A stretch of 64,000 bases of DNA from Morchella semilibera (taxonomy: Eukaryota; Ascomycota; Pezizomycetes; Pezizales; Morchellaceae), in NCBI GenBank assembly GCA_009192285.1, contig WBVU01000011.1, positions 675,348 through 739,347 on the forward strand. The letters are read 5' to 3'. Shown piece after piece: positions 1 through 64,000 of this stretch. Below the pieces are notes generated by a model. It was given only the letters and a program-made list of their open reading frames with translations, was not told where the DNA came from and ran no database searches. The position numbers and the translations under genes are program-made. Position 1 is the stretch's first letter; each line of letters opens with the position of its first letter.

Positions 1-1098
1 GGGCATAAGAAAACCGAAGACTGCAAGAGGAGGACCCTCCCACGCTACTACGCTGCTAAAAGTCTCTATGTCCCACTGGGCGCGCCAGAGAGGCACGGTG
101 TTGCCAGTATGGAGCCCAGTGCGGAGTTGCAGAATCCCTAGTTAACGAACCTGTTTTCGACCCATGAAATAACCCCCGGAGCGTCAAAGCGCCGGCTCAG
201 TCGCTCAGGACACCGGTGGGTATATGAGGGGGCAACAGTGCGAGTTTGGAGTCAATCGGACCATANNNNNNNNNNNNNNNNNNNNNNNNNNNNNNNNNNN
301 NNNNNNNNNNNNNNNNNNNNNNNNNNNNNNNNNNNNNNNNNNNNNNNNNNNNNNNNNNNNNNNNNNNNNNNNNNNNNNNNNNNNNNNNNNNNNNNNNNNN
401 NNNNNNNNNNNNNNNNNNNNNNNNNNNNNNNNNNNNNNNNNNNNNNNNNNNNNNNNNNNNNNNNNNNNNNATGCTCCTTGGTGATAGGTAACGATGTCGG
501 GAAAGAGTTGGCGAGCGGAGTCGAGCCCGGTACCGGGATGTTATCAGGTAGGCTAACTTCGAAGACTCCTCATGATCACTGTTGAAGGCTGAGTGCATGC
601 AGCGACGGGTTGTTATCTATTAAGGGAATAGAGCGTGAGGGATTTTTTGGGATTAGAGAGCAGGGGTATTTTAGATGGTGGGATAGTTTTGGCGTTTGGT
701 TGTCTTGGCGTATTTTCAGGGTCTTCGGGGTTTCGCACTGGATGTTTGTAGTTATAATGTTTAGTCCGCGTGACATTTGCGCGGGATATAAATACTGTGT
801 CATTCTCCTACTTTGTTGAAATCATCAGCGACGAAGAAAGAGTCTTATCGATATAATTACTATTACTTACGCTTTATACTTTACAATCGAAAACCTTTCG
901 AGTGACTTGAAAACTCCACCTCGAACCATCTTCGTATTTCAGGACCATTTTCATACTGAAAGGACTAGCATCGAGCGATCGAGACTCTAGGCGGGTTAAG
1001 ACTGAGGAGACCTTGTTCCTTACTGCCTTTGCGGTTAGCGTTTCAAACTCTAAGCTCTTTACTTGACTAATCGGGTTGCTTGGTGTGACACCCTAATA
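1..1098 (+). mobile_element. LTR1 family long terminal repeat (about 1.1 kb), 5' end cut by window
   Basis: This stretch is a second copy of the 1,018-bp repeat at 46951-47968; both run collinearly from GGGCAT to a shared end ACACCCTAATA. Only the first six bases of the repeat lie outside the window. It has an LTR-like layout: no long ORF, a TATA-like GATATAAATA near 788, and a CT-rich stretch after it. It abuts sequence that continues inside the LTR of Gypsy A, so it was inserted into that LTR. Whether it is solo or the 3' LTR of an element to the left cannot be seen. It contains an assembly gap. Confidence 0.8.
266..470. other. Assembly gap (205 N)
   Basis: A run of 205 undetermined bases lies inside LTR1. 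The homologous part of the other LTR1 copy (about 47229-47340) is only about 110 bp, so the gap is either a padded estimate or hides an extra insertion. Confidence 0.99.
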
Positions 1099-1377
1099 GA
1101 TTCTATGGTATGAGTCATTGGTGTGGGGGGATAGTTGTATATATAGTGTTTGTCCTTTCCTATGTTTCTGCCTCTCTAGGCAACGTCTTCTTTCTGTTAG
1201 CAATACATTACTTTGGCTTCGGCCCTTCTGTTCCCACCTCGTCCCCGAACCCGAACCTGAACCTGAATCTAAACCTGAACCTGCCTCGCCTTGGGTATAT
1301 CCTGAGCCGATCCCGTCCTGCCTCTGTTCCTGAAATCTACCCCGCCTCGTCCCTGAGTTCGACCCAGCCCCGTTAGA
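1099..1377 (+). mobile_element. Gypsy A 5' LTR, truncated on the left
   Basis: This is a direct repeat of 6697-6981, the right half of the complete A-type LTR. It starts at GATTCTATGG where LTR1 interrupts it and ends in CCCGTTAGA. A TATA box (TATATATAG near 1139) lies about 40 bases before AGGCAACGT (1178-1186). That motif is complementary to the primer site at 1380-1388. Degenerate CCTGAACCTGAA-type repeats lie near 1245-1285. Confidence 0.85.
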
Positions 1378-1379
1378 GT

Positions 1380-1388
1380 ACGTTGCCT
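1380..1388 (+). promoter_or_regulatory. Gypsy A primer-binding site, self-priming type
   Basis: ACGTTGCCT starts 2 nt after the LTR end and is the exact reverse complement of AGGCAACGT at 1178-1186 in the R region of the same LTR. Tf1/sushi-type chromoviruses are known to prime reverse transcription with the 5' end of their own mRNA. An alternative tRNA-type site (TGGCTCCCGA, 1397-1406) lies slightly downstream but is less LTR-proximal. Confidence 0.7.
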
Positions 1389-1413
1389 CTTCTTTTGGCT
1401 CCCGATATACACT

Positions 1414-2868
1414 ATGTCCGCCCAAGAAGCCTGGGTGTTTCCCGCCGCCCTTGTCGAGTTTCAACGACAGTTTAATGTTGACCCTATTGCGCTACATCGC
1501 AACCTGACCGCAATCTCGCAAATCCGGGACCGAGTCCTGGACGAAAGGAATCAAGCTCGGGCCGATCTAGCACATATGATAGCCGCCTGCCAAGATGCGG
1601 AGAATCGAGCCGCTGCTATTCCTGAACTTGAACAACAGGTGGCTGACCTGGAACGACAGCTGGCAGAGACCCGTCAGTTGAATACCCTGCTTACGGCGCA
1701 AGTCGCTCCCCCAATGGCTCCCCCTGTTCGTCAGGTCCACTTTGAGATTAATTCTCCTCCAGTTGCTTCTCCTCTGGTGGCCCCGCTCGTTGCTCCTTCC
1801 GTCGTTCCCCCTGCTGCTCCCCCTGCGGCTCCGACCGCCCCTCGTTCCGAGAAGGTCCCTGACCCACCTAAGTTTGATTGGAAGAGGGAGGAGCTTCGCC
1901 CCTCTGTTACCCAACTTCGCCTCAAGATGCTCGCCAATCATGATCGTTTCCCTGCCGCCCAAGCCCGTCTTGCTTATGCTATTAATCTCCTCTCCGGTCG
2001 CACTCTTGCCCAGGTGATGCCCCTCGTTGTTGGAGGACGCATTGATCTGGAAGATATTGAGGCCTTGATCACTATCCTGGAGACTGCCTTCGGGGATCCA
2101 GATCATATTGCTACGGCTGAACGAGAGCTCGAGCGCCTTACTCAAGGAAGCCGAGACTTCTCTACTTACTTTGCTGAATTTCAACGATTGGCTGCTGAAG
2201 TCAGGTGGAATGATGAAGCCAAGAAACATTCGCTAACCCAAGGACTCTCTCGTGAGCTCCGCTCTGCTATGATCCACCATGACGTCCCTGCCGCCACTTC
2301 GGAATATGTTCTTCTACTCCAAAAATTGCCAGTGGACAATAGGCTCCGGGATGCTCGTGCTAGAGATCGCCCCTCTCCCTTTGCCGCCTGTCAGCCCTTT
2401 GCTCCTTCTGTCCCTGCTCGTGCTCCTGCTTCTGCTTCTGCTGCTCCTGCTCCTCACCCCTCTTACTCTCCAGGTGGTGCGGTGCCAATGGATCTCTCTG
2501 GTGCCCGCCGCCCTCAACGTCGTGGCCCTATTACCCCTGCCGAACGTGCCCACCGTGCCGCCCAAGAACTTTGCATGTATTGTGGAGGTCCTGGGCATTT
2601 TGCCGCTGAATGTTCTGCTCGCCCTGTTGCTCGCCCTGCTCGTGTTGCTGCTACTTCTGAGGTCGGTGTACCTCCGGTTATGTCTGGGGCCGGCGCGCCT
2701 CCTGTTGTTAATCAAGCTTCTCGTCCTGTTTCTTCTCCTGGTTATGTTTTTGGGTTTCCTTTCGGTGCTTCTTCTTCTTTTGGCTCTGGCTCTTTGGGTT
2801 TGGGTTCTTCTGGTTCGATGTCCGCAACTGCCCCGGATAAGTCGGGTTTTCACGAGGACCTGTCTTAG
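1414..2868 (+). CDS. gag: Gypsy A Gag polyprotein
   Basis: A 484-aa open frame begins at the first ATG after the LTR and primer site. Residues about 30-95 form a coiled coil (EQQVADLERQLAETRQL). A Pro/Ala/Val-rich linker follows, then the retrotransposon Gag core (about 150-310, including FGDPDHIATAERELERL). A single CCHC zinc knuckle, CMYCGGPGHFAAEC, lies near residues 389-402. The tail is Gly/Ser-rich. Gag packages element RNA into virus-like particles. The frame is undamaged although the downstream pol is broken. pol lies in another frame, so a -1/+1 shift or internal start would be needed. Confidence 0.93.
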   Translation: MSAQEAWVFPAALVEFQRQFNVDPIALHRNLTAISQIRDRVLDERNQARADLAHMIAACQDAENRAAAIPELEQQVADLERQLAETRQLNTLLTAQVAPPMAPPVRQVHFEINSPPVASPLVAPLVAPSVVPPAAPPAAPTAPRSEKVPDPPKFDWKREELRPSVTQLRLKMLANHDRFPAAQARLAYAINLLSGRTLAQVMPLVVGGRIDLEDIEALITILETAFGDPDHIATAERELERLTQGSRDFSTYFAEFQRLAAEVRWNDEAKKHSLTQGLSRELRSAMIHHDVPAATSEYVLLLQKLPVDNRLRDARARDRPSPFAACQPFAPSVPARAPASASAAPAPHPSYSPGGAVPMDLSGARRPQRRGPITPAERAHRAAQELCMYCGGPGHFAAECSARPVARPARVAATSEVGVPPVMSGAGAPPVVNQASRPVSSPGYVFGFPFGASSSFGSGSLGLGSSGSMSATAPDKSGFHEDLS

Positions 2869-2897
2869 GTGGCTTAGGCCAGGTCCCTTCTCTTTCT

Positions 2898-5800
2898 TTG
2901 TCTGCTTCTGCTGCTTCTGGTGTCTCTGGTGAGAAGGTTTCGGATAACGATCATCTGGTTGTTTCATGTATCGTATCTGATAAGAATAAAACTGTCAAAA
3001 CCTACTCACTTGTTGACACCGGGGCTTCCGGGTTTGCATTCATTGATGAATCATTTGTACGCCACAAGGAAATCCCTACTATTCTTTTACCCAATCCCCG
3101 CGCCCTTCATGTTATCGATGGAAGAGAAATCTCCTCTGGTAGCATTACTCATATTGCCCATTTTTCTCTCCGCATCTAAGGTTATACCGAAAGGATTTCC
3201 GCCTATGTTACCCGCCTAGGACATTATCCATTGGTGCTAGGAATCCCCTGGCTGCGCCGACACAATGTTTCTATTAACTTCGCCGATAATTCGTTGACCT
3301 TCGGGTCCCCTCGCTGTCTCCAACGTTGCAATGATGATCAAGTTCCCGCTTATGTTAAGGGAATCACCTCACCGCTTCCCGCTAATTACGATTTTGAGAT
3401 TGTCAGCGCTGCCACCTTTGCCAAAACCACCCAGGGACTAACTTTTTATGCCCTGTTCCTTGGTGGTTCTACGGAGTCGATACCCCCGGAAATTGCCAAT
3501 TTGGTTCCCCCCGAATATCACCACTTTTGGCAACGGTTTGGAAAGGAAGGTCCCCAGAAGCTGCCACCGCATTATCCCTATGATATTCAGATTAACCTTC
3601 ATGAGGGAAAGGAACCCCCCTTTGGTCCTCTATATAGTATGTCTCGAGATGAGCTGGCTGCATTGATTGAATACATTGACGATATGTTGAAAAAAGGGTT
3701 CATTGAGTCTAGATCCTCCCCCGCCGGATCCCCTGTGCTGTTCGTAAAAAAGCCTGGTGGTGGACTTCGATTCTGTGGGGACTATCGAGGCCTGAATGCG
3801 ATTACTGTTAAGAATCGCTATCCCTTGCCGCTGCCCAAGGAAAAGTTTAATCAACTTTGCAAGGCCAAATGGTATACCAAGCCAGACTTGAAGAATGCCT
3901 ACAATCTGGTCCGGGTTGCAGCTGGAGATGAGTGGAAAACCGCGTTTCGCACCAGAGTCGGCCATTTTCAGTATAAAGTTATGCCCTTCGGGTTGACCAA
4001 TGCTCCTGCTGTTTTCCAGCATTTTATTAATGATACCCTTCGTCCCTTTCTGGACCGCTTTTGTACAGCTTATCTTGACGACATCCTTATTTATAGTAAG
4101 GATTTGGAATCTCATCGCGATCATGTCAATCAAGTCCTGCAAGCTCTTACCGATGCCGACCTTTCTTGCTCTCCTGAGAAATGCGAATTCCAAGTTAAAG
4201 AAGTAAAGTACTTGGGCATGATTGTTACCACCGAAGGCCTAAAGCTCGACCACAAAAAGATTGAAACCATTGTTAAGTGGGCTCGTCCCCTGAACGTTAG
4301 GGATATACAAGTGTTCAATGGTTGGGCAAACTTCTATCGGCGTTTCATTAAAAACTATTCGGGAATTGTTCGTCCTCTTACTACGCTTACCAAGGGAAAC
4401 GTACCGTTTATATGGTCCCTCGCTTGCGAAGGGGGATTTGAAGGATTGAAGACTGCGTTTACTACTGCCCCGATTCTTCGACATTTTGACTTTGATCGCT
4501 GAGCCATCGTGGAAACGGATGCGTCAGACTATGTTTCAGGTGGTACTCTCTCTCAGTATAGCGATGGGAATATTCTTTACCCTGTTGCTTATTTCTCTGG
4601 AACTCACTCCCCCGCTGAATGCAATTACGAGATCTATGATAAAGAATTGCTGGCTATTATTAAGTGTTTCGAGGAATGGAGAGTTGAATTGATGGGTGTC
4701 GCCGAACCTATTGAAGTCCTCAGCGATCATCGGAATTTGGAATTTTTCATGACTAAGAGAGATCTGAATCGCCGACAGGCACGCTGGTCAGAGTTTCTTT
4801 CGCGGTTTAATTATGTGATTAAGTATCAGCCAAGAAAGCAAGGGGGAAAACCGGATGCATTGACTAGGAGATCAGGAGATCTGCCTAAAGAGGGGGATGA
4901 ACGCCTGACGCAGCAAAGTCAGACAGTATTGAAGTCCCATAATTTGGGTTTGTTGGCAGCCATTCCGGCTGTCCGAGGACAAGTCACCCCTAGAAAGACT
5001 TTTTGAACAGGCTTATGTCACTGACCCATTCCCAAATAAAATCTTAGGATTCCTCCGAGATGGCGTTAGGCACTCCCGAGAGATTACCCTAGCAGAATGT
5101 TCAACTAGGAAAGGCCTCTTGACCTACCGCGGGAAACTCTTTGTTCCAGACGATGCGCCTCTGCAATTGCACCTGTTGAAGGAACACCATGATGCTCCGT
5201 CTGCAGGCCACCCCGGGAAAGCCAAAACCTTTCAGCTCCTCGCCCGCTCCTATTATTGGCCAGGGATGCACAGTACAGTAGACCGTTATGTAAGAAATTG
5301 CCATATTTGTAGTCGAAGCAAGACCTCCCGCCATGCCCCTTATGGAGTTCTTCGTCCTTTACCGATTCCTCAGAGACCTTGGACACATATTTCCATGGAC
5401 TTTGTTACAGGATTGCCGGAGAGTAGGGGGAGAGATGCGATTCTCGTGGTAGTTGATCGTCTATCTAAGATGAGGCACTATATTGCCTGCAATACCACCA
5501 CCGGATCTGAGGATCTTGTACGCCTGTTTGTTGAGCATGTCTGGAAGCTTCATGGTCTCCCTACTAGTATTTTTTCTGATCGGGGTACTCAGTTCACGTC
5601 CCGGTTCTGGAAATCTCTTTGCAAAATGCTAAAGATTAATGTCGCCATGTCCTCAGCCTTTCACCCCGAGACTGATGGTCAGACGGAACGAGTTAATGCG
5701 GTGATGGAACAGTACTTGCGGAGTTATGTATCCTATCAGCAGGACGACTGGGTGGACTGGTTACCGCTTGCCGAATTTGCCTCTAATAATCACCCCTCGG

Positions 5801-6552
5801 AAACAACTCAAGTTTCTCCTTTTATGGCTAATTATGGTTTTGACCCACGCTTTACCGAGAATTTAGCACTACCCCCATTTATTGATGTCCCCCAGGATAC
5901 CGAAGCTCTTGTGGAAAGGATGACGGAAATTCATGATCAGTTGCAAGTTGAGATGCGCTATGCCCAGGACCGACAGGAAACTAATGCTAATGCTCACCGC
6001 GTCCCCGCCCCGGTTTATAAAATAGGTGACGAGGTGTGGTTGAATGCTAGGAACATTCAAACTACCCGGCCTTCTCGCAAACTCGATTGGAAACGATTGG
6101 GACGCTTCCGGGTTAAGTCCGTTATTAGTCCCTACGCCTACGAACTTGATCTTCCATCCACTATGAAGATACATCCCGTTTTTCATGTGTCAAAGCTCGA
6201 GCCATGTGCTATGGATCCTCTACCGGGACATATTCCCCCTCCGGCACCTCCGGTGATTGTTGACGGTGATGAAGAATGGGAAGTTGATGAACTTCTAGAC
6301 TCTCGCCTTCGCTACTCCCGACTGCAGTATTTGGTTAAGTGGAAGGGTTACGATGCACCAACCTGGGAGTACGCTGAGAATCTTACCAATGTCCCACGCT
6401 TGTTGACCCGATTTCATACGGCATATCCTACCAATCCGAGACCTAACGGAGTTCTCGCGGAGCTCGAACCTAATGAGAGGGCAACTATCACGGCTCCGCC
6501 TCCTGCACCTCGCCCTCCGCCAAGGCGTCTTCGGAACAGGGTTGTGGGATAG
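2898..6552 (+). pseudogene. pol: Gypsy A Pol: protease-RT-RNase H-integrase-chromodomain, broken
   Basis: Domains follow the chromovirus order. The aspartic protease is LVDTGASGFAFID (about 3010). Reverse transcriptase has FCGDYRGLNAITVKNRYPL and the catalytic AYLDDILIYS (about 4070). RNase H has [11 protein letters not shown] (4512). The integrase zinc finger is in the HHDAPSAGH..CHICSRSK segment (5190-5320), its DDE core contains SDRGTQF and PETDGQTE, and a C-terminal chromodomain contains LQYLVKWKGYDAPTWEY (6325-6375). The frame is interrupted by TAA at 3177-3179, TGA at 4500-4502 and a one-base frameshift at about 4960-4985. Only the integrase segment 5119-6552 is open. The stop lies inside the 3' LTR, so the C-terminus is LTR-encoded. 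Confidence 0.93.
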
Positions 6553-6981
6553 TATCGGTCGAGGTCGGAAGTAGAATGAGAGATTAGGAAGGAGCTCGGG
6601 TAATGGAATGTAAGCGCTAGGAAGGATTGGGTAGTAACGGATAGAATTGGGGTTATTGGGAATAGTATGGGTGGTACGGGAGTGTAGTAGTTTCTATGGG
6701 ATTCTATGGTATGAGTCATTGGTGCGGGGGGATAGTTGTATATAGTATAGTGTTTGTTCTTTCCTATGTTTCTGCCTCTCTAGGCAACGTCTTCTTTCTG
6801 TTAGCAATACATTACTTTGGCTTCGGCCCTTCTGTTCCCACCTCGTCCACGAACCCGAACCTGAACCTGAATCTAAACCTGAACCTGCCTCGCCTTGGGT
6901 ATATCCTGAGCCGATCCCATCCTGCCTCTGTTCCTGAAATCTACCCCGCCTCGTCCCTGAGTTTGACCCTGCCCCATTAGA
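6486..6981 (+). mobile_element. Gypsy A 3' LTR (496 bp), family A
   Basis: It begins TATCACGGCTCC and ends CCATTAGA; the right half repeats 1099-1377. The ends are not the usual TG..CA but TATCACGG..CCGTTAGA, an imperfect inverted pair seen in every family A copy in the window. TATA and R-region motifs match the 5' copy. The last codons of pol overlap its first 67 bases. Confidence 0.88.
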
Positions 6982-7338
6982 ATTAGATGGTTTCCTTAGT
7001 TCTTTCTTTCTTTTCTCTCTGTCTCGTCTTCCTGTTATCTCGGTACATGGGAATCTACTCCTATTTCTAAAGCCATAGCCTCTCGTACCAAATCCTCGAT
7101 CTTCTGACAAGAAGAAACCCATAGTACCTCTCATCGTTCTCATTGAGGTCCATTCGGTCCTCACTCTCCCTGCCCTGTGCCCTTGTGTCCTTGCCTTTGC
7201 CTTTGCCTTTGCCTGTGCTTGTGCCTGCCCGGTGTTACCTTTGTCTTCGTCGGTCTCCTCGTCGTTTAGGCTGTACCCCCCGAGTCCTTCTGGGTCATCA
7301 TTATCATCTTCTTCTTTGCGTCAGGTTACTCCGTCACA
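6982..7338 (+). mobile_element. LTR C fragment, forward (3' part)
   Basis: It shares sequence with 26300-26364 joined to 42865-43186 and ends in GGTTACTCCGTCACA. The 5' half is missing at the junction with the Gypsy A LTR. CTTTGCC-type degenerate repeats lie near 7190-7215. Confidence 0.8.
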
Positions 7339-7541
7339 GAATCGGGGGCAGTGGCGGAGGAGCATCCAGGGGTAACTACGGGGTCGGGAGCCGGAGGGGA
7401 GACCAAGGAGATGGTGGCCAAAGTATCTTCAATAAGGTTGTAGGCCTGGCACCATTCGGCGCCATCCAGCTCATCAGGTACTGGATAAGCACCGATGAAT
7501 GCCCGGAGGCGCTCCATCAGGGGAGCAAAGTCAGAGGACAT
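7339..7541 (-). pseudogene. gag: Gypsy F Gag N-terminal fragment
   Basis: On the minus strand an ATG at 7541 opens MSSDFAPLMERLRAFIGAY, about 67 codons, until it meets the LTR C fragment. It follows the F LTR and its primer site in the expected order. The protein has no domain I can identify in this short piece; position is the main evidence for Gag. The rest of the element is missing. Confidence 0.55.
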
Positions 7542-7572
7542 GGTGATATTGTTGTGCCGGTTGGTTAGGGGT

Positions 7573-7581
7573 GGACGCAAC
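7573..7581 (-). promoter_or_regulatory. Gypsy F primer-binding site, self-priming type
   Basis: On the minus strand AGGTTGCGT begins 2 nt after the LTR end CCCGTAAGA. It is the exact complement of ACGCAACCT (plus-strand 7845-7853) in the F LTR. Spacing is the same as in Gypsy A and B although the sequence differs. Confidence 0.65.
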
Positions 7582-7583
7582 CT

Positions 7584-8080
7584 AATCTTACGGGACGGGG
7601 TCGATGGCCAGAGGCTAGAGCAGATAGAGGGACTCCGGAGAGTCGGGCGCCATTTACAGGGGTTAACGGGGGGCTTGGTAATTGACCGAGGCGAGCGGAT
7701 TCACACGAGGGTACCAAGGGGCACAACCGAGAGTAGAAAACGAAAGTAACCTTTATAACCAAGTAGATTTTTAATAAGCGAACCACAGGAGAAACCAGGA
7801 AAGAACAAGAACAGGGAACCCAAAGAAAAGGGTTATTTAACAGGAGGTTGCGTAAGGAAAGAAGAAAAGGAAAGACAAAGGGAATCCCAGCGCCTATATA
7901 TAGTGCTTCCTGCTATCGATTTCTAATCCGTACCATGGAACCCTATAGAAACCGAAAAAAATACTATCGCTTCCCGCAACCGATCATCCATACTAATCTC
8001 CGATCAACCCAACTTGACAAATCCCGATACAATTACCAATCACTCCTCCCATTCCCTAACGCCTAGACCACGCCGTGACA
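7584..8080 (-). mobile_element. Gypsy F 5' LTR (497 bp)
   Basis: Read on the minus strand it starts TGTCACGGCGTGG at 8080 and ends CCCGTAAGA at 7584. A TATATATAG box lies near 7895-7902, and the self-primer motif ACGCAACCT follows about 45 bases later. It is inserted in or adjacent to the P0 transposon, which starts immediately to its right. Confidence 0.7.
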
Positions 8081-8185
8081 GTCAGTCAGAATAATAAGAT
8101 TCATATAAATGCCATTCAGGAAGAGTATTCCATAATGCCCACCCCGATAAGTTCATGGATAGGGTATATTCAGACCTTCAAGTTC

Positions 8186-10160
8186 CTAATCCAAAAGCTC
8201 TATATCATTAATATCGTCCTCAGTCAGGTAATCCCATCCCTTTGGTGAAGGCGTTTGGGGCCTTTGGGTAGGCCCAGCTACGATTGCCGAAGGCCTATGA
8301 AGCACTGCACAAAGCCTTAAGGGTTTTGCCTCTGTGGCCCTAAGCCAACCTTCCAGCTCTTGATCGTCTCCGATCATCACATATTCCAGATCTGGGGGAT
8401 AAGCTGCCTGCCCCGGGGTGCCGAATTGGACATTGCCTCGTAGAAGGCTCGAACAGCCCTATTAGGGCCCCCTGGAGTGGCCAGTGGGACTCGCTTCAGC
8501 GCGAGGGCTGCTAAATCATACATAGACATCACTTTGAGAATGCCGGTAAATGGCGTAAGCGACGCAATCCCATACCAGTCTTATGGACGGTACGTATCGC
8601 TTGGGATGGCAGTAGCCTTCTCTGGGTCAATAACATGTACAGTTATTGCGGGCCTGGAAGGTATTCCTAAATTCTCCTAGGACTTGAGTACCATCTTGTA
8701 ATATCTCTCGTTATCCACCAAACTTTCCAAAGTTTCATCATGATGTTTGTCTATTCTTTTCCTCTTCTGTGATAGATCTACAATGAGATGGGCTAGGGCT
8801 GCTTGGATCTTTATAGAGTCCTCTGAAGCCTTGTCTAACCACTTGGGCTTCAAATTCGTGAGGGCCTTGTGATCCATGGCATATTCGCACAAGTAATTGA
8901 ATGAAGAATCGCCTGAGCTGGATTTATTCATCCACGCTGTCCTTGTCATCTCATCGGCGAGCTCTTTGCATAGAGTTTTATAGATACTATCTTTATCTAA
9001 GTGCAAGATCCTCCGGCAGTTGTATGTGGTCTGGCAAATGTACTTGGCGGGCTGTTTGTATCGTGGTGCCATTTCAGGGTCCTCCTTGGTCTTTTGGACC
9101 CGCTTCCTGACTTGTGGGTCTATGTGATGGAGTAACCTGACGCAAAGAAGAAAATGACAATGATGACGCAGAAGGACTCGAGGAGCACAGCCTAAGCAAC
9201 GAGGGGCCGACGAAGACAAGGGCAACACCAGGCAGGCACAAGCATAGGCACCGGCAAAGGCAAAGGCAAGGGCACAAGGGCACAGGGCAGGGAGAGTGAG
9301 GACCGGATGGACCTCAACGAGAACGATAAGAGGTACTATGGATTTCCTCTTTCTAAAGGACAGAGTCTTGGGTACGAGAAGCTATGGCTTAGAAATAGGA
9401 ATAGACTCCTATGTACCGAGATAACAAGAAGATGAGACAGAGAGAAAAGAAAGAAAGAACTAAGGAAAATATCTATCCCCGCTATTTACCACCCCTCCTT
9501 CCCCAGTACGCTATAACTCATACATCAGCTCATAGAAACTCATAGAAACACATAACAACCACACCTCATAATCCTCCCCACCATCTTCGTTATTTACATT
9601 ACAAATGCATCACGCCATTGAACCTCTTAGAATCCAATTACGACACCCCTTCCTTAACTCACCCCTCCCTCGCTTAACATCACCCTAACCATCATAACAG
9701 TGCTTCGACTACCGAACCCTCAAGACCGATGCCAAGACGTCGGGACAGTCTAACCTGGGGGGTAGGGAACGTCGAGCCTTATGGGTAGGTGTCGTTGGGG
9801 GGACGCCAGGGGCCACCGACAAGCCCTTGGGAGTCCTGGATCCTGAAGGCCCGGATCTTGAAGGCTCAGATCCTGGAGGGCGTAGAACAGGGCTTTTCGG
9901 AGGCTCCTCAGACATTTTCGACTTTCCCTTCTGGGTGCTCCGGAGTATCTCTTCCTCTGACTCGATCTCTATGTAGGATGCAACACTACTGCTAGAGGCT
10001 GAACTAAGGCTGTAGTCCGAGCTCTCACTATCAATGTACTGCCCGGGGATTAATGGTCCGACCTCCCATTTTTTGGATGTGTTTTTATCACTATGGGAGG
10101 ATATGCGGCTTCGTTTTTGGCCTTGTTTAGGGCTTGCCGGGGTGTTGTCGGGGGTGTTTG
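8186..10160 (-). pseudogene. P0 accessory gene, split by LTR C and degenerate
   Basis: It is homologous to the plus-strand accessory gene of P1 (36682-37803). The clearest part, from an ATG at 9072, reads MAPRYKQPAKYICQTTYNC, then WMNKSSSGDSSFNYLCEY, ending at 8677. The conserved tail block IGDDQELEGWLRATEAKPLR with ending DDINDIELLD is at 8380-8186 after stops and shifts. The Ser-rich acidic N-terminal part lies beyond the inserted LTR (9747-10160). Its function is unknown; presence next to the transposase in four copies suggests an element-encoded role. Confidence 0.65.
9123..9746 (-). mobile_element. Solo LTR C (624 bp), TSD GTCTA
   Basis: Read on the minus strand it starts TGTCCCGACG and ends CCATCACA. 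It is flanked by GTCTA at 9118-9122 and 9747-9751. The matching stretch of P2 near 52140-52155 carries a single copy of that pentamer without an insert, giving an empty site in the same window. Confidence 0.9.
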
Positions 10161-10209
10161 GTTAGGGGTGCGGTTTGGATGGCGACTTATAGAAAGAGGA
10201 AAAAAAAGC

Positions 10210-10780
10210 CTCCTGTATATATGTCAATTGCTTGAATAAAGAGCAATAGAGAGGATAAGATACCATCTTATATCGTGTATTATAAACTCTTGAAGGCTTC
10301 CAGAGACTTGGAGATAGTGTATTAAGCTTGAGCCAGTGTATCGATCCTAGAAATGGATAGGGATAGAAGTAAGAGAATAGGAGAACGCGGGGTATCTTCG
10401 ATCAAACTTCACTACGTCATATGTTGGAGTAACAATTGAACATCATATTGAATCATATGATGTCACTCGAATATTGTGATCAGAACGTTAGTGCGATAAG
10501 ATATGATCTATCGGTGAACGGGCCCATTTAGAGTGCCAACCTCTCCGAAGCCTCCCAAGCCTAGGAAGCTTAGGAAGCCCCCTGGGGCTCCAGAGTCTCC
10601 AAAGCCTCCAGAGCCTCCGAAGCCCCCACCAATATTCATCAGCAAGACTTCGTTTGTCTCCTGATATCTCCTGAGCCTCAGGAGACTCAAAATATATGCA
10701 GGAGTCTCAAGAGACTCTCAGGAGACCCAGGAGACTGTTGGGAGACCACAGTCACAAGTTGAGTTTGCTGATGTTGACTA
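10210..10780. promoter_or_regulatory. P0 divergent intergenic region
   Basis: This AT-rich, non-coding region between the accessory gene (minus) and transposase (plus) matches 51260-51720 of P2. It contains ATCATATGATGTCACTC-type palindromes (about 10440-10460) and a short G/C-rich tandem stretch with units such as CTCCAGAGCCTCCGAAGCC (10540-10630). It should hold both promoters, but no TATA box stands out. Confidence 0.4.
10637..10773 (+). mobile_element. 137-bp mini-element (MITE) in P0, TSD TT
   Basis: Its ends are CATCAGCAAG and TTTGCTGATG, with many GGAGACT/AGTCTCC palindromes inside and no ORF. It is flanked by TT on both sides. P2 at about 51268-51274 has the uninterrupted sequence with one TT. 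Three more 137-bp copies lie at 25415, 26365 and 57950. Its last 14 bases match the right end of P1, so the P1-type transposase probably mobilises it. Confidence 0.88.
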
Positions 10781-10786
10781 TCAACA

Positions 10787-11192
10787 ATGAGATCACGATG
10801 TCCATTTTGCATACGGAACTACGCCAATGCTGGTAGTTTCGATCGACATCTCTCAAAAGTCCACCCATCGCGGACCCGCGGGTGGTACAACAGGCAGCTT
10901 TCAGGGACTCCCGTTGAGGGCTCGCGTAGCCTTCCCGAAGGCTCAGGAGGTCCCCACGAGGGTAGACATTTGAACATACTAGACGAAAGCGAATCCGATA
11001 CTGAATCGAATGATGATCATGCTTTGGGATCCACGCAGTTCAATCTAGCACCTACCATATACGAGGGTGCAGAGGAGCCTATATTCACCGCAACGGGATA
11101 TGATGAAGGCTCAGAAAGCCTTTTGATCAACCCATGGCAGCCTTTCGAATCAGCAGAGGAATTTCAGTTATCGTGCTGGTTCCTACAATCGA
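10787..11192 (+). pseudogene. P0 transposase N-terminal fragment
   Basis: It starts MRSRCPFCIRNYANAGSFDR with a C2H2 zinc finger (CPFC, 12 residues, H-x4-H). An acidic linker follows, then the conserved block LLINPWQPFESAEEFQL found in P1 and P2. The frame runs on into terminal-repeat DNA after FLQSN. The catalytic region is deleted, so this cannot be a working transposase, though the DNA-binding finger is intact. Confidence 0.8.
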
Positions 11193-11434
11193 ATGTATGT
11201 ATAAGGCCTCTGGAAGGCTCGGAAGGCAAGAAACAATTAGCGAGGTGTCAGGAGAGGTAAGAGGAGTAACAGAAGGCTGAGGAGGCTCTCTAGAAGGCTT
11301 GGGAGACCATTGGGAGGCTCGGGAGGCAACAAATAGTTACTGAGGTCATTAGGAGAGACGGGAGGGTAACTGCCTTGGCAACGGCCTACGGAGACCCAGT
11401 CAAGCCTCTGGAGAGAGTTTGAATCTTGCTGATG
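11193..11434. repeat. P0 right subterminal region with AAGGCT palindromes
   Basis: It matches the left end of P2 in inverse orientation (46757-46950 plus 47969-48060). Short inverted arms such as AAGGCTC..GAGCCTT recur several times, and the terminus is TTGCTGATG. Confidence 0.7.
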
Positions 11435-11472
11435 TAAATTGGTCGGCGGCGGGGCCTTCCAAGCGGGAAATG

Positions 11473-11974
11473 TATCACGGGGCGAAGCGAGGACAAGGAC
11501 GAGAGGTGCCAAGGTACACAACCTGGGCGAAACGAGGAAAGGTAAATGCGTAGTGGATTAAGCAGGTTAATGGCCGAGGGCTATGGGGCGAGGACTGGGG
11601 CGAGGCAGGACGGAAGACGAAGCGAAGACTATGGATATCCTCCTACCTTCTAGGGGTAGGAGCGAGGGAACTCAAAGTAGTAAGAGATCCGAAAGCTTTG
11701 TATTGGCTAAAGGATAGGAAGATTGCGTGAAAAAGAAAGGAAGAAAAGGAAATCTCTACAAGCGAGGGAGAAAGCTCCCTATATATAGCCCCAAAATCCC
11801 TTCGCTGACTCATACCATAGAAACCCATAGAACCCAAAGGAAATCCTTCTATTAGAAATACATGCATAGCGTTAACTAATAGAATCCCTGCTCAAAAACT
11901 CATAAAACACCATAGAAAACCTCTAACTAATCCTTATTCCTGCAACAACACTCAGTACGCTCCACGCCGTGATA
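11473..11974 (-). mobile_element. Solo LTR D (502 bp), TSD AAATG
   Basis: On the minus strand it begins TATCACGGCGTGGAGCG and ends CGCCCCGTGATA. It is flanked by perfect AAATG duplications (11468-11472 and 11975-11979). It matches the 3' LTR of Gypsy D (62387-62911). It contains a TATATATAG box and an ACGCAA(T/C)CTT-type R motif. It interrupts the Gag region of Gypsy G. Confidence 0.92.
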
Positions 11975-12607
11975 AAATGGCATAGGTCAACTGATTTTAT
12001 AGGGTGGGGTACTGGTCGGCATTTTCCAAAAGCTTGAGTTTCAACATGTTTTGGAACTGGGGAAGTCACTCACGATTGCCTCAGTATTTCTCTGGGTCCG
12101 GGAGCTTTTCTGACCTTTCGGCCCTGGCTTCCTGAGTAAGTGTAAGGCCTTCTAAGAGGCGGTTGCAATGACGAGGGGGGGGTGGCGGAATAGGATCTGC
12201 TGCCGGAGGCGGAGGAGGGGGCGGAAGTGCAATCTGGGCGGCGAGCGCAGCTTCGGCGGATTCCGTTGCTTGGTTTGCTGTACGTACTTGGTTTGGAGGG
12301 TTTTTACCTGAGTTCCCAGGTCGGTTATCTGTCTTTCCAAATCTTGGCCCTCCAGTCCCAACTCTGTAAGCTTCTTTGTCCATTCTTTTCGAGCCTCATC
12401 TCCATCTTCTTGCTCGCCTTCAAGTTGCCATTCTGTTATAAGTTGCTTGACAGCTTGTTGAGAACGGAACATGAGGTCATGAACCCTCTTGACTTCCTCA
12501 CTGGCATCTTCGGCGATGGTGGGATGTGTGGCTACAAACGTATCAAGATTTCTTTAAAGGATCTCGTAGGGTCCTTCTGACTCTTCCATAGGGTCTGCGT
12601 GCGACAT
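11975..12607 (-). pseudogene. gag: Gypsy G Gag fragment (coiled coil)
   Basis: On the minus strand an ATG at 12607 lies just inside the D-type LTR. The reading passes one stop, then continues with VKRVHDLMFRSQQAVKQL and a coiled coil (EGQDLERQITDLGTQVKTL), a Pro-rich linker and SEKLPDPEKY, which matches the SEKVPDPPKF motif of Gypsy A Gag. Stops, a frameshift and the inserted solo LTR disable it. Confidence 0.7.
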
Positions 12608-12681
12608 GGTACTAGTGATTCAATAGGGGAGTACTTAGACAAAATTTGTTGTGTAGGTTGGCGTTGGAGAGGCAACCTTGG

Positions 12682-13181
12682 TATCACGGAGCGAGGCGAG
12701 GACGAGGAGGTGCCAAGGTACACAACCGAGGCAGTACGAGGTGAGACAGGAGGATATAGGACTAAGCGAGGTAATGGATGGGGGGGTGCAAGACAAGGAC
12801 AAAGCAAAACGAAACGAGGTACGAGAAGAGGTCTGTAGATTTCCTCTCACGCTCTGGGGGTAGGAGCAGGAGAACTCAATAGTAGTTCAGGATCCTAAAG
12901 CTTTGTATTGACTAAAGGACAGGAAGGTTGCGTGAGGAAAAAAGGAAGAAAAGAGAAACCCTACAAGCAAGGGAGAGAGCTCCCCATATATAGCCCCAGA
13001 ATCCCCTTGCTGACTCATTGCATAGAAACCCATAGAACGCCAGAGAATCCTCCGATTAGAAATACATATATATACCGTTGACTCATAAAACCCCTGTAAC
13101 AGCGATACATGGAATACCATAGAAAGTCCCTGACTAATCATTCCTCCCGCAACGTCACTAGGTACGCTCCACCCCGTGACA
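12682..13181 (-). mobile_element. Gypsy G 5' LTR, family D (500 bp)
   Basis: On the minus strand it runs TGTCACGGGGTGG to CTCCGTGATA. A Gag start lies directly downstream. The putative primer site, plus-strand GCAACCTT at 12672-12679, pairs with AAGGTTGC at 12924-12931 in this LTR (8 nt), again 2 nt from the LTR end. Confidence 0.8.
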
Positions 13182-13529
13182 GAGGTTCGATGGCGTGATG
13201 AATTGGTAATGTGAATAGAACAGATGTTGGAGGGGAATACGAGGCATGCGTGCGACTGATTTCTATAAGTTTCTATGGGCTGATATATGCGTCATACCGG
13301 ACTGGCGGGCGAAGGGTGTTAAATAGCGAGTCTAGATATTTTCCTTAATTCTTTCTTTTTTTCCTCTCTGTCTCGTCTTCCTGTTATCTCAGTAAATAGG
13401 AATCTACTCCTATTCTCAAGCCATAGTTCCTCGCCCTAAATGATCTTGTCCTCCTCAAGAGGAAACTCATAGTCTCTCTCATCGTTCTTGTTGAGGTCCA
13501 TCCAGTTCTCACTCTTTCTACCCTGTGCC
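13182..13529 (+). mobile_element. LTR C fragment, forward (middle part)
   Basis: It matches the forward LTR C at 26150-26364/42865-43040: TTAAATAGCG, then TCTCTCTGTCTCGTCTTCC. Both ends are cut by other LTRs. Confidence 0.75.
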
Positions 13530-14026
13530 TCTAACGGTGCGGGGTCAGATTCAGGGACGAGGCGGGGTAGATTTCAGGAACAGAGGCAGGACGGGGTCGG
13601 CTCAGGATATACTCGAGGCCAAGCAGGTTCAGGTTCGGTTCAGGTTCAGATCTGGAGTCAGGTTCAGAGATCAGGCGTAGACAGAAGGCCGGAGCCAAAG
13701 GAATGTATTGCGAACAGAAAGAAGACGTTGCCTAGAGAGGCAGAAACATAGGAAAGAACGAACACTATATATACAACTATCCCCCCGCACCGCTGACTCA
13801 TACCATGGAAACCCATAGAAACTACTACCCTTCTGTACCACCCATACCATTCCGAATACCCTCAATTCTATCCGTTGCCACCCAATCGTTCCTAGCGCTT
13901 ACATTCCATTACCTGAACTCCTTCCTAATACATCGTTTTACTTCCGACATCGACCGATACTATCCAACAACCGTGTTCCGAAGGCGCCTTGGTGGGAGGC
14001 GGGGTGCAGGAGGCGGAGCTGTGATA
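13530..14026 (-). mobile_element. LTR A, reverse copy 1 (497 bp)
   Basis: Full-length family A LTR on the minus strand, from TATCACAGCTCC (14026) to CGTTAGA (13530). No matching target duplication is visible, suggesting rearrangement. Confidence 0.85.
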
Positions 14027-14087
14027 ACGATTGACTATGTAGTGTTCAAGACATACTGATGACTGGAAGCGAATCTCATTCCTTCCT

Positions 14088-14563
14088 CTAACGGGGCGGG
14101 GTCGGGTTCCGGGACTGGGCGAGTTCTAGACTCCAGGAGCAGAGGCGGGACGGGGTCGGCTCGAGATATACCAAGAGCGAAGCAGGTTCGGGTTCAGGTT
14201 CAGGGCGAGGCGGGGACAGGAGGGCCGAGGCCAAAGTAATATATTGCTAACAGAAGGAAGACGTTGCCTAGAGAGGCAGAAACATAGGAAAGAACAGACA
14301 CTATATATACACTTACCCCGTCACACCGCTAACTCATAACCATAGAATCTCATAGAATCTCCCCACTCCCGTATCACCCATACTATTCCCAATACCCATA
14401 CTTCTAACCCGATGCTACCCCATCTTTCCTAGCGCTTACATTCTATTACCCGGGCTCCTTCCTAATCCATCATTCAACTTCCGACATTGACTGATACTAT
14501 CCAACAACCCTGTTCCGAAGACGCCTTGGCGGCAGGTGGGAGGCAGGAGGCGGAGCCGTGATA
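14088..14563 (-). mobile_element. LTR A, reverse copy 2 (476 bp)
   Basis: Second family A LTR on the minus strand, TATCACGGCTCC to CCCGTTAGA. It is separated from copy 1 by about 61 bp of unassigned DNA and abuts copy 3 directly. Confidence 0.85.
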
Positions 14564-14939
14564 CGGGGTCAGGTTCAGGGACGAGGCGTAGACAGAAGGG
14601 CCGAAGCCAAAGTAATGTATTGCTAACAGAAAGAAGATATTGCCTAGAGAGGCTGAAACATAGGAAAGAACAAGCACTATATATACAATTACTCCCCCGC
14701 ACCGATGACTTACACCATAGAAACCCATAGAAACTTCCACACTCCCGTACCACCTATACTATTCCCAATAACCCCAATTCTATCCCATTGATACCCAATT
14801 CTTCCTAGCACTTATATTCCATTACCCGAGCTCCTTCCTAACCCATTATTCTACTCCCGACATTGACCGATACTATCCAACAACCCTGTTCCGAAGACGC
14901 CTTGGCGGAAGGCGGGGTACAGGAGGCGGAGCCGTGATA
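14564..14939 (-). mobile_element. LTR A, reverse copy 3 (truncated)
   Basis: Third family A LTR in the same orientation, lacking its terminal ~100 bp. It starts directly at the end of copy 2 and finishes at GCCGTGATA. Confidence 0.82.
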
Positions 14940-15026
14940 CTTCCACTATCAATCAAGACTCCATGCTTTCTCATCCAAGGTATTCCTATCACAATTGGAT
15001 AGTGTCCCAATTTTGTAACAAAAAGG
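14940..15026 (-). pseudogene. Gypsy protease-RT linker fragment (87 bp)
   Basis: Translated on the minus strand this reads FVTKLGHYPIVIGIPWMRKH, the conserved segment after the aspartic protease seen in Gypsy B and D (QLGHYPIVMGLPWMRRH in D). It is a sliver trapped between two LTR A copies. Confidence 0.8.
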
Positions 15027-15357
15027 TCTAACGAGGCGGGGTCGGGTCAGGGACAGGGCGGTGTAGATTCAGGAATAGAAACAGGGACGGGGTCGTCTCC
15101 GGAAATACCCAAGGCGAAACAGGTTCAGGTTCAGATTCAGGTTCAGGAACAATGTAGAGACAGGAGGGCCAAACCCAGAGTAATGTATTGCTAACATAAA
15201 GAAGACGTTGCCTAAAGAGGCAGAGACACAGTAAAGAACGAGCCCTATATATACAACTAATCCCCCTTGCCAACGACTCATACCGTAGAATCTCATAGAA
15301 ACTCCTATATCCCCGTACTACCCATACTATTCCCGATAACCCAATTCTTTCCCGTTA
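15027..15357 (-). mobile_element. LTR A, reverse copy 4 (truncated)
   Basis: Fourth family A LTR in the same orientation, beginning TCTAACGAGG on the plus strand. It lacks the TATCACGG end, where an LTR C piece takes over. Confidence 0.8.
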
Positions 15358-15789
15358 TGACTTTCCTCTTTAGAGGACAGAATCTTGGGTTCAAGAAGCT
15401 ATAACTTGAGAATAGGAGTAGATTCCTATGTACCGAGATAACAGGAAGATGAGACAAAGGGGAAAGAAAGAAAGAACTAAGGGAAACCTCTTAACCCCGC
15501 TATTTAACCCCTTTCTCCACCAGTCCACTATGACTCATACTTCAGTTCATAGAAACCCATAGAAATCCATCGCAACCACACCTTGTATTCCTCCCCACCA
15601 TCTCTGCTATTTACATTACAAATCCATTATGTCATCGAACCTACCAGATCTCAATGACGACACCCCCTCCTCAGCACACCCTTTCCTCACTTAGCATTAT
15701 CCAATTGCAACTGCGCTTCGACTACCGAACCTTCGAGACCGATGCCAAGGCGCTGGGACAATCGGGACCGATGCCAAGACGCCGGAACA
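15358..15789 (-). mobile_element. LTR C fragment, reverse
   Basis: It matches 9350-9746: CTTTAGAGGACAGAATCTTGG through GACCGATGCCAAGACGCCGGAACA. The last ~30 bases are a tandem duplication of the LTR start. Confidence 0.78.
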
Positions 15790-15952
15790 CTGGCACTTTG
15801 CCTTTGCCCTCACTGGTACCTGTGCTTGCCAGTGTGCCTGCCCGGTGTCCTCCTTGTCCTCGTCGGTGTCCTCATTGCCCTGACTGTATTGCTTGAGTCC
15901 TTCTGCATCATCATTGTCTTCTGCTACCTTGCCTCTCAGTTATTCCATCACA
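15790..15952 (+). mobile_element. LTR C fragment, forward (3' end)
   Basis: A short forward piece with CTGTGCTTGCC, GTGTCCTCCTTGTC and TTCTGCATCATCATTGTC, fused head-to-head to the reverse fragment on its left. Confidence 0.65.
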
Positions 15953-16202
15953 ACTATGACATGGTGAAAGGATAAGAATTGTCAAAATGAGCAGAAACAG
16001 AAAAAGAAAAAGGAAAAAGGAAGGTGAAATTAGAGGAGTATAAGGCACGGTAGACATGGAAGTAATAAAAAGGTCGTCAACGAAGAAGAAAAGAATCAAG
16101 AGAGCAGAGGAAGCTGACAAGGGAGCAAACTAAGGAAAAAAGGGGAGAAATGAGAAAACGAGGAAAGTATAGCAAAAACCTTTTTTTAAAAAAAGAGGGG
16201 AG
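15953..16202 (+). other. Purine-rich stretch ending in a polypurine tract
   Basis: A/G-dominated DNA with no convincing ORF. It ends in AAAAAAAGAGGGGAG immediately before TGATGTGGTAATCC, the arrangement of a polypurine tract next to an LTR. Confidence 0.4.
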
Positions 16203-16461
16203 TGATGTGGTAATCCACATTACAACGCTTTGGTAAAGGTGTATTATTAAGAAGTGACTAAGGATAACAGGTGGCAAGAGACACGGAAAGAACAAATTAG
16301 CTGTAAGGAAGACTGTACCTAGTCGAGAGGGAGAAGCCTAAACCTCTCTCTCTCATCATCAATAAAAGTAATAGCAACCAACCACTGATATTACCTCACT
16401 CGTACCCACTCCCTACCAGCAACCAGTGCCTCCTCACCTGTTCATAGTACAAGCTGAACAA
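16203..16461 (+). mobile_element. Candidate LTR of a different retroelement, possibly Ty1/Copia type
   Basis: TGATGTGGTAATCCACATTAC begins directly after the polypurine tract, and a TG..CA unit could end at CTGAACA near 16460. It has AATAAA near 16361 and a TC-microsatellite near 16345. There is only one copy in the window, so the boundaries are inferred. Confidence 0.35.
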
Positions 16462-16473
16462 ACTCCTTACAAT

Positions 16474-16809
16474 GGAGGACTTCCCGTAAGCTATAGAAGC
16501 TGTTCTATCCCTATTTTCTTTCTATTCAATAGGATAGAAGCAACCAAGAACAAATGTGGTTTCCCATAGGTAACGAAAGATCTCTCTGTTCTATTCGATT
16601 ACTAGTCCAGTAGCGGAAGGTGCAGGGATTGTACTCATTGCAACAGGCAATAGAAATCATATAAAAGGAGCAAAATGGATAGGACCTCCCCTTTGAGAGG
16701 GGGTCCTAACGATAGAAAACTTCCTATCATAGATACCCCGTGTTCTATCCTCGAATAGAACAATAGCGATAGACTCGGAATAGCTTCTATAGCTTACGGG
16801 AAGTCCTCC
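16474..16809. mobile_element. 336-bp MITE with 28-bp perfect terminal inverted repeats
   Basis: GGAGGACTTCCCGTAAGC (16474 on) and its exact complement ending at 16809 form 28-bp perfect inverted ends. The flanks read AAT on both sides, a possible 3-bp duplication. There is no ORF; several TTCTATTCnAATAGAA-type inner palindromes occur (e.g. 16741-16770). A smaller element with related ends lies at 17201-17362. Confidence 0.85.
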
Positions 16810-17200
16810 AATACCAATATTGCAAGAGCCAGATCCAGCATGAGGTCGCAAGGTCGCAGGTCGCAGGGTCGAGTATTGAGGGTCGCGGGTCATGGGTCCA
16901 ATAGGTCAAGTGTGATATGCAGGTTGCAGACTGTAGAGAATAGATAGAAATTGGTGATTCATTAGTATGCTTGTACGGATAGATTACTTACAATTGTGGT
17001 TGAGGTGAATAGCTTCATCAGTTTTGATATCATGTGACCGCCAAAGTGAGCGCCGAGCCAAAATAATACATGAGAGAGGTTTCGCAAATGTTTCACGCGC
17101 CCAAGGGATAAGGATTTTTGTTTTTTTAGTCAAAGTACCTATAACTGAACCAATGGGGGAATTCGCTGAACTGGTGTGAACATGATTGAAGACCCAACAA
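16810..17200. other. Non-coding AT-rich DNA
   Basis: A short GGTCGCAGG-type tandem stretch is present at 16848-16895. Otherwise I see no gene or repeat. Confidence 0.5.
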
Positions 17201-17362
17201 TGGATGACTTCCCAGTACCTAGATTTTCTGGCAGGGCTCACGGACAACCAATCATATTACTGCATTCCAGGTTTCTGAAGTTTAGAAATCTGAACCGACC
17301 CCTCCCCCCCCCTCTGTTCAGATTCAGATTTTGGAACCTAAATTTTCACGGGAAGTCATCCA
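17201..17362. mobile_element. 162-bp MITE-like inverted-repeat element
   Basis: TGGATGACTTCCC at 17201-17213 is complementary to GGGAAGTCATCCA at 17350-17362. The ends resemble those of the 336-bp element (GGAGGACTTCCC), and the flanks again read AAT/AAT if the first base is counted out. It has a poly-C tract and an inner AGATTTTGG/CTAGATTTTC similarity. Confidence 0.6.
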
Positions 17363-17804
17363 ATAGTACCGGGGTAAACCATAAACACCGAGAATCTGAT
17401 AAGATAAACACAGCAAGATTCTCTTCACCTGGTACATATCATTACCTCCTTGTACAGAAAGTTAGCTATGAAACAAATGGCTAATACTGTTAAAAGGGAT
17501 TTAATTTTATATGATAATAAAGGTTTAGGTTACGAACATTTTAACACGAAGAATCGGGTCACAGCTTGATAATGTGGTAGAGGATAGTAAATTTCTGGGG
17601 AAAAAGTATCGTTTTTTTTCTTTCAAAGGAAAAGAATCTGGAAAGGGGGTGGGGGGGGAAGAACTATCGATAAAACAGAACGTAAACATGCAAAACTAGA
17701 CTAGAAGATCTCCTAGGTAACCTTAATCAAATGAAAAAGTAATGCGACCCGCATGATATTCATTGTGGCATGATAATGACTATTCATTAAATACCCAATT
17801 CTGC
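17363..17804. other. Intergenic, downstream of MOB2
   Basis: AT-rich DNA with homopolymer runs (T at about 17611, G at about 17650). No ORF or RNA gene recognised. Confidence 0.5.
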
Positions 17805-18975
17805 TCATTGCTGCTCCCTAGATCTATCGTTATCCTTGAAGAGGCCCTGCTCTTCAAATGTATCAATAAGGGGCCGTAGGGGTTCGATATCACGGCGTTC
17901 TAGTAGGTCGAATGCCTATATATGTAAGAGACAGTTTGATGACAATTTAGCTGATGGGGATACATACTCTTGCAAAGTGAATAAAGTGAGCGAAAAAGCT
18001 ATTGAAATGGGCCTCAAGACTCATGTGTACTATCTTGGCGAAATGCGTATGGTAGATATGCGCAAATACTCTGAACATTTGTTTGTAAATTGCCTTACAA
18101 GTTGTATAAAAATTTGGCGGGAACCCCCCTTCCTTGCCAATCCATGTTTGCCCACTGGCGCCCGGAGTACCAGTAGGTGAGCCAGCAGCAGAACCCCCGG
18201 GGAGAATTGCCGATGGAGTATTCATTGTGGCAGTAGTGGTGGGGTTGGATTTCGAAGGAAATATTGTCTCATCATTGATACGGTTTGATATCCATTGCAG
18301 CACATACTCGATGTAAGTAGGAGCAGGTAGGCGGAGAGGCTTCTTGTTAGAATCAAGCCACGAATAATCTAGCCTGTACTCGTATAATACAAATAAGCAT
18401 CGTTCCGGTGTACACCATAGTATTTGGGAGTGCGTAGAGTAAAAAAAAATAGTTGGGCTGGGATATCGTTAATATAGATTACCTACCCAATGCCTGCAGA
18501 CATTGAGGGGCAAGCCTGAGCAGTACAAAATTCCTGAACGACCCCAAAGAACTTATTCAACATATCAAAAAATTCAAAAACTGTTGGTAGTAAAGACCTA
18601 AGTTAGCGTTGACCACAATTTTTGTTTCCTGGAAATGGCGCTCGTCGACTTAAGCAAGAGCGAGGGCAACTTACTATTCAACGCCAACCACTCTCCCTGG
18701 TCAACATATCTCGGTAACACAACAATAGTTGAGAAGCTTCCTTTAACAAGCTGGCTAGTGACAAATGGCTTGCACAAGTACAATGGTTTCTGTGTTACTC
18801 GTTGGGCTGATGGAGAACCTGGCATGAGTCCCGATGGAGAAGCGCTACCGAAACTCCCACCACCGGCACCACCGCCACCACCACCACCGGCACCACCACC
18901 GGCGCCGGAAGGCTCTTGATTGAGAGGACCAGGCTTAGGCTTGCGGGGGCGGAAACCGCGACTAAGAAAGTTCAT
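17805..18975 (-). CDS. mob2: MOB2-type kinase co-activator (Mob1/phocein family)
   Basis: I read four exons on the minus strand: 18975-18675, 18580-18487, 18373-17968 and 17915-17805, giving 303 aa with consistent phases and GT..AG introns. The start MNFLSRGFRPRKPKPGP follows a clean ATG; a Gly-rich linker comes next. The Mob core reads LVKGSFSTIVVLPRYVDQGEW, FEFFDMLNKFFGVVQEFCTA, GLDYSWLDSNKKPLRLPAPT, FRVFAHIYHTHFAKIVHMSL and FDLLERRDIEPLRPLI. Zinc ligands are the Cys pair in EFCTAQACP and the His pair in HIYHTHF. A Ser/Thr/Pro-rich insert after ETIFPSK is typical of fungal MOB2. MOB2 binds the N-terminal region of NDR/LATS-family kinases (Cbk1, Orb6, COT1), controlling polarity and hyphal growth. 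Confidence 0.94.
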
Positions 18976-19689
18976 GTTAGAATAAAAGGATCTGGAGTTG
19001 GGACAAGAGTAGAAAAAAACACAAGAGGTAGAAATGAAGTATGGGGGGAAACAATACAAGGGATAATTGAGGGAAGGATAGAGTGGCAGACCCTAGAGAA
19101 CCGAAGAATTGTGACATTTGGAGGGATTGCACGATAGCAGCTTCCTTAGCTTAGGGGCGGGATTGAAGAGGTCGCCTCTGGGGTGTGTTCCGGTAGAATA
19201 GATAGCTGGATTGGGGGTTAAGAAAGTAAATAATAGGTAGAATATAATAATGAAGTGAAGAAAAATCGAATCTCGGTCAAGGCAAACGGATATCTAGGAT
19301 TGTTCGAGTAAGGGAAGAGAGCTGTTGGTGGTCACGAATATGGTTCACCAAGGAAAGGGGCCGAGAAGGGAGCCGCAGGCAGGGGCGCCACTATTTGTGG
19401 CGCATAACCTATCCTCACACAGAGCCACGAACTACTTATGTACCTCGCCAATGGTAACACTAGGAAATTTTAAACTCGACGTGATGTGAATAAACGGTCC
19501 ATGGGTTCCTACGATCCAAAAATAGTCCGCGGCTCTTACCACCTCTTTCATGTACCCCGTACCTACATGTACGTAAAACATATGCTCAAAGTGCCTGTAA
19601 TTTAGTTGAGCTGATGTGAACTTTACATAGCTATCTAGAATTCTAGAACTCGGGTGTATGTGCCTGCAGAGCATAGACATCCGCCACAA
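18976..19689. promoter_or_regulatory. Intergenic: MOB2 upstream and 3' side of next gene
   Basis: No protein or RNA gene recognised. The part next to MOB2 should hold its promoter; I see no clear TATA. ACATGTACGTA-type palindromic words near 19565-19575 recur upstream of the next gene pair. Confidence 0.4.
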
Positions 19690-20955
19690 CTACTCCATAC
19701 CTTCCATTAGTGCTGGGTTATCCAGATACATGCCCTTTCGATTCACCACTGCTCGAAGGAGCTCCCATTCGTCACCCTCTTCGAACCCCCATTTGTTAGG
19801 CTCCGCAAACCCCCATGCCTGGGCCACCTTATCCAACGCCGCTCTCTCCCCCTCTCTTAACCATCTATATCTCAAAGGTGTACCGACTATCCATGTAACT
19901 CTCACCATCTGATCGTTTGCAGTCATCAAAGCAAGCATTCCAATGCTTCCGGTAAACCCAACATACGCTAATAAACCAACAAACGCATATTTTAAAGCGA
20001 GTGAGTGATCAACTTCATCCTGGTACCCAGCCATGATATCTGCAAGGGCGTATATAGCCACAGGGGCCAAGCAACCTGCCACAACTGCTGGGGCAGCTCT
20101 CCGGACTAATTTGGCGTTCATGAAAGCTGGTGCGCCATAAGAGGTGTCAATTATATCAAGACAGACCGACATATCCCTTAACTCAATGGCTGTATCAAGT
20201 GCTGTAGACGCGATATTGCTTGGGATTGCATATTTTATCTGGTTAGGATTGGGCTGTCGTGGTGTCGATGAGCCTGGAGGTGTGTATGGCTTATTGGCAT
20301 AGAGAGAAAACACGGCTGGTATTGGCGACGGATCGCGGATGATAGCCTGGAGCGAGACGTAGGATTCGAGAATTGAAGGGGTAATAAAGACATCTGGGTG
20401 AGAAATGATCTTGTAGGCCAGGTCCGTGAGCGGCTGGGGGCTTTTTAGAGAACTTGACTTTGAGGAAATAATAGCGTTTGATCTTGTCGTGACTCCAACA
20501 ACTCGCCGACCTGATACCTCGTCTAGGGATGAGGAACGGTTCGCTGTTTGCACTGTTTGGCTCTCATCAAGTGATAGTAAAGCGGTAGTAGGCGTACTAG
20601 CAGTAGTGTTTTGCGGTGAATCTTGTAATCGAAAGGCTGCGTAGCTTTGACACGCCTGTAGTGCTAAGAGAACCTCCGATTCTGTTGGTGGCGATTTTCT
20701 ACCATGGAGCGTTTTCTCGATTCGCTCCTCCAAAGAGGTGAGGGAGCGAAGGCTATCTCCAGGAGGTGTCTCGCCTGCTTGTGCACCTTTTCTAGTCAAG
20801 GTTGACTGAAAACGAGAAAGGTATGATGCAGTCTGGATATAATAATGATGTCGGACGTTCGGCGGGGGTAATGGCCGTAGGCAGACCGAGATATTGGGCG
20901 TTCGATTCCCCACTACTCGTGAACATGAACTGCAAATCAAAGACGGGCCTCTCAT
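19690..20955 (-). CDS. Predicted mitochondrial membrane protein, function unknown
   Basis: A single 421-aa frame with an ATG at 20955. The N-terminus is Arg/Ser/Tyr-rich with few acidic residues (MRGPSLICSSCSRVVGNRT, then HHYYIQTASYLSRFQSTLTR), typical of a mitochondrial presequence. The middle is low-complexity Ser/Thr/Pro. The C-terminal third looks folded and conserved: two hydrophobic segments (about residues 297-318, APAVVAGCLAPVAIYALADI, and 333-356, AFVGLLAYVGFTGSIGMLAL), then PLRYRWLREGERAALDKVAQ and NKWGFEEGDEWELLRAVVNR. I do not recognise a named family. It is probably an inner-membrane protein with two transmembrane helices. It is divergent from the monooxygenase gene, separated by 347 bp. 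Confidence 0.8.
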   Translation of the reverse strand: MRGPSLICSSCSRVVGNRTPNISVCLRPLPPPNVRHHYYIQTASYLSRFQSTLTRKGAQAGETPPGDSLRSLTSLEERIEKTLHGRKSPPTESEVLLALQACQSYAAFRLQDSPQNTTASTPTTALLSLDESQTVQTANRSSSLDEVSGRRVVGVTTRSNAIISSKSSSLKSPQPLTDLAYKIISHPDVFITPSILESYVSLQAIIRDPSPIPAVFSLYANKPYTPPGSSTPRQPNPNQIKYAIPSNIASTALDTAIELRDMSVCLDIIDTSYGAPAFMNAKLVRRAAPAVVAGCLAPVAIYALADIMAGYQDEVDHSLALKYAFVGLLAYVGFTGSIGMLALMTANDQMVRVTWIVGTPLRYRWLREGERAALDKVAQAWGFAEPNKWGFEEGDEWELLRAVVNRKGMYLDNPALMEGME

Positions 20956-21302
20956 TGTTGTTTTAGACTTCGATTATCAAGTTGCAGGTGCGCACATACA
21001 TGTACGCACATGTATGTACCTACATACAAAGTTAAATCTATTACAACCCTAACCCTTCACAAGTGTAATGCTTACATGTATATACATGTGCCTACCTCCT
21101 TCACGATTGGTTTGAAGGGCGTGAATTAGGTCTGCTTACATGGCAATTTTGATCTCATATGCATAGCCGATTTTTGATAACTAAGAAATGTGTAGAGAGA
21201 CCGGAATTGTGTGTCCTTCAAGGCCCCTGATGAGATTATGTACGCGCTTGTATGTAGTGGTGTAATGGCAGACGATAACCCACCTAGCAATACAAACCAG
21301 TG
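20956..21302. promoter_or_regulatory. Shared divergent promoter with ACATGT palindromes
   Basis: It contains a perfect 16-bp palindrome ACATGTATATACATGT (21074-21089) and a cluster of TACATGTACGCACATGTATG-like words at 20996-21025. It lies between two divergent start codons, so either gene could be controlled from here. Confidence 0.45.
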
Positions 21303-22947
21303 ATGAGTGACCAGCACCGGCAAATTCAACACATAGGGATTATTGGTGCAGGTGCATCGGGGCTATCTTCAGCAAAAGCCCTCGCTGCAGAAGGATGCTT
21401 CCAATCTATTGAGATTCTCGAGCAACGGATGAAAGATGGAGGGGTTTGGAACTACACCAGAGAGACGGCCAATGAGCAGGTGCCTTCTACAGATCCTAGC
21501 GTTTTCGAAGAAGCGGTACTTAGTGATGGAAAGTCTGTATTTATCTCAGCGATGTACGACGAGTTAGGTATGCACTCTTAACTCCAAATCTGATGTAGAG
21601 AGGCCATATCCACTGAGCATGTTATTGGCTATGGTGCTGTGCCCGCACCTACAGAAACCAATGTCCCCAAGCAGTTAATGAATTTTGATGGTTATCCATT
21701 TCTCAGCAGTTTACCCGTCTTTCCTCCCCATACCGCTGTAAAGGAATACATCAGGGAATATGGCAAGGACGTTCAGCACCTTATCATTTTCAACGCCAAG
21801 GTAGTTAACTGCCAGAAGAAGGGCAAGAAGTGGGAGGTGTGGATACATAATGCACAAACTCGTCAACTTCAAGGGAAGCGGTATTATGATGCTATAGTCG
21901 TTGCTGCAGGCCATCATAATATCCCTCATATACCACCCGTGCCAGGCCTGGATGAATGGACAAAGGCGTATCCAGGTTCAATTTCTCATTCAAAGAATTT
22001 CAGGAAGGCCAATTCCTATGCTGGGAAGGTAGTCCACGCTTCGATTGGTTTCATGTGACCCTAGGGATTTACTGAATGGAATAGAAAGTAATTGTGGTAG
22101 GAAACTCTGCAAGCGGTCTCGACATAGCTGCCCAGATTTGTAGGTTTAGCCAGCGGCCTACCCTCCAATCGTGTCGTTCAGAGTCCACTTTCGCTACGGA
22201 TAAGACCCAGGATGAAGTCCGCAATGTACCAGTGATTAAGGCTTTCTCAGTTGCAGAAAGATCTGTGGAGTTCTCCGACGGAACCATAGAACGAAATGTG
22301 GACTGTATATTATATTGCACGTAAGAACAATCCCTCACCCTAGGATGCATCAAAGCTAATATGTAGGAATTCATAGGGGATATCTTCGTTCACTCCCATT
22401 CCTATCATCAGTCAACGAGGGCAAGTACCCGTTGATAGTGGATGGATCCCGTGTACATAATTTATATCAGCATATATTTTACATCCCAGACCCAACACTC
22501 AGTATCGTCGGGCTCCCGGTAAAGGTAATGCCTTTCCAGGTAGCCCAGGCAGCAGCAGCATTAGTTGCAAGAGTTCTGGCCGGCCGAGTTGTCTTGCCTT
22601 CCAGGGTTGAAATGGAAAACTGGGAGTTGTGTGAGATCAAAGAAAAAGGAGAGGGGAAACGATTTCATTACATGGACTTCCCCAGAGACGCAAATTATAT
22701 CGATCAATTGGGATATATGTGTCAACAAGCAAAGGGCGAAGGAGACATGGACATTGGACTCGGGGCGCCCAAGTGGGGAGAGGAAGAAAGATGGATTAGA
22801 GCAAGAGTCGCTAGGATTAAAGCCGCTTATCTACAGATGAAAAAGCGGGGAATCGTTGCGCATAGGTTGGAGGAACTAGGATTTGATTTTGAGAAGAGGT
22901 TGGACGGTTTTCAAAGCTCCGAATCCCATCAGATAGGAGAACTTTAG
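21303..22947 (+). CDS. Flavin-containing monooxygenase (FMO1-like)
   Basis: Four exons (21303-21567, 21655-22028, 22085-22320, 22377-22947) give 481 aa; introns of 87, 56 and 56 nt with GT..AG ends restore all conserved blocks. The FAD-binding Rossmann motif GIIGAGASGLSSAKAL is at residues 13-28. The junction of exons 1 and 2 gives YDELETNVPKQLM, matching the FMO block before the flavin site. The FMO signature FxGxxxHxxxF/Y is seen as YPGSISHSKNF. The NADPH site VIVVGNSASGLDIA begins exon 3. LYCTGYLRSLPFL is recovered only with the 22376/22377 acceptor. The enzyme class oxygenates soft nucleophiles using NADPH, FAD and O2; fungal members often act on thiols. Substrate cannot be told from sequence. 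Confidence 0.93.
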
Positions 22948-23632
22948 ATTTAGAAATGCACCTAGAACGCGTGCCTAGCAAATTACAGTCTCAAGCGAGG
23001 GACCAAACGCCCCACTCAATCTCAATCTTGTTGCGGCCGTCCACTGAGGTTTAATGCTGTACTCCGATGTTTAATCCACATCAACCCCCATAAAACCAGT
23101 TCATAGTTGGGCGTGGGATGGGGAACGTTTTGATTCCAAATTGATGGTTATATGTATTCTTGGTGTTTTCAGAACACGACGTCCACATACAACTAAAATT
23201 TGTACGAGAATGTATTGTTCTACAACCACAAGTGAAGAGGTAAAATTTATGTTTGTAGACCCCTGGTACTGATAGTATCTTTACCCCAAATGTAACATTC
23301 GTTTCCGTAGTCGGTTTTTATAAGTAAGCGAACATTCTCATTGCAACCAAAATTTGTATGGGAACGCAACCCCAGATAACTGTTACTCAACAACCGCCAG
23401 GAAGTTGAGTATGACTCCCTGGTAGTGATAATATGTTTAGCTCAAGTGTCACATCAACAGCGCTACTTAGAAATTTTCGACTTACTAGGTGGTTTTGGTG
23501 GTTGCTCTCCCAATGTTCGCTTACTTGTGACATCCGACAATATGTAAAGTACTACTTGCGACGGCGAGCAATAAATCGCTGCCCCCCACCCAACAGTTAA
23601 CAAACTTTTGCTTGAAAACCAAGTCAGCTCTC
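22948..23632. other. Intergenic with repeated AAAATTTGTA words
   Basis: No gene seen. It holds an inverted-repeat element (23322-23526) and a partial degenerate relative of its arm near 23195-23230 (ACAACTAAAATTTGTACG compared with GCAACCAAAATTTGTATG). Confidence 0.5.
23322..23526. mobile_element. 205-bp MITE-like inverted repeat
   Basis: AAGTAAGCGAACATT (23322-23336) is exactly complementary to AATGTTCGCTTACTT (23512-23526). The arms continue imperfectly (GCAACCAAAA against TTTTGGTGGTTGC). There is no ORF. Confidence 0.6.
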
Positions 23633-24240
23633 ATGATAACCCACCGACTACAGCACCGCCTTCATTTCTATATCCGCTTACACGCGCAATGCAAGCAAAG
23701 CTTTTCTTGCGCCCCGTCTCTTGGGAAAGGCAAACCAATGCCACCCAGACCAACTGTCGCTGAAAACGAAATTGTGGAAGTTTTTCTCAAAGGAAGGTAA
23801 TTGGCAACCATGGGATATAGAGTCTAGTATCTATATAATATTGTAGATTTCTGACATAAACGCATTATTCCAGCGGCCCCGGAGGTCAAAAGAGTAAGTT
23901 TTCTCCATCTTGTGGTTCATTTATGCTCAGATATTAATGCCTGCACACATGTAGTCGTAAGTTATCTAGACACTGTTGGATTTATATCAAACTAACGCCT
24001 TCGTTCACGGCCTAACAGAATAAAACAACCTCTGCTGTTCAGCTTAAACATTTACCAACTGGACTTGTTGTAAAATCTCAGGCCACAAGATCTAGGGAGC
24101 AGAATCGCAAAATTGCTAGAAATATTCTTGCAATGAAGCTCGACGAGCGGTTTAATGGACCAGAAAGTAGGCATGCAAAGCTTGTTGAGAAGGCGCAGAA
24201 GAAGAAGGCCAGCAAGTCAAAGAAGGCCAAGAGAAAGTAA
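23633..24240 (+). CDS. Mitochondrial class I release-factor-like GGQ protein (C12orf65/mtRF-R family)
   Basis: The first ATG (23633) opens a basic presequence (MITHRLQHRLHFYIRLHAQC) and MPPRPTVAENEIVEVFLKG. Exon 1 ends at 23796 and exon 2 (23874-23893) gives SGPGGQK. The last exon (24019-24240) gives NKTTSAVQLKHLPTGLVVKS, QATRSREQNRKIARNIL and a Lys-rich tail ending in KKAKRK. To join GGQK to NKT in frame with the family consensus GGQKINKT, a 2-nt exon (TC, 23955-23956) between two introns of 61 and 62 nt is needed; both have GTAAGT donors and AG acceptors. GGQ catalyses peptidyl-tRNA hydrolysis on stalled mitochondrial ribosomes. Length without codon-recognition domains and the basic tail fit the rescue-factor branch. 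An alternative 26-nt exon (23931-23956) keeps frame but inserts nine residues. Confidence 0.9.
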
Positions 24241-25334
24241 TTATAATGACCCCATACTTTACATCTAGCTACTCCACAAGCTGACTAGGTTCTTCCTGCA
24301 GGTATAGTAAATTGGACTCAGCGAGAATGGCGGTCAACCACGAAAAGGGAGAGAGTGATCTTAACGAAACGGCAGTGGACGGCCTTGAGGATGAAGAAAC
24401 CCCCTTAGATCCAGTCACCACGACTAAGATGGCCGCGCAAGAGGAGGAGGTATCTGAAGCACTAATTGAGACCGACGGAGGACCGGCGCGGCTTAGGGAG
24501 TCACCTGAAGTTGCCTCCCATTCTCGAAGTATCACAATTAGGGGGCGCTTGGACGAAGTTCAACGCAGATAAGTTTACAAACCTCCTAGCCTGATTAGTT
24601 CGGTTATACCTTGTTTTTGTTTGGTCAATAAAATTGTCCATCTCCCTCATCGCGCAGGCCTTTTGAGAACATTTACCTACTAAGGAGTGTACCGGGTGTA
24701 AGGGTAAGTCTGGAGACGCTCTGGTGGTTGGTCGAGAGTTATTCAAATCGTGATTGGATGATATGGGGCCAAGACAGGACACCGCCACTGCCACGTACTG
24801 GGAGGAGAGTCCGATATCATGAAGCTCAACCCGTGAAGCCCGTCCCCATTCCATCCGTTCCACGAACACCGAATCCCGATCCATGAACCTGTTCCATGAA
24901 ACCCGTTCCATACCAGGAGACAAAAAGGAACACGGTCTGATCATCATGAATCTGCAAATATCAGGAATAAGGAAACAACAGGGGATGAAAGTCTGAGAGT
25001 TGGAGTTATAGCTTTAAGAGATTTTGGCAAGAGCTGGAGGGAGATAGGTTGCCTGACTTAAATAGAGTTCTGTACTTGCCAGGGAACCTATAGATGTGCC
25101 AGAGCAAATGGAACATTTGCCAACAGAAACAGAAGAGGAAAACCACCTATTCTCAATCTAGCAGAAAGGGAGAGACTACAAGAGTCTGTAACCAGCGATA
25201 AATGAACAATAAGACTACTTTGGCAAAAAATTATCCAAGAGATGAGATATACTTTGTTCTGTTAAAACTCTTTGTGATAATATGCCAGTGGCACCTATAG
25301 GTTGCTATAAGAAATTACCCTGTAAGAAACATAA
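24241..25334. other. Intergenic host DNA
   Basis: Open frames here are short and low-complexity; 24312-24572 (plus) is acidic with no recognised domain, and I do not call it. A decayed tandem stretch of CCCGTTCCA/CCATGAACC words lies at 24830-24915. No RNA gene recognised. Confidence 0.5.
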
Positions 25335-25974
25335 TATCACGGAGCGAAGCGGGGACGAGCACAAGGGGAGCCAAGGTACACAACCGAGGTAGGGCGAGAC
25401 AGGGTGGGGTACGTCATCAGCAAACTCAACTTGTGACTGGAGTCTCCCAACAGTCTCCCAAGTCTCCTGAGAGTCTCCTGAGACTCCTGGATATTTTTTG
25501 AGTCTCCTGAGGCTCAGGAGACATCAGGAGACAAATGAAGTCTTGCTGATGGTAGTACAGTATAGGGCAACTGAGAGGGTTGCTAGGCGAGAAGCGAAGC
25601 GAGGCTAAACAGGAGAACGAAACGGGGCTATGAATTTCCTTCTTCCTTCTAGGAAGTAGGAACGGGAGGGCTCAATGCTAGTAAGAGGTCCTAAGCTTTA
25701 TATTGACTAAAGGACAAGAAGGTTGCGTGAAGAAGAAAGGAAAGAAAGAGAAACCCTACAAGCGAGGGAGAAGACTCCCTATATATAGCCCCGAAATCTC
25801 TTCGCTGACTCATCCCATAGAAACCCACAGAACCTCAAGGAAATCCTTCTATTAGAAATACATACGCAACATTGACTCACATAATCCCTGCTCAGGAACT
25901 CATAGAATACCATAGAAAACCCCTGACTAATCCTTCTTTTTGCAACGTCAATAAGCACGCTCCACACCGTGATA
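25335..25974 (-). mobile_element. LTR D, reverse, interrupted by a mini-element
   Basis: TATCACGGAGCGAAGC to CACACCGTGATA on the plus strand. Without the 139-bp insertion it is 501 bp, the size of the other D solo LTRs. No clean target duplication is visible. Confidence 0.87.
25415..25551 (-). mobile_element. 137-bp mini-element in LTR D, TSD GT
   Basis: Reverse-oriented copy: CATCAGCAAACTCAAC to GTCTTGCTGATG, flanked by GT (25413-25414 and 25552-25553). It is the same length as the other three copies. Confidence 0.88.
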
Positions 25975-26033
25975 GATTATTACTGCTTGTCTTTAGTTTA
26001 CTTATGCTTATATATATATATATATATAGGGAA

Positions 26034-26364
26034 TGTTCCGGCATTTTGGCATCGGTCCCGAGGGCTCGGTAGTCGAAGCGCAGTTGTGATTGTTTAGGAA
26101 TTGCTAAGCGAGGAAGGGGTGTGTCAAAGAGGGGGTGTCATCATTGGGTTCTAGGAGATTCGATAGCGTGATGGATTTGTGACGTAAATAACAGAGATAG
26201 TGCCAGTGGAGAGGAATATGAGGTGTGGATACGATGGATTTCTATGGGTTCCTATGAGTGTACGATTGAGTCATAGTGGACTGGTGGAGGGGAGGTGTTA
26301 AATAGCGGGTATAGATGTTTTCTTAGTTCTTTCATTCTTTTCTCTCTGTCTCGTCTTCCTGTTA
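26034..26364 (+). mobile_element. LTR C, left part of a solo LTR split by Gypsy B
   Basis: Starts TGTTCCGGCATTTTGGC; continues at 42865-43186 after the nested insertion. The outer target duplication GGGAA is at 26029-26033 and 43187-43191. A (TA)n tract precedes it at 26010-26027. Confidence 0.9.
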
Positions 26365-26501
26365 CATCAGCAAGACTTCATTTGTCTCCTGATGTCTCCT
26401 GAGCCTCAGGAGACTCAAAAGATCTCCAGGAGTCTCAGGAGACTCTTGGGAGACTTGGGAGACTGTTGGGAGACTGCAGTCATAAGTTGAGTTTGCTGAT
26501 G
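26365..26501 (+). mobile_element. 137-bp mini-element at the Gypsy B border, TSD TA
   Basis: CATCAGCAAGACTTCATTTG to GAGTTTGCTGATG, flanked by TA (26363-26364 and 26502-26503). It lies inside the GTTAT duplication left of the Gypsy B LTR, so it inserted after Gypsy B. Confidence 0.9.
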
Positions 26502-26504
26502 TAT

Positions 26505-26914
26505 TTTCATGGATACGCTAGGCTCGGAGTACTGGAGGGATTGGTAGGGTTGGGATTACTGTAAGCTAGGAGGCGGAGATGAGTCAGAATAGGTTCTTTG
26601 AGTTTCTGTTACGCGAGAATGTGAGTCATGGGTGGGGTTACGCGAGGATATGAGTTAGGCTTGGCTCTGGAATAACGGGTATATAAGGGAGGCAATAGCG
26701 CTCGTTTCTGTATTTTCCTTTCTTTCTCTTTTCTCCTTACGCAACGTCTTCTGGATCTATTATATCTACAATATATTATAGTCTCTATTCTTTAATAAGT
26801 AACTATCGCTGTCTTTTATACTTCTCGTTCATTCTTCCCCCCTCTTGGGAAAGTATCGCTGCCACTACCCCGCACCCTGCGGAACGAAGCTACACCCTTG
26901 ACGCCCCCTTGAGA
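26505..26914 (+). mobile_element. Gypsy B 5' LTR, family E (410 bp)
   Basis: TTTCATGGATACGC to CCCCTTGAGA; direct repeat of 42461-42864. Ends form an imperfect inverted pair (TTTCATGG/CCTTGAGA). The TATA box GTATATAAG is near 26679, and ACGCAACGT, the self-primer motif, is at 26739-26747. A GTTAT target duplication is present on both sides. Confidence 0.93.
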
Positions 26915-26916
26915 TT

Positions 26917-26925
26917 ACGTTGCGT
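26917..26925 (+). promoter_or_regulatory. Gypsy B primer-binding site, self-priming type
   Basis: ACGTTGCGT lies 2 nt after the LTR end and is the exact complement of ACGCAACGT at 26739-26747. It differs from the Gypsy A site by one base, matched by the compensating change in its own LTR. Confidence 0.72.
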
Positions 26926-26948
26926 CGTCATCCGCACCGTGCACAACC

Positions 26949-28975
26949 ATGTCTACTCCTGGTCCTCCACCCCCTCCCACAGCCCGCATCCTAGATGGGG
27001 TCACCATCGATGGTAACTACCAAATTCCTCAAACCTTTAAGGAGTTTGACGCAGTCGAAGACAAACACTATCACTATGTACATCTCCTCGCTCTTGTGCG
27101 CGAAGGAGATCGGTGGAAGGCAGAACGGGACGCTAGCCGAGCCCTACACCTTCAAACCAGACAAGAGTTGGCCGAAGCCAGGGACCAACTGACCGCCTCC
27201 AACAACCATACCGATGCTCTAGAAGCCCAGGTCCGAACCCTGGAATTCCAACTCGCTGCAAGCTCGCGCACCATCACTACCACCACGACCACCACCCACC
27301 ACCACCACCTCCACCCACCAATAGTCTCCCCACCTGCTAATTAATCGCCTACCATTTTCGTTCAGAGTTATAATTCCCAGACCCCGCCCAAAATTAATTA
27401 ATTGGACCGGCAAGGAGCTACCTTCGGGTTCCTTAGACCTGCCTCTCCGTACGCAAAACATCAAGGGTTAACCATGAGTAGGTTCCTGAACGAAAGAGGC
27501 TAAGGTTCTTCTAATGCAGTAAGTCGGATTTGGAAGGGAAGCCCTAGAGCAGGTGTGACGGAGCACACCCGACGCAGAGAAGAAAGACCAATGATGACAG
27601 TCAGAGGGATCTCGAGGAGCACAGTGTACTCGACGAGGGGGCCGATGAAGACAGGGACTAACGCCGGGACATGGCACAAGCCACAGGCACCGGCAGAAGA
27701 CAAAGGCAAGAGCAGGGCACAAGAAGTACGAGCAGGGAAGAGGTGAGGAAGCCGAAGGGGACCTCGGACGAGAACGATGAGCGGATACTATGAGTTTCCT
27801 CTTGTAAAAGAGGATCGAGCCTTTGGTACGAGAGGCTAATGGCTGTTAGAAATAGGAAGTAGATTCCTTTGTATCCAGGGAGATAAACAGAAGACGAACC
27901 GAGAAGAAAGAAAGAAAGAACTAAAGATGGAAAACATCTATCCCCGCTAATTTAACACCCCTCCTCACACTAGTCCGCTATGACCCTCACCACTCTCGCT
28001 CATAGAACCTCATAGAAACCCGTCGAGCTAACAAGCCGTCGTAATCCATCCCCAATCTCCGCTATTTCTACATTACGCAATCCATCACGCCATCGAACCT
28101 CCTAGAACCTAATGACGACAGCCTCCACCTCGTACTCCCCACTCTCGCTTATCATTACCTTAACAACCACAATTGTGCATCGCCTACTGAACTGTCGGGA
28201 CGACTGCCAAGACGCCGGGACATCAGGTCATCCCAATGGCCACCGGAGATGCCGCCCCATTTGTTTCTGTCACCACCTTTGTTGCATTTTTGGAAGCATC
28301 CTTTGGAGCTCCAGACCCTAGAGGCACTGCCAGAAGGGAGCTCCAAGGCCTCCGCCAAGGCAAAGGAGACTTCGCGACCTATCTTACTCAATTTTTACGC
28401 ATCATGGGCCAACTTGATTATAATGAGGAAGCCAAGAAGGACGCCCTGGAAACTGGACTAGCCGACGACCTCAAAGATGCTATGATTTATCAGGACACTG
28501 CTGAGGAAGGTTTCGACGCCTATGTCAGGAGATTTATGACTATGAATAATAGGATTAGGGCAAGGAAGGATGCCTATAAACCGAATAGGAATCCGATGGG
28601 ACAATTTGCCTCCCAACCAGCTTCTCCACACCCGTCGCACACGCCAGGAGGCCTGGCCCCCATGGACCTTTCTGCTCTTCATGCTCGCCCCACTATACGC
28701 CCCCCCAGGAGGGTAAATATACGTTCGCTAATGGCCGCCGACACACTACCGACGCCGAAAAGAAATGGAGAATGGAGAATGGCCGCTGCGCCTACTGTGC
28801 CGCCCCCGACCATGTCTTCGCCAACTGCCCCCAAAGCAATCGCCCACGTGCTCCCCCTCCAGTAATGAGAGGCGCTGCTCTGTCTGCTCCCCCCGCGGCC
28901 CCCATCGAGAATCCCGGTCCTATTTCTACTCCTACGGATGTTGTTTTGTCTTCCGGTAATTCGGGTTTTCAGTAG
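26949..28975 (+). pseudogene. gag: Gypsy B Gag, split by LTR C and frameshifted
   Basis: ATG at 26949 opens MSTPGPPPPPTARILDG and a coiled-coil segment (RQELAEARDQLTASNNH) to 27344. After the inserted LTR, 28236-28865 carries the Gag core (FLEASFGAPDPRGTARRELQ, FATYLTQFLRIMGQLDYN). The CCHC knuckle CAYCAAPDHVFANC is in another frame near 28780-28825, so at least one further frameshift exists. Architecture equals Gypsy A Gag. Confidence 0.85.
27554..28222 (-). mobile_element. LTR C, reverse solo LTR in Gypsy B gag (669 bp)
   Basis: TGTGACGGAGCACACC to GACGCCGGGACA on the plus strand. Flanks GCAGG and TCAGG form an imperfect 5-bp duplication. Confidence 0.85.
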
Positions 28976-29064
28976 TCCCTGGCCAGTATTCTGGCCCTCG
29001 CCAGGGACCTTCAAAGGAATTTTCTTTATCTGCGTTTTCTATTTTTGGGTTTTCGGTTTCGGTT

Positions 29065-31677
29065 ATGGCAGAGGAAGAATTAAATAGAGACCACTTAGTT
29101 GTAGCCTGTAACATTGCTCACAATAAGAACTCTATTTCCACCTATGCTATGATTGATACTGGGGCCTCGGGATTCGCATTTATTGATGAAACCTTTGCGC
29201 GCCATCACCAACTTCCTCTTCTCCCCCTTAAAACACCTCATATTCTTGAGGTGATTGATGGGAGACCTATCGCATCCGGACAAATTACCTCAATATGCCG
29301 TGTACCTTTACTTATCGGCTCTCACCAGAAACAAATTCCACTTTTCGTCACTAAGTTGGGACAGTACCCTCTAGTTCATGGTATTCCTTGGCTGCAACAT
29401 TACGATGCCACTCTCAAATTTAAGAGCAATACGGTGGCCTTTGACTCGGAGTTCTGTAAAAAGAACTGCAATGCTATGACTACCCCCGATGTTATTCTCG
29501 GTATTAAACCCCCAACCTATATGATAGGCCCAGTCCCCTTTAGCCGTCTCGCCCGTCGCAAACAATTACAAATCTGCAGCATAACATTGTATGAGATTGA
29601 GAAGGCTCTTCAGGACGCTCCAAAGAATAGGTGGAAACAAAAGATCCCCAAACGCTATCACAACCGATTGAATATGTTTGATGAAGCCTTTGCCCAAGAC
29701 CTACCGCCTCGATGCCCCTACGATCATAAAACACCCCTGAAGGAAGGAAAGGAGCCTCCATTTGGTCCCCTCTATGACATGTCTAGGGACGAGTTGCTCG
29801 CACTAAGGGACTACATTCGGGAGAACCTCTCTAAGGGGTTTATCCGCGCTAGTTCATCCCCGGCTGGGGCACCAGTATTGTTTGTCAAAAAGGCTGATGG
29901 GTCCCTTCGCCTCTGCGTGTATTACCGAGGGTTAAATGAGTTGACGGTTAAGAATCAATACTCATTACCCTTAATTCGAGAAACTTTGGACCGTCTCTCT
30001 AAAGCCAAGTGGCATACTAAGCTGGATCTACAACAGGGGTACAATCAAATCCGCATGGCCGAAGGGGAGGAGTGGAAGACAGCGTTTAGGACCCGCTACG
30101 GTCACTTCGAATACACCGTGATGCCATTCGGTCTCACCAATGCTCCCGCTACCTTTCAACATTTTATCAACTATTGCCTCCGAGAACACTTAGATCAATT
30201 CTGCACTGCATATTTGGATGATACCCTTATATATAGCGATTCCCTCGAGGAACATGAACAACACGTCGAAATTATATTGGGGGTACTACAGGAGAATGGA
30301 ATTCTGCTGAAACCAGAGAAATGCGAATTTCATACCCAGAGCACTACCTATCTTGGACTGATTATTGAACCTAATGGTATTCGTATGGACCCTCAAAAGG
30401 TATCGGCGGTACAAGAATGGACCACTCCTAAGTCGGTTAAAGACGTACAAGCCTTTCTGGGTTTTGCCAATTTCTATCGCCGCTTTATTTTCGCATTCTC
30501 GAAACTTGCAGCCCCCTTGACCAAACTTACAAAAAAGGATGTTCCTTTCCTATGGACCCCGAAAGCAGAAAGAGCATTTCAATCCTTGAAAGAAGCTTTT
30601 ACCACCGCCCCTATTTTGATTCATTTCGACCCTGAAAAGCCAATCACAGTGGAGACAGACGCGTCGGACTATGTTGCCGGTGGTATACTTTCCCAATATG
30701 ATGAACAAGGGAAACTACACCCCGTGGCGTTCTTTTCCAAAAAGCATACGCCTGCGGAATGCAACTACGAAATCGATGATAAAGAATTACTGGCGATAAT
30801 TAGATGTTTCGAGGAATGGAGGCGGGAGTTGGAAGGAGCCAAACATCCCATTGAGGTTATTTCCGACCACAAAAACCTCGAATATTTTATGTCCACCAAG
30901 CAACTCAATAGGAGACAGGTACGATGGGCAGAATATTTATCGCGCTTTAATTTTATTATTAAATATAGACCGGGAAAGCAGAGTGGGAAGCTGGATGCGT
31001 TGACTAGGAGATCAGGAGATCTCCCTGAGGAAGGGGATGAAAGATTGTTGCACCAGAGTCAGACGGTTTTAAAGAAGGAAAATTTGGATCCTAAGCTAAG
31101 TTTGTTAGCGGGTTCTTTAGCAAATGAACCCGCTGAAAAGAATGCCTCCCTACAGAAATTATTTTATGAAGGATACTTAGCTGACCCATTTCCACAAAAA
31201 ATCCTGGACCTACGGCAGACGGATACAAAACACTGCAAGGAGATATCCCTAGCGGAATGCACCGAAGTGGATGGCCGCCTACTCTATCGCGGAAGTATCT
31301 ATATTCCAGATTATGCACCACTGAGGCTGGAGATTTTGAAACAATACCATGACGCCCCCTCGGCAGGACACCCTGGCAGGGAAAAAACCTTCGAATGGGT
31401 TAGCAGGGACTATTACTGGCCAAATATGCGCGATTACATCGGTCAATATATTCGGAACTGCCATATTTGCCAGCGAAGTAAGCCAACGACACATGGGAAG
31501 CTAGGAGTACTTCGACCGCTACCCATACCAGAACAACCCTGGAGAGAGATTTCTTTGGACTTTGTTACGGGTCTACCAGAGAGTGAAGGGTACGATGCTA
31601 TACTGGTGGTCGTGGATAGGTTAACGAAGATGCGCCATCTCTTGCCCTGCAATACTACTGTCAATGCGGAAGATTTA
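29065..31677 (+). pseudogene. pol: Gypsy B Pol, part 1 (protease to integrase core), interrupted by P1
   Basis: One open frame of about 870 codons. Protease MIDTGASGFAFIDETF; RT AYLDDTLIYS with CVYYRGLNELTVKNQYSL (the usual Asp before YRGLN is Tyr); RNase [19 protein letters not shown]; integrase zinc finger H..H with CHICQRSK, and the first DDE Asp in SLDFVTGLPESEGYDA. It stops being Gypsy at 31677 inside NAEDL, where P1 begins; the frame continues in part 2. No stop lies in this part. Confidence 0.95.
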
Positions 31678-31737
31678 CATCAGCAAGCTTGCAGTTGTCT
31701 CTGGGCGCATAACCCTCCGCCCTGGCGCAAAGCTGTT

Positions 31738-32300
31738 CTCCTGGCGCAAACCCCTGCGCCAGGGCGCGGACGCCAAGGCTTATCGCCTGGAGGCGCCAGG
31801 AGCCCCTGGAGATGCATCCTACCACACCACCTCCTGGCGTAACCCCCTCGCCAGGGCGGAGACTCCAAGCCTTTGCGCCTGGAGCTCCTGGAGCCCCTGG
31901 AGAGGATCCTATTTACCACCATCTCCTGGCGCAACCATCTCGCCAGGGCGGAGACGCCAAGCATTATCGCCTGGAGCCCCTGGAGCCCCTGGAGCCCCTG
32001 GAGCCCCTGGAGCCCCTGGAGAGCACCCTACCACTACCATCTCCTGGCGTAACCCTCTCGCCAGGGCGGATGCGCCAAGGCTTATCGCCTGGAGGCGCCA
32101 GGAGCCCCTGGAGATGCATCCTACCACACCATCTCCTGGCGTAACCCTCTCGCCAGGGCGGAGACACCAAGCCTTTGCGCCTGGAGCTCCTGGAGCCCCT
32201 GGAGAGGATCCTATTACCACCATCTCCTGGCGCAACCCTCTCGCCAGGGCGGAGACTCCAAGCCTTTACGCCTGGAGCGCCTGGAGCCCCTCTCCACCTG
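31738..32300. repeat. P1 left subterminal array, six ~92-bp units
   Basis: CTCCTGGCG marks unit starts at 31738, 31831, 31923, 32041, 32133 and 32224. The third unit is expanded by AGCCCCTGG 9-mers (31976-32018). Each unit holds the inverted pair CCTGGCG..CGCCAGG. GCGCCAGG words also make up the right-hand array of P1. Confidence 0.9.
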
Positions 32301-32425
32301 ATTATTCTCCCCACCCCTCTCAAGTGTACTATTGCTCTGAGAGCACCCACCAGTGCTCTGGGGGCATTCATCAGTGCTCTGAGAGCATTCATCAGTGCTT
32401 AGAAAACCAACTTCAGGCTAACTAT

Positions 32426-35372
32426 TCAGCTAAATTCATTCCATGTACGCAAATCAATCCTAGTATTTACAAGCCAGTTTCCTCCATCAACTTCGAATAG
32501 GTGAGCCATTCCCAATATGCTGCGAATATTCACTACCCATACCCTATTTCTTGAGCGTCTGGAGACTCTTGGGAGGCCATGGGGGCTATCGGGAGTCCCA
32601 GAGTCCTTTGCTTCCAAAAGCTCCACCACACACAGTCTATGGGATCGCCCTCTATTATCACGAAGCTTGATTATAGCCTCTAGCCTACCCGGAAGACGTC
32701 CTCTGAGCACTCCCCAGTGCTCTTCTGATGATACCGCAACCCAAATCCAATCGTTCCTTACTCCCCGCTTTCTGAATACTACATCTCCTGTACAGCGAAG
32801 ATGATGAAACTCATATACGTCTGGTCTTTGGAAAATGGGTATAGGCACCCGCAGACACCTGAACCTTTCCACACGGTACTCACTAATGCTCTCCCAGCTT
32901 CCGGCAAAGCTCTCAAGGCATCCCGTATCTGCTGCATATTCTCTCACAAGCCTGACCAGTGTCATTCTACTCATTCTAAGCGCATCCGCGATATCATATA
33001 GTCGTTTTGATTCTCGCGATGGATTGCAGAGCTTCCGTAATGGGAGTCGAGCATCGATAACAGGACGTTCGCTAGGTAACCTTTTCCGCTCCTCGGTCTC
33101 GAGTATCTCAAGTAACTCCCGTAGGTTGTCGTGATGTCTCCAGAGGCTTTCACCACTACCCTCCGGAGTCCCGACGATATCTTTCAGGTTCAATATTCGT
33201 ATCTCTAGTGCTAATCGTCGCCCGCCATAGTCCAGGATTTGGGTCGCCGCGTCGACCTTATTCGATGCTCTATATGCTTCTTTGATCTGGTGTATATGGG
33301 CGAGCTCGCTCATATCTGTGGAGAACATCGGAATGCTACCAAAGCGCTCCACATGCTCCCTATAATGTGATAGCAGGTGCAACTTAATGAAGTTGAAGTG
33401 CGACCTTTCACGGATCTCGTGAATCTCCCGTAGGCAGTGGTCAGTGCTCTGGGAGCCTTCAGTCTGCTGTTTCAAGGCTCTCGTCCGCTCCCTTGCATCA
33501 TTCTTCGCCCGCTTGTCAGCGCGAAACTCAAGGAAGATATCCTTGTACTTGTGGAAGTCCTTGAGATATCCCTCTAGATAGTCTAGGGTATCCCTTGTAT
33601 GACTCCCATACTGCGCCATCAAATGAAAATCTATCAATGAGCGTACACATTTTAGCGCCTTCCCAAAGTCTGCCCTCACAGCTGCGCACGGGTCCCTCAG
33701 AGCAACCGCGAGTACCCCAGGACAATCCGCCCAAGATTCCGCATCTCCTTTCCCTGCCATTGTGTCGTCGCCCTGTAAGGCTTATTTGGTACTGCAAGCC
33801 CAGGATATGGTGCAATCGACGTCCAAGCCTGGTCGAACGCGTCCAATCGATTATGCTTCTTGAGGAACGCCTGAACCCACTCCATCATGTGTTTTAATAA
33901 GCCTAGATATATGTTGTGCAGGATATCGGGCTTGTTGAGGTCGTAGGCGTTGACCCTGGGCATTATCCCAGAAAGCATTGAAGAGTGTCTTACGGACTTC
34001 GATACAAGGTATTGGACTGCTGATGTGTTTGCCGGGTTCCCCCTAAACTCCCTAACCATATCCTGATAGCTTTGATGATCGCGCTCAGGATATCGCCAGT
34101 GCTCCCAAGGCATTGGAATTCTACCTCACATCTAGGGCAGGCGTAGTTGCTGATATTTTGCAGGATGCATGCTCGGGTTGATCGGCAATCCAGCTGCATA
34201 GGACCGGGAAGCAGAGGCGTTCGTAGCCATCCGCGCAGGCCATCACCTCTCCGTCCTTGCATCTATTCAAGCTCTCGAAAATGTCATTGAGAGCTTGGTG
34301 TAGTGCTTTTGACTCTGACGGCGGAGCAGCATATTGGCATTCGCGTTTTTCCCCAGCTTTGGAGGCACCGGCAACAACCCCAGGAGAATTAGCGAGTGCC
34401 CTGAGGGCTTGCCCCGCACCGAGGAAACAATATTACCAATCGTCAAATAGACTGGCCAGGCCTTCTTGTCTCCACTAAAATTTGTCAGGTGTGTACCGTC
34501 CAACGCGCATATGATAGGAATTAAGGTAGATCCTTCCGGTAGTGTATTCTGTTTTTAGGGCATTAGCGGGTGCTCTCAGGGCATTAGCGGGTGCTCTCAG
34601 GGCATTAGGGAGTTCTCACCTGTGTCTCCCACCACCAGTCTGCCGTATGCATTTCTCCATACATCCTTTCCCCTGACTCGTTATATTCCATCACCGGCGC
34701 GTACACTAAGCAATTCCTGAATGCCCGCTGGCCAAGAAGGAATCGCACAATTGTTAACGGGTCGCGGTAGTAGTACGGGACCATTTGCCCCCCTATTTCA
34801 ACCTCAGAATGTCGCCAGCTCGATTTTCCCAGATAATCATTCATTTCGTCCAACCTTCGCATAAAGCCCCGGCCAGTGCTATAGGAGCACTGCCCATTGC
34901 TTACTGGGGCATGAAGAAAGAAACTGTCGATGTTGCTTTGCGATGCCTTGGATAGTATGAAGTAGCGCGCAATCCGAAATTCGTATGCTGAGTTGAAGGG
35001 GTGCCACGGGTCCTCAAGAAGGCTCTCGGAGCACTGGGCATACTCCTTAGAGACGAACAAGCCCTCCCCCGCACCTTCATAAATAGTTGTTGCGCAACCT
35101 CTCCCCTCATTGTCCTCCGAATCCTGCATGAAAGAGGGTTCGGATTCGAGATCCGAGTCGGCTTGCCCTCCGCAGTAGTTGCTTCCGTTTTCTGGGTCAT
35201 CAGCACTATCTTGGGAGTCGTCGGGACTGGTTAACTGGCTCTCGAGCTCAAAGAAATTTGACTGTTCTATGAACCATTCATCCGCCTTGCTGGGGTGCGC
35301 AGAACGGAGATGCTTATCAAAACCTGCTGAAGTGCTATAACATTTGGTGCAGAAAGGACACATAGACTTCAT
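32426..35372 (-). pseudogene. P1 Plavaka-type transposase, frameshifted
   Basis: The gene reads from ATG 35372 with a C2H2 finger (MKSMCPFCTKCYSTSAGFDK..H). Exon 1 (35372-34620) ends in the family block MHTADWWWETQ. A 71-nt intron (34619-34549) follows. Exon 2 opens with LPEGSTLIPIICALDGTHL and SGDKKAWPVYLTIGNI, diagnostic of Plavaka transposases. Later blocks are ACADGYERLCFPVLCSWIAD, the C-x2-C pair YACPRCEVEF, KPDILHNIYLGLLKHMMEW, ATTQWQGKEMRNLGRIVLG, PMFSTDMSELAHIHQIKEAY and a C-terminus ending in LRTWNEF. At least four frame changes (about 34330, 34180-34260, 34060-34110, 33700-33760) break the DDE-type catalytic region, so this copy looks inactive unless some are sequencing errors. Confidence 0.88.
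34549..34619 (-). other. Transposase intron filled with P1 palindromes
   Basis: The 71-nt intron (GTGAG..CAG on the minus strand) consists almost entirely of the repeated word GGGCATTAGCGGGTGCTCTC. The P1-specific palindrome therefore sits inside a spliced region. Confidence 0.7.
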
Positions 35373-35878
35373 CGCGCAGTGAATGCTCTGGAGGCAGTCG
35401 GGAGTGCTCTAGTGGCAGTCGTTAGTGCTCATGAGGTGGAGTTTTTACCTTACCCCTGCAGCTATCCCTGCCGCCAAGACATTGATAGTTTGTTTGCCTC
35501 CCACAGACTTCCAGATATCAAAAACATCACATCAGCGTACCAGCAAACACTATTGCAAACAATGCCTTCTCTGAAAGCACCCGCCACTGCCCTAGGGGCA
35601 CTCCAGACCGTCTTAGGGGCATTCCCGACTGCCCTAGGAGCATTCGGCACTGCTTGCAGGCAATGGCGAAACCCGTAGAGCTCAATTGGACCCTGGGGCT
35701 ATGAAGATACTCCAGCATGAATCGGCAGCGCCAGGAAACCAACGACACAGTGCAGAAGCCGCTAATGACATCATATGTTGGATATCGCATATTGGGCGAG
35801 GGTCTGGGAGGTAGGTGCCCCCAAAGCACCCGGGAGTGCTCCTAGAGCATCAAACTGGAGCCGAATCCGCACCTCTAC
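35373..35878. promoter_or_regulatory. P1 divergent intergenic region, transposase side
   Basis: It contains several P1 palindromes (35380-35430, 35575-35655, 35815-35845), for example GCCCTAGGGGCACTCC. It carries no convincing gene and separates the transposase start from the tandem array. Confidence 0.5.
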
Positions 35879-36041
35879 CACTACTCACCTCCAAATCACC
35901 ACTTTCAAATCACCGCTTTCAATTCATCGCTTCCGATTCACCGCTTTCAATTCATCGCTTTCGATTCACCGCTTTCAAGTCATCGCTTTCGATTTCAAGT
36001 CATCGCTTTCGATTCACTACTTTCAATTCACGGCTTTCAAC
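35879..36041. repeat. P1 ~15-bp tandem array between divergent genes
   Basis: About ten units of the pattern TTCRATTCACCGCTTTC and variants. It lies between the two divergent start regions, a plausible place for a binding-site array controlling both genes. Confidence 0.8.
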
Positions 36042-36681
36042 TCATACCAACCAAGATGGAGTTTACTTCCATAAATAAGGTCCAGTCCCCCAATTCTATA
36101 AGCATCTCATCATACTCATAGCTATCTCGTATTAGGGAACTCCCAGCAACCATCAAAGCACCACCGGCAATCCTCGGAGCACTGGTAGTAACCCCAAGGA
36201 CAGCAACAGCCATAAACGCAAGGACATATACGACGTACCTTCATCCAGCGACGGAAACTGCTCCTATCCTACACCAACCAAGAAGGCTGGGCCCCACGCC
36301 AAGAGAAAGAAGATATCAGGCGTTCCAAGGTCGAGGCCTAGGCTAATTAGTCCTGAACTTCCCCATCCAAATATAGCAGCTGAGAGTGAAGTTGAAGAGA
36401 CCCAACCGTCCGAGAGTTCAGATTCTGAGTTATCAAGCCTAAGTCCCCTGAGCAGCTCTGATTCAGAACCTGTCTCCTCCGCCCAGAAAGCAATCGCCCG
36501 GAAAGCAGCCGCCCGGAAAGCTACCGCCAGTACCCAGAAAACCACCGCCAGTACCCAGAAAGCAACCACCAGTACCCAGAAAGCAACCTCCCGGAAAGCA
36601 ACCTCCAGTGCCCAGAAAGCAACCGCCAGTACCCAGAAAGCAAACCTCAGTGCCCCCCAACGCATATCAAAAAGGTCCAGA

Positions 36682-37803
36682 ATGAGCCGCCTTGCACAGA
36701 AGTCTAAAACCACCTTGGGCCTAGCCGGTACGAGCAAGGTCTATACTACTCTCCGCAACGACCTCACCGCGCTCATGATAGCCACAGGCTGGGTGAACAA
36801 GACCAAGTCTGGTATGGTCCAATTCAACCAGTTATGCAGCTGGCTTATAGCCACCGAGTTTTTGAAACACCTTGCCCCTATATGGAGGGGTGAAGAAGGC
36901 CCTGCTAAGAAAGACCTGTCGGATGCCCTGAAGTGGCTCATCAGTGACGTTGGAACCAAGGAGAGGCGGTCTAGAGGCAATGGCATGCGCGAGTTTAGGG
37001 CCAGGCATGGCAATACCGACGAGCCTCCGGAGGAAGGGGCATCATCACAGTCCCAAGGACAATCGCGGGTGCCCCTGGAGCAATCCCGACCCAGCATTAC
37101 GGTAACCGTGGCAGACCCTGATTTTTATGGAGGCCACCACCCCAGTGTAACGCCTGAATACTTCTGGGACGACGAGGGCAATGAGCCTAACTTCGCGGGG
37201 ATCATGACCGAACCCACCTTCAATGAGCTTTGCAGGGTAATACTAAAGCATACCCCAGCGGGTAGGGTTATCAGGTCTATCCAGGGAGCAATGGAGGATG
37301 CCCCTGAAGGGCAGGCCCCGAGGAGCGTCCAGATCACCGACAGCGAGGAGGTTGAGTGTTGGTTGCAAGACACCAAGGCTAGACCCCGCAGGATACTGGC
37401 CATTCTCCACAGGGCAGGCACGGCTGGCGTCGATGGTCTAGAGACCCCACCCGCTCGCAGGTCTTTTCCCCACATACAGGAGGAGGACTACACTCTCGTC
37501 GACCTGCCGGCAGAAGATACCGAGTTCGATCCAAATGTCAGGGTCACAGCCACCGGGCGCAGGATACAGTTGCCCCGTAGCGACATAGGTTTCCAGAAAG
37601 TCCTCCACGAGCTCATAGTACGTCGGGATAGGCAGCAGGGCGGCATCGACCACCTTACGCCACTATACCTTCGGAAGTTCCCCTTAGGAGTTGGCCCGGA
37701 CGACCCGGATTTCCTAGTTGGGAAGATCTGGACTCCCGCCGAGATAGCAGAACGGAGAGCAGCTAAGGAAAAGGCTAATGCGGATACTACTGAGGCAAGC
37801 TAA
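36682..37803 (+). CDS. P1 accessory protein, function unknown
   Basis: The open frame from ATG 36682 encodes 373 aa. The same frame is open upstream to about 36136 and reads an acidic Ser-rich stretch (ESSDSELSSLSPLSSSDSE) and Lys/Ala/Thr repeats (ATASTQKATSSAQK), as do P0 and P2 in this position. The true start is therefore probably upstream, perhaps a short exon at 36056 spliced to 36134. Blocks shared with P0, P2 and P3: GWVNKTKSGMVQFNQLC (residues 36-52), EVECWLQDTKARPRRILA (223-240) with ILHR, and EEDYTLVDLP (267-276). No catalytic motif recognised. It is adjacent to and divergent from the transposase in every copy, so it may be a second transposition protein. Confidence 0.75.
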   Translation: MSRLAQKSKTTLGLAGTSKVYTTLRNDLTALMIATGWVNKTKSGMVQFNQLCSWLIATEFLKHLAPIWRGEEGPAKKDLSDALKWLISDVGTKERRSRGNGMREFRARHGNTDEPPEEGASSQSQGQSRVPLEQSRPSITVTVADPDFYGGHHPSVTPEYFWDDEGNEPNFAGIMTEPTFNELCRVILKHTPAGRVIRSIQGAMEDAPEGQAPRSVQITDSEEVECWLQDTKARPRRILAILHRAGTAGVDGLETPPARRSFPHIQEEDYTLVDLPAEDTEFDPNVRVTATGRRIQLPRSDIGFQKVLHELIVRRDRQQGGIDHLTPLYLRKFPLGVGPDDPDFLVGKIWTPAEIAERRAAKEKANADTTEAS

Positions 37804-38354
37804 AGATTGTTAAGTTTCCTACTATATTTATTGATGCTTTGTTGATCCGTTCTCTGCTCCAAGGGCAGTCGGGGCTGCTCGGAGAGCAGTCGCCACTGCC
37901 TACAGGGCATTCGTATTTGTTGTTAAGAAGTTTTGTCGCCCCGCTATCCTTCCCGGAGGCTTTGTTTTGTTTCATGTTAGCATTATCATCTAGGCAAGCA
38001 ATAAATTTGTTTTTGCACTCCAGAATCAATGCCCCCAGGGCAGTCGCGAGTGCTCCCGAGTCAGTGATTCACAGTGCTCCCAGGTCAGTGAACAGTGCTC
38101 CCTGGGCAGTGAGAAGTGCTCGGGGCAGTGAACAGTGCTCCCGGGGCAGTGAGGAGTGCTCCAGGGGTAGTGAGCAGTGCCCCCAATGAGATGAAGTGAA
38201 CTTCCGAGTGATAGTATGTGACGATGCGCTAATTCCATATTAGGCTAGGCGTGGAAAATTTTCACGCCAAGAAAATAGTCTACTAACCCCGCACTCCTTT
38301 CAGGGGCACAGCTCTGCCCTGTAAGCACTCGTCAACACCCTCCGGATAATCAAG
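37804..38354. repeat. Palindrome cluster between accessory gene and third gene
   Basis: Dense P1 palindrome copies occur at 37855-37910 and 38028-38190, with units such as CAGTGAACAGTGCTCCC repeated about every 20 bp. A GGAAAATTTTC palindrome is at 38251-38261. No ORF is convincing. Confidence 0.7.
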
Positions 38355-40870
38355 ATGCCCCCTAGCAGCAAGCCGCCTCTTCCCACTGCTAGTGGAGGGG
38401 ATCCCAATGCGAATCATAAACGACCTAGGACCCTCCCTACTACTGGTGGAGTCTTAAATGAATCAGATCGTATCACCGAATTGAATGATGACGGTTCAAC
38501 CACAGACTTCGATGATATACCGGAGGTGCCACTGATGGCGCCGCCACCGGTGCCTCCACCAGTGCCTTCACCTCCCAAAGGTGCTCTGCGTAGTGGTTTG
38601 CGTAGTCGTGACAGACAGGTATTATTCAACATTCCGGAGGAAGATCAAGGGAATGCAGGGTCGGATATCGAGGACCAGGAGGAAATCCCCCCCTCAGAGC
38701 ACTCTTCTGAGGACGATACCAACTATTCACAGACTCCACAATCAACCCGGACATCAAGAAGTCAAGTGGGCGGTAAGAGGCCCCCATCAGCACTGGCTAC
38801 CACTGCCAGCGCACCGGCAACTACGCGAAGAAAGCCAACGGCAGCGGTAATGGAGGCAATTGCCTCATCGGATGTTGAATTGTCTGTGGTTCAGGTATAG
38901 TAGCCATTCCTTCAAGCTGCCTCTTGCTAACTGATAAGTGGGTGGGGACGCAGAAAGGAAACCGTCCGGCGGCTAAACCTATGAGAAACCGGGAACGAGG
39001 ATCTGGACGGGCTCCGGATTCAGTACACAGAGCGGCAGAAACATCCGCGAGTGCCCCGAGGGCAGTGGGCAGAGCGGCAGAAACATCCGCGAGTGCCCCG
39101 AGAGCAGTGGGCAGAGCGGCAGAAACATCCGCGAGTGCCCCGAGAGCAGTGGGGAGTGCATCATGGGACGCCGCTGCTGCACATAGAGCACTAACTACTT
39201 CTTTTTACGAGCCGGACTCTGAATATACGCCCCCCACGCGCCAACCCGCGGGTGCCTCGAGAGCGGTGGGGAGTGCATCACGGGACGCCGCTGCTGCTGC
39301 ACAGAGAGCACTAACTACTTCTTTTTATGAGCCGGACTCTGAAAATACGCCCCCCATACGCCAATCCAGGAGTGCCTCTAGAGCAATGGGGAGTGCCACA
39401 CGGGATATCGTGCCACGAAGATCACTTACCTATGAGCCGGACCCTCAATGTTCGTCCCCAAACCAACCATATGATGAATGTCGGAATGAGAGTACGGAAT
39501 CAGGTTATCAGCAGTGGTCTAGAGAAGAGGAGCAACCACCACCATCATCAGGGCAACCACCATCATCAGGGCAGCCACCTCTGCCCGGATATGAATCTCC
39601 ACCTGCCTCTGGGTATATTGACGAGAGCTCTCAGGACATTCCCTCCCAGGTTCGTCGTAGCAGTAACTCGAGGAGCGTAAGCACACTCCCGGTGCAGGCT
39701 CAGCGAGTCGAACGAGAATGCAGTGTCCTAATCGGCGAACATACTCTACTCCAGGAACCCTTTCCGAACCCTGCGAGGCTCTCGTCTCTGGTGGTGAATA
39801 TGTGGAGCAAGGCTAGTCGTATTGTAGGTTGCACGCCAGAACTTGACGAGGCTATAATTAAGCAAGTGAGTACACCAGGGGCATTCCTCAGTGCCCTGAG
39901 GGCACTGCCCAATGCTTTGAGGACACTACTAAGATGAAATAGGTCAGGAGCGTCCACTCCCGTGTCCGCTCACATTTGATGAGCGAGGTCAAAAGCCGGA
40001 TCGCCGACGGAACCATTTATGGGTTTTCAAAATTCGCGATGTCAGATGGAAGAGCGGCGCGCGTGAATTTTCTCCTGCAAGGTGACCGTTTCATTAGCCA
40101 TCCAGACCACTATGAGGTACGTTTTTGCCCATAGAGCATTCGGGATGCCCAGAGGGCATTCGGGAGTGCCCAGAGAGCTTTGAGGAGTGCGCTGACAACC
40201 TTAGACACATCGCTGCCGGTTTCTGGCACCAGAGATCGTGGACATTCTTTATTTCAAATTCTTCGACGGTATCAGGATGCGGGGGGTTAGAGACCCTGAG
40301 TTTTTAGAGCGGATAACACCTACTCTGATTTGTCTGATATCTACGGCGATCTGGCATGGAATTCGCGCCTGGTCGACGGGGTGGTATGTGAGACCAGAGC
40401 ACTTTCAATCTCAGAACGAGACAGTCGTGAGTAAGTAGTGCCCTAGTGCCATGAGGGCATTCACGAGTGCTGATGGTACTAGAAACATTCACGAGGATGA
40501 TGAATACATGGAGGGCTCGTAGTAGAGCGAACCAGGAGGCTGTTTTGGAGTTGATCAAGGAGAATCTTCGAGATAAGGTAAGCAACTAGCCATAGTACAG
40601 CAAGCCACCTGACTAACCTCAGTTTCAGATACGGGAAGTGAAGGGGTAATCCTGGAGGTTATACCCGTAGAGGGTTGAATGAAGATGATGATGCACTTGC
40701 CGCCGATCTGGCAGCATTCCGGAAGGCTCGGAAAACAATCAGGGTAGCGCCCAGGCCCGTGGAGTCCTTGGATGACGGCGAAGACGATGATTCGGTGATC
40801 GACGCTCGACTCAGAGGCGTAGACCTCGGCTCTACCGTGGAGACGATCTTGGAGGAAGATGAAGGGTGAT
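38355..40870 (+). CDS. P1 third gene, DUF6532-like multi-exon protein
   Basis: Exons inferred: 38355-38896, about 38936-39865, about 39950-40116, about 40202-40431, about 40489-40578, with a tail to 40870 (frame of tail uncertain). The N-terminus is disordered (Pro, Ser, acidic). Repeats ASAPRAVGRAAET at 39045-39150 come from the P1 palindrome itself. The folded part reads HSRVRSHLMSEVKSRIADGT, YGFSKFAMSD, FLLQGDRFISHPDHYE, VDILYFKFFDGIRMRGVRDP and TAIWHGIRAWSTGWYV. This order resembles DUF6532 proteins of fungi. P3 carries a homologous gene, so it is part of the element, not a random capture. Introns 2-4 carry P1 palindromes. Function unknown. Confidence 0.65.
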
Positions 40871-41086
40871 CTGCGCGCGATAGGCAATTACCTGTGGTGA
40901 TACGGGTACTATTATTAGTTCATATCTATCTTTAGCTGGATTTAGTAGTATAGTAGTATGAGATATCAATAAACACAGCTTCGGGAGTGCCCTGGGAGCA
41001 TTCCCGACTGCCATGAGAGCACTGGCGACTACCTTTAGAGCACTAGCGAATCGCCAGGCGCATACACCAGGACAGAATAGGGGGTG

Positions 41087-41350
41087 CCAGGAGATAATAT
41101 AGTGCCCCAGGAGATAGTAGAGTGCGCCAGGAGATATTATAGTGCCCCAGGAGATAGTAGAGTGCGCCAGGAGATAGTAGAGTGCCCCAGGGGATAGTAG
41201 AGAGCGCCAGGAGATATTATAGTGCCCCAGGAGATAGTAGAGTGCGCCAGGAGATAGCAGAGTGCCCCAGGGGATAGTAGAGAGCGCCAGGGGATGATAG
41301 TGTGCGCCAGGAGATGATAGTGTGCGCCAGGAGATGATAGTGTGCGCCGG
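41087..41350. repeat. P1 right subterminal array, ~20-bp units
   Basis: About thirteen units of AGAGTGCSCCAGGAGATAGT. SCGCCAGG words match those of the left array. The unit spacing is close to two helical turns. Confidence 0.88.
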
Positions 41351-41489
41351 GCGGCGCCAGGCGCTGGTGGCGGAAACCGGTCCCCCTGGCGGAGCACTCC
41401 TTTCCTGGAGACGCGGTCTGTGTTTCCAACGCCTGGAGCGCCAGGGACGCCAGGCGCGTCAGGCGGAGACATGTGAGTTTGCTGATGTA

Positions 41490-42548
41490 GCCGATTTATA
41501 TTTGCAACATGTTTGGAAGCTACACGGCCTGCCTACACATATCACGTCCGATAGGGGAACTCAATTTACTGCGAATTTTTGGAAATTCCTCTGTAAGCAG
41601 TTGAAGGTGGAAGCCAGAATATCAACAGCCTTCCATCCGGAGACAGATGGGCAAACAGAGCGACTGAATGCAGTGATGAAGCAATACCTCCGAGGGTATG
41701 TGTCGTACCAACAAGACGATTGGGTTAAGTGGTTGCCGATGGCAGAATTCGCAGCAAATAACCAAGTATCAGCCTCTACCAAAGCTATTCCATTCTTTGC
41801 CAATTATGGCTACCATCCTCGATTCACAATGGACTTACGGAAATTGGAGAAGACTCCACTGAGCCTCGATGCCTACGACTTTGCAAGCAAGATGAAGGAG
41901 CTACATGATTATTTACGAACCTAACTTAGGACCGCTCAAGACCAACAAGAGAAGTCAGTTAACATGAAGCGTACTCCCGCCCCACGGTATGAAGTCGGTG
42001 ATATGGTGTTAGTTTCAGCAAAGAATATTCAAACTTTGCGAAATTCTAGGAAGCTCGATTGGAAAGATTGGGACCTTTCCCCGTCCAAGAGGTTGTCTCG
42101 CCCTATGCTTATTGATTTAACCTACCTGGTTCGATGAAGATGCATCCCGTCTTCCATGTTTCCCTGTTGGACCTTGCTGCCATCGACCCTGTACCAGGGC
42201 AGATACAACCACCACCCCCGCTTGTTATTGTGATCAGGAGGAGGGTTATGAGTCGAAGAAGTTTTGGATTCGAGGTATCATGGAAAGCAGGGACTTCAGT
42301 ATTATGTGAAGTGGACGGGGTATGCTGACCCTACATGGGAACCTGCCGATTACCATCAACAGACTGCTACTATCGATAATTTTCATGTGCGCTATCCTAC
42401 TAAACCAGGACCAGGGGAAATCAAGGTTCGCAGGAGCTCGCGCTTGAGCGGGGGGGCTACTTTCATGGACACGCTAGGCTCGGAGTACTGGAGGGATTGG
42501 CAAGGTTGGGATTACTGTAAGCTAGGAGGCGGGGATGAGTCAGAATAG
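41490..42548 (+). pseudogene. pol: Gypsy B Pol, part 2 (integrase core and chromodomain)
   Basis: Continues [25 protein letters not shown] and HPETDGQTERLNAVMKQY. A TAA at 41922-41924 and frameshifts near 42065-42260 follow. The chromodomain [20 protein letters not shown] is at about 42295-42355. The frame ends inside the 3' LTR. Confidence 0.92.
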
Positions 42549-42864
42549 GTTCTTTGAGTTTCTGTTACGCGAGAATGTGAGTCATGGTGGAGGTTACGCG
42601 AGGATATGAGTCAGGCTTGGCTCTGAATAACGGGTATATAAGGGAGGCAATAGCGCTCGTTTCTGTATTTTCCTTTCTTTCTCTTTTCTCCTTACGCAAC
42701 GTCTTCTGTATCTATCTACAATACATTATAGTCTCTATTCTTTAATAAGTGACTATCGCTGTCTTTTCTACTTCTCGTTCATACTTCCCCCCTCTTGGGA
42801 AAGTATCGCTGCCACTACCCCGCACCCTGCGGAACGAAGCTACACCCTTGACGCTCCCTTGAGA
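42461..42864 (+). mobile_element. Gypsy B 3' LTR, family E (404 bp)
   Basis: Direct repeat of 26505-26914 preceded by a GGGGGGG polypurine tract (42450-42456). The right GTTAT duplication is at 42865-42869. The two LTRs differ at several positions and small indels, so insertion is not very recent. Confidence 0.93.
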
Positions 42865-43186
42865 GTTATCTCGGTACATAGGAATCTACTCCCATTCCTA
42901 AAAAAGCCATAGCCTCTCGTACCAAAGACTCTGTCCTCTAGAAGGAGGACATCCATACTAGTAGTACCTCTTATCGTTCTCGTTGAGGTCCATCTGGTCC
43001 TCACTTCCTCTGCCCTGCGCCCTTGTGCCTTTGCCCTTGCCTTTGCCTTTGCCAGTGCCTGTGCTTGTGCTTGCTCGGTGTTGTTGCTCTTGTCTTTGTC
43101 GGTTTCCTCGTCGCTTAGGCTGTACTCCTTGGGTCCTTCTGCGTCATCATTGTTACCTTCTTCTTTGCGTCGGGTTACTCCGTCAC
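42865..43186 (+). mobile_element. LTR C, right part of the split solo LTR
   Basis: Continues 26034-26364 from TCTCGGTACATAGG and ends GTTACTCCGTCACA, followed by GGGAA. Confidence 0.9.
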
Positions 43187-43325
43187 AGGGAACAGGACCA
43201 AATAACTTAATCAAACGATTTAGAAAGTGTCAGGAGAGATAACACTGAACCTAGAATGATTTGTTTAAAACTATCTGGATAGATGAATCTATTTCAGTAC
43301 AGCTGGATTTGGTAACCGTTTTTGG
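43187..43325. other. Host AT-rich DNA right of the nested stack
   Basis: Begins with the GGGAA duplication; continuous with the host DNA left of 26034 once the stack is removed. No gene seen. Confidence 0.6.
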
Positions 43326-44153
43326 TGTAATGGAGTAACTGAAATATAATGTAATAGATAACATTGATAACGCAGAAGTATTCGAGAAGCACAGCCAGAA
43401 ACAGTGCAGACGTCAGGCAGGCACAAGCGTGGGCGCCAGTGTGACAGAGTAACCCGACGCAAAGAAGAAGATGACAATGATGACACGGAGAGACTCGAAG
43501 AGTACAGCCAAAGTAACGAGGAAATGTAACGGAGTGACACAACACAAAGAAGAAGATGACAATGATGACGCAGAGGTACCCGAGGGGCACAGCTTGGCGA
43601 CGAGGAGACCGACGAAGACAAAGGTCGCACCGGGCAGGCACAAGCACTGGCACCGGCGAAGGCGAAGGCAAGAGCAAGGGCACAAGGCAGGGAAGGTGAG
43701 GACCAGATGGACATCAACGAGAGCGATAAGAGCTGCTATGGATTTCCTCTTCGTCAGAGGTTCAAGTATTTAATATGAGAGGCTATGGCTTTTAGAAATA
43801 GGAGTAAATTCCTATGTATCGAGATAACAGGAAAACGAGACAGAGAGGAAAGAAAGAAGAAACTAAGAAAAACATCTATCCCCGCTATTTAACACTACTC
43901 CCCCCACCAGTCCGCTTATGACTCAAACATCAGTTCATAGAAAACCTACAGAAACCCATCGCATCCACACCTCGTATTCCTCCCCACCATCTCCGCTAAT
44001 TATATTACAAATCCATCACACCATCGAACCTCCTAGAACCTAGTGACGACAACCTCCACCTCGCGCTCCCCACTCTCGCTTAACATTCCCCTAATAACCA
44101 CAACCCTGCATCGCCTACCGAACTATCGGGCCAGATGCCAAGGCGCCGAGACA
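43326..44153 (-). mobile_element. LTR C, reverse, with its 3' end repeated three times
   Basis: TGTAATGGAGTAACT (43326), TGTGACAGAGTAACC (43440) and TGTAACGGAGTGACA (43525) each begin a copy of the same LTR end; only the third continues to the other terminus GGCGCCGAGACA (44153). The first two are ~85-115-bp stubs. Confidence 0.75.
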
Positions 44154-44247
44154 GGAGACCGACGAAGACAGGAGCGGCACCGGGCACTGGCAGGCACAAG
44201 CACAGGCACCGGCAAAGGCAAAGGCAAGAGCAACGGCACAGGGGCAC
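44154..44247 (-). mobile_element. LTR C fragment (94 bp)
   Basis: GACCGACGAAGACAGGAG with GGCACCGGCAAAGGC repeats; matches 9210-9270 of the solo LTR C. Confidence 0.65.
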
Positions 44248-44741
44248 TATCACAGCTCCGCCTCCTGCACCCCGCCCTCCCGCCAAGGCACCTTCGGAAC
44301 ATGATTGTTGGATAGTATCGGTCGATGTCGGAAGTAGAACGATGTATTAGGAAGGAGTTCGGGTAATGGAATGTAAGCGCTAGGAACGATTGGGTGCAAC
44401 AGATAGAATGGGGGTATTGGAATGGTATGGGTGGTACGGAAGGGTAGTAGTTTCTATGGGTTTCCATGGTATGAGTCAGTGGTGCGGGGGGATAGTTGTA
44501 TATATAATGTTCGTTCTTTCCTATGTTTCTGCCTCTATAGGCAACGTCTTCTTTCTGTTAGCAATACATTCCTTTGGCTCCGGCCTTCTGTCTACGCCTG
44601 ATCTATGATCCTGACTCTGGATCTGAACCTGAACCGAACCTGAACCTGCTTGGCTTCGAGTGTATCCTGAGCCGACCCCGTCCTGGCTCTGTCCTGAAAT
44701 CTACTCCGCCTTGTACCTGAATCTGACCCCGTCCCGTTAGA
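44248..44741 (+). mobile_element. LTR A, forward (494 bp)
   Basis: TATCACAGCTCCGCC to GTCCCGTTAGA. TATATATAATG near 44505 precedes the R-region motif TAGGCAACGT. It directly adjoins a Gypsy pol fragment that does not start at a Gag, so it is not that element's own 5' LTR. Confidence 0.85.
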
Positions 44742-46756
44742 ATCGTAAACCTATTGTCGCTTGGGAAATTTTCAACTCCACCACCGGAAAGGCCAGTGAC
44801 ACATATTTTGGCAATTACTCGTCGATCGTTTAAGAAACTCTCCCAGAACCCTACTGTGCAGGTCTACTCGACCCTATATACTGTTGATAAAATATTGGAG
44901 ATGCCTATCAACCCCGATGGAACCATTCTAATTGATTACCAGCGATTCCGACAGTTGTTTGATGAAACCAATGCATCTAGGCTACCACCACATCGTTCGT
45001 ATGACAATGAGATAAAATTACAAGAAGGGACAACACCACCTTTTGGCCCCATATACAGCATGTCACGGGAAGAATTGAAGGCACTAAGAGACTTTTTGGC
45101 CAACAATTTGAAGAAAGGGTTCCTTCGGTTTAGCAAATCTCCAGCTGGGGCTTCTGTTTTATTTGTGAAGAAAGCTGACAGGTCTCTATGCTTATGCGTA
45201 GACTATCTGAAGTTAAATGCCATTAGAGTTAAGGATAGATATCCTCTTCTTCTTACACCGGAAATTATGGCTAACCTAGCACGGGCTAATTACTTTACTA
45301 AGTTGGACTTACGGTGGGGCTACAATCAAATTAGGGATGGATTTTAGGACGCGCTATGGACATTGGAAATATATGGTTATGCCTTTCGGACTGACAAATG
45401 CTCCTGCTACCTTCCAGCACTGAATTAATGATATCCTCTGTCCCTTTTTGGGTTGTTGTACTACTGCCTACCTGATGATATTCTTATCATTTCGGAAACC
45501 TTAGAACAACATCAGTAGGATATGCAAAAAGTGCTCGAAGCCCTGGAAGCCAACGAGGTTCATCTAAAACCAGAGAAGTGCGAATTTAGTGTACAAGGAA
45601 CCAAATATTTGGGCATGACTCCGACTCCTGGAGGAATAAAGATGGATCCTGCTGATGTACAGACGATTGTGGACTAGGATTCACCGAAGACAGTAAAAGA
45701 GATTCAGGAGTTTCTTGGGTTTGCCAATTTTTATCGACACTTTATTTATGCCTACTCCAGAGTGGCTCGCCCTTGACTGCTTTGACAAAAAGGGATGTAC
45801 AATTTGAGTGGACCCAGAAGGTTGAACAAACCTTTCAAAAACTCAAGGCTGCTTTCGTTACCGCTTCAGTGTTGGTGCGCTCTGATGCTGAGAAAGAATT
45901 TATTGTGGAAACCGATGCGTCGGATTATGTGTCGGCAGAGATATTATCACAACGAGACGATGAAGGAATACTTCACCCAGTCGCTTTCTTCTCTAAGACA
46001 CACTTACCTGCAGAATCCCATTATGAGATCTATGACAAGAGGTTGCTAGGCATTATTAGTGGTTTCGAGGAATTGAGATTCCCATCTGGAGACGGCTCAA
46101 TTCCAAGTTAAAGTACTCACAGATCATCGCAATCTCGAGTATTTTATGTCAACCAAGTTACTGAATCGGCGCCAAACCCGTGGGCAGAGTTCTTGTCTCG
46201 GTTTTAATTTTATTATTCAATATAGACCAGGAAACTAGGGAAGGAAGCTAAAGATTTCCCCAAGGAAGGGGGTGAGAGATTAGAACAACAAAGTTGAGTG
46301 GTTCTGAAGAAGGAGAATTTGGATTTAAAGATAGGTTTGTTAGCAGGCTCTTTGGCAAATGAACCCGCTGAAAGATCATCTCCTGAACTTGATTTGTTTA
46401 ACCAAGCTTACCAGCGTGATAGCTTTCCAACCAAAGTTTTATCTATGCTCCGAGACGGCGTTCGACAATCAAAAGACATTTCATTGGCTGAGTGTATAGA
46501 AAGCGAGGATGGGTTATTGCTTTACCGGAACACACTTTATGTTCCTGATGATGACAAACTTAACCTCTATCTATTACGGAATACCACGATAAACCCTCTG
46601 CTGGACACCCCTGATGCTCAAAGGCATTGGAACTCCTTAGCGGAAATTATTATTGGCCAAACATGCGGAAATATACAGACCCTTATGTCCAAAATTGCCA
46701 CATCTGCTGGCGGAGTAAAGCGAGCCATAATCCTCTGCAAGGAGTTCTACGACCAC
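44742..46756 (+). pseudogene. pol: Decayed Gypsy Pol fragment, truncated by P2
   Basis: RT region [35 protein letters not shown]; RNase [19 protein letters not shown]; linker AGSLANEPAE; integrase zinc-finger CHICWRSK and QGVLRP, where P2 begins. Many stops and frameshifts (e.g. after IRDGF at 45347, 46111, 46290-46300, 46640) mark it as old. Confidence 0.92.
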
Positions 46757-46950
46757 CATCAGCAAGATTCAAACTCTCTCCAAGAGGCTTGACTGGGTCT
46801 CCGGAGGCCGTTGCAAGGCAATTACCCTTCCGTCTCTCCTAATAACCTCAGTAACCATTTGTTGCCTCCCGAGCCTCCTGATGGCCTCCCGAGCCTTCTA
46901 GAGAGCCTCCTGAGCCTTCTGTTACCCCCCTTACCTCTCTTGACACCTCG

Positions 46951-47968
46951 TGTTACGGGCATGAGGAAAGAAACCTGAAGACTGGAAGAGGAGGACCCTC
47001 CCCACGCTACTATACCGCTAAAAGTCTCTACGTCCTACTGGGCGCGCCAGAGAGGCACGGTGTTGCCAGTATGGAGCCCAGTGCGGAGTTGCGGAATCCC
47101 TAGTTAACAAACCTGTTTTCGACCCCTGAAATAACCCCCGGAGTGTCAAAGCGCCGGCACAGTCGCTCAGGACACCGGTGGGTATATGAGGGGGCAACAG
47201 TGCGAGTTTGGAGTCCAATCGGACCATATTTGATCGAATGGCGAAGGTCGTAAGGAAGCTCACACTGGTGGCGCCTCTGGGAAGGTAAGACTACCCGACT
47301 CCTCCGGTACCGATCGTTAGCAGTCCTAATGTTGAGCTATGCTCCTTGGTGATAGGTAACGATGTCGGGAAAGAGTTGGCGAGCGGAGTCGAGCCCGGTA
47401 CCGGGATGTTATCAGGTAGGCTAATTTCGAAGACTCCTCATGACCACTAGTGAAGGCTAGGTGCATGCAGCGACGGGTTGTTATTTATTAAGGGAATAGA
47501 GCGTGAGGGATTTTCGGGGATTAGGAGTCAGGGGTGTGTTAGATGGTGGGAATAGATTTGGAGTTTGGTTGTCTTGGCTTATTTTCAGGGTCTTCGGGGT
47601 TCCGCACTTGTTGTTTGTATTCATAATGTTTAGTCCGCGTGACATTGGCGCGGGATATAAATACTGTGTCATTCTCCGACTTTGTTGAAATCATCAGCGA
47701 CGAAGAAAGAGTCTTATCGATATAATAACTATTACTTTTACGCTTTATACTTTATCTTCGAGACTTTACCAAGTGACCTGGAAACTCCACCTCGAACCAT
47801 CTTCGTACTTCAGGACCATTTGCATACTGAGAGGACTAGCATTGAGCGATCGAGATTCTAGGCTGGTTAAGACTGAGAAGACCTTGTTCCTTACTGCCTT
47901 TGCGGTTAGCGTTTCAAACTCTAAGCTCTTTACTTGACTACTCGGGTGCTTGGCGTAACACCCTAATA
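46951..47968 (+). mobile_element. Solo LTR1 (1,018 bp) in P2, TSD CCTCG
   Basis: TGTTACGGGC to CACCCTAATA, flanked by CCTCG at 46946-46950 and 47969-47973. P0 near 11243-11262 has the matching sequence with one CCTCG and no insert, confirming the boundaries. Confidence 0.93.
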
Positions 47969-47973
47969 CCTCG

Positions 47974-48351
47974 CTAATTGTATGTAGCCTCCTGAGCCTT
48001 CGGTTACCCTCCTTACCTCTCCTGACACCTCGCTAAGTGTTTCTCGCCTCCCGAGCCTTCCAGAGGCCTTCCGAGCTTTGATTAGTAAGTTTCGGAGGCC
48101 ACCATCAACAATCTATTTTAACGCAAAAATTATATACAGCTCTTGATGGCTACCCCGCCGCCCGGGAGCTTCTGGCCCTCTGCGCCTTTATAAGGGGTTC
48201 TGGAGCCCTCATGAGTCCCCGATCTAGATCATATTGTTTTCGTTTACTATCATGTTAATTTTATTCTAAATACATTCTATGCCAGCTGAAGTCACTCGAG
48301 CCTTTATGAAGGCCTCTTGTACCTTTCCCCAGGCCACCAGAGACATTGTCA
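47974..48351. repeat. P2 left subterminal region
   Basis: GCCTCC/GAGCCTTC words and inverted arms recur (GAGCCTTCCAGAGGCCTTCC near 48053). Below the transposase stop it is AT-rich. No gene seen. Confidence 0.6.
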
Positions 48352-51251
48352 CTATATATCGAATTCATTCCACGTTCTCAAATCTATCCTCGTGTTCACA
48401 AGCGATTGATCCTGTCCCAGCTCGAACAAATGAGCCATTCCCAAAACACTACTGATATTAACTACCCAAAACCTTTGCCGAGAGCGCCTCGCAACTCTAA
48501 GAAGACTGTGTGAGCCGTTTGGAAGACCCCTATCCTTGGCTTCCAGTAGCTCTACAAGACAAAGCTGATATGTTTTCGTCGATATACTGTCACCTATCTT
48601 GAATATTGCTCGTACAAGCCCTGGTAGGCGTCCCTGAAAGGCTCCCCATGGCTCCGTTGTGGCCACCTTAATCCATGCCCAATCATTTCGAGTCGACCTT
48701 TTCCTAAATAATGCCTCTCCCGTACACCGTATATTGTGTATCTCGTAACTGTCAGGCTTCTGAAAAATTGATACTGGCACCTGTAGGCACTTAAAGCACC
48801 CCACCGGGCACTCCAGAAGGCTCAATAAGCCTTGTTCTCCCCGGCTCAAGCCCTGACCATATTCCGACGCCGCTCTTGCTAGTGTTCTTCTATTGATTTT
48901 AATCATATCGGCGATATCAGATAATATGTGGGGTCCACCGTCGGGGGTCAACATCCTAGGTTCCGGGTGTTTATCATCGTCTAGGAATGTTTCGTTTGTC
49001 CTTTGTGGGTCCTCGTTTTTGAATACTTCCAACATGCCCCGGAGGCTCTCTCGATGGCTTGGGAGGCCCTCGTAATGTTCTGGAAGACTGACAACGATAT
49101 CTTTTAGATTTAAGACCCGTATCTCTATAGCCATACGCCTTGAGTGGTAGCCGAGAATTCTGAACTGTTGCGTCGACCTTATTGGAGGCTGCATAAGCCA
49201 TCTTAATTTGTTGCCTATGAGCTAACTCGCTCACATCGGTTGAAAACATTGGAATATTACCAAATCACTCTACATGCCCCCGGAAGTGTGAAAGAAGATG
49301 CATTTTAATGAAGTTGAAATGAGAAGCCTCGCGAATTTCCTCAAGCTCCGCCAGGCCTCTGTCAATGCTTCCCGAGCCTTGCAGCGCCTTTGTTCGATCC
49401 TTTGCCTCTTTCCTTGTTCGTTTATCGGCTCTAAATTCCAGAAACACATCCTTATACTTGTGGAAATCTTCGAGATACCCTTGAAAGATAGTCTAGTGTT
49501 TCTTTTGTATGCGTAGTGTACTGTGCCATCAAGTGGAAATCGATTAGTGACCGAACACACCTCAAGGATCTCCCGAAGTCGCTCTGCGAAGCTTTTGGGG
49601 GGTTCCAAAGAGCCACTGCAAAGGCTCCTAGAACTATCCGGCCGAGATGACGCATTTCTTTACCTTGCCATTGAGTAGTTGCCCAATAAGCCTTATTTGG
49701 TACAGCAAGCCCTGGGTAAGGCTTAATGGACGCCCAAGCCCGATCAAAATTCTCTAGCCGATTGTGTTTTTTCAAAAACGATTGAATCCATTCCATCATA
49801 TGTTTCAATAGGCCGAGATAAATATTATGCAACATATCTGGCTTGTGAAGATCATACACCTGAGCCTTCGGCAAGGCCCACAAAGCATTGTACAGAGTTT
49901 TGAAGGATTTCGACACTAGGTATTCAACGGGTGCTGTATCTGACGTATCCTCCTTATAACGCTCTACCATTTCAATATATCGCTCCTGAATGCGTGGCGG
50001 GTTTTCTTGAAGGCTCCCTAGGCCCTTGAAATCAACTTCGTACCTAGGGCAGGCCTGATTGTTGAGGTTTAGCAGCGAGGCGTGTTCTGGTTGATCCGCA
50101 ATCCATGCACATAGTATCGGATAACATAGGCGCACATAGCCATCAGCGCATGTTATAAGCTCACCCCTTTCCGCAGGGCCCTGAAGGCCTTCGAGAACCT
50201 CAGAGAGGACCTGGTGAAGGACCATCTGGCTCTCCCAACGGCGTTTGTTCGTACGCACTCCAACCTTTGGTGGCACTGGCAGTAGAGCTAGGAGTATGAT
50301 CGCGTAATTAGAGGGTTTATTTCCTGTGTCCGAGGTGATATTGCCAATCGTTAGGTATACTGGCCAGCCTTCTTGTCACCACTGAAATTAGTGGAGGTTG
50401 TGTTCCGTCTGATGCACATATTACTGGCACCACCGTTGATCCTTTCTGGAAGGGTATTCTATACATTTGTGAGGGGTTAGCGGAGGCTCCCTGAGCCTTC
50501 TAAGTAAGTGTTGCGAACCTGCATCTCCCACCACCAGTCTGCCGTGTGCATCTCCCCATACATCTGCTCCCCCATTTCATTGTATTCCATAATAGGTGAA
50601 TACACCAAGGACTCCCTAAATGCACGTTGTCCCAGAAGAAAAACGCACTATATTCATAGGGTCCCTGTAGTAGTAAGGATTTTCTGCCCGCCCATTTCGA
50701 CCTCTGAGTGTATCCAACTCTCTTTTCCTAACCCCCCCATAGACGACATCTCGTCGAGGAGGCGTGCGAAGCCTCTACCAGTGCTGTAGGAGCCTTGTAG
50801 AGGGCGTACGGTGCGGAAGAAATCGTCTATTTGACCCTGAGATACATTCGATTGTAGGAACCAGCGCGATAACCGAAATTCCTCTGCTGATTCGAAAGGC
50901 TGCCATGGGTTGATCAAAAGGCTTTCCGAGCCTTCATCATATCCCGTTGCGGTGAAAAGAGGCTCCCTGCACCCTCGTATATGGTAGTTGCTAGATTAAA
51001 CCGCGTGAATCCCAAAGTATGATCATCATTCGATTCAGTATCGGATTCGCTTTCGTCTGGTATGTTCAAATGTCCACCCTCATGGGGACCTCCTGAGCCT
51101 TCGGGAAGGCTCCGCGAGCCCTCAACGGGAGTCCCTGAAAGCTGCCTGTCGTACCACCCGCGGGTCCGCGATGGGTGGACTTTTGGAGATGTCGATCGAA
51201 ACTACCAGCATTGGCGTAGCTCCGTATGCAAAATGAACATCGTGATCTCAT
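48352..51251 (-). pseudogene. P2 Plavaka-type transposase, multiply frameshifted
   Basis: ATG at 51251 gives the C2H2 finger CSFCIRSYANAGSFDRHLQK. Blocks shared with P1: LLINPWQPFESAEEFRLSRW, QSNVSQGQIDDFF (50860), GELITCADGYVRLCYPILCA, ACPRYEVDFKGLGS, KPDMLHNIYLGLLKHMMEWI, ATTQWQGKEMRHLGRIVLGA, FSTDVSELAHRQQIKMAY, and the end LRTWNEF. Frameshifts occur near 51180, 50650, 50300-50400, 49480, 49250 and 49170. The second Cys of the C-x2-C pair is Tyr (CPRY). Inactive. Confidence 0.88.
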
Positions 51252-51259
51252 TGCTGATA

Positions 51260-51720
51260 GTCAATATTGGTGGAGGCTTCGGAGGCTCTGGAGGCTTTGG
51301 AGACTCTGGAGCCCCTGGGGGCTTCCTAAGCTTCCTAGGCTTGGGAGGCTTCAGGGAGGTTGGCACTCTAAATGGGCCCGTGCACCGATAGATCATATCT
51401 TATCGCACTAACGTTCTGATCACAATATTCGAGTGACATCATATGATTCAATATGATGTTCAATTGTTACTCCAATATATGACGTAGTGAAGTTTGATCG
51501 AAGATACCCCGCGTTCTCCTATTCTCCTACTTCTATCCCTATCCATCCCTAGGATCGATACACTGGCTCAAGCTTACTACACTATCTCCAAGTCTCTGGA
51601 AGCCTTCAAGAGTTTATAATACACGATATAAGATGGTATCTTATCCTCTCTATTGCTCTATATTCAAGCAATTGACATATATACAGGAGGCTTTTTTTTC
51701 CTCTTTCTATAAGTCGCCAT
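51260..51720. promoter_or_regulatory. P2 divergent intergenic region
   Basis: Matches 10210-10780 of P0 but without the mini-element. It has TTCGGAGGCTCTGGAGGC tandem words (51270-51350) and a CATATGATTCAATATGATG palindromic stretch (51439-51457). Confidence 0.45.
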
Positions 51721-51729
51721 CCAAACCGC

Positions 51730-53089
51730 ACCCCTAACCAAACACCCCCGACAACACCCCGGCAAGCCCTAAACAAGGCCAAAAACGAAGCCGCATATCC
51801 TCCCATAGTGATAAAAACGCATCCAAAAAACAGGAGGTCGGACCATTAATCCCCGGCAGTACATTGATAGTGAGAGCTCGGGCTCCAGCCTTAGTTCAGC
51901 CTCTAGCAGTAGTGTTGCATCCTACATAGAGATCGAGTCAGAGGAAGAGATACCCTGGAGCACCCAGAAGGGAAAGTCGAAAACATCTGAGGAGCCTCCG
52001 AAAAGCCCCGTTCTACGCCCTCCCAGGATCTGAGCCTTCAGGATCCGGGCCTTCAGGATCCAGGGCTCCCAAGGGCTTATCGGTGGCCCCTGGCGCCCCC
52101 CCAATGACACCTACCCATAAGACTCGACGTTCCCTACCCCCAGGTTAGACCCACAAGTCAGGAAGCGGGTCCAAAAGACCAAGGAGGCCCCTGAAATGGC
52201 ACCACGATACAAACAGCCCGCCAAGTACATTTTGCCAGACCACATACGACTGCCGGAGAATCTTGCACTTAGATAAAGATGGTATCTATAAGGCTCTACG
52301 CAAAGAGCTCGCCGATGAGATGACAAGGACAGGGTGGGTGAATAAATCCAGCTCGGGCGATTCTTCATTCAATCATTTGTGCGAATATGCCATGGGATCA
52401 CAAGGCCCTCACGAATTTGAAGCCCAAGTGGTTAGAAAAGGCTTCAGAGGACTCTATAAAAGATCCAAGCAGCCCTAGCCCATCTCATTGTAGATCTATT
52501 ACAGAAGAGGAAAAGGATAGACAAACGACATGACGAAGCTTTGGAAGTGCAGTGGATAACAAGAGATATTACAAGATGGTACTCAAGTCCTGGGAGAAAT
52601 TTAGGAATACCTTCCAGGCCCCGCAATAACCGTACATGTTATTGACCCAGAGAAGGCTACTGCCATCCCAAGCGATACGTACCGTCCATACGACTGGTAT
52701 GGGATTGCGTCGCTTACGCCATTTACCGGCATTCTCGAAGTGGTGTCTATGTATGATTTAGCAGCCCTCAGCGCTGAAGCGAGTCCCACTGGCCGCTCCA
52801 GGGGGCCCTAATAGGGCTGTTCGAGCCTTCCATGGGGGCGATGTCCAATTTGGCACCCCGGGGGCAGGCAGCTTATCCCCCAGATCCGGAATATGTGCCG
52901 ATCGGAGACGATCAAGAGCTGGAAGGTTGGCTCAGGGCACAGAGGCAAAACCCTTAAAGGCTTTGTGCGGTGCTTCATAGGCCTTCGGCAATCGTAGCTG
53001 GGCCTACCCAAAGGCCCCAAACGCCTTTACCAGAGGGATGGGATTACCTGACTGAGGACGATATTAATGATATAGAGCTTTTGGATTAG
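51730..53089 (+). pseudogene. P2 accessory gene, degenerate
   Basis: Collinear with the P0 accessory gene. An acidic Ser-rich N-terminal stretch (SSLSSASSSSVASYIEIE near 51890) is followed by MAPRYKQPAKY from ATG 52196, then NKSSSGDSSFNHLCEYAM, AALAHLIVD, and the tail LTEDDINDIELLD ending at 53089. Frameshifts and stops break it in at least four places. Confidence 0.68.
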
Positions 53090-53369
53090 GAACTTGAAGG
53101 TTTGAATATACCCTATCCATGAACTTATCGGGGTGGGCATTATGGAATGCTCTTCCTGAATGGCATTTATATGAATCTTATTATTCTGACTGAAACCACC
53201 TGTAGGTGCAGAGGATAAAACCAGCGACGACGGTGATAGGCTCCCAAACATCTGTAGGCAGTTTAGAAGGCTTGAGGAGCCTTCATTTGGGAATTGGAGT
53301 TTTTTGTTTTTGCACATACAGTTCTTAATTTTAGCCCGGTTACCTCTTTAGGTCTTAGCAATAATTATA

Positions 53370-53890
53370 TGATTTATCTTTTGTCTCCTGTGATCCCTGC
53401 CAATCTCCTGGGCTCTCCGGAGGGCTCGCCAAGCCCTCCTGATATCTCCGGAGACTGCTGATGATTAAGCGAAACCTCCCAAGTTCTCCTGTGTGATTCC
53501 GGAGACTGCTGATGATTAAGCGAAACCTCCCAAGCTCTCTGTGATCCCTGCAATCTCCTGGGCTCTCCTGAGGGCTCGCCAAGCCCTCCTGATATCTCCG
53601 GAGACTGCTGATGATTCAACGAAACCTCCCAAGCTCTCCTGTGATCCCTGTCAATCTCCTGGCTCTTCTGAGGGCTCGCCAAGCCCTCCTGATATCTCCG
53701 GAGACTGCTGATAATTAAGCGAAACCTCCCAAGCTCTCCTGTAATCCCTGCCAATCTCCTGGGCTCTCCTGAGGGTTTCCCAAGCCCTCCTGATATCTCC
53801 GGAGACTCTTGAAGATTAAGCCAGATCTCCCATACTCTCCTGTAATCTCTGCCTATTTCCTGGGCTCTCCCAATATCTCCGAGGACTTTC
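53370..53890. repeat. P3 left subterminal array
   Basis: Units of roughly 90-110 bp with CTCCTGATATCTCCGGAGAC, GAAACCTCCCAAGCTCTCCT and CCTGCCAATCTCCTGGGCTC, about five copies. The array at 58190-58560 is the same sequence inverted. Each unit carries GCTGATGATTAAGCG, which includes the core of the terminal inverted repeat. Confidence 0.88.
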
Positions 53891-54052
53891 AAACTATTAC
53901 TAATCTACTGATACCTCAAAATCCACTTTGATTATTCATACCATACATAAAAATAGGAGTCCTCCCCCAAAATCACATCTCCACCGTCGAGGCGGGAGGA
54001 GGCTCTTGAAATGCCTCTCCCGCCTTCGCCATGCCCACGTCCCCCAAATCAC

Positions 54053-55994
54053 TCAATCGCTGCTGTGCTTCCCTTTCTTCCCGCGCGCCTTTGCAGCTCT
54101 CCATGCGGCTATATCCACAGCTAATTGAACATCATCCTCCTCCAGGCCGACTCTGGATATAACCTCTTTAGGCCCTCTTAACTCATCGACCTAAAAGGCT
54201 TGTTAGTATATAGATAAGGCTCTTTGAGACTTTTTTATTTACCTTCTCGCGAATTGATTCTCGTATTACTTCCAGTGTGCCCTCCTGGTTCTCCTTGCTT
54301 CTCTCCCCCATGTGCTTAACATCCTGTTATAGGTAGCTGGAGGTATCCCGAAGTCAGAAGGAGCCTTTTAGAGGGCTTGGTGCGCCTTACTCATGATATC
54401 CGGATTCTGATGCGGATTGAAGTTCAAACCCTTCGACGTATATGCCTGTTTTCCAAGATCGTAAGATAAACCAGATTGCGGTGCAAATTAGGCTAATAAA
54501 CGCCTGAGATATATCATCAATGAAACCAGGATCCCTGGCCCCACGCATTTTATCACCTTTGTAATATTTTAGAAAATATTAGTTCTACGATTTCCGGGGC
54601 CCAAAAGTGAAGCCGGCCTGTCTAGTGGCTGTCAGCACCTTGCCAAAGGCTCATAGAACGGTGGAGAGAGCTCTTACAGTATAATTATCAGGATCGCTTA
54701 TAAAACGGTCATTCTCAGAGAAAGGACACCTTCTTACCCCTTTGCCTCTGGCGTTTTCTCCTCGCTCAAGCCATAAAAGATCCTTCGACATGCAGTCCTT
54801 CACTGTAAAAACAAGGTGCGATTCACCCGCGAACAATTGATTTGAACCTAATGGAAGCAGTTAGCGAAGGCTCACTAACCCTCCGAAAGGCGCGCGAGGC
54901 ACTCACGTCGCTCCTAGCTAACTTAGTCATTGGTAGACTTGTATTAAAATGGTTGTTTACCTCACTCCAAAACCGACGGACGTTAATACTAAGAGAATCA
55001 GCTTGAGGCCAGGCTTCTCGAGCAATGTATAAACGTCCGAGAAGGTATCCCGCATGCTTGATTACGGACTTGGCCTCTGCTGCGTTTTCGTTAATGGAGT
55101 CAGGCTCTGGTGCTCCATACTGCGAAGGCGTTGGCGTTCCATACTGCGAAGGCGTTGGCGTTCTATATGGAGATAGGGCTCTACGATATTGCTGTGGAGA
55201 GCTAGGCATGCGAAAGGGTTGTGAATTGAAGGGGTTTGTCTCGTTCTCGCGGTCGAGCTCTTGTCGCAAGGTGCTGCTGGTCGACGAAATGAGGAACTTG
55301 TGGAAGCGATGCTAGCCCTTTCGGAGGCTGCTCCAGCCTTCCGTGGACTTTCCAGCCTTCGTGAATTCACGACATGACGGTTCCCAGTGCTCCGTTATAT
55401 CAGCGGTTTGACTGAGACGAGGGGGATTTAAAATATCACATACCTCATCATATTTACTGCAAAAGAAGAAGAAGCAATTGCTTCTGCCGCCAGTCCACTA
55501 GGTCTCCTTTGAGTGGCTGCAAGAGCCCTGGCGGAGGCCACAGGGGCCTCCCTTGGTGTTTTTCCAGCTCGCGACCCCCGGTTTGATGGTGGTCGTGGCA
55601 GTGGTCGTGATGGTAGTGGTAGTTGTGGTGGTTGTGGTGGGATGGTGGGACTGGGGATATACTCCGTTCTGATAAGGCATACGCTGGGGCAGTGGTGCAT
55701 TCTCATCTCCCGGCTCCTCGTCCTCATAGTCATCCTCATGGATTTGAACTAGTCTTCCTCCTCTGGATGATCATCAAAATCACTCCAGGTTTTTGGTGGG
55801 CCCTGCAACGCTCCGTTTACCAATATTGCCCCGTCCGGAAACCTTTCTGGAGGGTTCGGGGAGCTATAGTAATCGGGGTCAGTATCTGGTTCTGTAGTAC
55901 CGGAATTCCTACTGCTCGCAGCACTCGAAATACTCATCGCCCCCCTCAGGCTTAGACGTTTATTAATGGAGGAGGAGATCGGGGCTTGCATGCC
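54053..55994 (-). pseudogene. P3 third gene, DUF6532-like, homologous to P1 38355-40870
   Basis: Minus-strand pieces collinear with the P1 gene: MSISSAASSRNSGTTEPDTD (ATG 55937; another ATG at 55994), GLAAEAIASSSFAVNM, AGYLLGRLYIAREAWPQADS, ENDRFISDPDNYTV, and the C-terminus LAVDIAAWRAAKARGKKGK ending at 54053. DRFISDPDNY corresponds to DRFISHPDHY in P1. Exons cannot be set reliably, and stops in the linkers suggest decay or introns. Confidence 0.6.
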
Positions 55995-56204
55995 ATGTCC
56001 TTCCTCAACGCCACGCTTGTTGATTTTTGCTCTCTTGCGAAGCCATATGGTGGTTTTGTAAGGCTGGAAGAGCTGCATGAAGGCTCTCACCTCTCACTAT
56101 ATAGGTTCGATTCACACCATATCACCTTTGCTTTTTCTCGGCAATTAGAGGTTTTTGGCGAGAAGCCTTCCGGACGGCTTGCTAAGACAGAATCAATTCT
56201 ATAA

Positions 56205-56800
56205 CTAACCTAAATAAGATAACACGATACCCAAATAGGCAACCATATATTCCCAAACAGGCAAATTGCAACTGCATCTCTCAAAAAAAAAAAAACAACT
56301 GCAAGTCAACATCATAAACCGTTATCAGGCCTTCCTAGCTCTAATCAAGCCTTCTAAGCTCTAATCACGCCTTCTACAGTCCAAGTCAAAGCCCCTGGGG
56401 CCTTCTAAACTCCACTAGGTCGTAGAGTCCTCGGAGACACGGTCATTGGTCATCTCCGCTTCACCTTTTGGTGTGCCTAAACAGGGTTGATTTCTCTCGC
56501 CTGGGTCCAAATACGTTCAGATCATCAGTGACAAGACTCAAAGGGTAATGGCAATTTGGGTAGAGCCTCCTATTTAATACTCATTGAGCCCTTCTCCAAT
56601 CACCCGCGTACCTCTCGGAACGCTCATGCACCACCGCCTGGAAGCATCTGGCAACTATCATCAGTACGGGGTATGGAGATATTCAACCTTGTTTGACATC
56701 AACCTTATTCCTAACGTTAGCATTTCCGTCCTTCAACATCAAGCTCTATTCCATCAAATGTCGCCTCTAGTGGTGCTGATATCCTTCTAGTGAGTGTTTG
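56205..56800. other. P3 intergenic region
   Basis: Palindromic AAGCCTTC words (56320-56410), a poly-A run at 56282-56294, no convincing gene. Confidence 0.45.
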
Positions 56801-56809
56801 AGGCATTTG

Positions 56810-57672
56810 GGTAGCCCAGTAAAACGATTGCCGAAGGCCTGTGAAGCACCGCACAGAGCCTTTAAAGGGTTTTGACTTGTGGTTTTTGAGCCAACTCTTC
56901 CAGATCTTCAGAATCTCGATCTCACTATTCCGGATTTGGGGGATAGGGTGCCTGCCCCGGGGAGAATTGGACCATACAGCCGCCGTAGAAGGCTCCGGAA
57001 AGCCTTCGCGGGGCTCCCTGGATGCCGCTGGTGGGGCTCGCTTTATTTGCAAAGTCGTTTCCTAATCTTGCAAATAGACAAGCCCTGAAGGATGATTAAT
57101 AAAGGGGATAAGCGATTCCGTGGCCGTAACAAATCATAGTGGCCGGTATATATCGCTGGGAATGCCTGTAAGCCTTTCTGGGTCATAATATGTATGGTTA
57201 TTGCCGGCCTGTAGGGTATTCCCAAGGCCCTGCAGAACTCCGGTGTGGTTCTGAGTTTCGTTTGTCGCGGGCAGGAGGTTACCCCGGAGGTGGGTGTAAT
57301 CTTTAACTTCATCATCGCGCCCCCAAAGCCACCCGTGGCGTTGGCTGTCTGTTTCTCTTCTGGGATGATCAGATAATGAAGGCGGAGGAGGGCTGCTTGG
57401 ATCTTTATAAGAGTCCTCTGAAAGCCTTTAGCTGACCTGTGGTCTTTAGCGCTTGATGGCCTTCTGTGGTCCATGCAAAATTGACACAGATTGTTGAATA
57501 ATTGTTCGCCCGAGGTGACCTTATTAACCCACCCTATTCTTACCATCTCGTCCGCGAGGTCGCTACGGAGAGCCTTCTAGATAGCATCTTTTCCAGTCAA
57601 TTGTAGGATTCTTTGGCAGTCGTGGATTGTCGTGCACTTGTACGTAGCAGCTGGTCTCCCGCGTGGTGGCAT
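56810..57672 (-). pseudogene. P3 accessory gene, degenerate
   Basis: ATG at 57672 opens MPPRGRPAATYKC. Conserved blocks follow: ADEMVRIGWVNKVTSGEQLF and NLCQFCMDH (57550-57480), IQAALLRLHYLI, ALGIPYRPAITIHIM. The tail (57040-56820) is in other frames. A TAG after GKDA and later shifts break it. Relationship to the P1 gene is clear from GWVNK-x-SG and the NLC block. Confidence 0.65.
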
Positions 57673-57949
57673 GGTTGGAGCCTTTTCCGGGTTTGTGGGG
57701 TCTTTTTGGAGGTTTGGGGTAGGTGTTACGATTTGAAGGGACGTTTAAAGACGCGGCTGTCAATGGCTTGAATATAGAGCTTTAGAGTGGATACTGTACC
57801 ATCTTAAATACTGTATAGTAATTCCAGATCGAAGCCTTGAAAGGCCTCGAGTGGCCTGAAGAACCATATGTTTGAAAGTGGCAGGTTTAAAAGTGGTAGG
57901 TTTGAAGACATGAAAACGGGTGAGCGGTGTTTATCTATGATCAAACCTC

Positions 57950-58086
57950 CATCAGCAAGACCTCATTTGTCTCCTGATGTCTCCTGAGCCTCAGGAGACT
58001 CAAAAAATGTCTAGGAATCTCAGGAGAGTCTCAGGAGACCCAGGAGACTGTTGGGAGACTCCAGTCACAAGTTGAGCTTGCTGATG
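57950..58086 (+). mobile_element. 137-bp mini-element in P3, TSD TC
   Basis: CATCAGCAAGACCTCATTTG to GAGCTTGCTGATG, flanked by TC (57948-57949 and 58087-58088). Confidence 0.9.
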
Positions 58087-58189
58087 TCACTACATAGTGA
58101 ATATCGTATCACATGATATCACTCGAATCAGGAGAGCAGAGGCACCAAGCGCACTAATTAGGGCTTTTGAAGCCATCTGAAGGCTCGAG

Positions 58190-58560
58190 GAGCCTTCTGC
58201 CCAGGAGAGCTTGGGAGGTTTCGCTTAATCATCAGTTGTCTCCGGAGATTGGCAGGGATCACAGGAGAGCTTGGGAGGTTTTGCTTAATCATCAGCAGTC
58301 TCCGGAGATATCAGGAGGGCTTGGCAAGCCCTCAGGAGAGCCCAGGAGATTGGCAGGGATAACAGGAGAGCTTGGGAGGTTTCGCTTAATCATCAGTAGT
58401 CTCCGGAGATATCAGGAGGGCTTGGCGAGCCCTCAGGAGAGCCCAGGGAGAGTTGGCGGGATACCGGAGAGATTGGGAGTGCTCCGCTTAATCCTCCGGA
58501 GATAGCAGGAGGCTTGGGGAGCCCTCACGAGAACGCCCTTACTCTCATTGGGCTTATATA
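58190..58560. repeat. P3 right subterminal array
   Basis: Inverse of 53370-53890: AGGAGAGCTTGGGAGGTTTC, GTCTCCGGAGATATCAGGAG, AGCCCAGGAGATTGGCAGGG; about three to four units. Confidence 0.88.
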
Positions 58561-58863
58561 CAGTAGCGTTCTCTGACAGCCTCTCTAAACGAAAACACTC
58601 TTAACACCTAGTGTGGAGGGTCTACGATATCTCCGCAGCCTCTTGGGAGAGAATATTACAAAGCTCCAGATGGCGCCAGGAGAGCGCCGCTTAGCATCAG
58701 GAGAGCCCGCTAAGCCTTCTTGAAGGCTCGGGAGGCTCCTGCAAAGGCTCAGGAGGCCCCCGTATGGGCGGGTAAGCCCCTAGAGATCGAAAGTTTGACG
58801 GGTGTCTCCGAACGTCTCCCACACCTCCCGGGCCTCCGGTAGGGTTGAATAGGCTTGCTGATG

Positions 58864-61800
58864 TATGCTCTCATCGATACTGGCGCCTCAGGATACGCGT
58901 TCATAGATAAGGACTTCGTATGCCACCATAAGCTTAAAATAATTCCCCTTATTCTCCCTCGACACATAGACGTAATCAACGGTAGACCTATCGAATCTGG
59001 AAAGGTCACCCATAAGGTTATTCTTAGCCTCGATATCAATGGTAACAGAGAAGACGCCCCCTTCTTTGTTACTCAGCTAGGACACTACCCAATAGTCATG
59101 GGTCTCCCCTGGATGCGCCGTCATGCAACTACTATTCTCCCTACAGTCAACGAAATACACTTTGACTCTTCTGACTGCATTCAACGCTGCTCCATTAATC
59201 ACACCAAGGTCATTGCTAAGGGGATCTCGATTGAACCCCCGGCCAAGCCAATAACAAATATTTCGGTTATCACCTCCTACGCATTCCATAGACTCATTAA
59301 TAAGAAAAGAAAAGGAATGAAACTCTATTCTACTACTCTCAAGGCCCTTGACGACTTATTGGCTCAGATGCCAAAGGATCCTCGAGCACTCGTCCCCGTT
59401 GAACATCATCAATACCTACATCTTCTTAGTGAGCCGGATGCCTCCAAAATTCCTCCTCATCGCACCGAATACGATCTGTCGATCGACATACAGGAAGGAA
59501 AGATTGTACCATTCGGACCTATGTACGGAATGACCCAGTTAGAGCTTCAGGTACTCAGGGATTATCTAGCAGAGTACCTAGCCAATAGACGAATTCGACA
59601 TAGCACCTCCCCCGCAGGCTCCCCAGTATTATTTGTCAAAAAGGCTGATGGCTCTCTCCGACTCTGCGTTGACTATAGAAAGTTAAACGCGGTAACAGTT
59701 AAGAATCGACATCCTCTGCCATTGGCACCAGAAACCTTCATGGGCATATCTTCAGCTAAATATTTTACAAAGCTAGACCTCCGCAATGGGTATCATCAAT
59801 TGAGAATCAGGGAATGGGACGAATGGAAAACAGCATTTCGCACTCGCTATGGGCACTTCGAGTATACTGTTATGCCCTTCGGACTCACCAATGCTCCCGC
59901 GGCATTTCAACATTGGGTCAACGATATGTTAAGCCCGTATTTGGATTATTTTGCCACCGCTTATCTCGACGATATCCTTATTTACTCGGCCACCCTCGAA
60001 GAACATAAAAAACATGTCGACAAGGTCCTTCGGATACTCGACGAGAATCAGGTTCATCTCAAGCTCGAGAAGTGTGAATGGCATGTCAAGGAAACTATGT
60101 ATCTTGGGTTTGTGCTTACACCAGAAGGAATCAAGATGGACGAAGCAAAGGTTGCCACTATTAGAAATTGGGATACCCCAATCTGTCTGAAAGATGTACA
60201 GGAATTTCTCGGATTTTCGAACTTTTATCGACGATTTATTTATGGGTACTCAAGGGTAGTATCTTCTCTGACCGCTCTGACAAAGACAGGAGTGGTATTT
60301 AAATGGACAGACAAAACGGAGAAGGCATTTCAAGATCTCAAGCTTGCATTTATTACGGCACCTATTCTCAGGCATTTCGATCCAGATCGGGAAATTATAA
60401 TAGAAACGGATGCCTCCGACTATGTCTCAGCCGCCATTATGTCACAAAGGGATGATGAAGGAATACTTCATCCAGTCGCCTTTATTTCTAAAAAACATAC
60501 ACCGGCTGAGTGTAATTACGAGATATATGATAAAGAGCTTCTGGCTATTATTCGAGGATTTGAAGAATGGCGCTACTTTTTGGAGACTGCTTCATATCCC
60601 ATCAAGGTCCTAACAGATCATAGGAACCTTGAGTACTTCATGTCAACCAAATTGTTAAATCGCCGGCAAACCCGCTGGTCAGAATTCCTATCTCGTTTTG
60701 ACTTCGTTATTCAATTTCGTCCAGGGAAACAAGGAAGGAAACCGGATGCACTCACCAGACGATCAGGGGATCTCTCTAAGGAGGGGGATGAACGCCTCGC
60801 ATATCAATATCAGACCGTGCTGAAGAGGAAAAATTTGGATACTAAGCTAAGTTTGTTGGCGGGTTCTTTGGCAAATGAACCCGCTGAAGGAATGTCCACT
60901 GTTCAAGAGTTGTTTCTAAAAGCTTACCAGGAAGATAGTTTTCCAAATAAGGTACTTACGATGCTGAGAGAAGGCACAAAACAATCGAAACAAATTTCGC
61001 TTGCCGAATGCGCAGAAAACGAAGACGGACTGCTTCTCTATCGACGCAAGCTCTTCGTACCAGAACACGAGGAGCTACAGCTCAGACTGCTTCAAGAGTA
61101 TCACGATAAATTATCAGCAGGACATCTGGGCAGAGCAAAGACCCTCGAGCTACTCAGTCGCGAATATTATTGGCCAAACATGCGGAAATACACCGACCGC
61201 TATGTTATGCATTGCCACATTTGTCGTCGAAGCAAAGCAAATCGCAATGTCCCTCAAGGAGTCCTACACCTTCTCTTAGTACCAAAGGCACCATGGACGG
61301 ATGTCTCGATGGACTTCGTCACCGGCTTATCTCTTAGTAATAATTACAATACCATTCTCGTCGTCGTCGATCGCCTCACAAAGATGAGACACTTTATACC
61401 ATGTACAGAGGAGTAAGGAGCTCGAGACGTTGCCCGAATATATCTGGAGAACGTTTGGAAGCTACATGGCCTGCCGGAAAAAATAGTCTCGGACCGCGGT
61501 ACGCAATTCACGTCGGGCTTTTGGAAATCACTATGTGAGCGTCTCGAGATTTACCTCGTTATTCTACTGCCTTTCATCCTCAAACAGATGGTCAAACCGA
61601 GAGGATCAATGCTATTATGGAGCAGTATCTTCGCAGCTATGTGAATTATCAACAAGATAACTGAGCCACGTATTCACCAATGGCAGAGTTTGCTACCAAT
61701 AACCATGTCTCGGAATCCACAAAGCTTTCCCCCTTCGAAGCCAATTACGGACGTCATCCTCGAATCAACTTTGGCCCCCTACGGTATGGCACTACGACCA

Positions 61801-62363
61801 ATGAGGACTAAGCTAATACTATGGCAAAAGATATGTCAAAAGTGTTTGATTTTCTTCGAGCGGAGATGTTTAGAACTCAACGGATACAAGAAGAATCAGC
61901 CAATGCTAGTCGTACACCGGCACCACGTTATGCTATTGGGGATAAAGTATGGCTATCCACGCGGAATCTATTAACAAAACGTTCGTCGAAGAAGTTGGAC
62001 TAGAAACAAGTCGGGCCTTACTTAATCTCTCGCATTGTCAGCCCCTATGCCTACGAACTTATGCTTCCTGCCTTGATGAAAGTGCACCCAGTATTTCATG
62101 TCTGGTTACTCTCTCCCGCTGCCAGCGACCCTGTCCCAGGGCAAATACAGTGTCCTCCACCGCCTGTTGAGATCGAAGGCGAGCAAGAATGGGAAGTGGA
62201 TGCTATTTTGGACTCACGGAAACGACGTGGAAGACTTGAGTACCTTGTCCGATATACCGGTTACGACGAGCCATCATGGCAACCTTACGGCGACTTAGAT
62301 AACTCCCCTGAGTTAGTCAAAGACTTTCATAGACGGTACCCACACAAGCCTAAGAGGACTTAG
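58864..62363 (+). pseudogene. pol: Gypsy D Pol, truncated by P3, with stops and frameshifts
   Basis: Starts inside the protease (YALIDTGASGYAFIDKDF) next to P3, so Gag and the 5' LTR are absent here. The first 850 codons are open: RT LCVDYRKLNAVTVKNRHPL, AYLDDILIYS; RNase [21 protein letters not shown]; integrase zinc finger and CHICRRSK; first DDE Asp in SMDFVTGLSLSNNYNT. TAA at 61414-61416 and several shifts follow; [19 protein letters not shown] is still readable. The chromodomain LEYLVRYTGYDEPSWQPYGD is at about 62235-62300. Confidence 0.94.
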
Positions 62364-62386
62364 GCCTCAGAGGGGGACCTAATATC

Positions 62387-62911
62387 TATCACGGCGTGGA
62401 GCGCGGTCCAGTGGTGTTGTGGGAAGAGGGATTAGTCAGGGATTCTCTTATGTTCTTTGGGTTTCGGTATGAGGAGTTCGGTTCGGAAATAGGGTTTCGG
62501 GTATAGGGGATAAGGTCGGGTTGGGATATAGGGGTCTTGGGAGGTTCTATGGAGTTCTGTACAGGGATACTCGGGTTAGTAATCAGGTCGGGTGGTGTGA
62601 TATATATATTGGCCTCGCCCTTGCTCGTAGATAGCTTCTTTCCTTTCCTCTTCACGCAACCTTCCTATCCTTTAGCCAATACCAAGCTTTAGGATCTCTA
62701 GTTACTCTTTCGTCTTCCCTGCTCCTAGCCTTCTGAGGGTAGGAGCAAAACCCTATAGTCCTCGCCTTGTAACCCCCGTCTTGCTCTGTCCCTCATCCCC
62801 GAACCCCGCTCCTTCTCATGCCTAAGTCTCGTACCGATCCGCCTCGTCTCATTCCGCCTTGGTTGTGTACCTTGGCACTTCTCGTCCTCGTCTTCGCTTC
62901 GCTCCGTGATA
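62387..62911 (+). mobile_element. Gypsy D 3' LTR, family D (525 bp)
   Basis: TATCACGGCGTGGAGCG to CGCTCCGTGATA; the terminal 8 bp form a perfect inverted pair TATCACGG/CCGTGATA. A GAGGGGGA polypurine tract precedes it (62370-62377). TATATATATTGG lies near 62602, with ACGCAACCTT about 45 bases further. Confidence 0.9.
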
Positions 62912-63138
62912 CTCTAGGCTGAGGTTTCGAAGGATATTGATCATGAAAAACTTTTCGAATTTCAGGGCTATGTTCAAGATCGTTCGGTGACTGCCAGGAA
63001 GGTTCCTCGTATCCAATATATTTAACCAAATACTCCACCCGCCGTCCTCTCTTCCTAGAATCCAATATCTCCGCAACTTCCCATTCAGTCTCCCCTTCAA
63101 CCTCCACTGGTGGGGGTTGTTCAACAATTCGTCTTGGA
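62912..63138 (-). pseudogene. Gypsy chromodomain fragment
   Basis: Minus strand reads GETEWEVAEILDSRKRGRR, VEYLVKYIGYEEPSWQSPND and FHDQYPSKPQP, the C-terminal chromodomain of another chromovirus. The rest of that element is missing. Confidence 0.88.
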
Positions 63139-63618
63139 TATCACGGCTCCGCCTTCTTCACCTCGCCTTCCGTCAAGGCATCTTCAGAACAGGGTTGTTG
63201 GATAGTATCGGCCGATGTCGGAAGTAGAATGATGGGTTAGGAAGGAGCTCGGGTAATGAAATGTAAGCGCTAGGAAGGATTGGGCAGTGACGGAATAGAA
63301 TTGGGGTTATCGGGATTAGTATTGGTGGTATGTGAGTGTAGTAGTTTCTAAGAGATTCTATGGTATGAGTCATCGGTGCGGGGGGATAGCGGTATATATA
63401 TATAGCGTTCGTTCTTTCCTATGTTTCTGGCTCTCTAGGCAACGTCTTCTTTCTGTTAAGCAAAATACTACTTTGGCTTCGGCCCTTCTGTCTGCGCCTC
63501 GTTCCTGAATCTGAACCTGAACCTGTCTCGCCTCGGGTGTCTCCTGAGCTGACTCTGTCCTTGCCCTTGTCCCCGAGTTTACCCCGCTTTGTCCCTGACC
63601 TGACCCCGCCGCGTTAGA
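63139..63618 (+). mobile_element. LTR A, forward; 5' LTR of a partial Gypsy (480 bp)
   Basis: TATCACGGCTCCGCC to CGCGTTAGA. TATATATATAGCG is near 63394, AGGCAACGT at 63437-63445. It is followed by a primer site and a Gag start. Confidence 0.87.
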
Positions 63619-63620
63619 CT

Positions 63621-63629
63621 ACGTTGCCT
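63621..63629 (+). promoter_or_regulatory. Primer-binding site, self-priming type
   Basis: ACGTTGCCT lies 2 nt inside the LTR and is complementary to AGGCAACGT at 63437-63445, as in Gypsy A. Confidence 0.7.
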
Positions 63630-63655
63630 CCGCCTTTGGCTCCCGAGACACTATC

Positions 63656-63712
63656 ATGGCAGCCTCTGGATCATCGTTTATGATTGGCCCGAACCTGTTA
63701 TTACCGATCGTA
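63656..63712 (+). pseudogene. gag: Gag N-terminus cut by P4
   Basis: ATG at 63656 opens MAASGSSFMIGPNLLLPIV; P4 then interrupts it at a TA. Only 19 codons remain in the window. Confidence 0.6.
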
Positions 63713-64000
63713 CATCAGCAAGCTTGCAGTTGTCTCCGGGCGCATAATCCTCCGCCCTGGCACATCCCTGCGCCCTCAGCGCCAGGAGCGCCCTGGCGCA
63801 AACCTTGTGGTTACCCTGCGCCAGGTGGCACCCTAGGAATTACCCTGCGCCCGGCGCCCTCCTGGGAATCGCTCTGCGCCTGGCGTTATCCCGTGAATTA
63901 TCCTGCGCCAGGCGCCATACACCGAATCATTCTGCGCCAGGCACCATCCTCTGAATCATTCTGCGCCAGGCGCCACCCCCTAATCGAATCATTTTGCGCC
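63713..64000. mobile_element. P4: left end of a P1-type transposon, runs off the window
   Basis: CATCAGCAAGCTTGCAGTTG is identical to the P1 left terminus, and the next ~40 bp match P1 with few changes. TA precedes it. A tandem array of ~30-bp units (CTGCGCCAGGCGCCAT and variants) fills 63836-64000, sharing GCGCCAGG with the P1 arrays but with a different unit. Confidence 0.88.

Follow-up and report, generated by a model that had tools for sequence, protein, structure and literature searches.

A three-gene Plavaka-type transposon with a dispersed palindromic motif in the morel Morchella semilibera

A 64,000-nucleotide stretch of Morchella semilibera DNA (contig WBVU01000011.1; hereafter the window) contains a DNA transposon at positions 31678–41487, in which a transposase gene (P) is accompanied by two further genes, A and D. 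This raises the question of whether the latter belong to the transposable unit and what they might do for it. The element ends in CATCAGCAA and its inverse and is flanked by a 2-bp TA duplication (Table 1). The interrupted host sequence is a Ty3 element. A genome search with its left flank gave 40 matches, among them the window itself and its C9 twin. In each of the four of these copies that were fetched, a single TA lies across the insertion site, with 36–40 of 40 bases matching on the left and 54–57 of 60 on the right. Thus, the borders and duplication given in the preliminary description stand, as does its statement that the host reading frame is restored without the insertion (checked by eye only). 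Its claim that the element is complete stands for the borders but not for the genes: beyond its first intron the coding sequence of the transposase is distributed among several frames, whereas in relatives it forms a single long open one, and D meets an early stop in its final exon (40629–40869); an intact window copy is not supported. Across the genome the target duplication is likewise 2 bp without being specific for TA (TA, GA, GT, TT and TG occur), and it matches in 10 of the 15 end pairs examined, counting the C9 twin. An Rfam search over 31600–41600 gave no match at the gathering threshold.

Table 1. Features of the element (window positions; strand "." where none applies)
Feature	Position	Strand	Remarks
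TA target-site duplication, left copy	31676..31677	.	empty sites in 4/4 fetched Ty3 copies
Left terminal inverted repeat CATCAGCAA	31678..31686	+	
Left subterminal repeats	31738..32291	.	CCTGGAG / GCGCCAGG cores, units ~91 bp and longer
Dispersed 21-bp palindromic motif, ~43 sites	span 32331..41044	.	core AGTGCYCTNRGRGCA, <=2 mismatches
Transposase exon 2 region	32438..34548	-	Plavaka domain, several frames in window copy; limits approximate
Transposase exon 1	34620..35372	-	weak C2H2 zinc-finger match (below cut-off), Plavaka domain start (WWWETQ); splice site by eye
Divergent region between P and A	35373..36057	.	6 copies of the 21-bp motif
Possible first exon of A (putative)	36058..36081	+	read by eye
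A, 555-codon open frame	36136..37803	+	low-complexity tail; weak Tri-helical match, residues 191-276; second conserved block ~320-426
D, DUF6532	38355..40869	+	exons 38355-38894, 38954-39865, 39943-40116, 40205-40430, 40483-40577, 40629-40869; splice sites by eye, joined
Right subterminal repeats	41086..41348	.	period 20 bp
Right terminal inverted repeat, inverse of CATCAGCAA	41479..41487	-	
TA target-site duplication, right copy	41488..41489	.	

The transposase carries the sequence blocks quoted in the preliminary description (WWWETQ and others), and in the Plavaka profile search proposed there three pieces pass the Pfam cut-off of 26.3 bits (PF18759; 78.9, 59.6 and 38.4 bits; E 5e-22, 4e-16 and 1e-9), with a fourth piece below it (22.3 bits, E 9e-5). 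A copy of the sister family B reaches 184.7 bits against the same domain, and a CPRC and histidines can be read by eye in its protein, a reading made without alignment to the published DDE / C(2)C / H(3-4)H figure. The founding paper on Plavaka is said to be that of Iyer et al. 2014. The PlavakaB group is characterized, in the available text of Kojima 2025 (PMC12730594), by termini 5'-CATCA..TGATG-3' and target duplications of 2–3 bp. These termini are present here as CATCAGCAA..TTGCTGATG, and together with the Pfam domain they fit an assignment of the element to this published group. The likeness takes in the Plavaka transposase, the termini, the 2-bp duplications and the presence of an extra gene in some members. 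However, the extra gene of the published mushroom elements is a TET/JBP dioxygenase rather than A and DUF6532, and the published families were reconstructed from Agaricomycotina, whereas the host here is a morel (Pezizomycetes); the same available text contains no mention of A and DUF6532 as extra genes (PMC12730594). Of 42 open frames overlapping the region, 8 were run against Pfam, and none of these has a TET/JBP domain.

The third gene had been likened to DUF6532, and the profile comparison bears this out: spliced D scores 67.9 bits against PF20149 (cut-off 24; E 1.4e-18) over profile positions 8–193 of 194. To our knowledge, no function has been assigned to this family. DUF6532 is listed beside Plavaka among the domains found only in the parasitic or symbiotic fungi compared, in the accessible part of PMC8955403. 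A search with the D of family B as the query recovered one protein, from M. sextelata. A, which had been described as lacking a recognized family, indeed has nothing above any Pfam cut-off. The window protein scores 16.4 bits against the Tri-helical family (PF24465), under the cut-off of 27, and 7 of 12 members of the A family give weak matches to it at E <=0.1 (best E 2.5e-4). A ubiquitin-like strand order was a by-eye impression only and is not used. No fold is claimed for A, since both AlphaFold models are of low confidence (pLDDT 37.5 for the conserved part and 58.7 for the C-terminal block) and no solved structure matched the model of the C-terminal block at an E below 2.5; among solved structures, the sequence profile of A gave a single chance match (E 0.8). 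Homology searches, each scoring the 8000 candidates sharing most words, returned two proteins for the window protein and seven for the profile; five of these seven are named as M. importuna or M. snyderi, and no named homologue outside Morchella was found among the candidates scored. In ten pairs with dS 0.18–0.58 (the S family and two B paralogues), the dN/dS of A is 0.24–0.41, which indicates that A has been under purifying selection in both of these related families; a row in the wrong frame with 12 stops (L010a) and pairs with saturated dS were left out. For the A of the window element itself the ratio is 0.34, obtained with a single relative at dS 1.49, which is near saturation.

Both genes accompany the transposase throughout the genome. 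Of the 84 A loci, 78 have one or both of the other genes within 10 kb, as do 64 of the 69 D loci. In four of the searches 78 of 175, 123 of 153, 96 of 196 and 73 of 169 candidates were scored, and counts from these are lower bounds. Of the 74 A loci that remain when three contigs resembling haplotype twins are left out, 58 lie within 10 kb of a transposase, as against a mean of 3.5 and a maximum of 12 in 200 circular shifts. Their arrangement is similarly constrained: the nearest transposase is upstream and on the opposite strand for 54 of the 60 A loci that have one within 8 kb, while for 55 of 60 the nearest D follows downstream in the same orientation, so that the prevailing order is transposase (reverse)–A–D. 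All three genes are present in this order in 13 of the 20 long (3.7–28 kb) family-B elements that have both ends. These observations support the preliminary description's view that A and D are part of the transposable unit, and the genome-wide counts run against its refuting condition that the two genes lie mostly elsewhere or that full-length copies lack them. Its further claim that the relative order is always the same is not supported: in the window itself, the copy at 46757–58863 has P reverse and A forward, followed by D and another A in reverse. Among the matches listed, pieces of A in the window lie at 8353–9117, 52212–52811 and 56446–57744, and one of D at 54425–54847.

The borders, the empty site and the prevailing gene order can be read directly from the DNA. 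Family-B copies on C7 and C2 occupy different sites, each with a TA duplication, and match each other at 100% identity in the parts searched: 598 residues of P, 437 of the second A and 158 of D. In ten elements the identities of P and A run parallel (Mantel r 0.97, p 0.012, with three groups only). Judged by such sequence comparison, the whole cassette has moved in family B, and P and A have descended in parallel. Family C stood outside the Mantel test, since tblastn found no A there; a single 55-column block (hhalign probability 10%, E 0.003) hints at an A-like gene in that family.

A further property of the element, overlooked in the preliminary description, is a 21-bp palindromic motif, of which about 43 sites lie inside its 9.8 kb compared with 2 in the remaining 54 kb of the window; shuffling the element 200 times never gave more than 3. 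Since the pattern was chosen after inspecting the element, discovery was repeated on shuffled sequence by nearly the same procedure (8 rounds instead of 15, with the top three words as seeds): refinement gave 33 sites in the element and 4–7 on 12 shuffles. Density is 9.2 sites per kb in non-coding and 2.2 in coding parts. The palindromy of the motif was equalled in 0 of 300 permutations, and that of the motif in two S elements in 3 and 1 of 300. The window element and the S elements carry related motifs (none of 500 permutations attained their similarity score), while those of families B and C have no significant relation to the window motif, and that of family C is not palindromic (54/300). 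The motif looks like a putative docking site for one of the element's own proteins.

Such a combination recalls, by analogy, the CACTA TNPA and Arabidopsis VANC systems. The CACTA (En-Spm) transposase clade is related to that of Plavaka (PMC12730594), the elements share subterminal repeats, and the second CACTA protein is described, in the accessible part of PMC2613891, as fast-diverging, needed for transposition and binding short repeated motifs. However, the CACTA motifs are subterminal, whereas the palindromic motif here spans the whole element. In maize CACTA, TNPA shares a gene with the transposase, unlike A and D, which are separate genes. VANDAL elements likewise combine a transposase with two more genes and a short, dense family motif (PMC5735166, as available); the window motif differs in occurring in coding parts too, and anti-silencing, demonstrated for VANC in that system, could be extended to the morel element by analogy only. 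The Mutator-like transposase of VANDAL elements belongs to a different superfamily. In Amoebidium, according to the accessible text of PMC11244446, Plavaka transposases flank gene clusters in giant repeats, and thus also stand beside further genes, but these clusters reach 50 kb, with many genes coding for tyrosine recombinases, and are not P–A–D cassettes. In the literature searched (Plavaka, DUF6532/PF20149, KDZ/Zisupton/Kyakuja and Morchella transposons), no account of a P–A–D cassette was found.

Taken together, the element is probably a cut-and-paste unit of PlavakaB type with P, a divergent orphan A and then D, in which a motif-binding mechanism is predicted. P would pair and cut the CATCAGCAA ends, assisted by the subterminal repeats; the palindrome strewn through the element would be bound by A, D or the zinc finger of P; and the bound protein might coat the element in the manner of TNPA or VANC proteins. 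Such coating could aid transposition, regulate the divergent promoter or keep the element unsilenced. Several observations are counted against this explanation. A matching 2-bp duplication is absent in 5 of the 15 end pairs, including the C2 copy of the family to which the window element belongs, and of the 7 remaining family-B elements 1 is largely masked and 6 lack genes or have them rearranged. The predicted structures of A are poor, and A pairs so similar that they differ by few changes have dN/dS of 0.41–1.18. The motif of family B is marginally palindromic only (11/300), and that of family C is weak (9 sites vs 4–6).

A stricter alternative is that A and D are anti-silencing factors, one of which would bind the family motif and remove or block DNA methylation as VANC does on VANDAL. 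It draws on the three-gene layout, on the density of the motif in introns and intergenic DNA with its 21-bp tandem units, on the comparable VANC motif, which is family-specific and dense in tandem repeats of non-coding regions (PMC5735166), and on the TET/JBP dioxygenase of the mushroom relatives (PMC12730594). It is nevertheless rather unlikely, as 8 of the 12 motif sites of the S element examined fall within open frames of at least 250 codons, in contrast to VANC targets; this tells against the motif-binding explanation as well. A wider conjecture, likewise drawn by analogy, holds that fungal Plavaka elements independently evolved sequence-specific self-protection, in which A (possibly with D) would read a family palindrome of about 21 bp multiplied along the element's own body, with protein and motif changing together such that each family protects only itself, in convergence with plant VANC; this, too, is rather unlikely. 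Equally doubtful is the reading of the motif as a mere minisatellite, expanded by slippage and spreading within each element without any protein: tandem arrays with 8 neighbouring sites at exact 21-bp spacing and the 15 of 43 sites in coding parts are in keeping with it, but the sites extend over 8.7 kb, occurring in three of the five D introns, the transposase intron and both intergenic regions, and the S motif retains its palindromic core despite differing from the window motif in the outer letters of both arms. Finally, the notion that A and D are passengers captured once by an ancestral Plavaka element, travelling along without function for it, fits with the commonness of gene capture by DNA transposons, the Amoebidium clusters and the lack of a known function for DUF6532, but is quite improbable against the dN/dS of A between subfamilies, the nearly constant order and strand, the open A frames of recent copies and, in the C1 copy, an open spliced D frame and two tandem family-B A paralogues that are both open.

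Two extra genes travel with a Plavaka transposase in dozens of copies in the morel genome. For DUF6532, an unexplained fungal family, the link to a transposon provides a first biological context. As the genome contains several families, each with A proteins and a motif of its own, the co-evolution of a protein and its binding site might become testable within a single organism. Should A or D indeed recognize the motif, the element would represent a VANC-type system outside plants.

The transposase gene (P), the orphan accessory gene (A) and the DUF6532 gene (D) of the window element, a 9.8-kb Plavaka-type transposon at 31678-41487, tend to occur together throughout the genome (56.8 Mb in 23 contigs). 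Exon-level searches gave at least 80 matches to the window A, at least 128 to Pfam Plavaka and 51 to DUF6532, and queries from family B, a sister family in the same genome, gave at least 106 (A), at least 77 (P) and 69 (D); these merge into at least 84 A, at least 77 P and 69 D loci. The co-occurrence proposed in the preliminary description is borne out: among the loci listed, one or both of the other genes lie within 10 kb of 78/84 A, 64/69 D and 66/77 P, and both do so at 50/84, 43/69 and 41/77, respectively. With C9, C13 and C22, contigs resembling haplotype twins, set aside, 58 of 74 A loci and 43 of 60 D loci have P within 10 kb; in 200 circular shifts the means were 3.5 and 2.7 and the maxima 12 and 10, respectively. 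The contig pairs C9/C10, C12/C13 and C21/C22 carry the same genes at nearly identical coordinates, as if both haplotypes or nuclei were present in part of the assembly. Among pairs within 8 kb, the nearest P is upstream of A on the opposite strand in 54/60 and the nearest D downstream on the same strand in 55/60, while the nearest P of a D locus is upstream on the opposite strand in 33/42.

Family-B ends form 25 pairs within 30 kb, five short (152–1,097 bp) and 20 long, and in 13 of the long ones all three genes are present in the expected arrangement. The other seven do not show this: one is largely masked, a 3.7-kb remnant contains P alone, a third element has P and A without D, a fourth has D alone, and a fifth combines two A genes with D in the absence of P. 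In the last two, which are haplotype twins and include the window's own copy of B, D and one A are inverted. The order said to hold always is a prevailing one; the earlier observation and its interpretation are correct in the main. The rearranged window copy has ends identical to those of recently moved B copies on C7 and C2. These two have TA duplications, differing surroundings and matches that are 100% identical across 598 residues of P, 437 of the second A and 158 of D; the cassette has thus recently moved as a single unit. Just outside their left ends they share eight bases (GGAATCTA), the other flank sequence differing; coincidence, a preferred target or a terminus that extends further could explain this. 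The B copy on C1 has two A paralogues in tandem, both open. Its right end adjoins sequence resembling a 137-bp element (537–673 of the fetched piece) minus the initial nine bases, as though a fusion of two elements had taken place, and comparison of its flanks revealed no matching target duplication.

Features of the window element and its relatives (window coordinates unless a contig is named)
Feature	Position	Description
Window	C10:675348-739347	forward strand
Left terminus	directly after TTTA	CATCAGCAA, read from window sequence
Right terminus	directly before TAGCC	TTGCTGATG, read from window sequence
14-bp tandem repeat	35892-36044	unit CAATTCACCGCTTT, about 10 copies, immediately upstream of A
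Repeat in disordered tail of A	36512-36643	21-bp motif unit read in frame (by eye)
Repeat in disordered tail of D	39028-39153	21-bp motif unit read in frame (by eye)
137-bp MITEs	10637-10773, 25415-25551, 26365-26501, 57950-58086	CATCAGCAA ends
Rearranged family-B copy	46757-58863 (C10:722104-734210)	P reverse and A forward, followed by D and second A in opposite orientation
More distant family	C17:135700-144102	transposase with an uninterrupted open frame of at least 1,012 codons, and DUF6532 gene; between them a gene weakly similar to A

The gene assignments of the preliminary description were upheld. Four translated pieces of the window P match Pfam Plavaka, three of them above the cut-off. 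The window A is a 555-codon open frame and has no Pfam match above a cut-off; 7 of 12 A-family members match PF24465 weakly (best E 2.5e-4). Named homologues come from Morchella importuna and M. snyderi for A and M. sextelata for D, which points to a morel, or a near relative of morels, as the probable host; the closest A homologue among the candidates scored, a further entry, is 96% identical. D has six exons, with splice sites assigned by eye, and a full-length DUF6532 match in both the window and family-B copies. The element had been called complete, which is true of its borders only: downstream of the first intron the P coding is spread across several frames, unlike the long open frames of the C1 family-B and C17 copies, and the last D exon meets an early stop.

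The claimed TA duplication at the borders was confirmed. The insertion interrupts the integrase region of a Ty3-type element, and all four fetched Ty3-type copies are continuous across the insertion point with a single TA. The left flank has 40 genome matches, including the window and its twin on C9; the insertion, present on both C9 and C10, is a single event in two haplotypes. The target duplication measures 2 bp and has no fixed sequence: it is matched in 10 of 15 end pairs (TA, GA, GT, TT, TG) and unmatched in five. End pairs of the window family occur on C10, C9 and C2, the C2 copy showing no matching duplication when its 2-bp flanks were compared. PMC12730594 gives the PlavakaB group termini CATCA..TGATG and duplications of 2 or 3 bp; the window element, with CATCAGCAA/TTGCTGATG ends and 2 bp, agrees with this. 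All four 137-bp MITEs of the window likewise have 2-bp duplications (TT, GT, TA, TC), and they are possibly members of a large non-autonomous family for which Plavaka transposases provide the activity. CATCAGCAA occurs 1369 + 1326 times genome-wide, against 163 + 184 for the reversed pattern; our guess is that such elements make up a large share of this count.

The most interesting feature, absent from the preliminary description, is a 21-bp palindromic motif dispersed through the element. Its core, AGTGCYCTNRGRGCA, has 31 window matches with up to one mismatch (0.23 expected), all in 32331-41023; with two mismatches there are 43 sites in the element (44 under another merging rule) and two, the chance level, in the remaining 54,190 window bases. 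The 28 non-coding sites (9.2 per kb, against 15 coding sites at 2.2 per kb) are spread over the intergenic DNA (six in the divergent P–A region, eight from A to D), the introns (two in that of P; six in D, where three of five introns hold them) and the ends (three at each), and adjacent sites are most commonly spaced 21 bp apart. Refinement, compared with nearly the same procedure on 12 shuffles per element, yielded 33 sites against 4–7 for the window element, 24 against 5–7 for B, 12 and 15 against 4–6 each for two elements of the related family S, and nine against 4–6 for family C. The S motif is related to that of the window (0/500 permutations reach its score), with outer letters differing in both arms; for B and C no relation was demonstrable (73/500 and 134/500). 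Palindromy was equalled in 0/300 permutations for the window, 3/300 and 1/300 for S, 11/300 for B and 54/300 for C. The B motif has 19 further matches elsewhere in the window, which contains a B copy.

In the ten elements for which P and A were both retrieved, the identity matrices of the two genes are correlated (Mantel r 0.97, p 0.012); since the ten form three groups, this is modest evidence. The dN/dS of A is 0.24–0.41 in ten pairs with dS 0.18–0.58, drawn from family S (for example, the element at C1:2878603 onward) and the two B paralogues; that of the window A, judged against one relative only, is 0.34 at dS 1.49. Six very close A pairs, with values between 0.41 and 1.18, carry little information.

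A parallel might be struck with CACTA elements, which PMC12730594 places near Plavaka. According to PMC2613891 they require TNPA, a second, fast-diverging protein whose binding sites are short repeated motifs; the window element, by comparison, has subterminal repeats and a second, internal palindromic motif. VANC proteins, according to PMC5735166, remove silencing and bind a family-specific motif that lies densely in tandem repeats of the non-coding DNA of VANDAL elements, whereas in one S element 8/12 sites lie inside open frames, which counts against a simple VANC picture. The subterminal repeats perhaps serve the transposase; and because the second, internal motif is palindromic, a natural guess is that a dimeric protein coded by the element may bind it.
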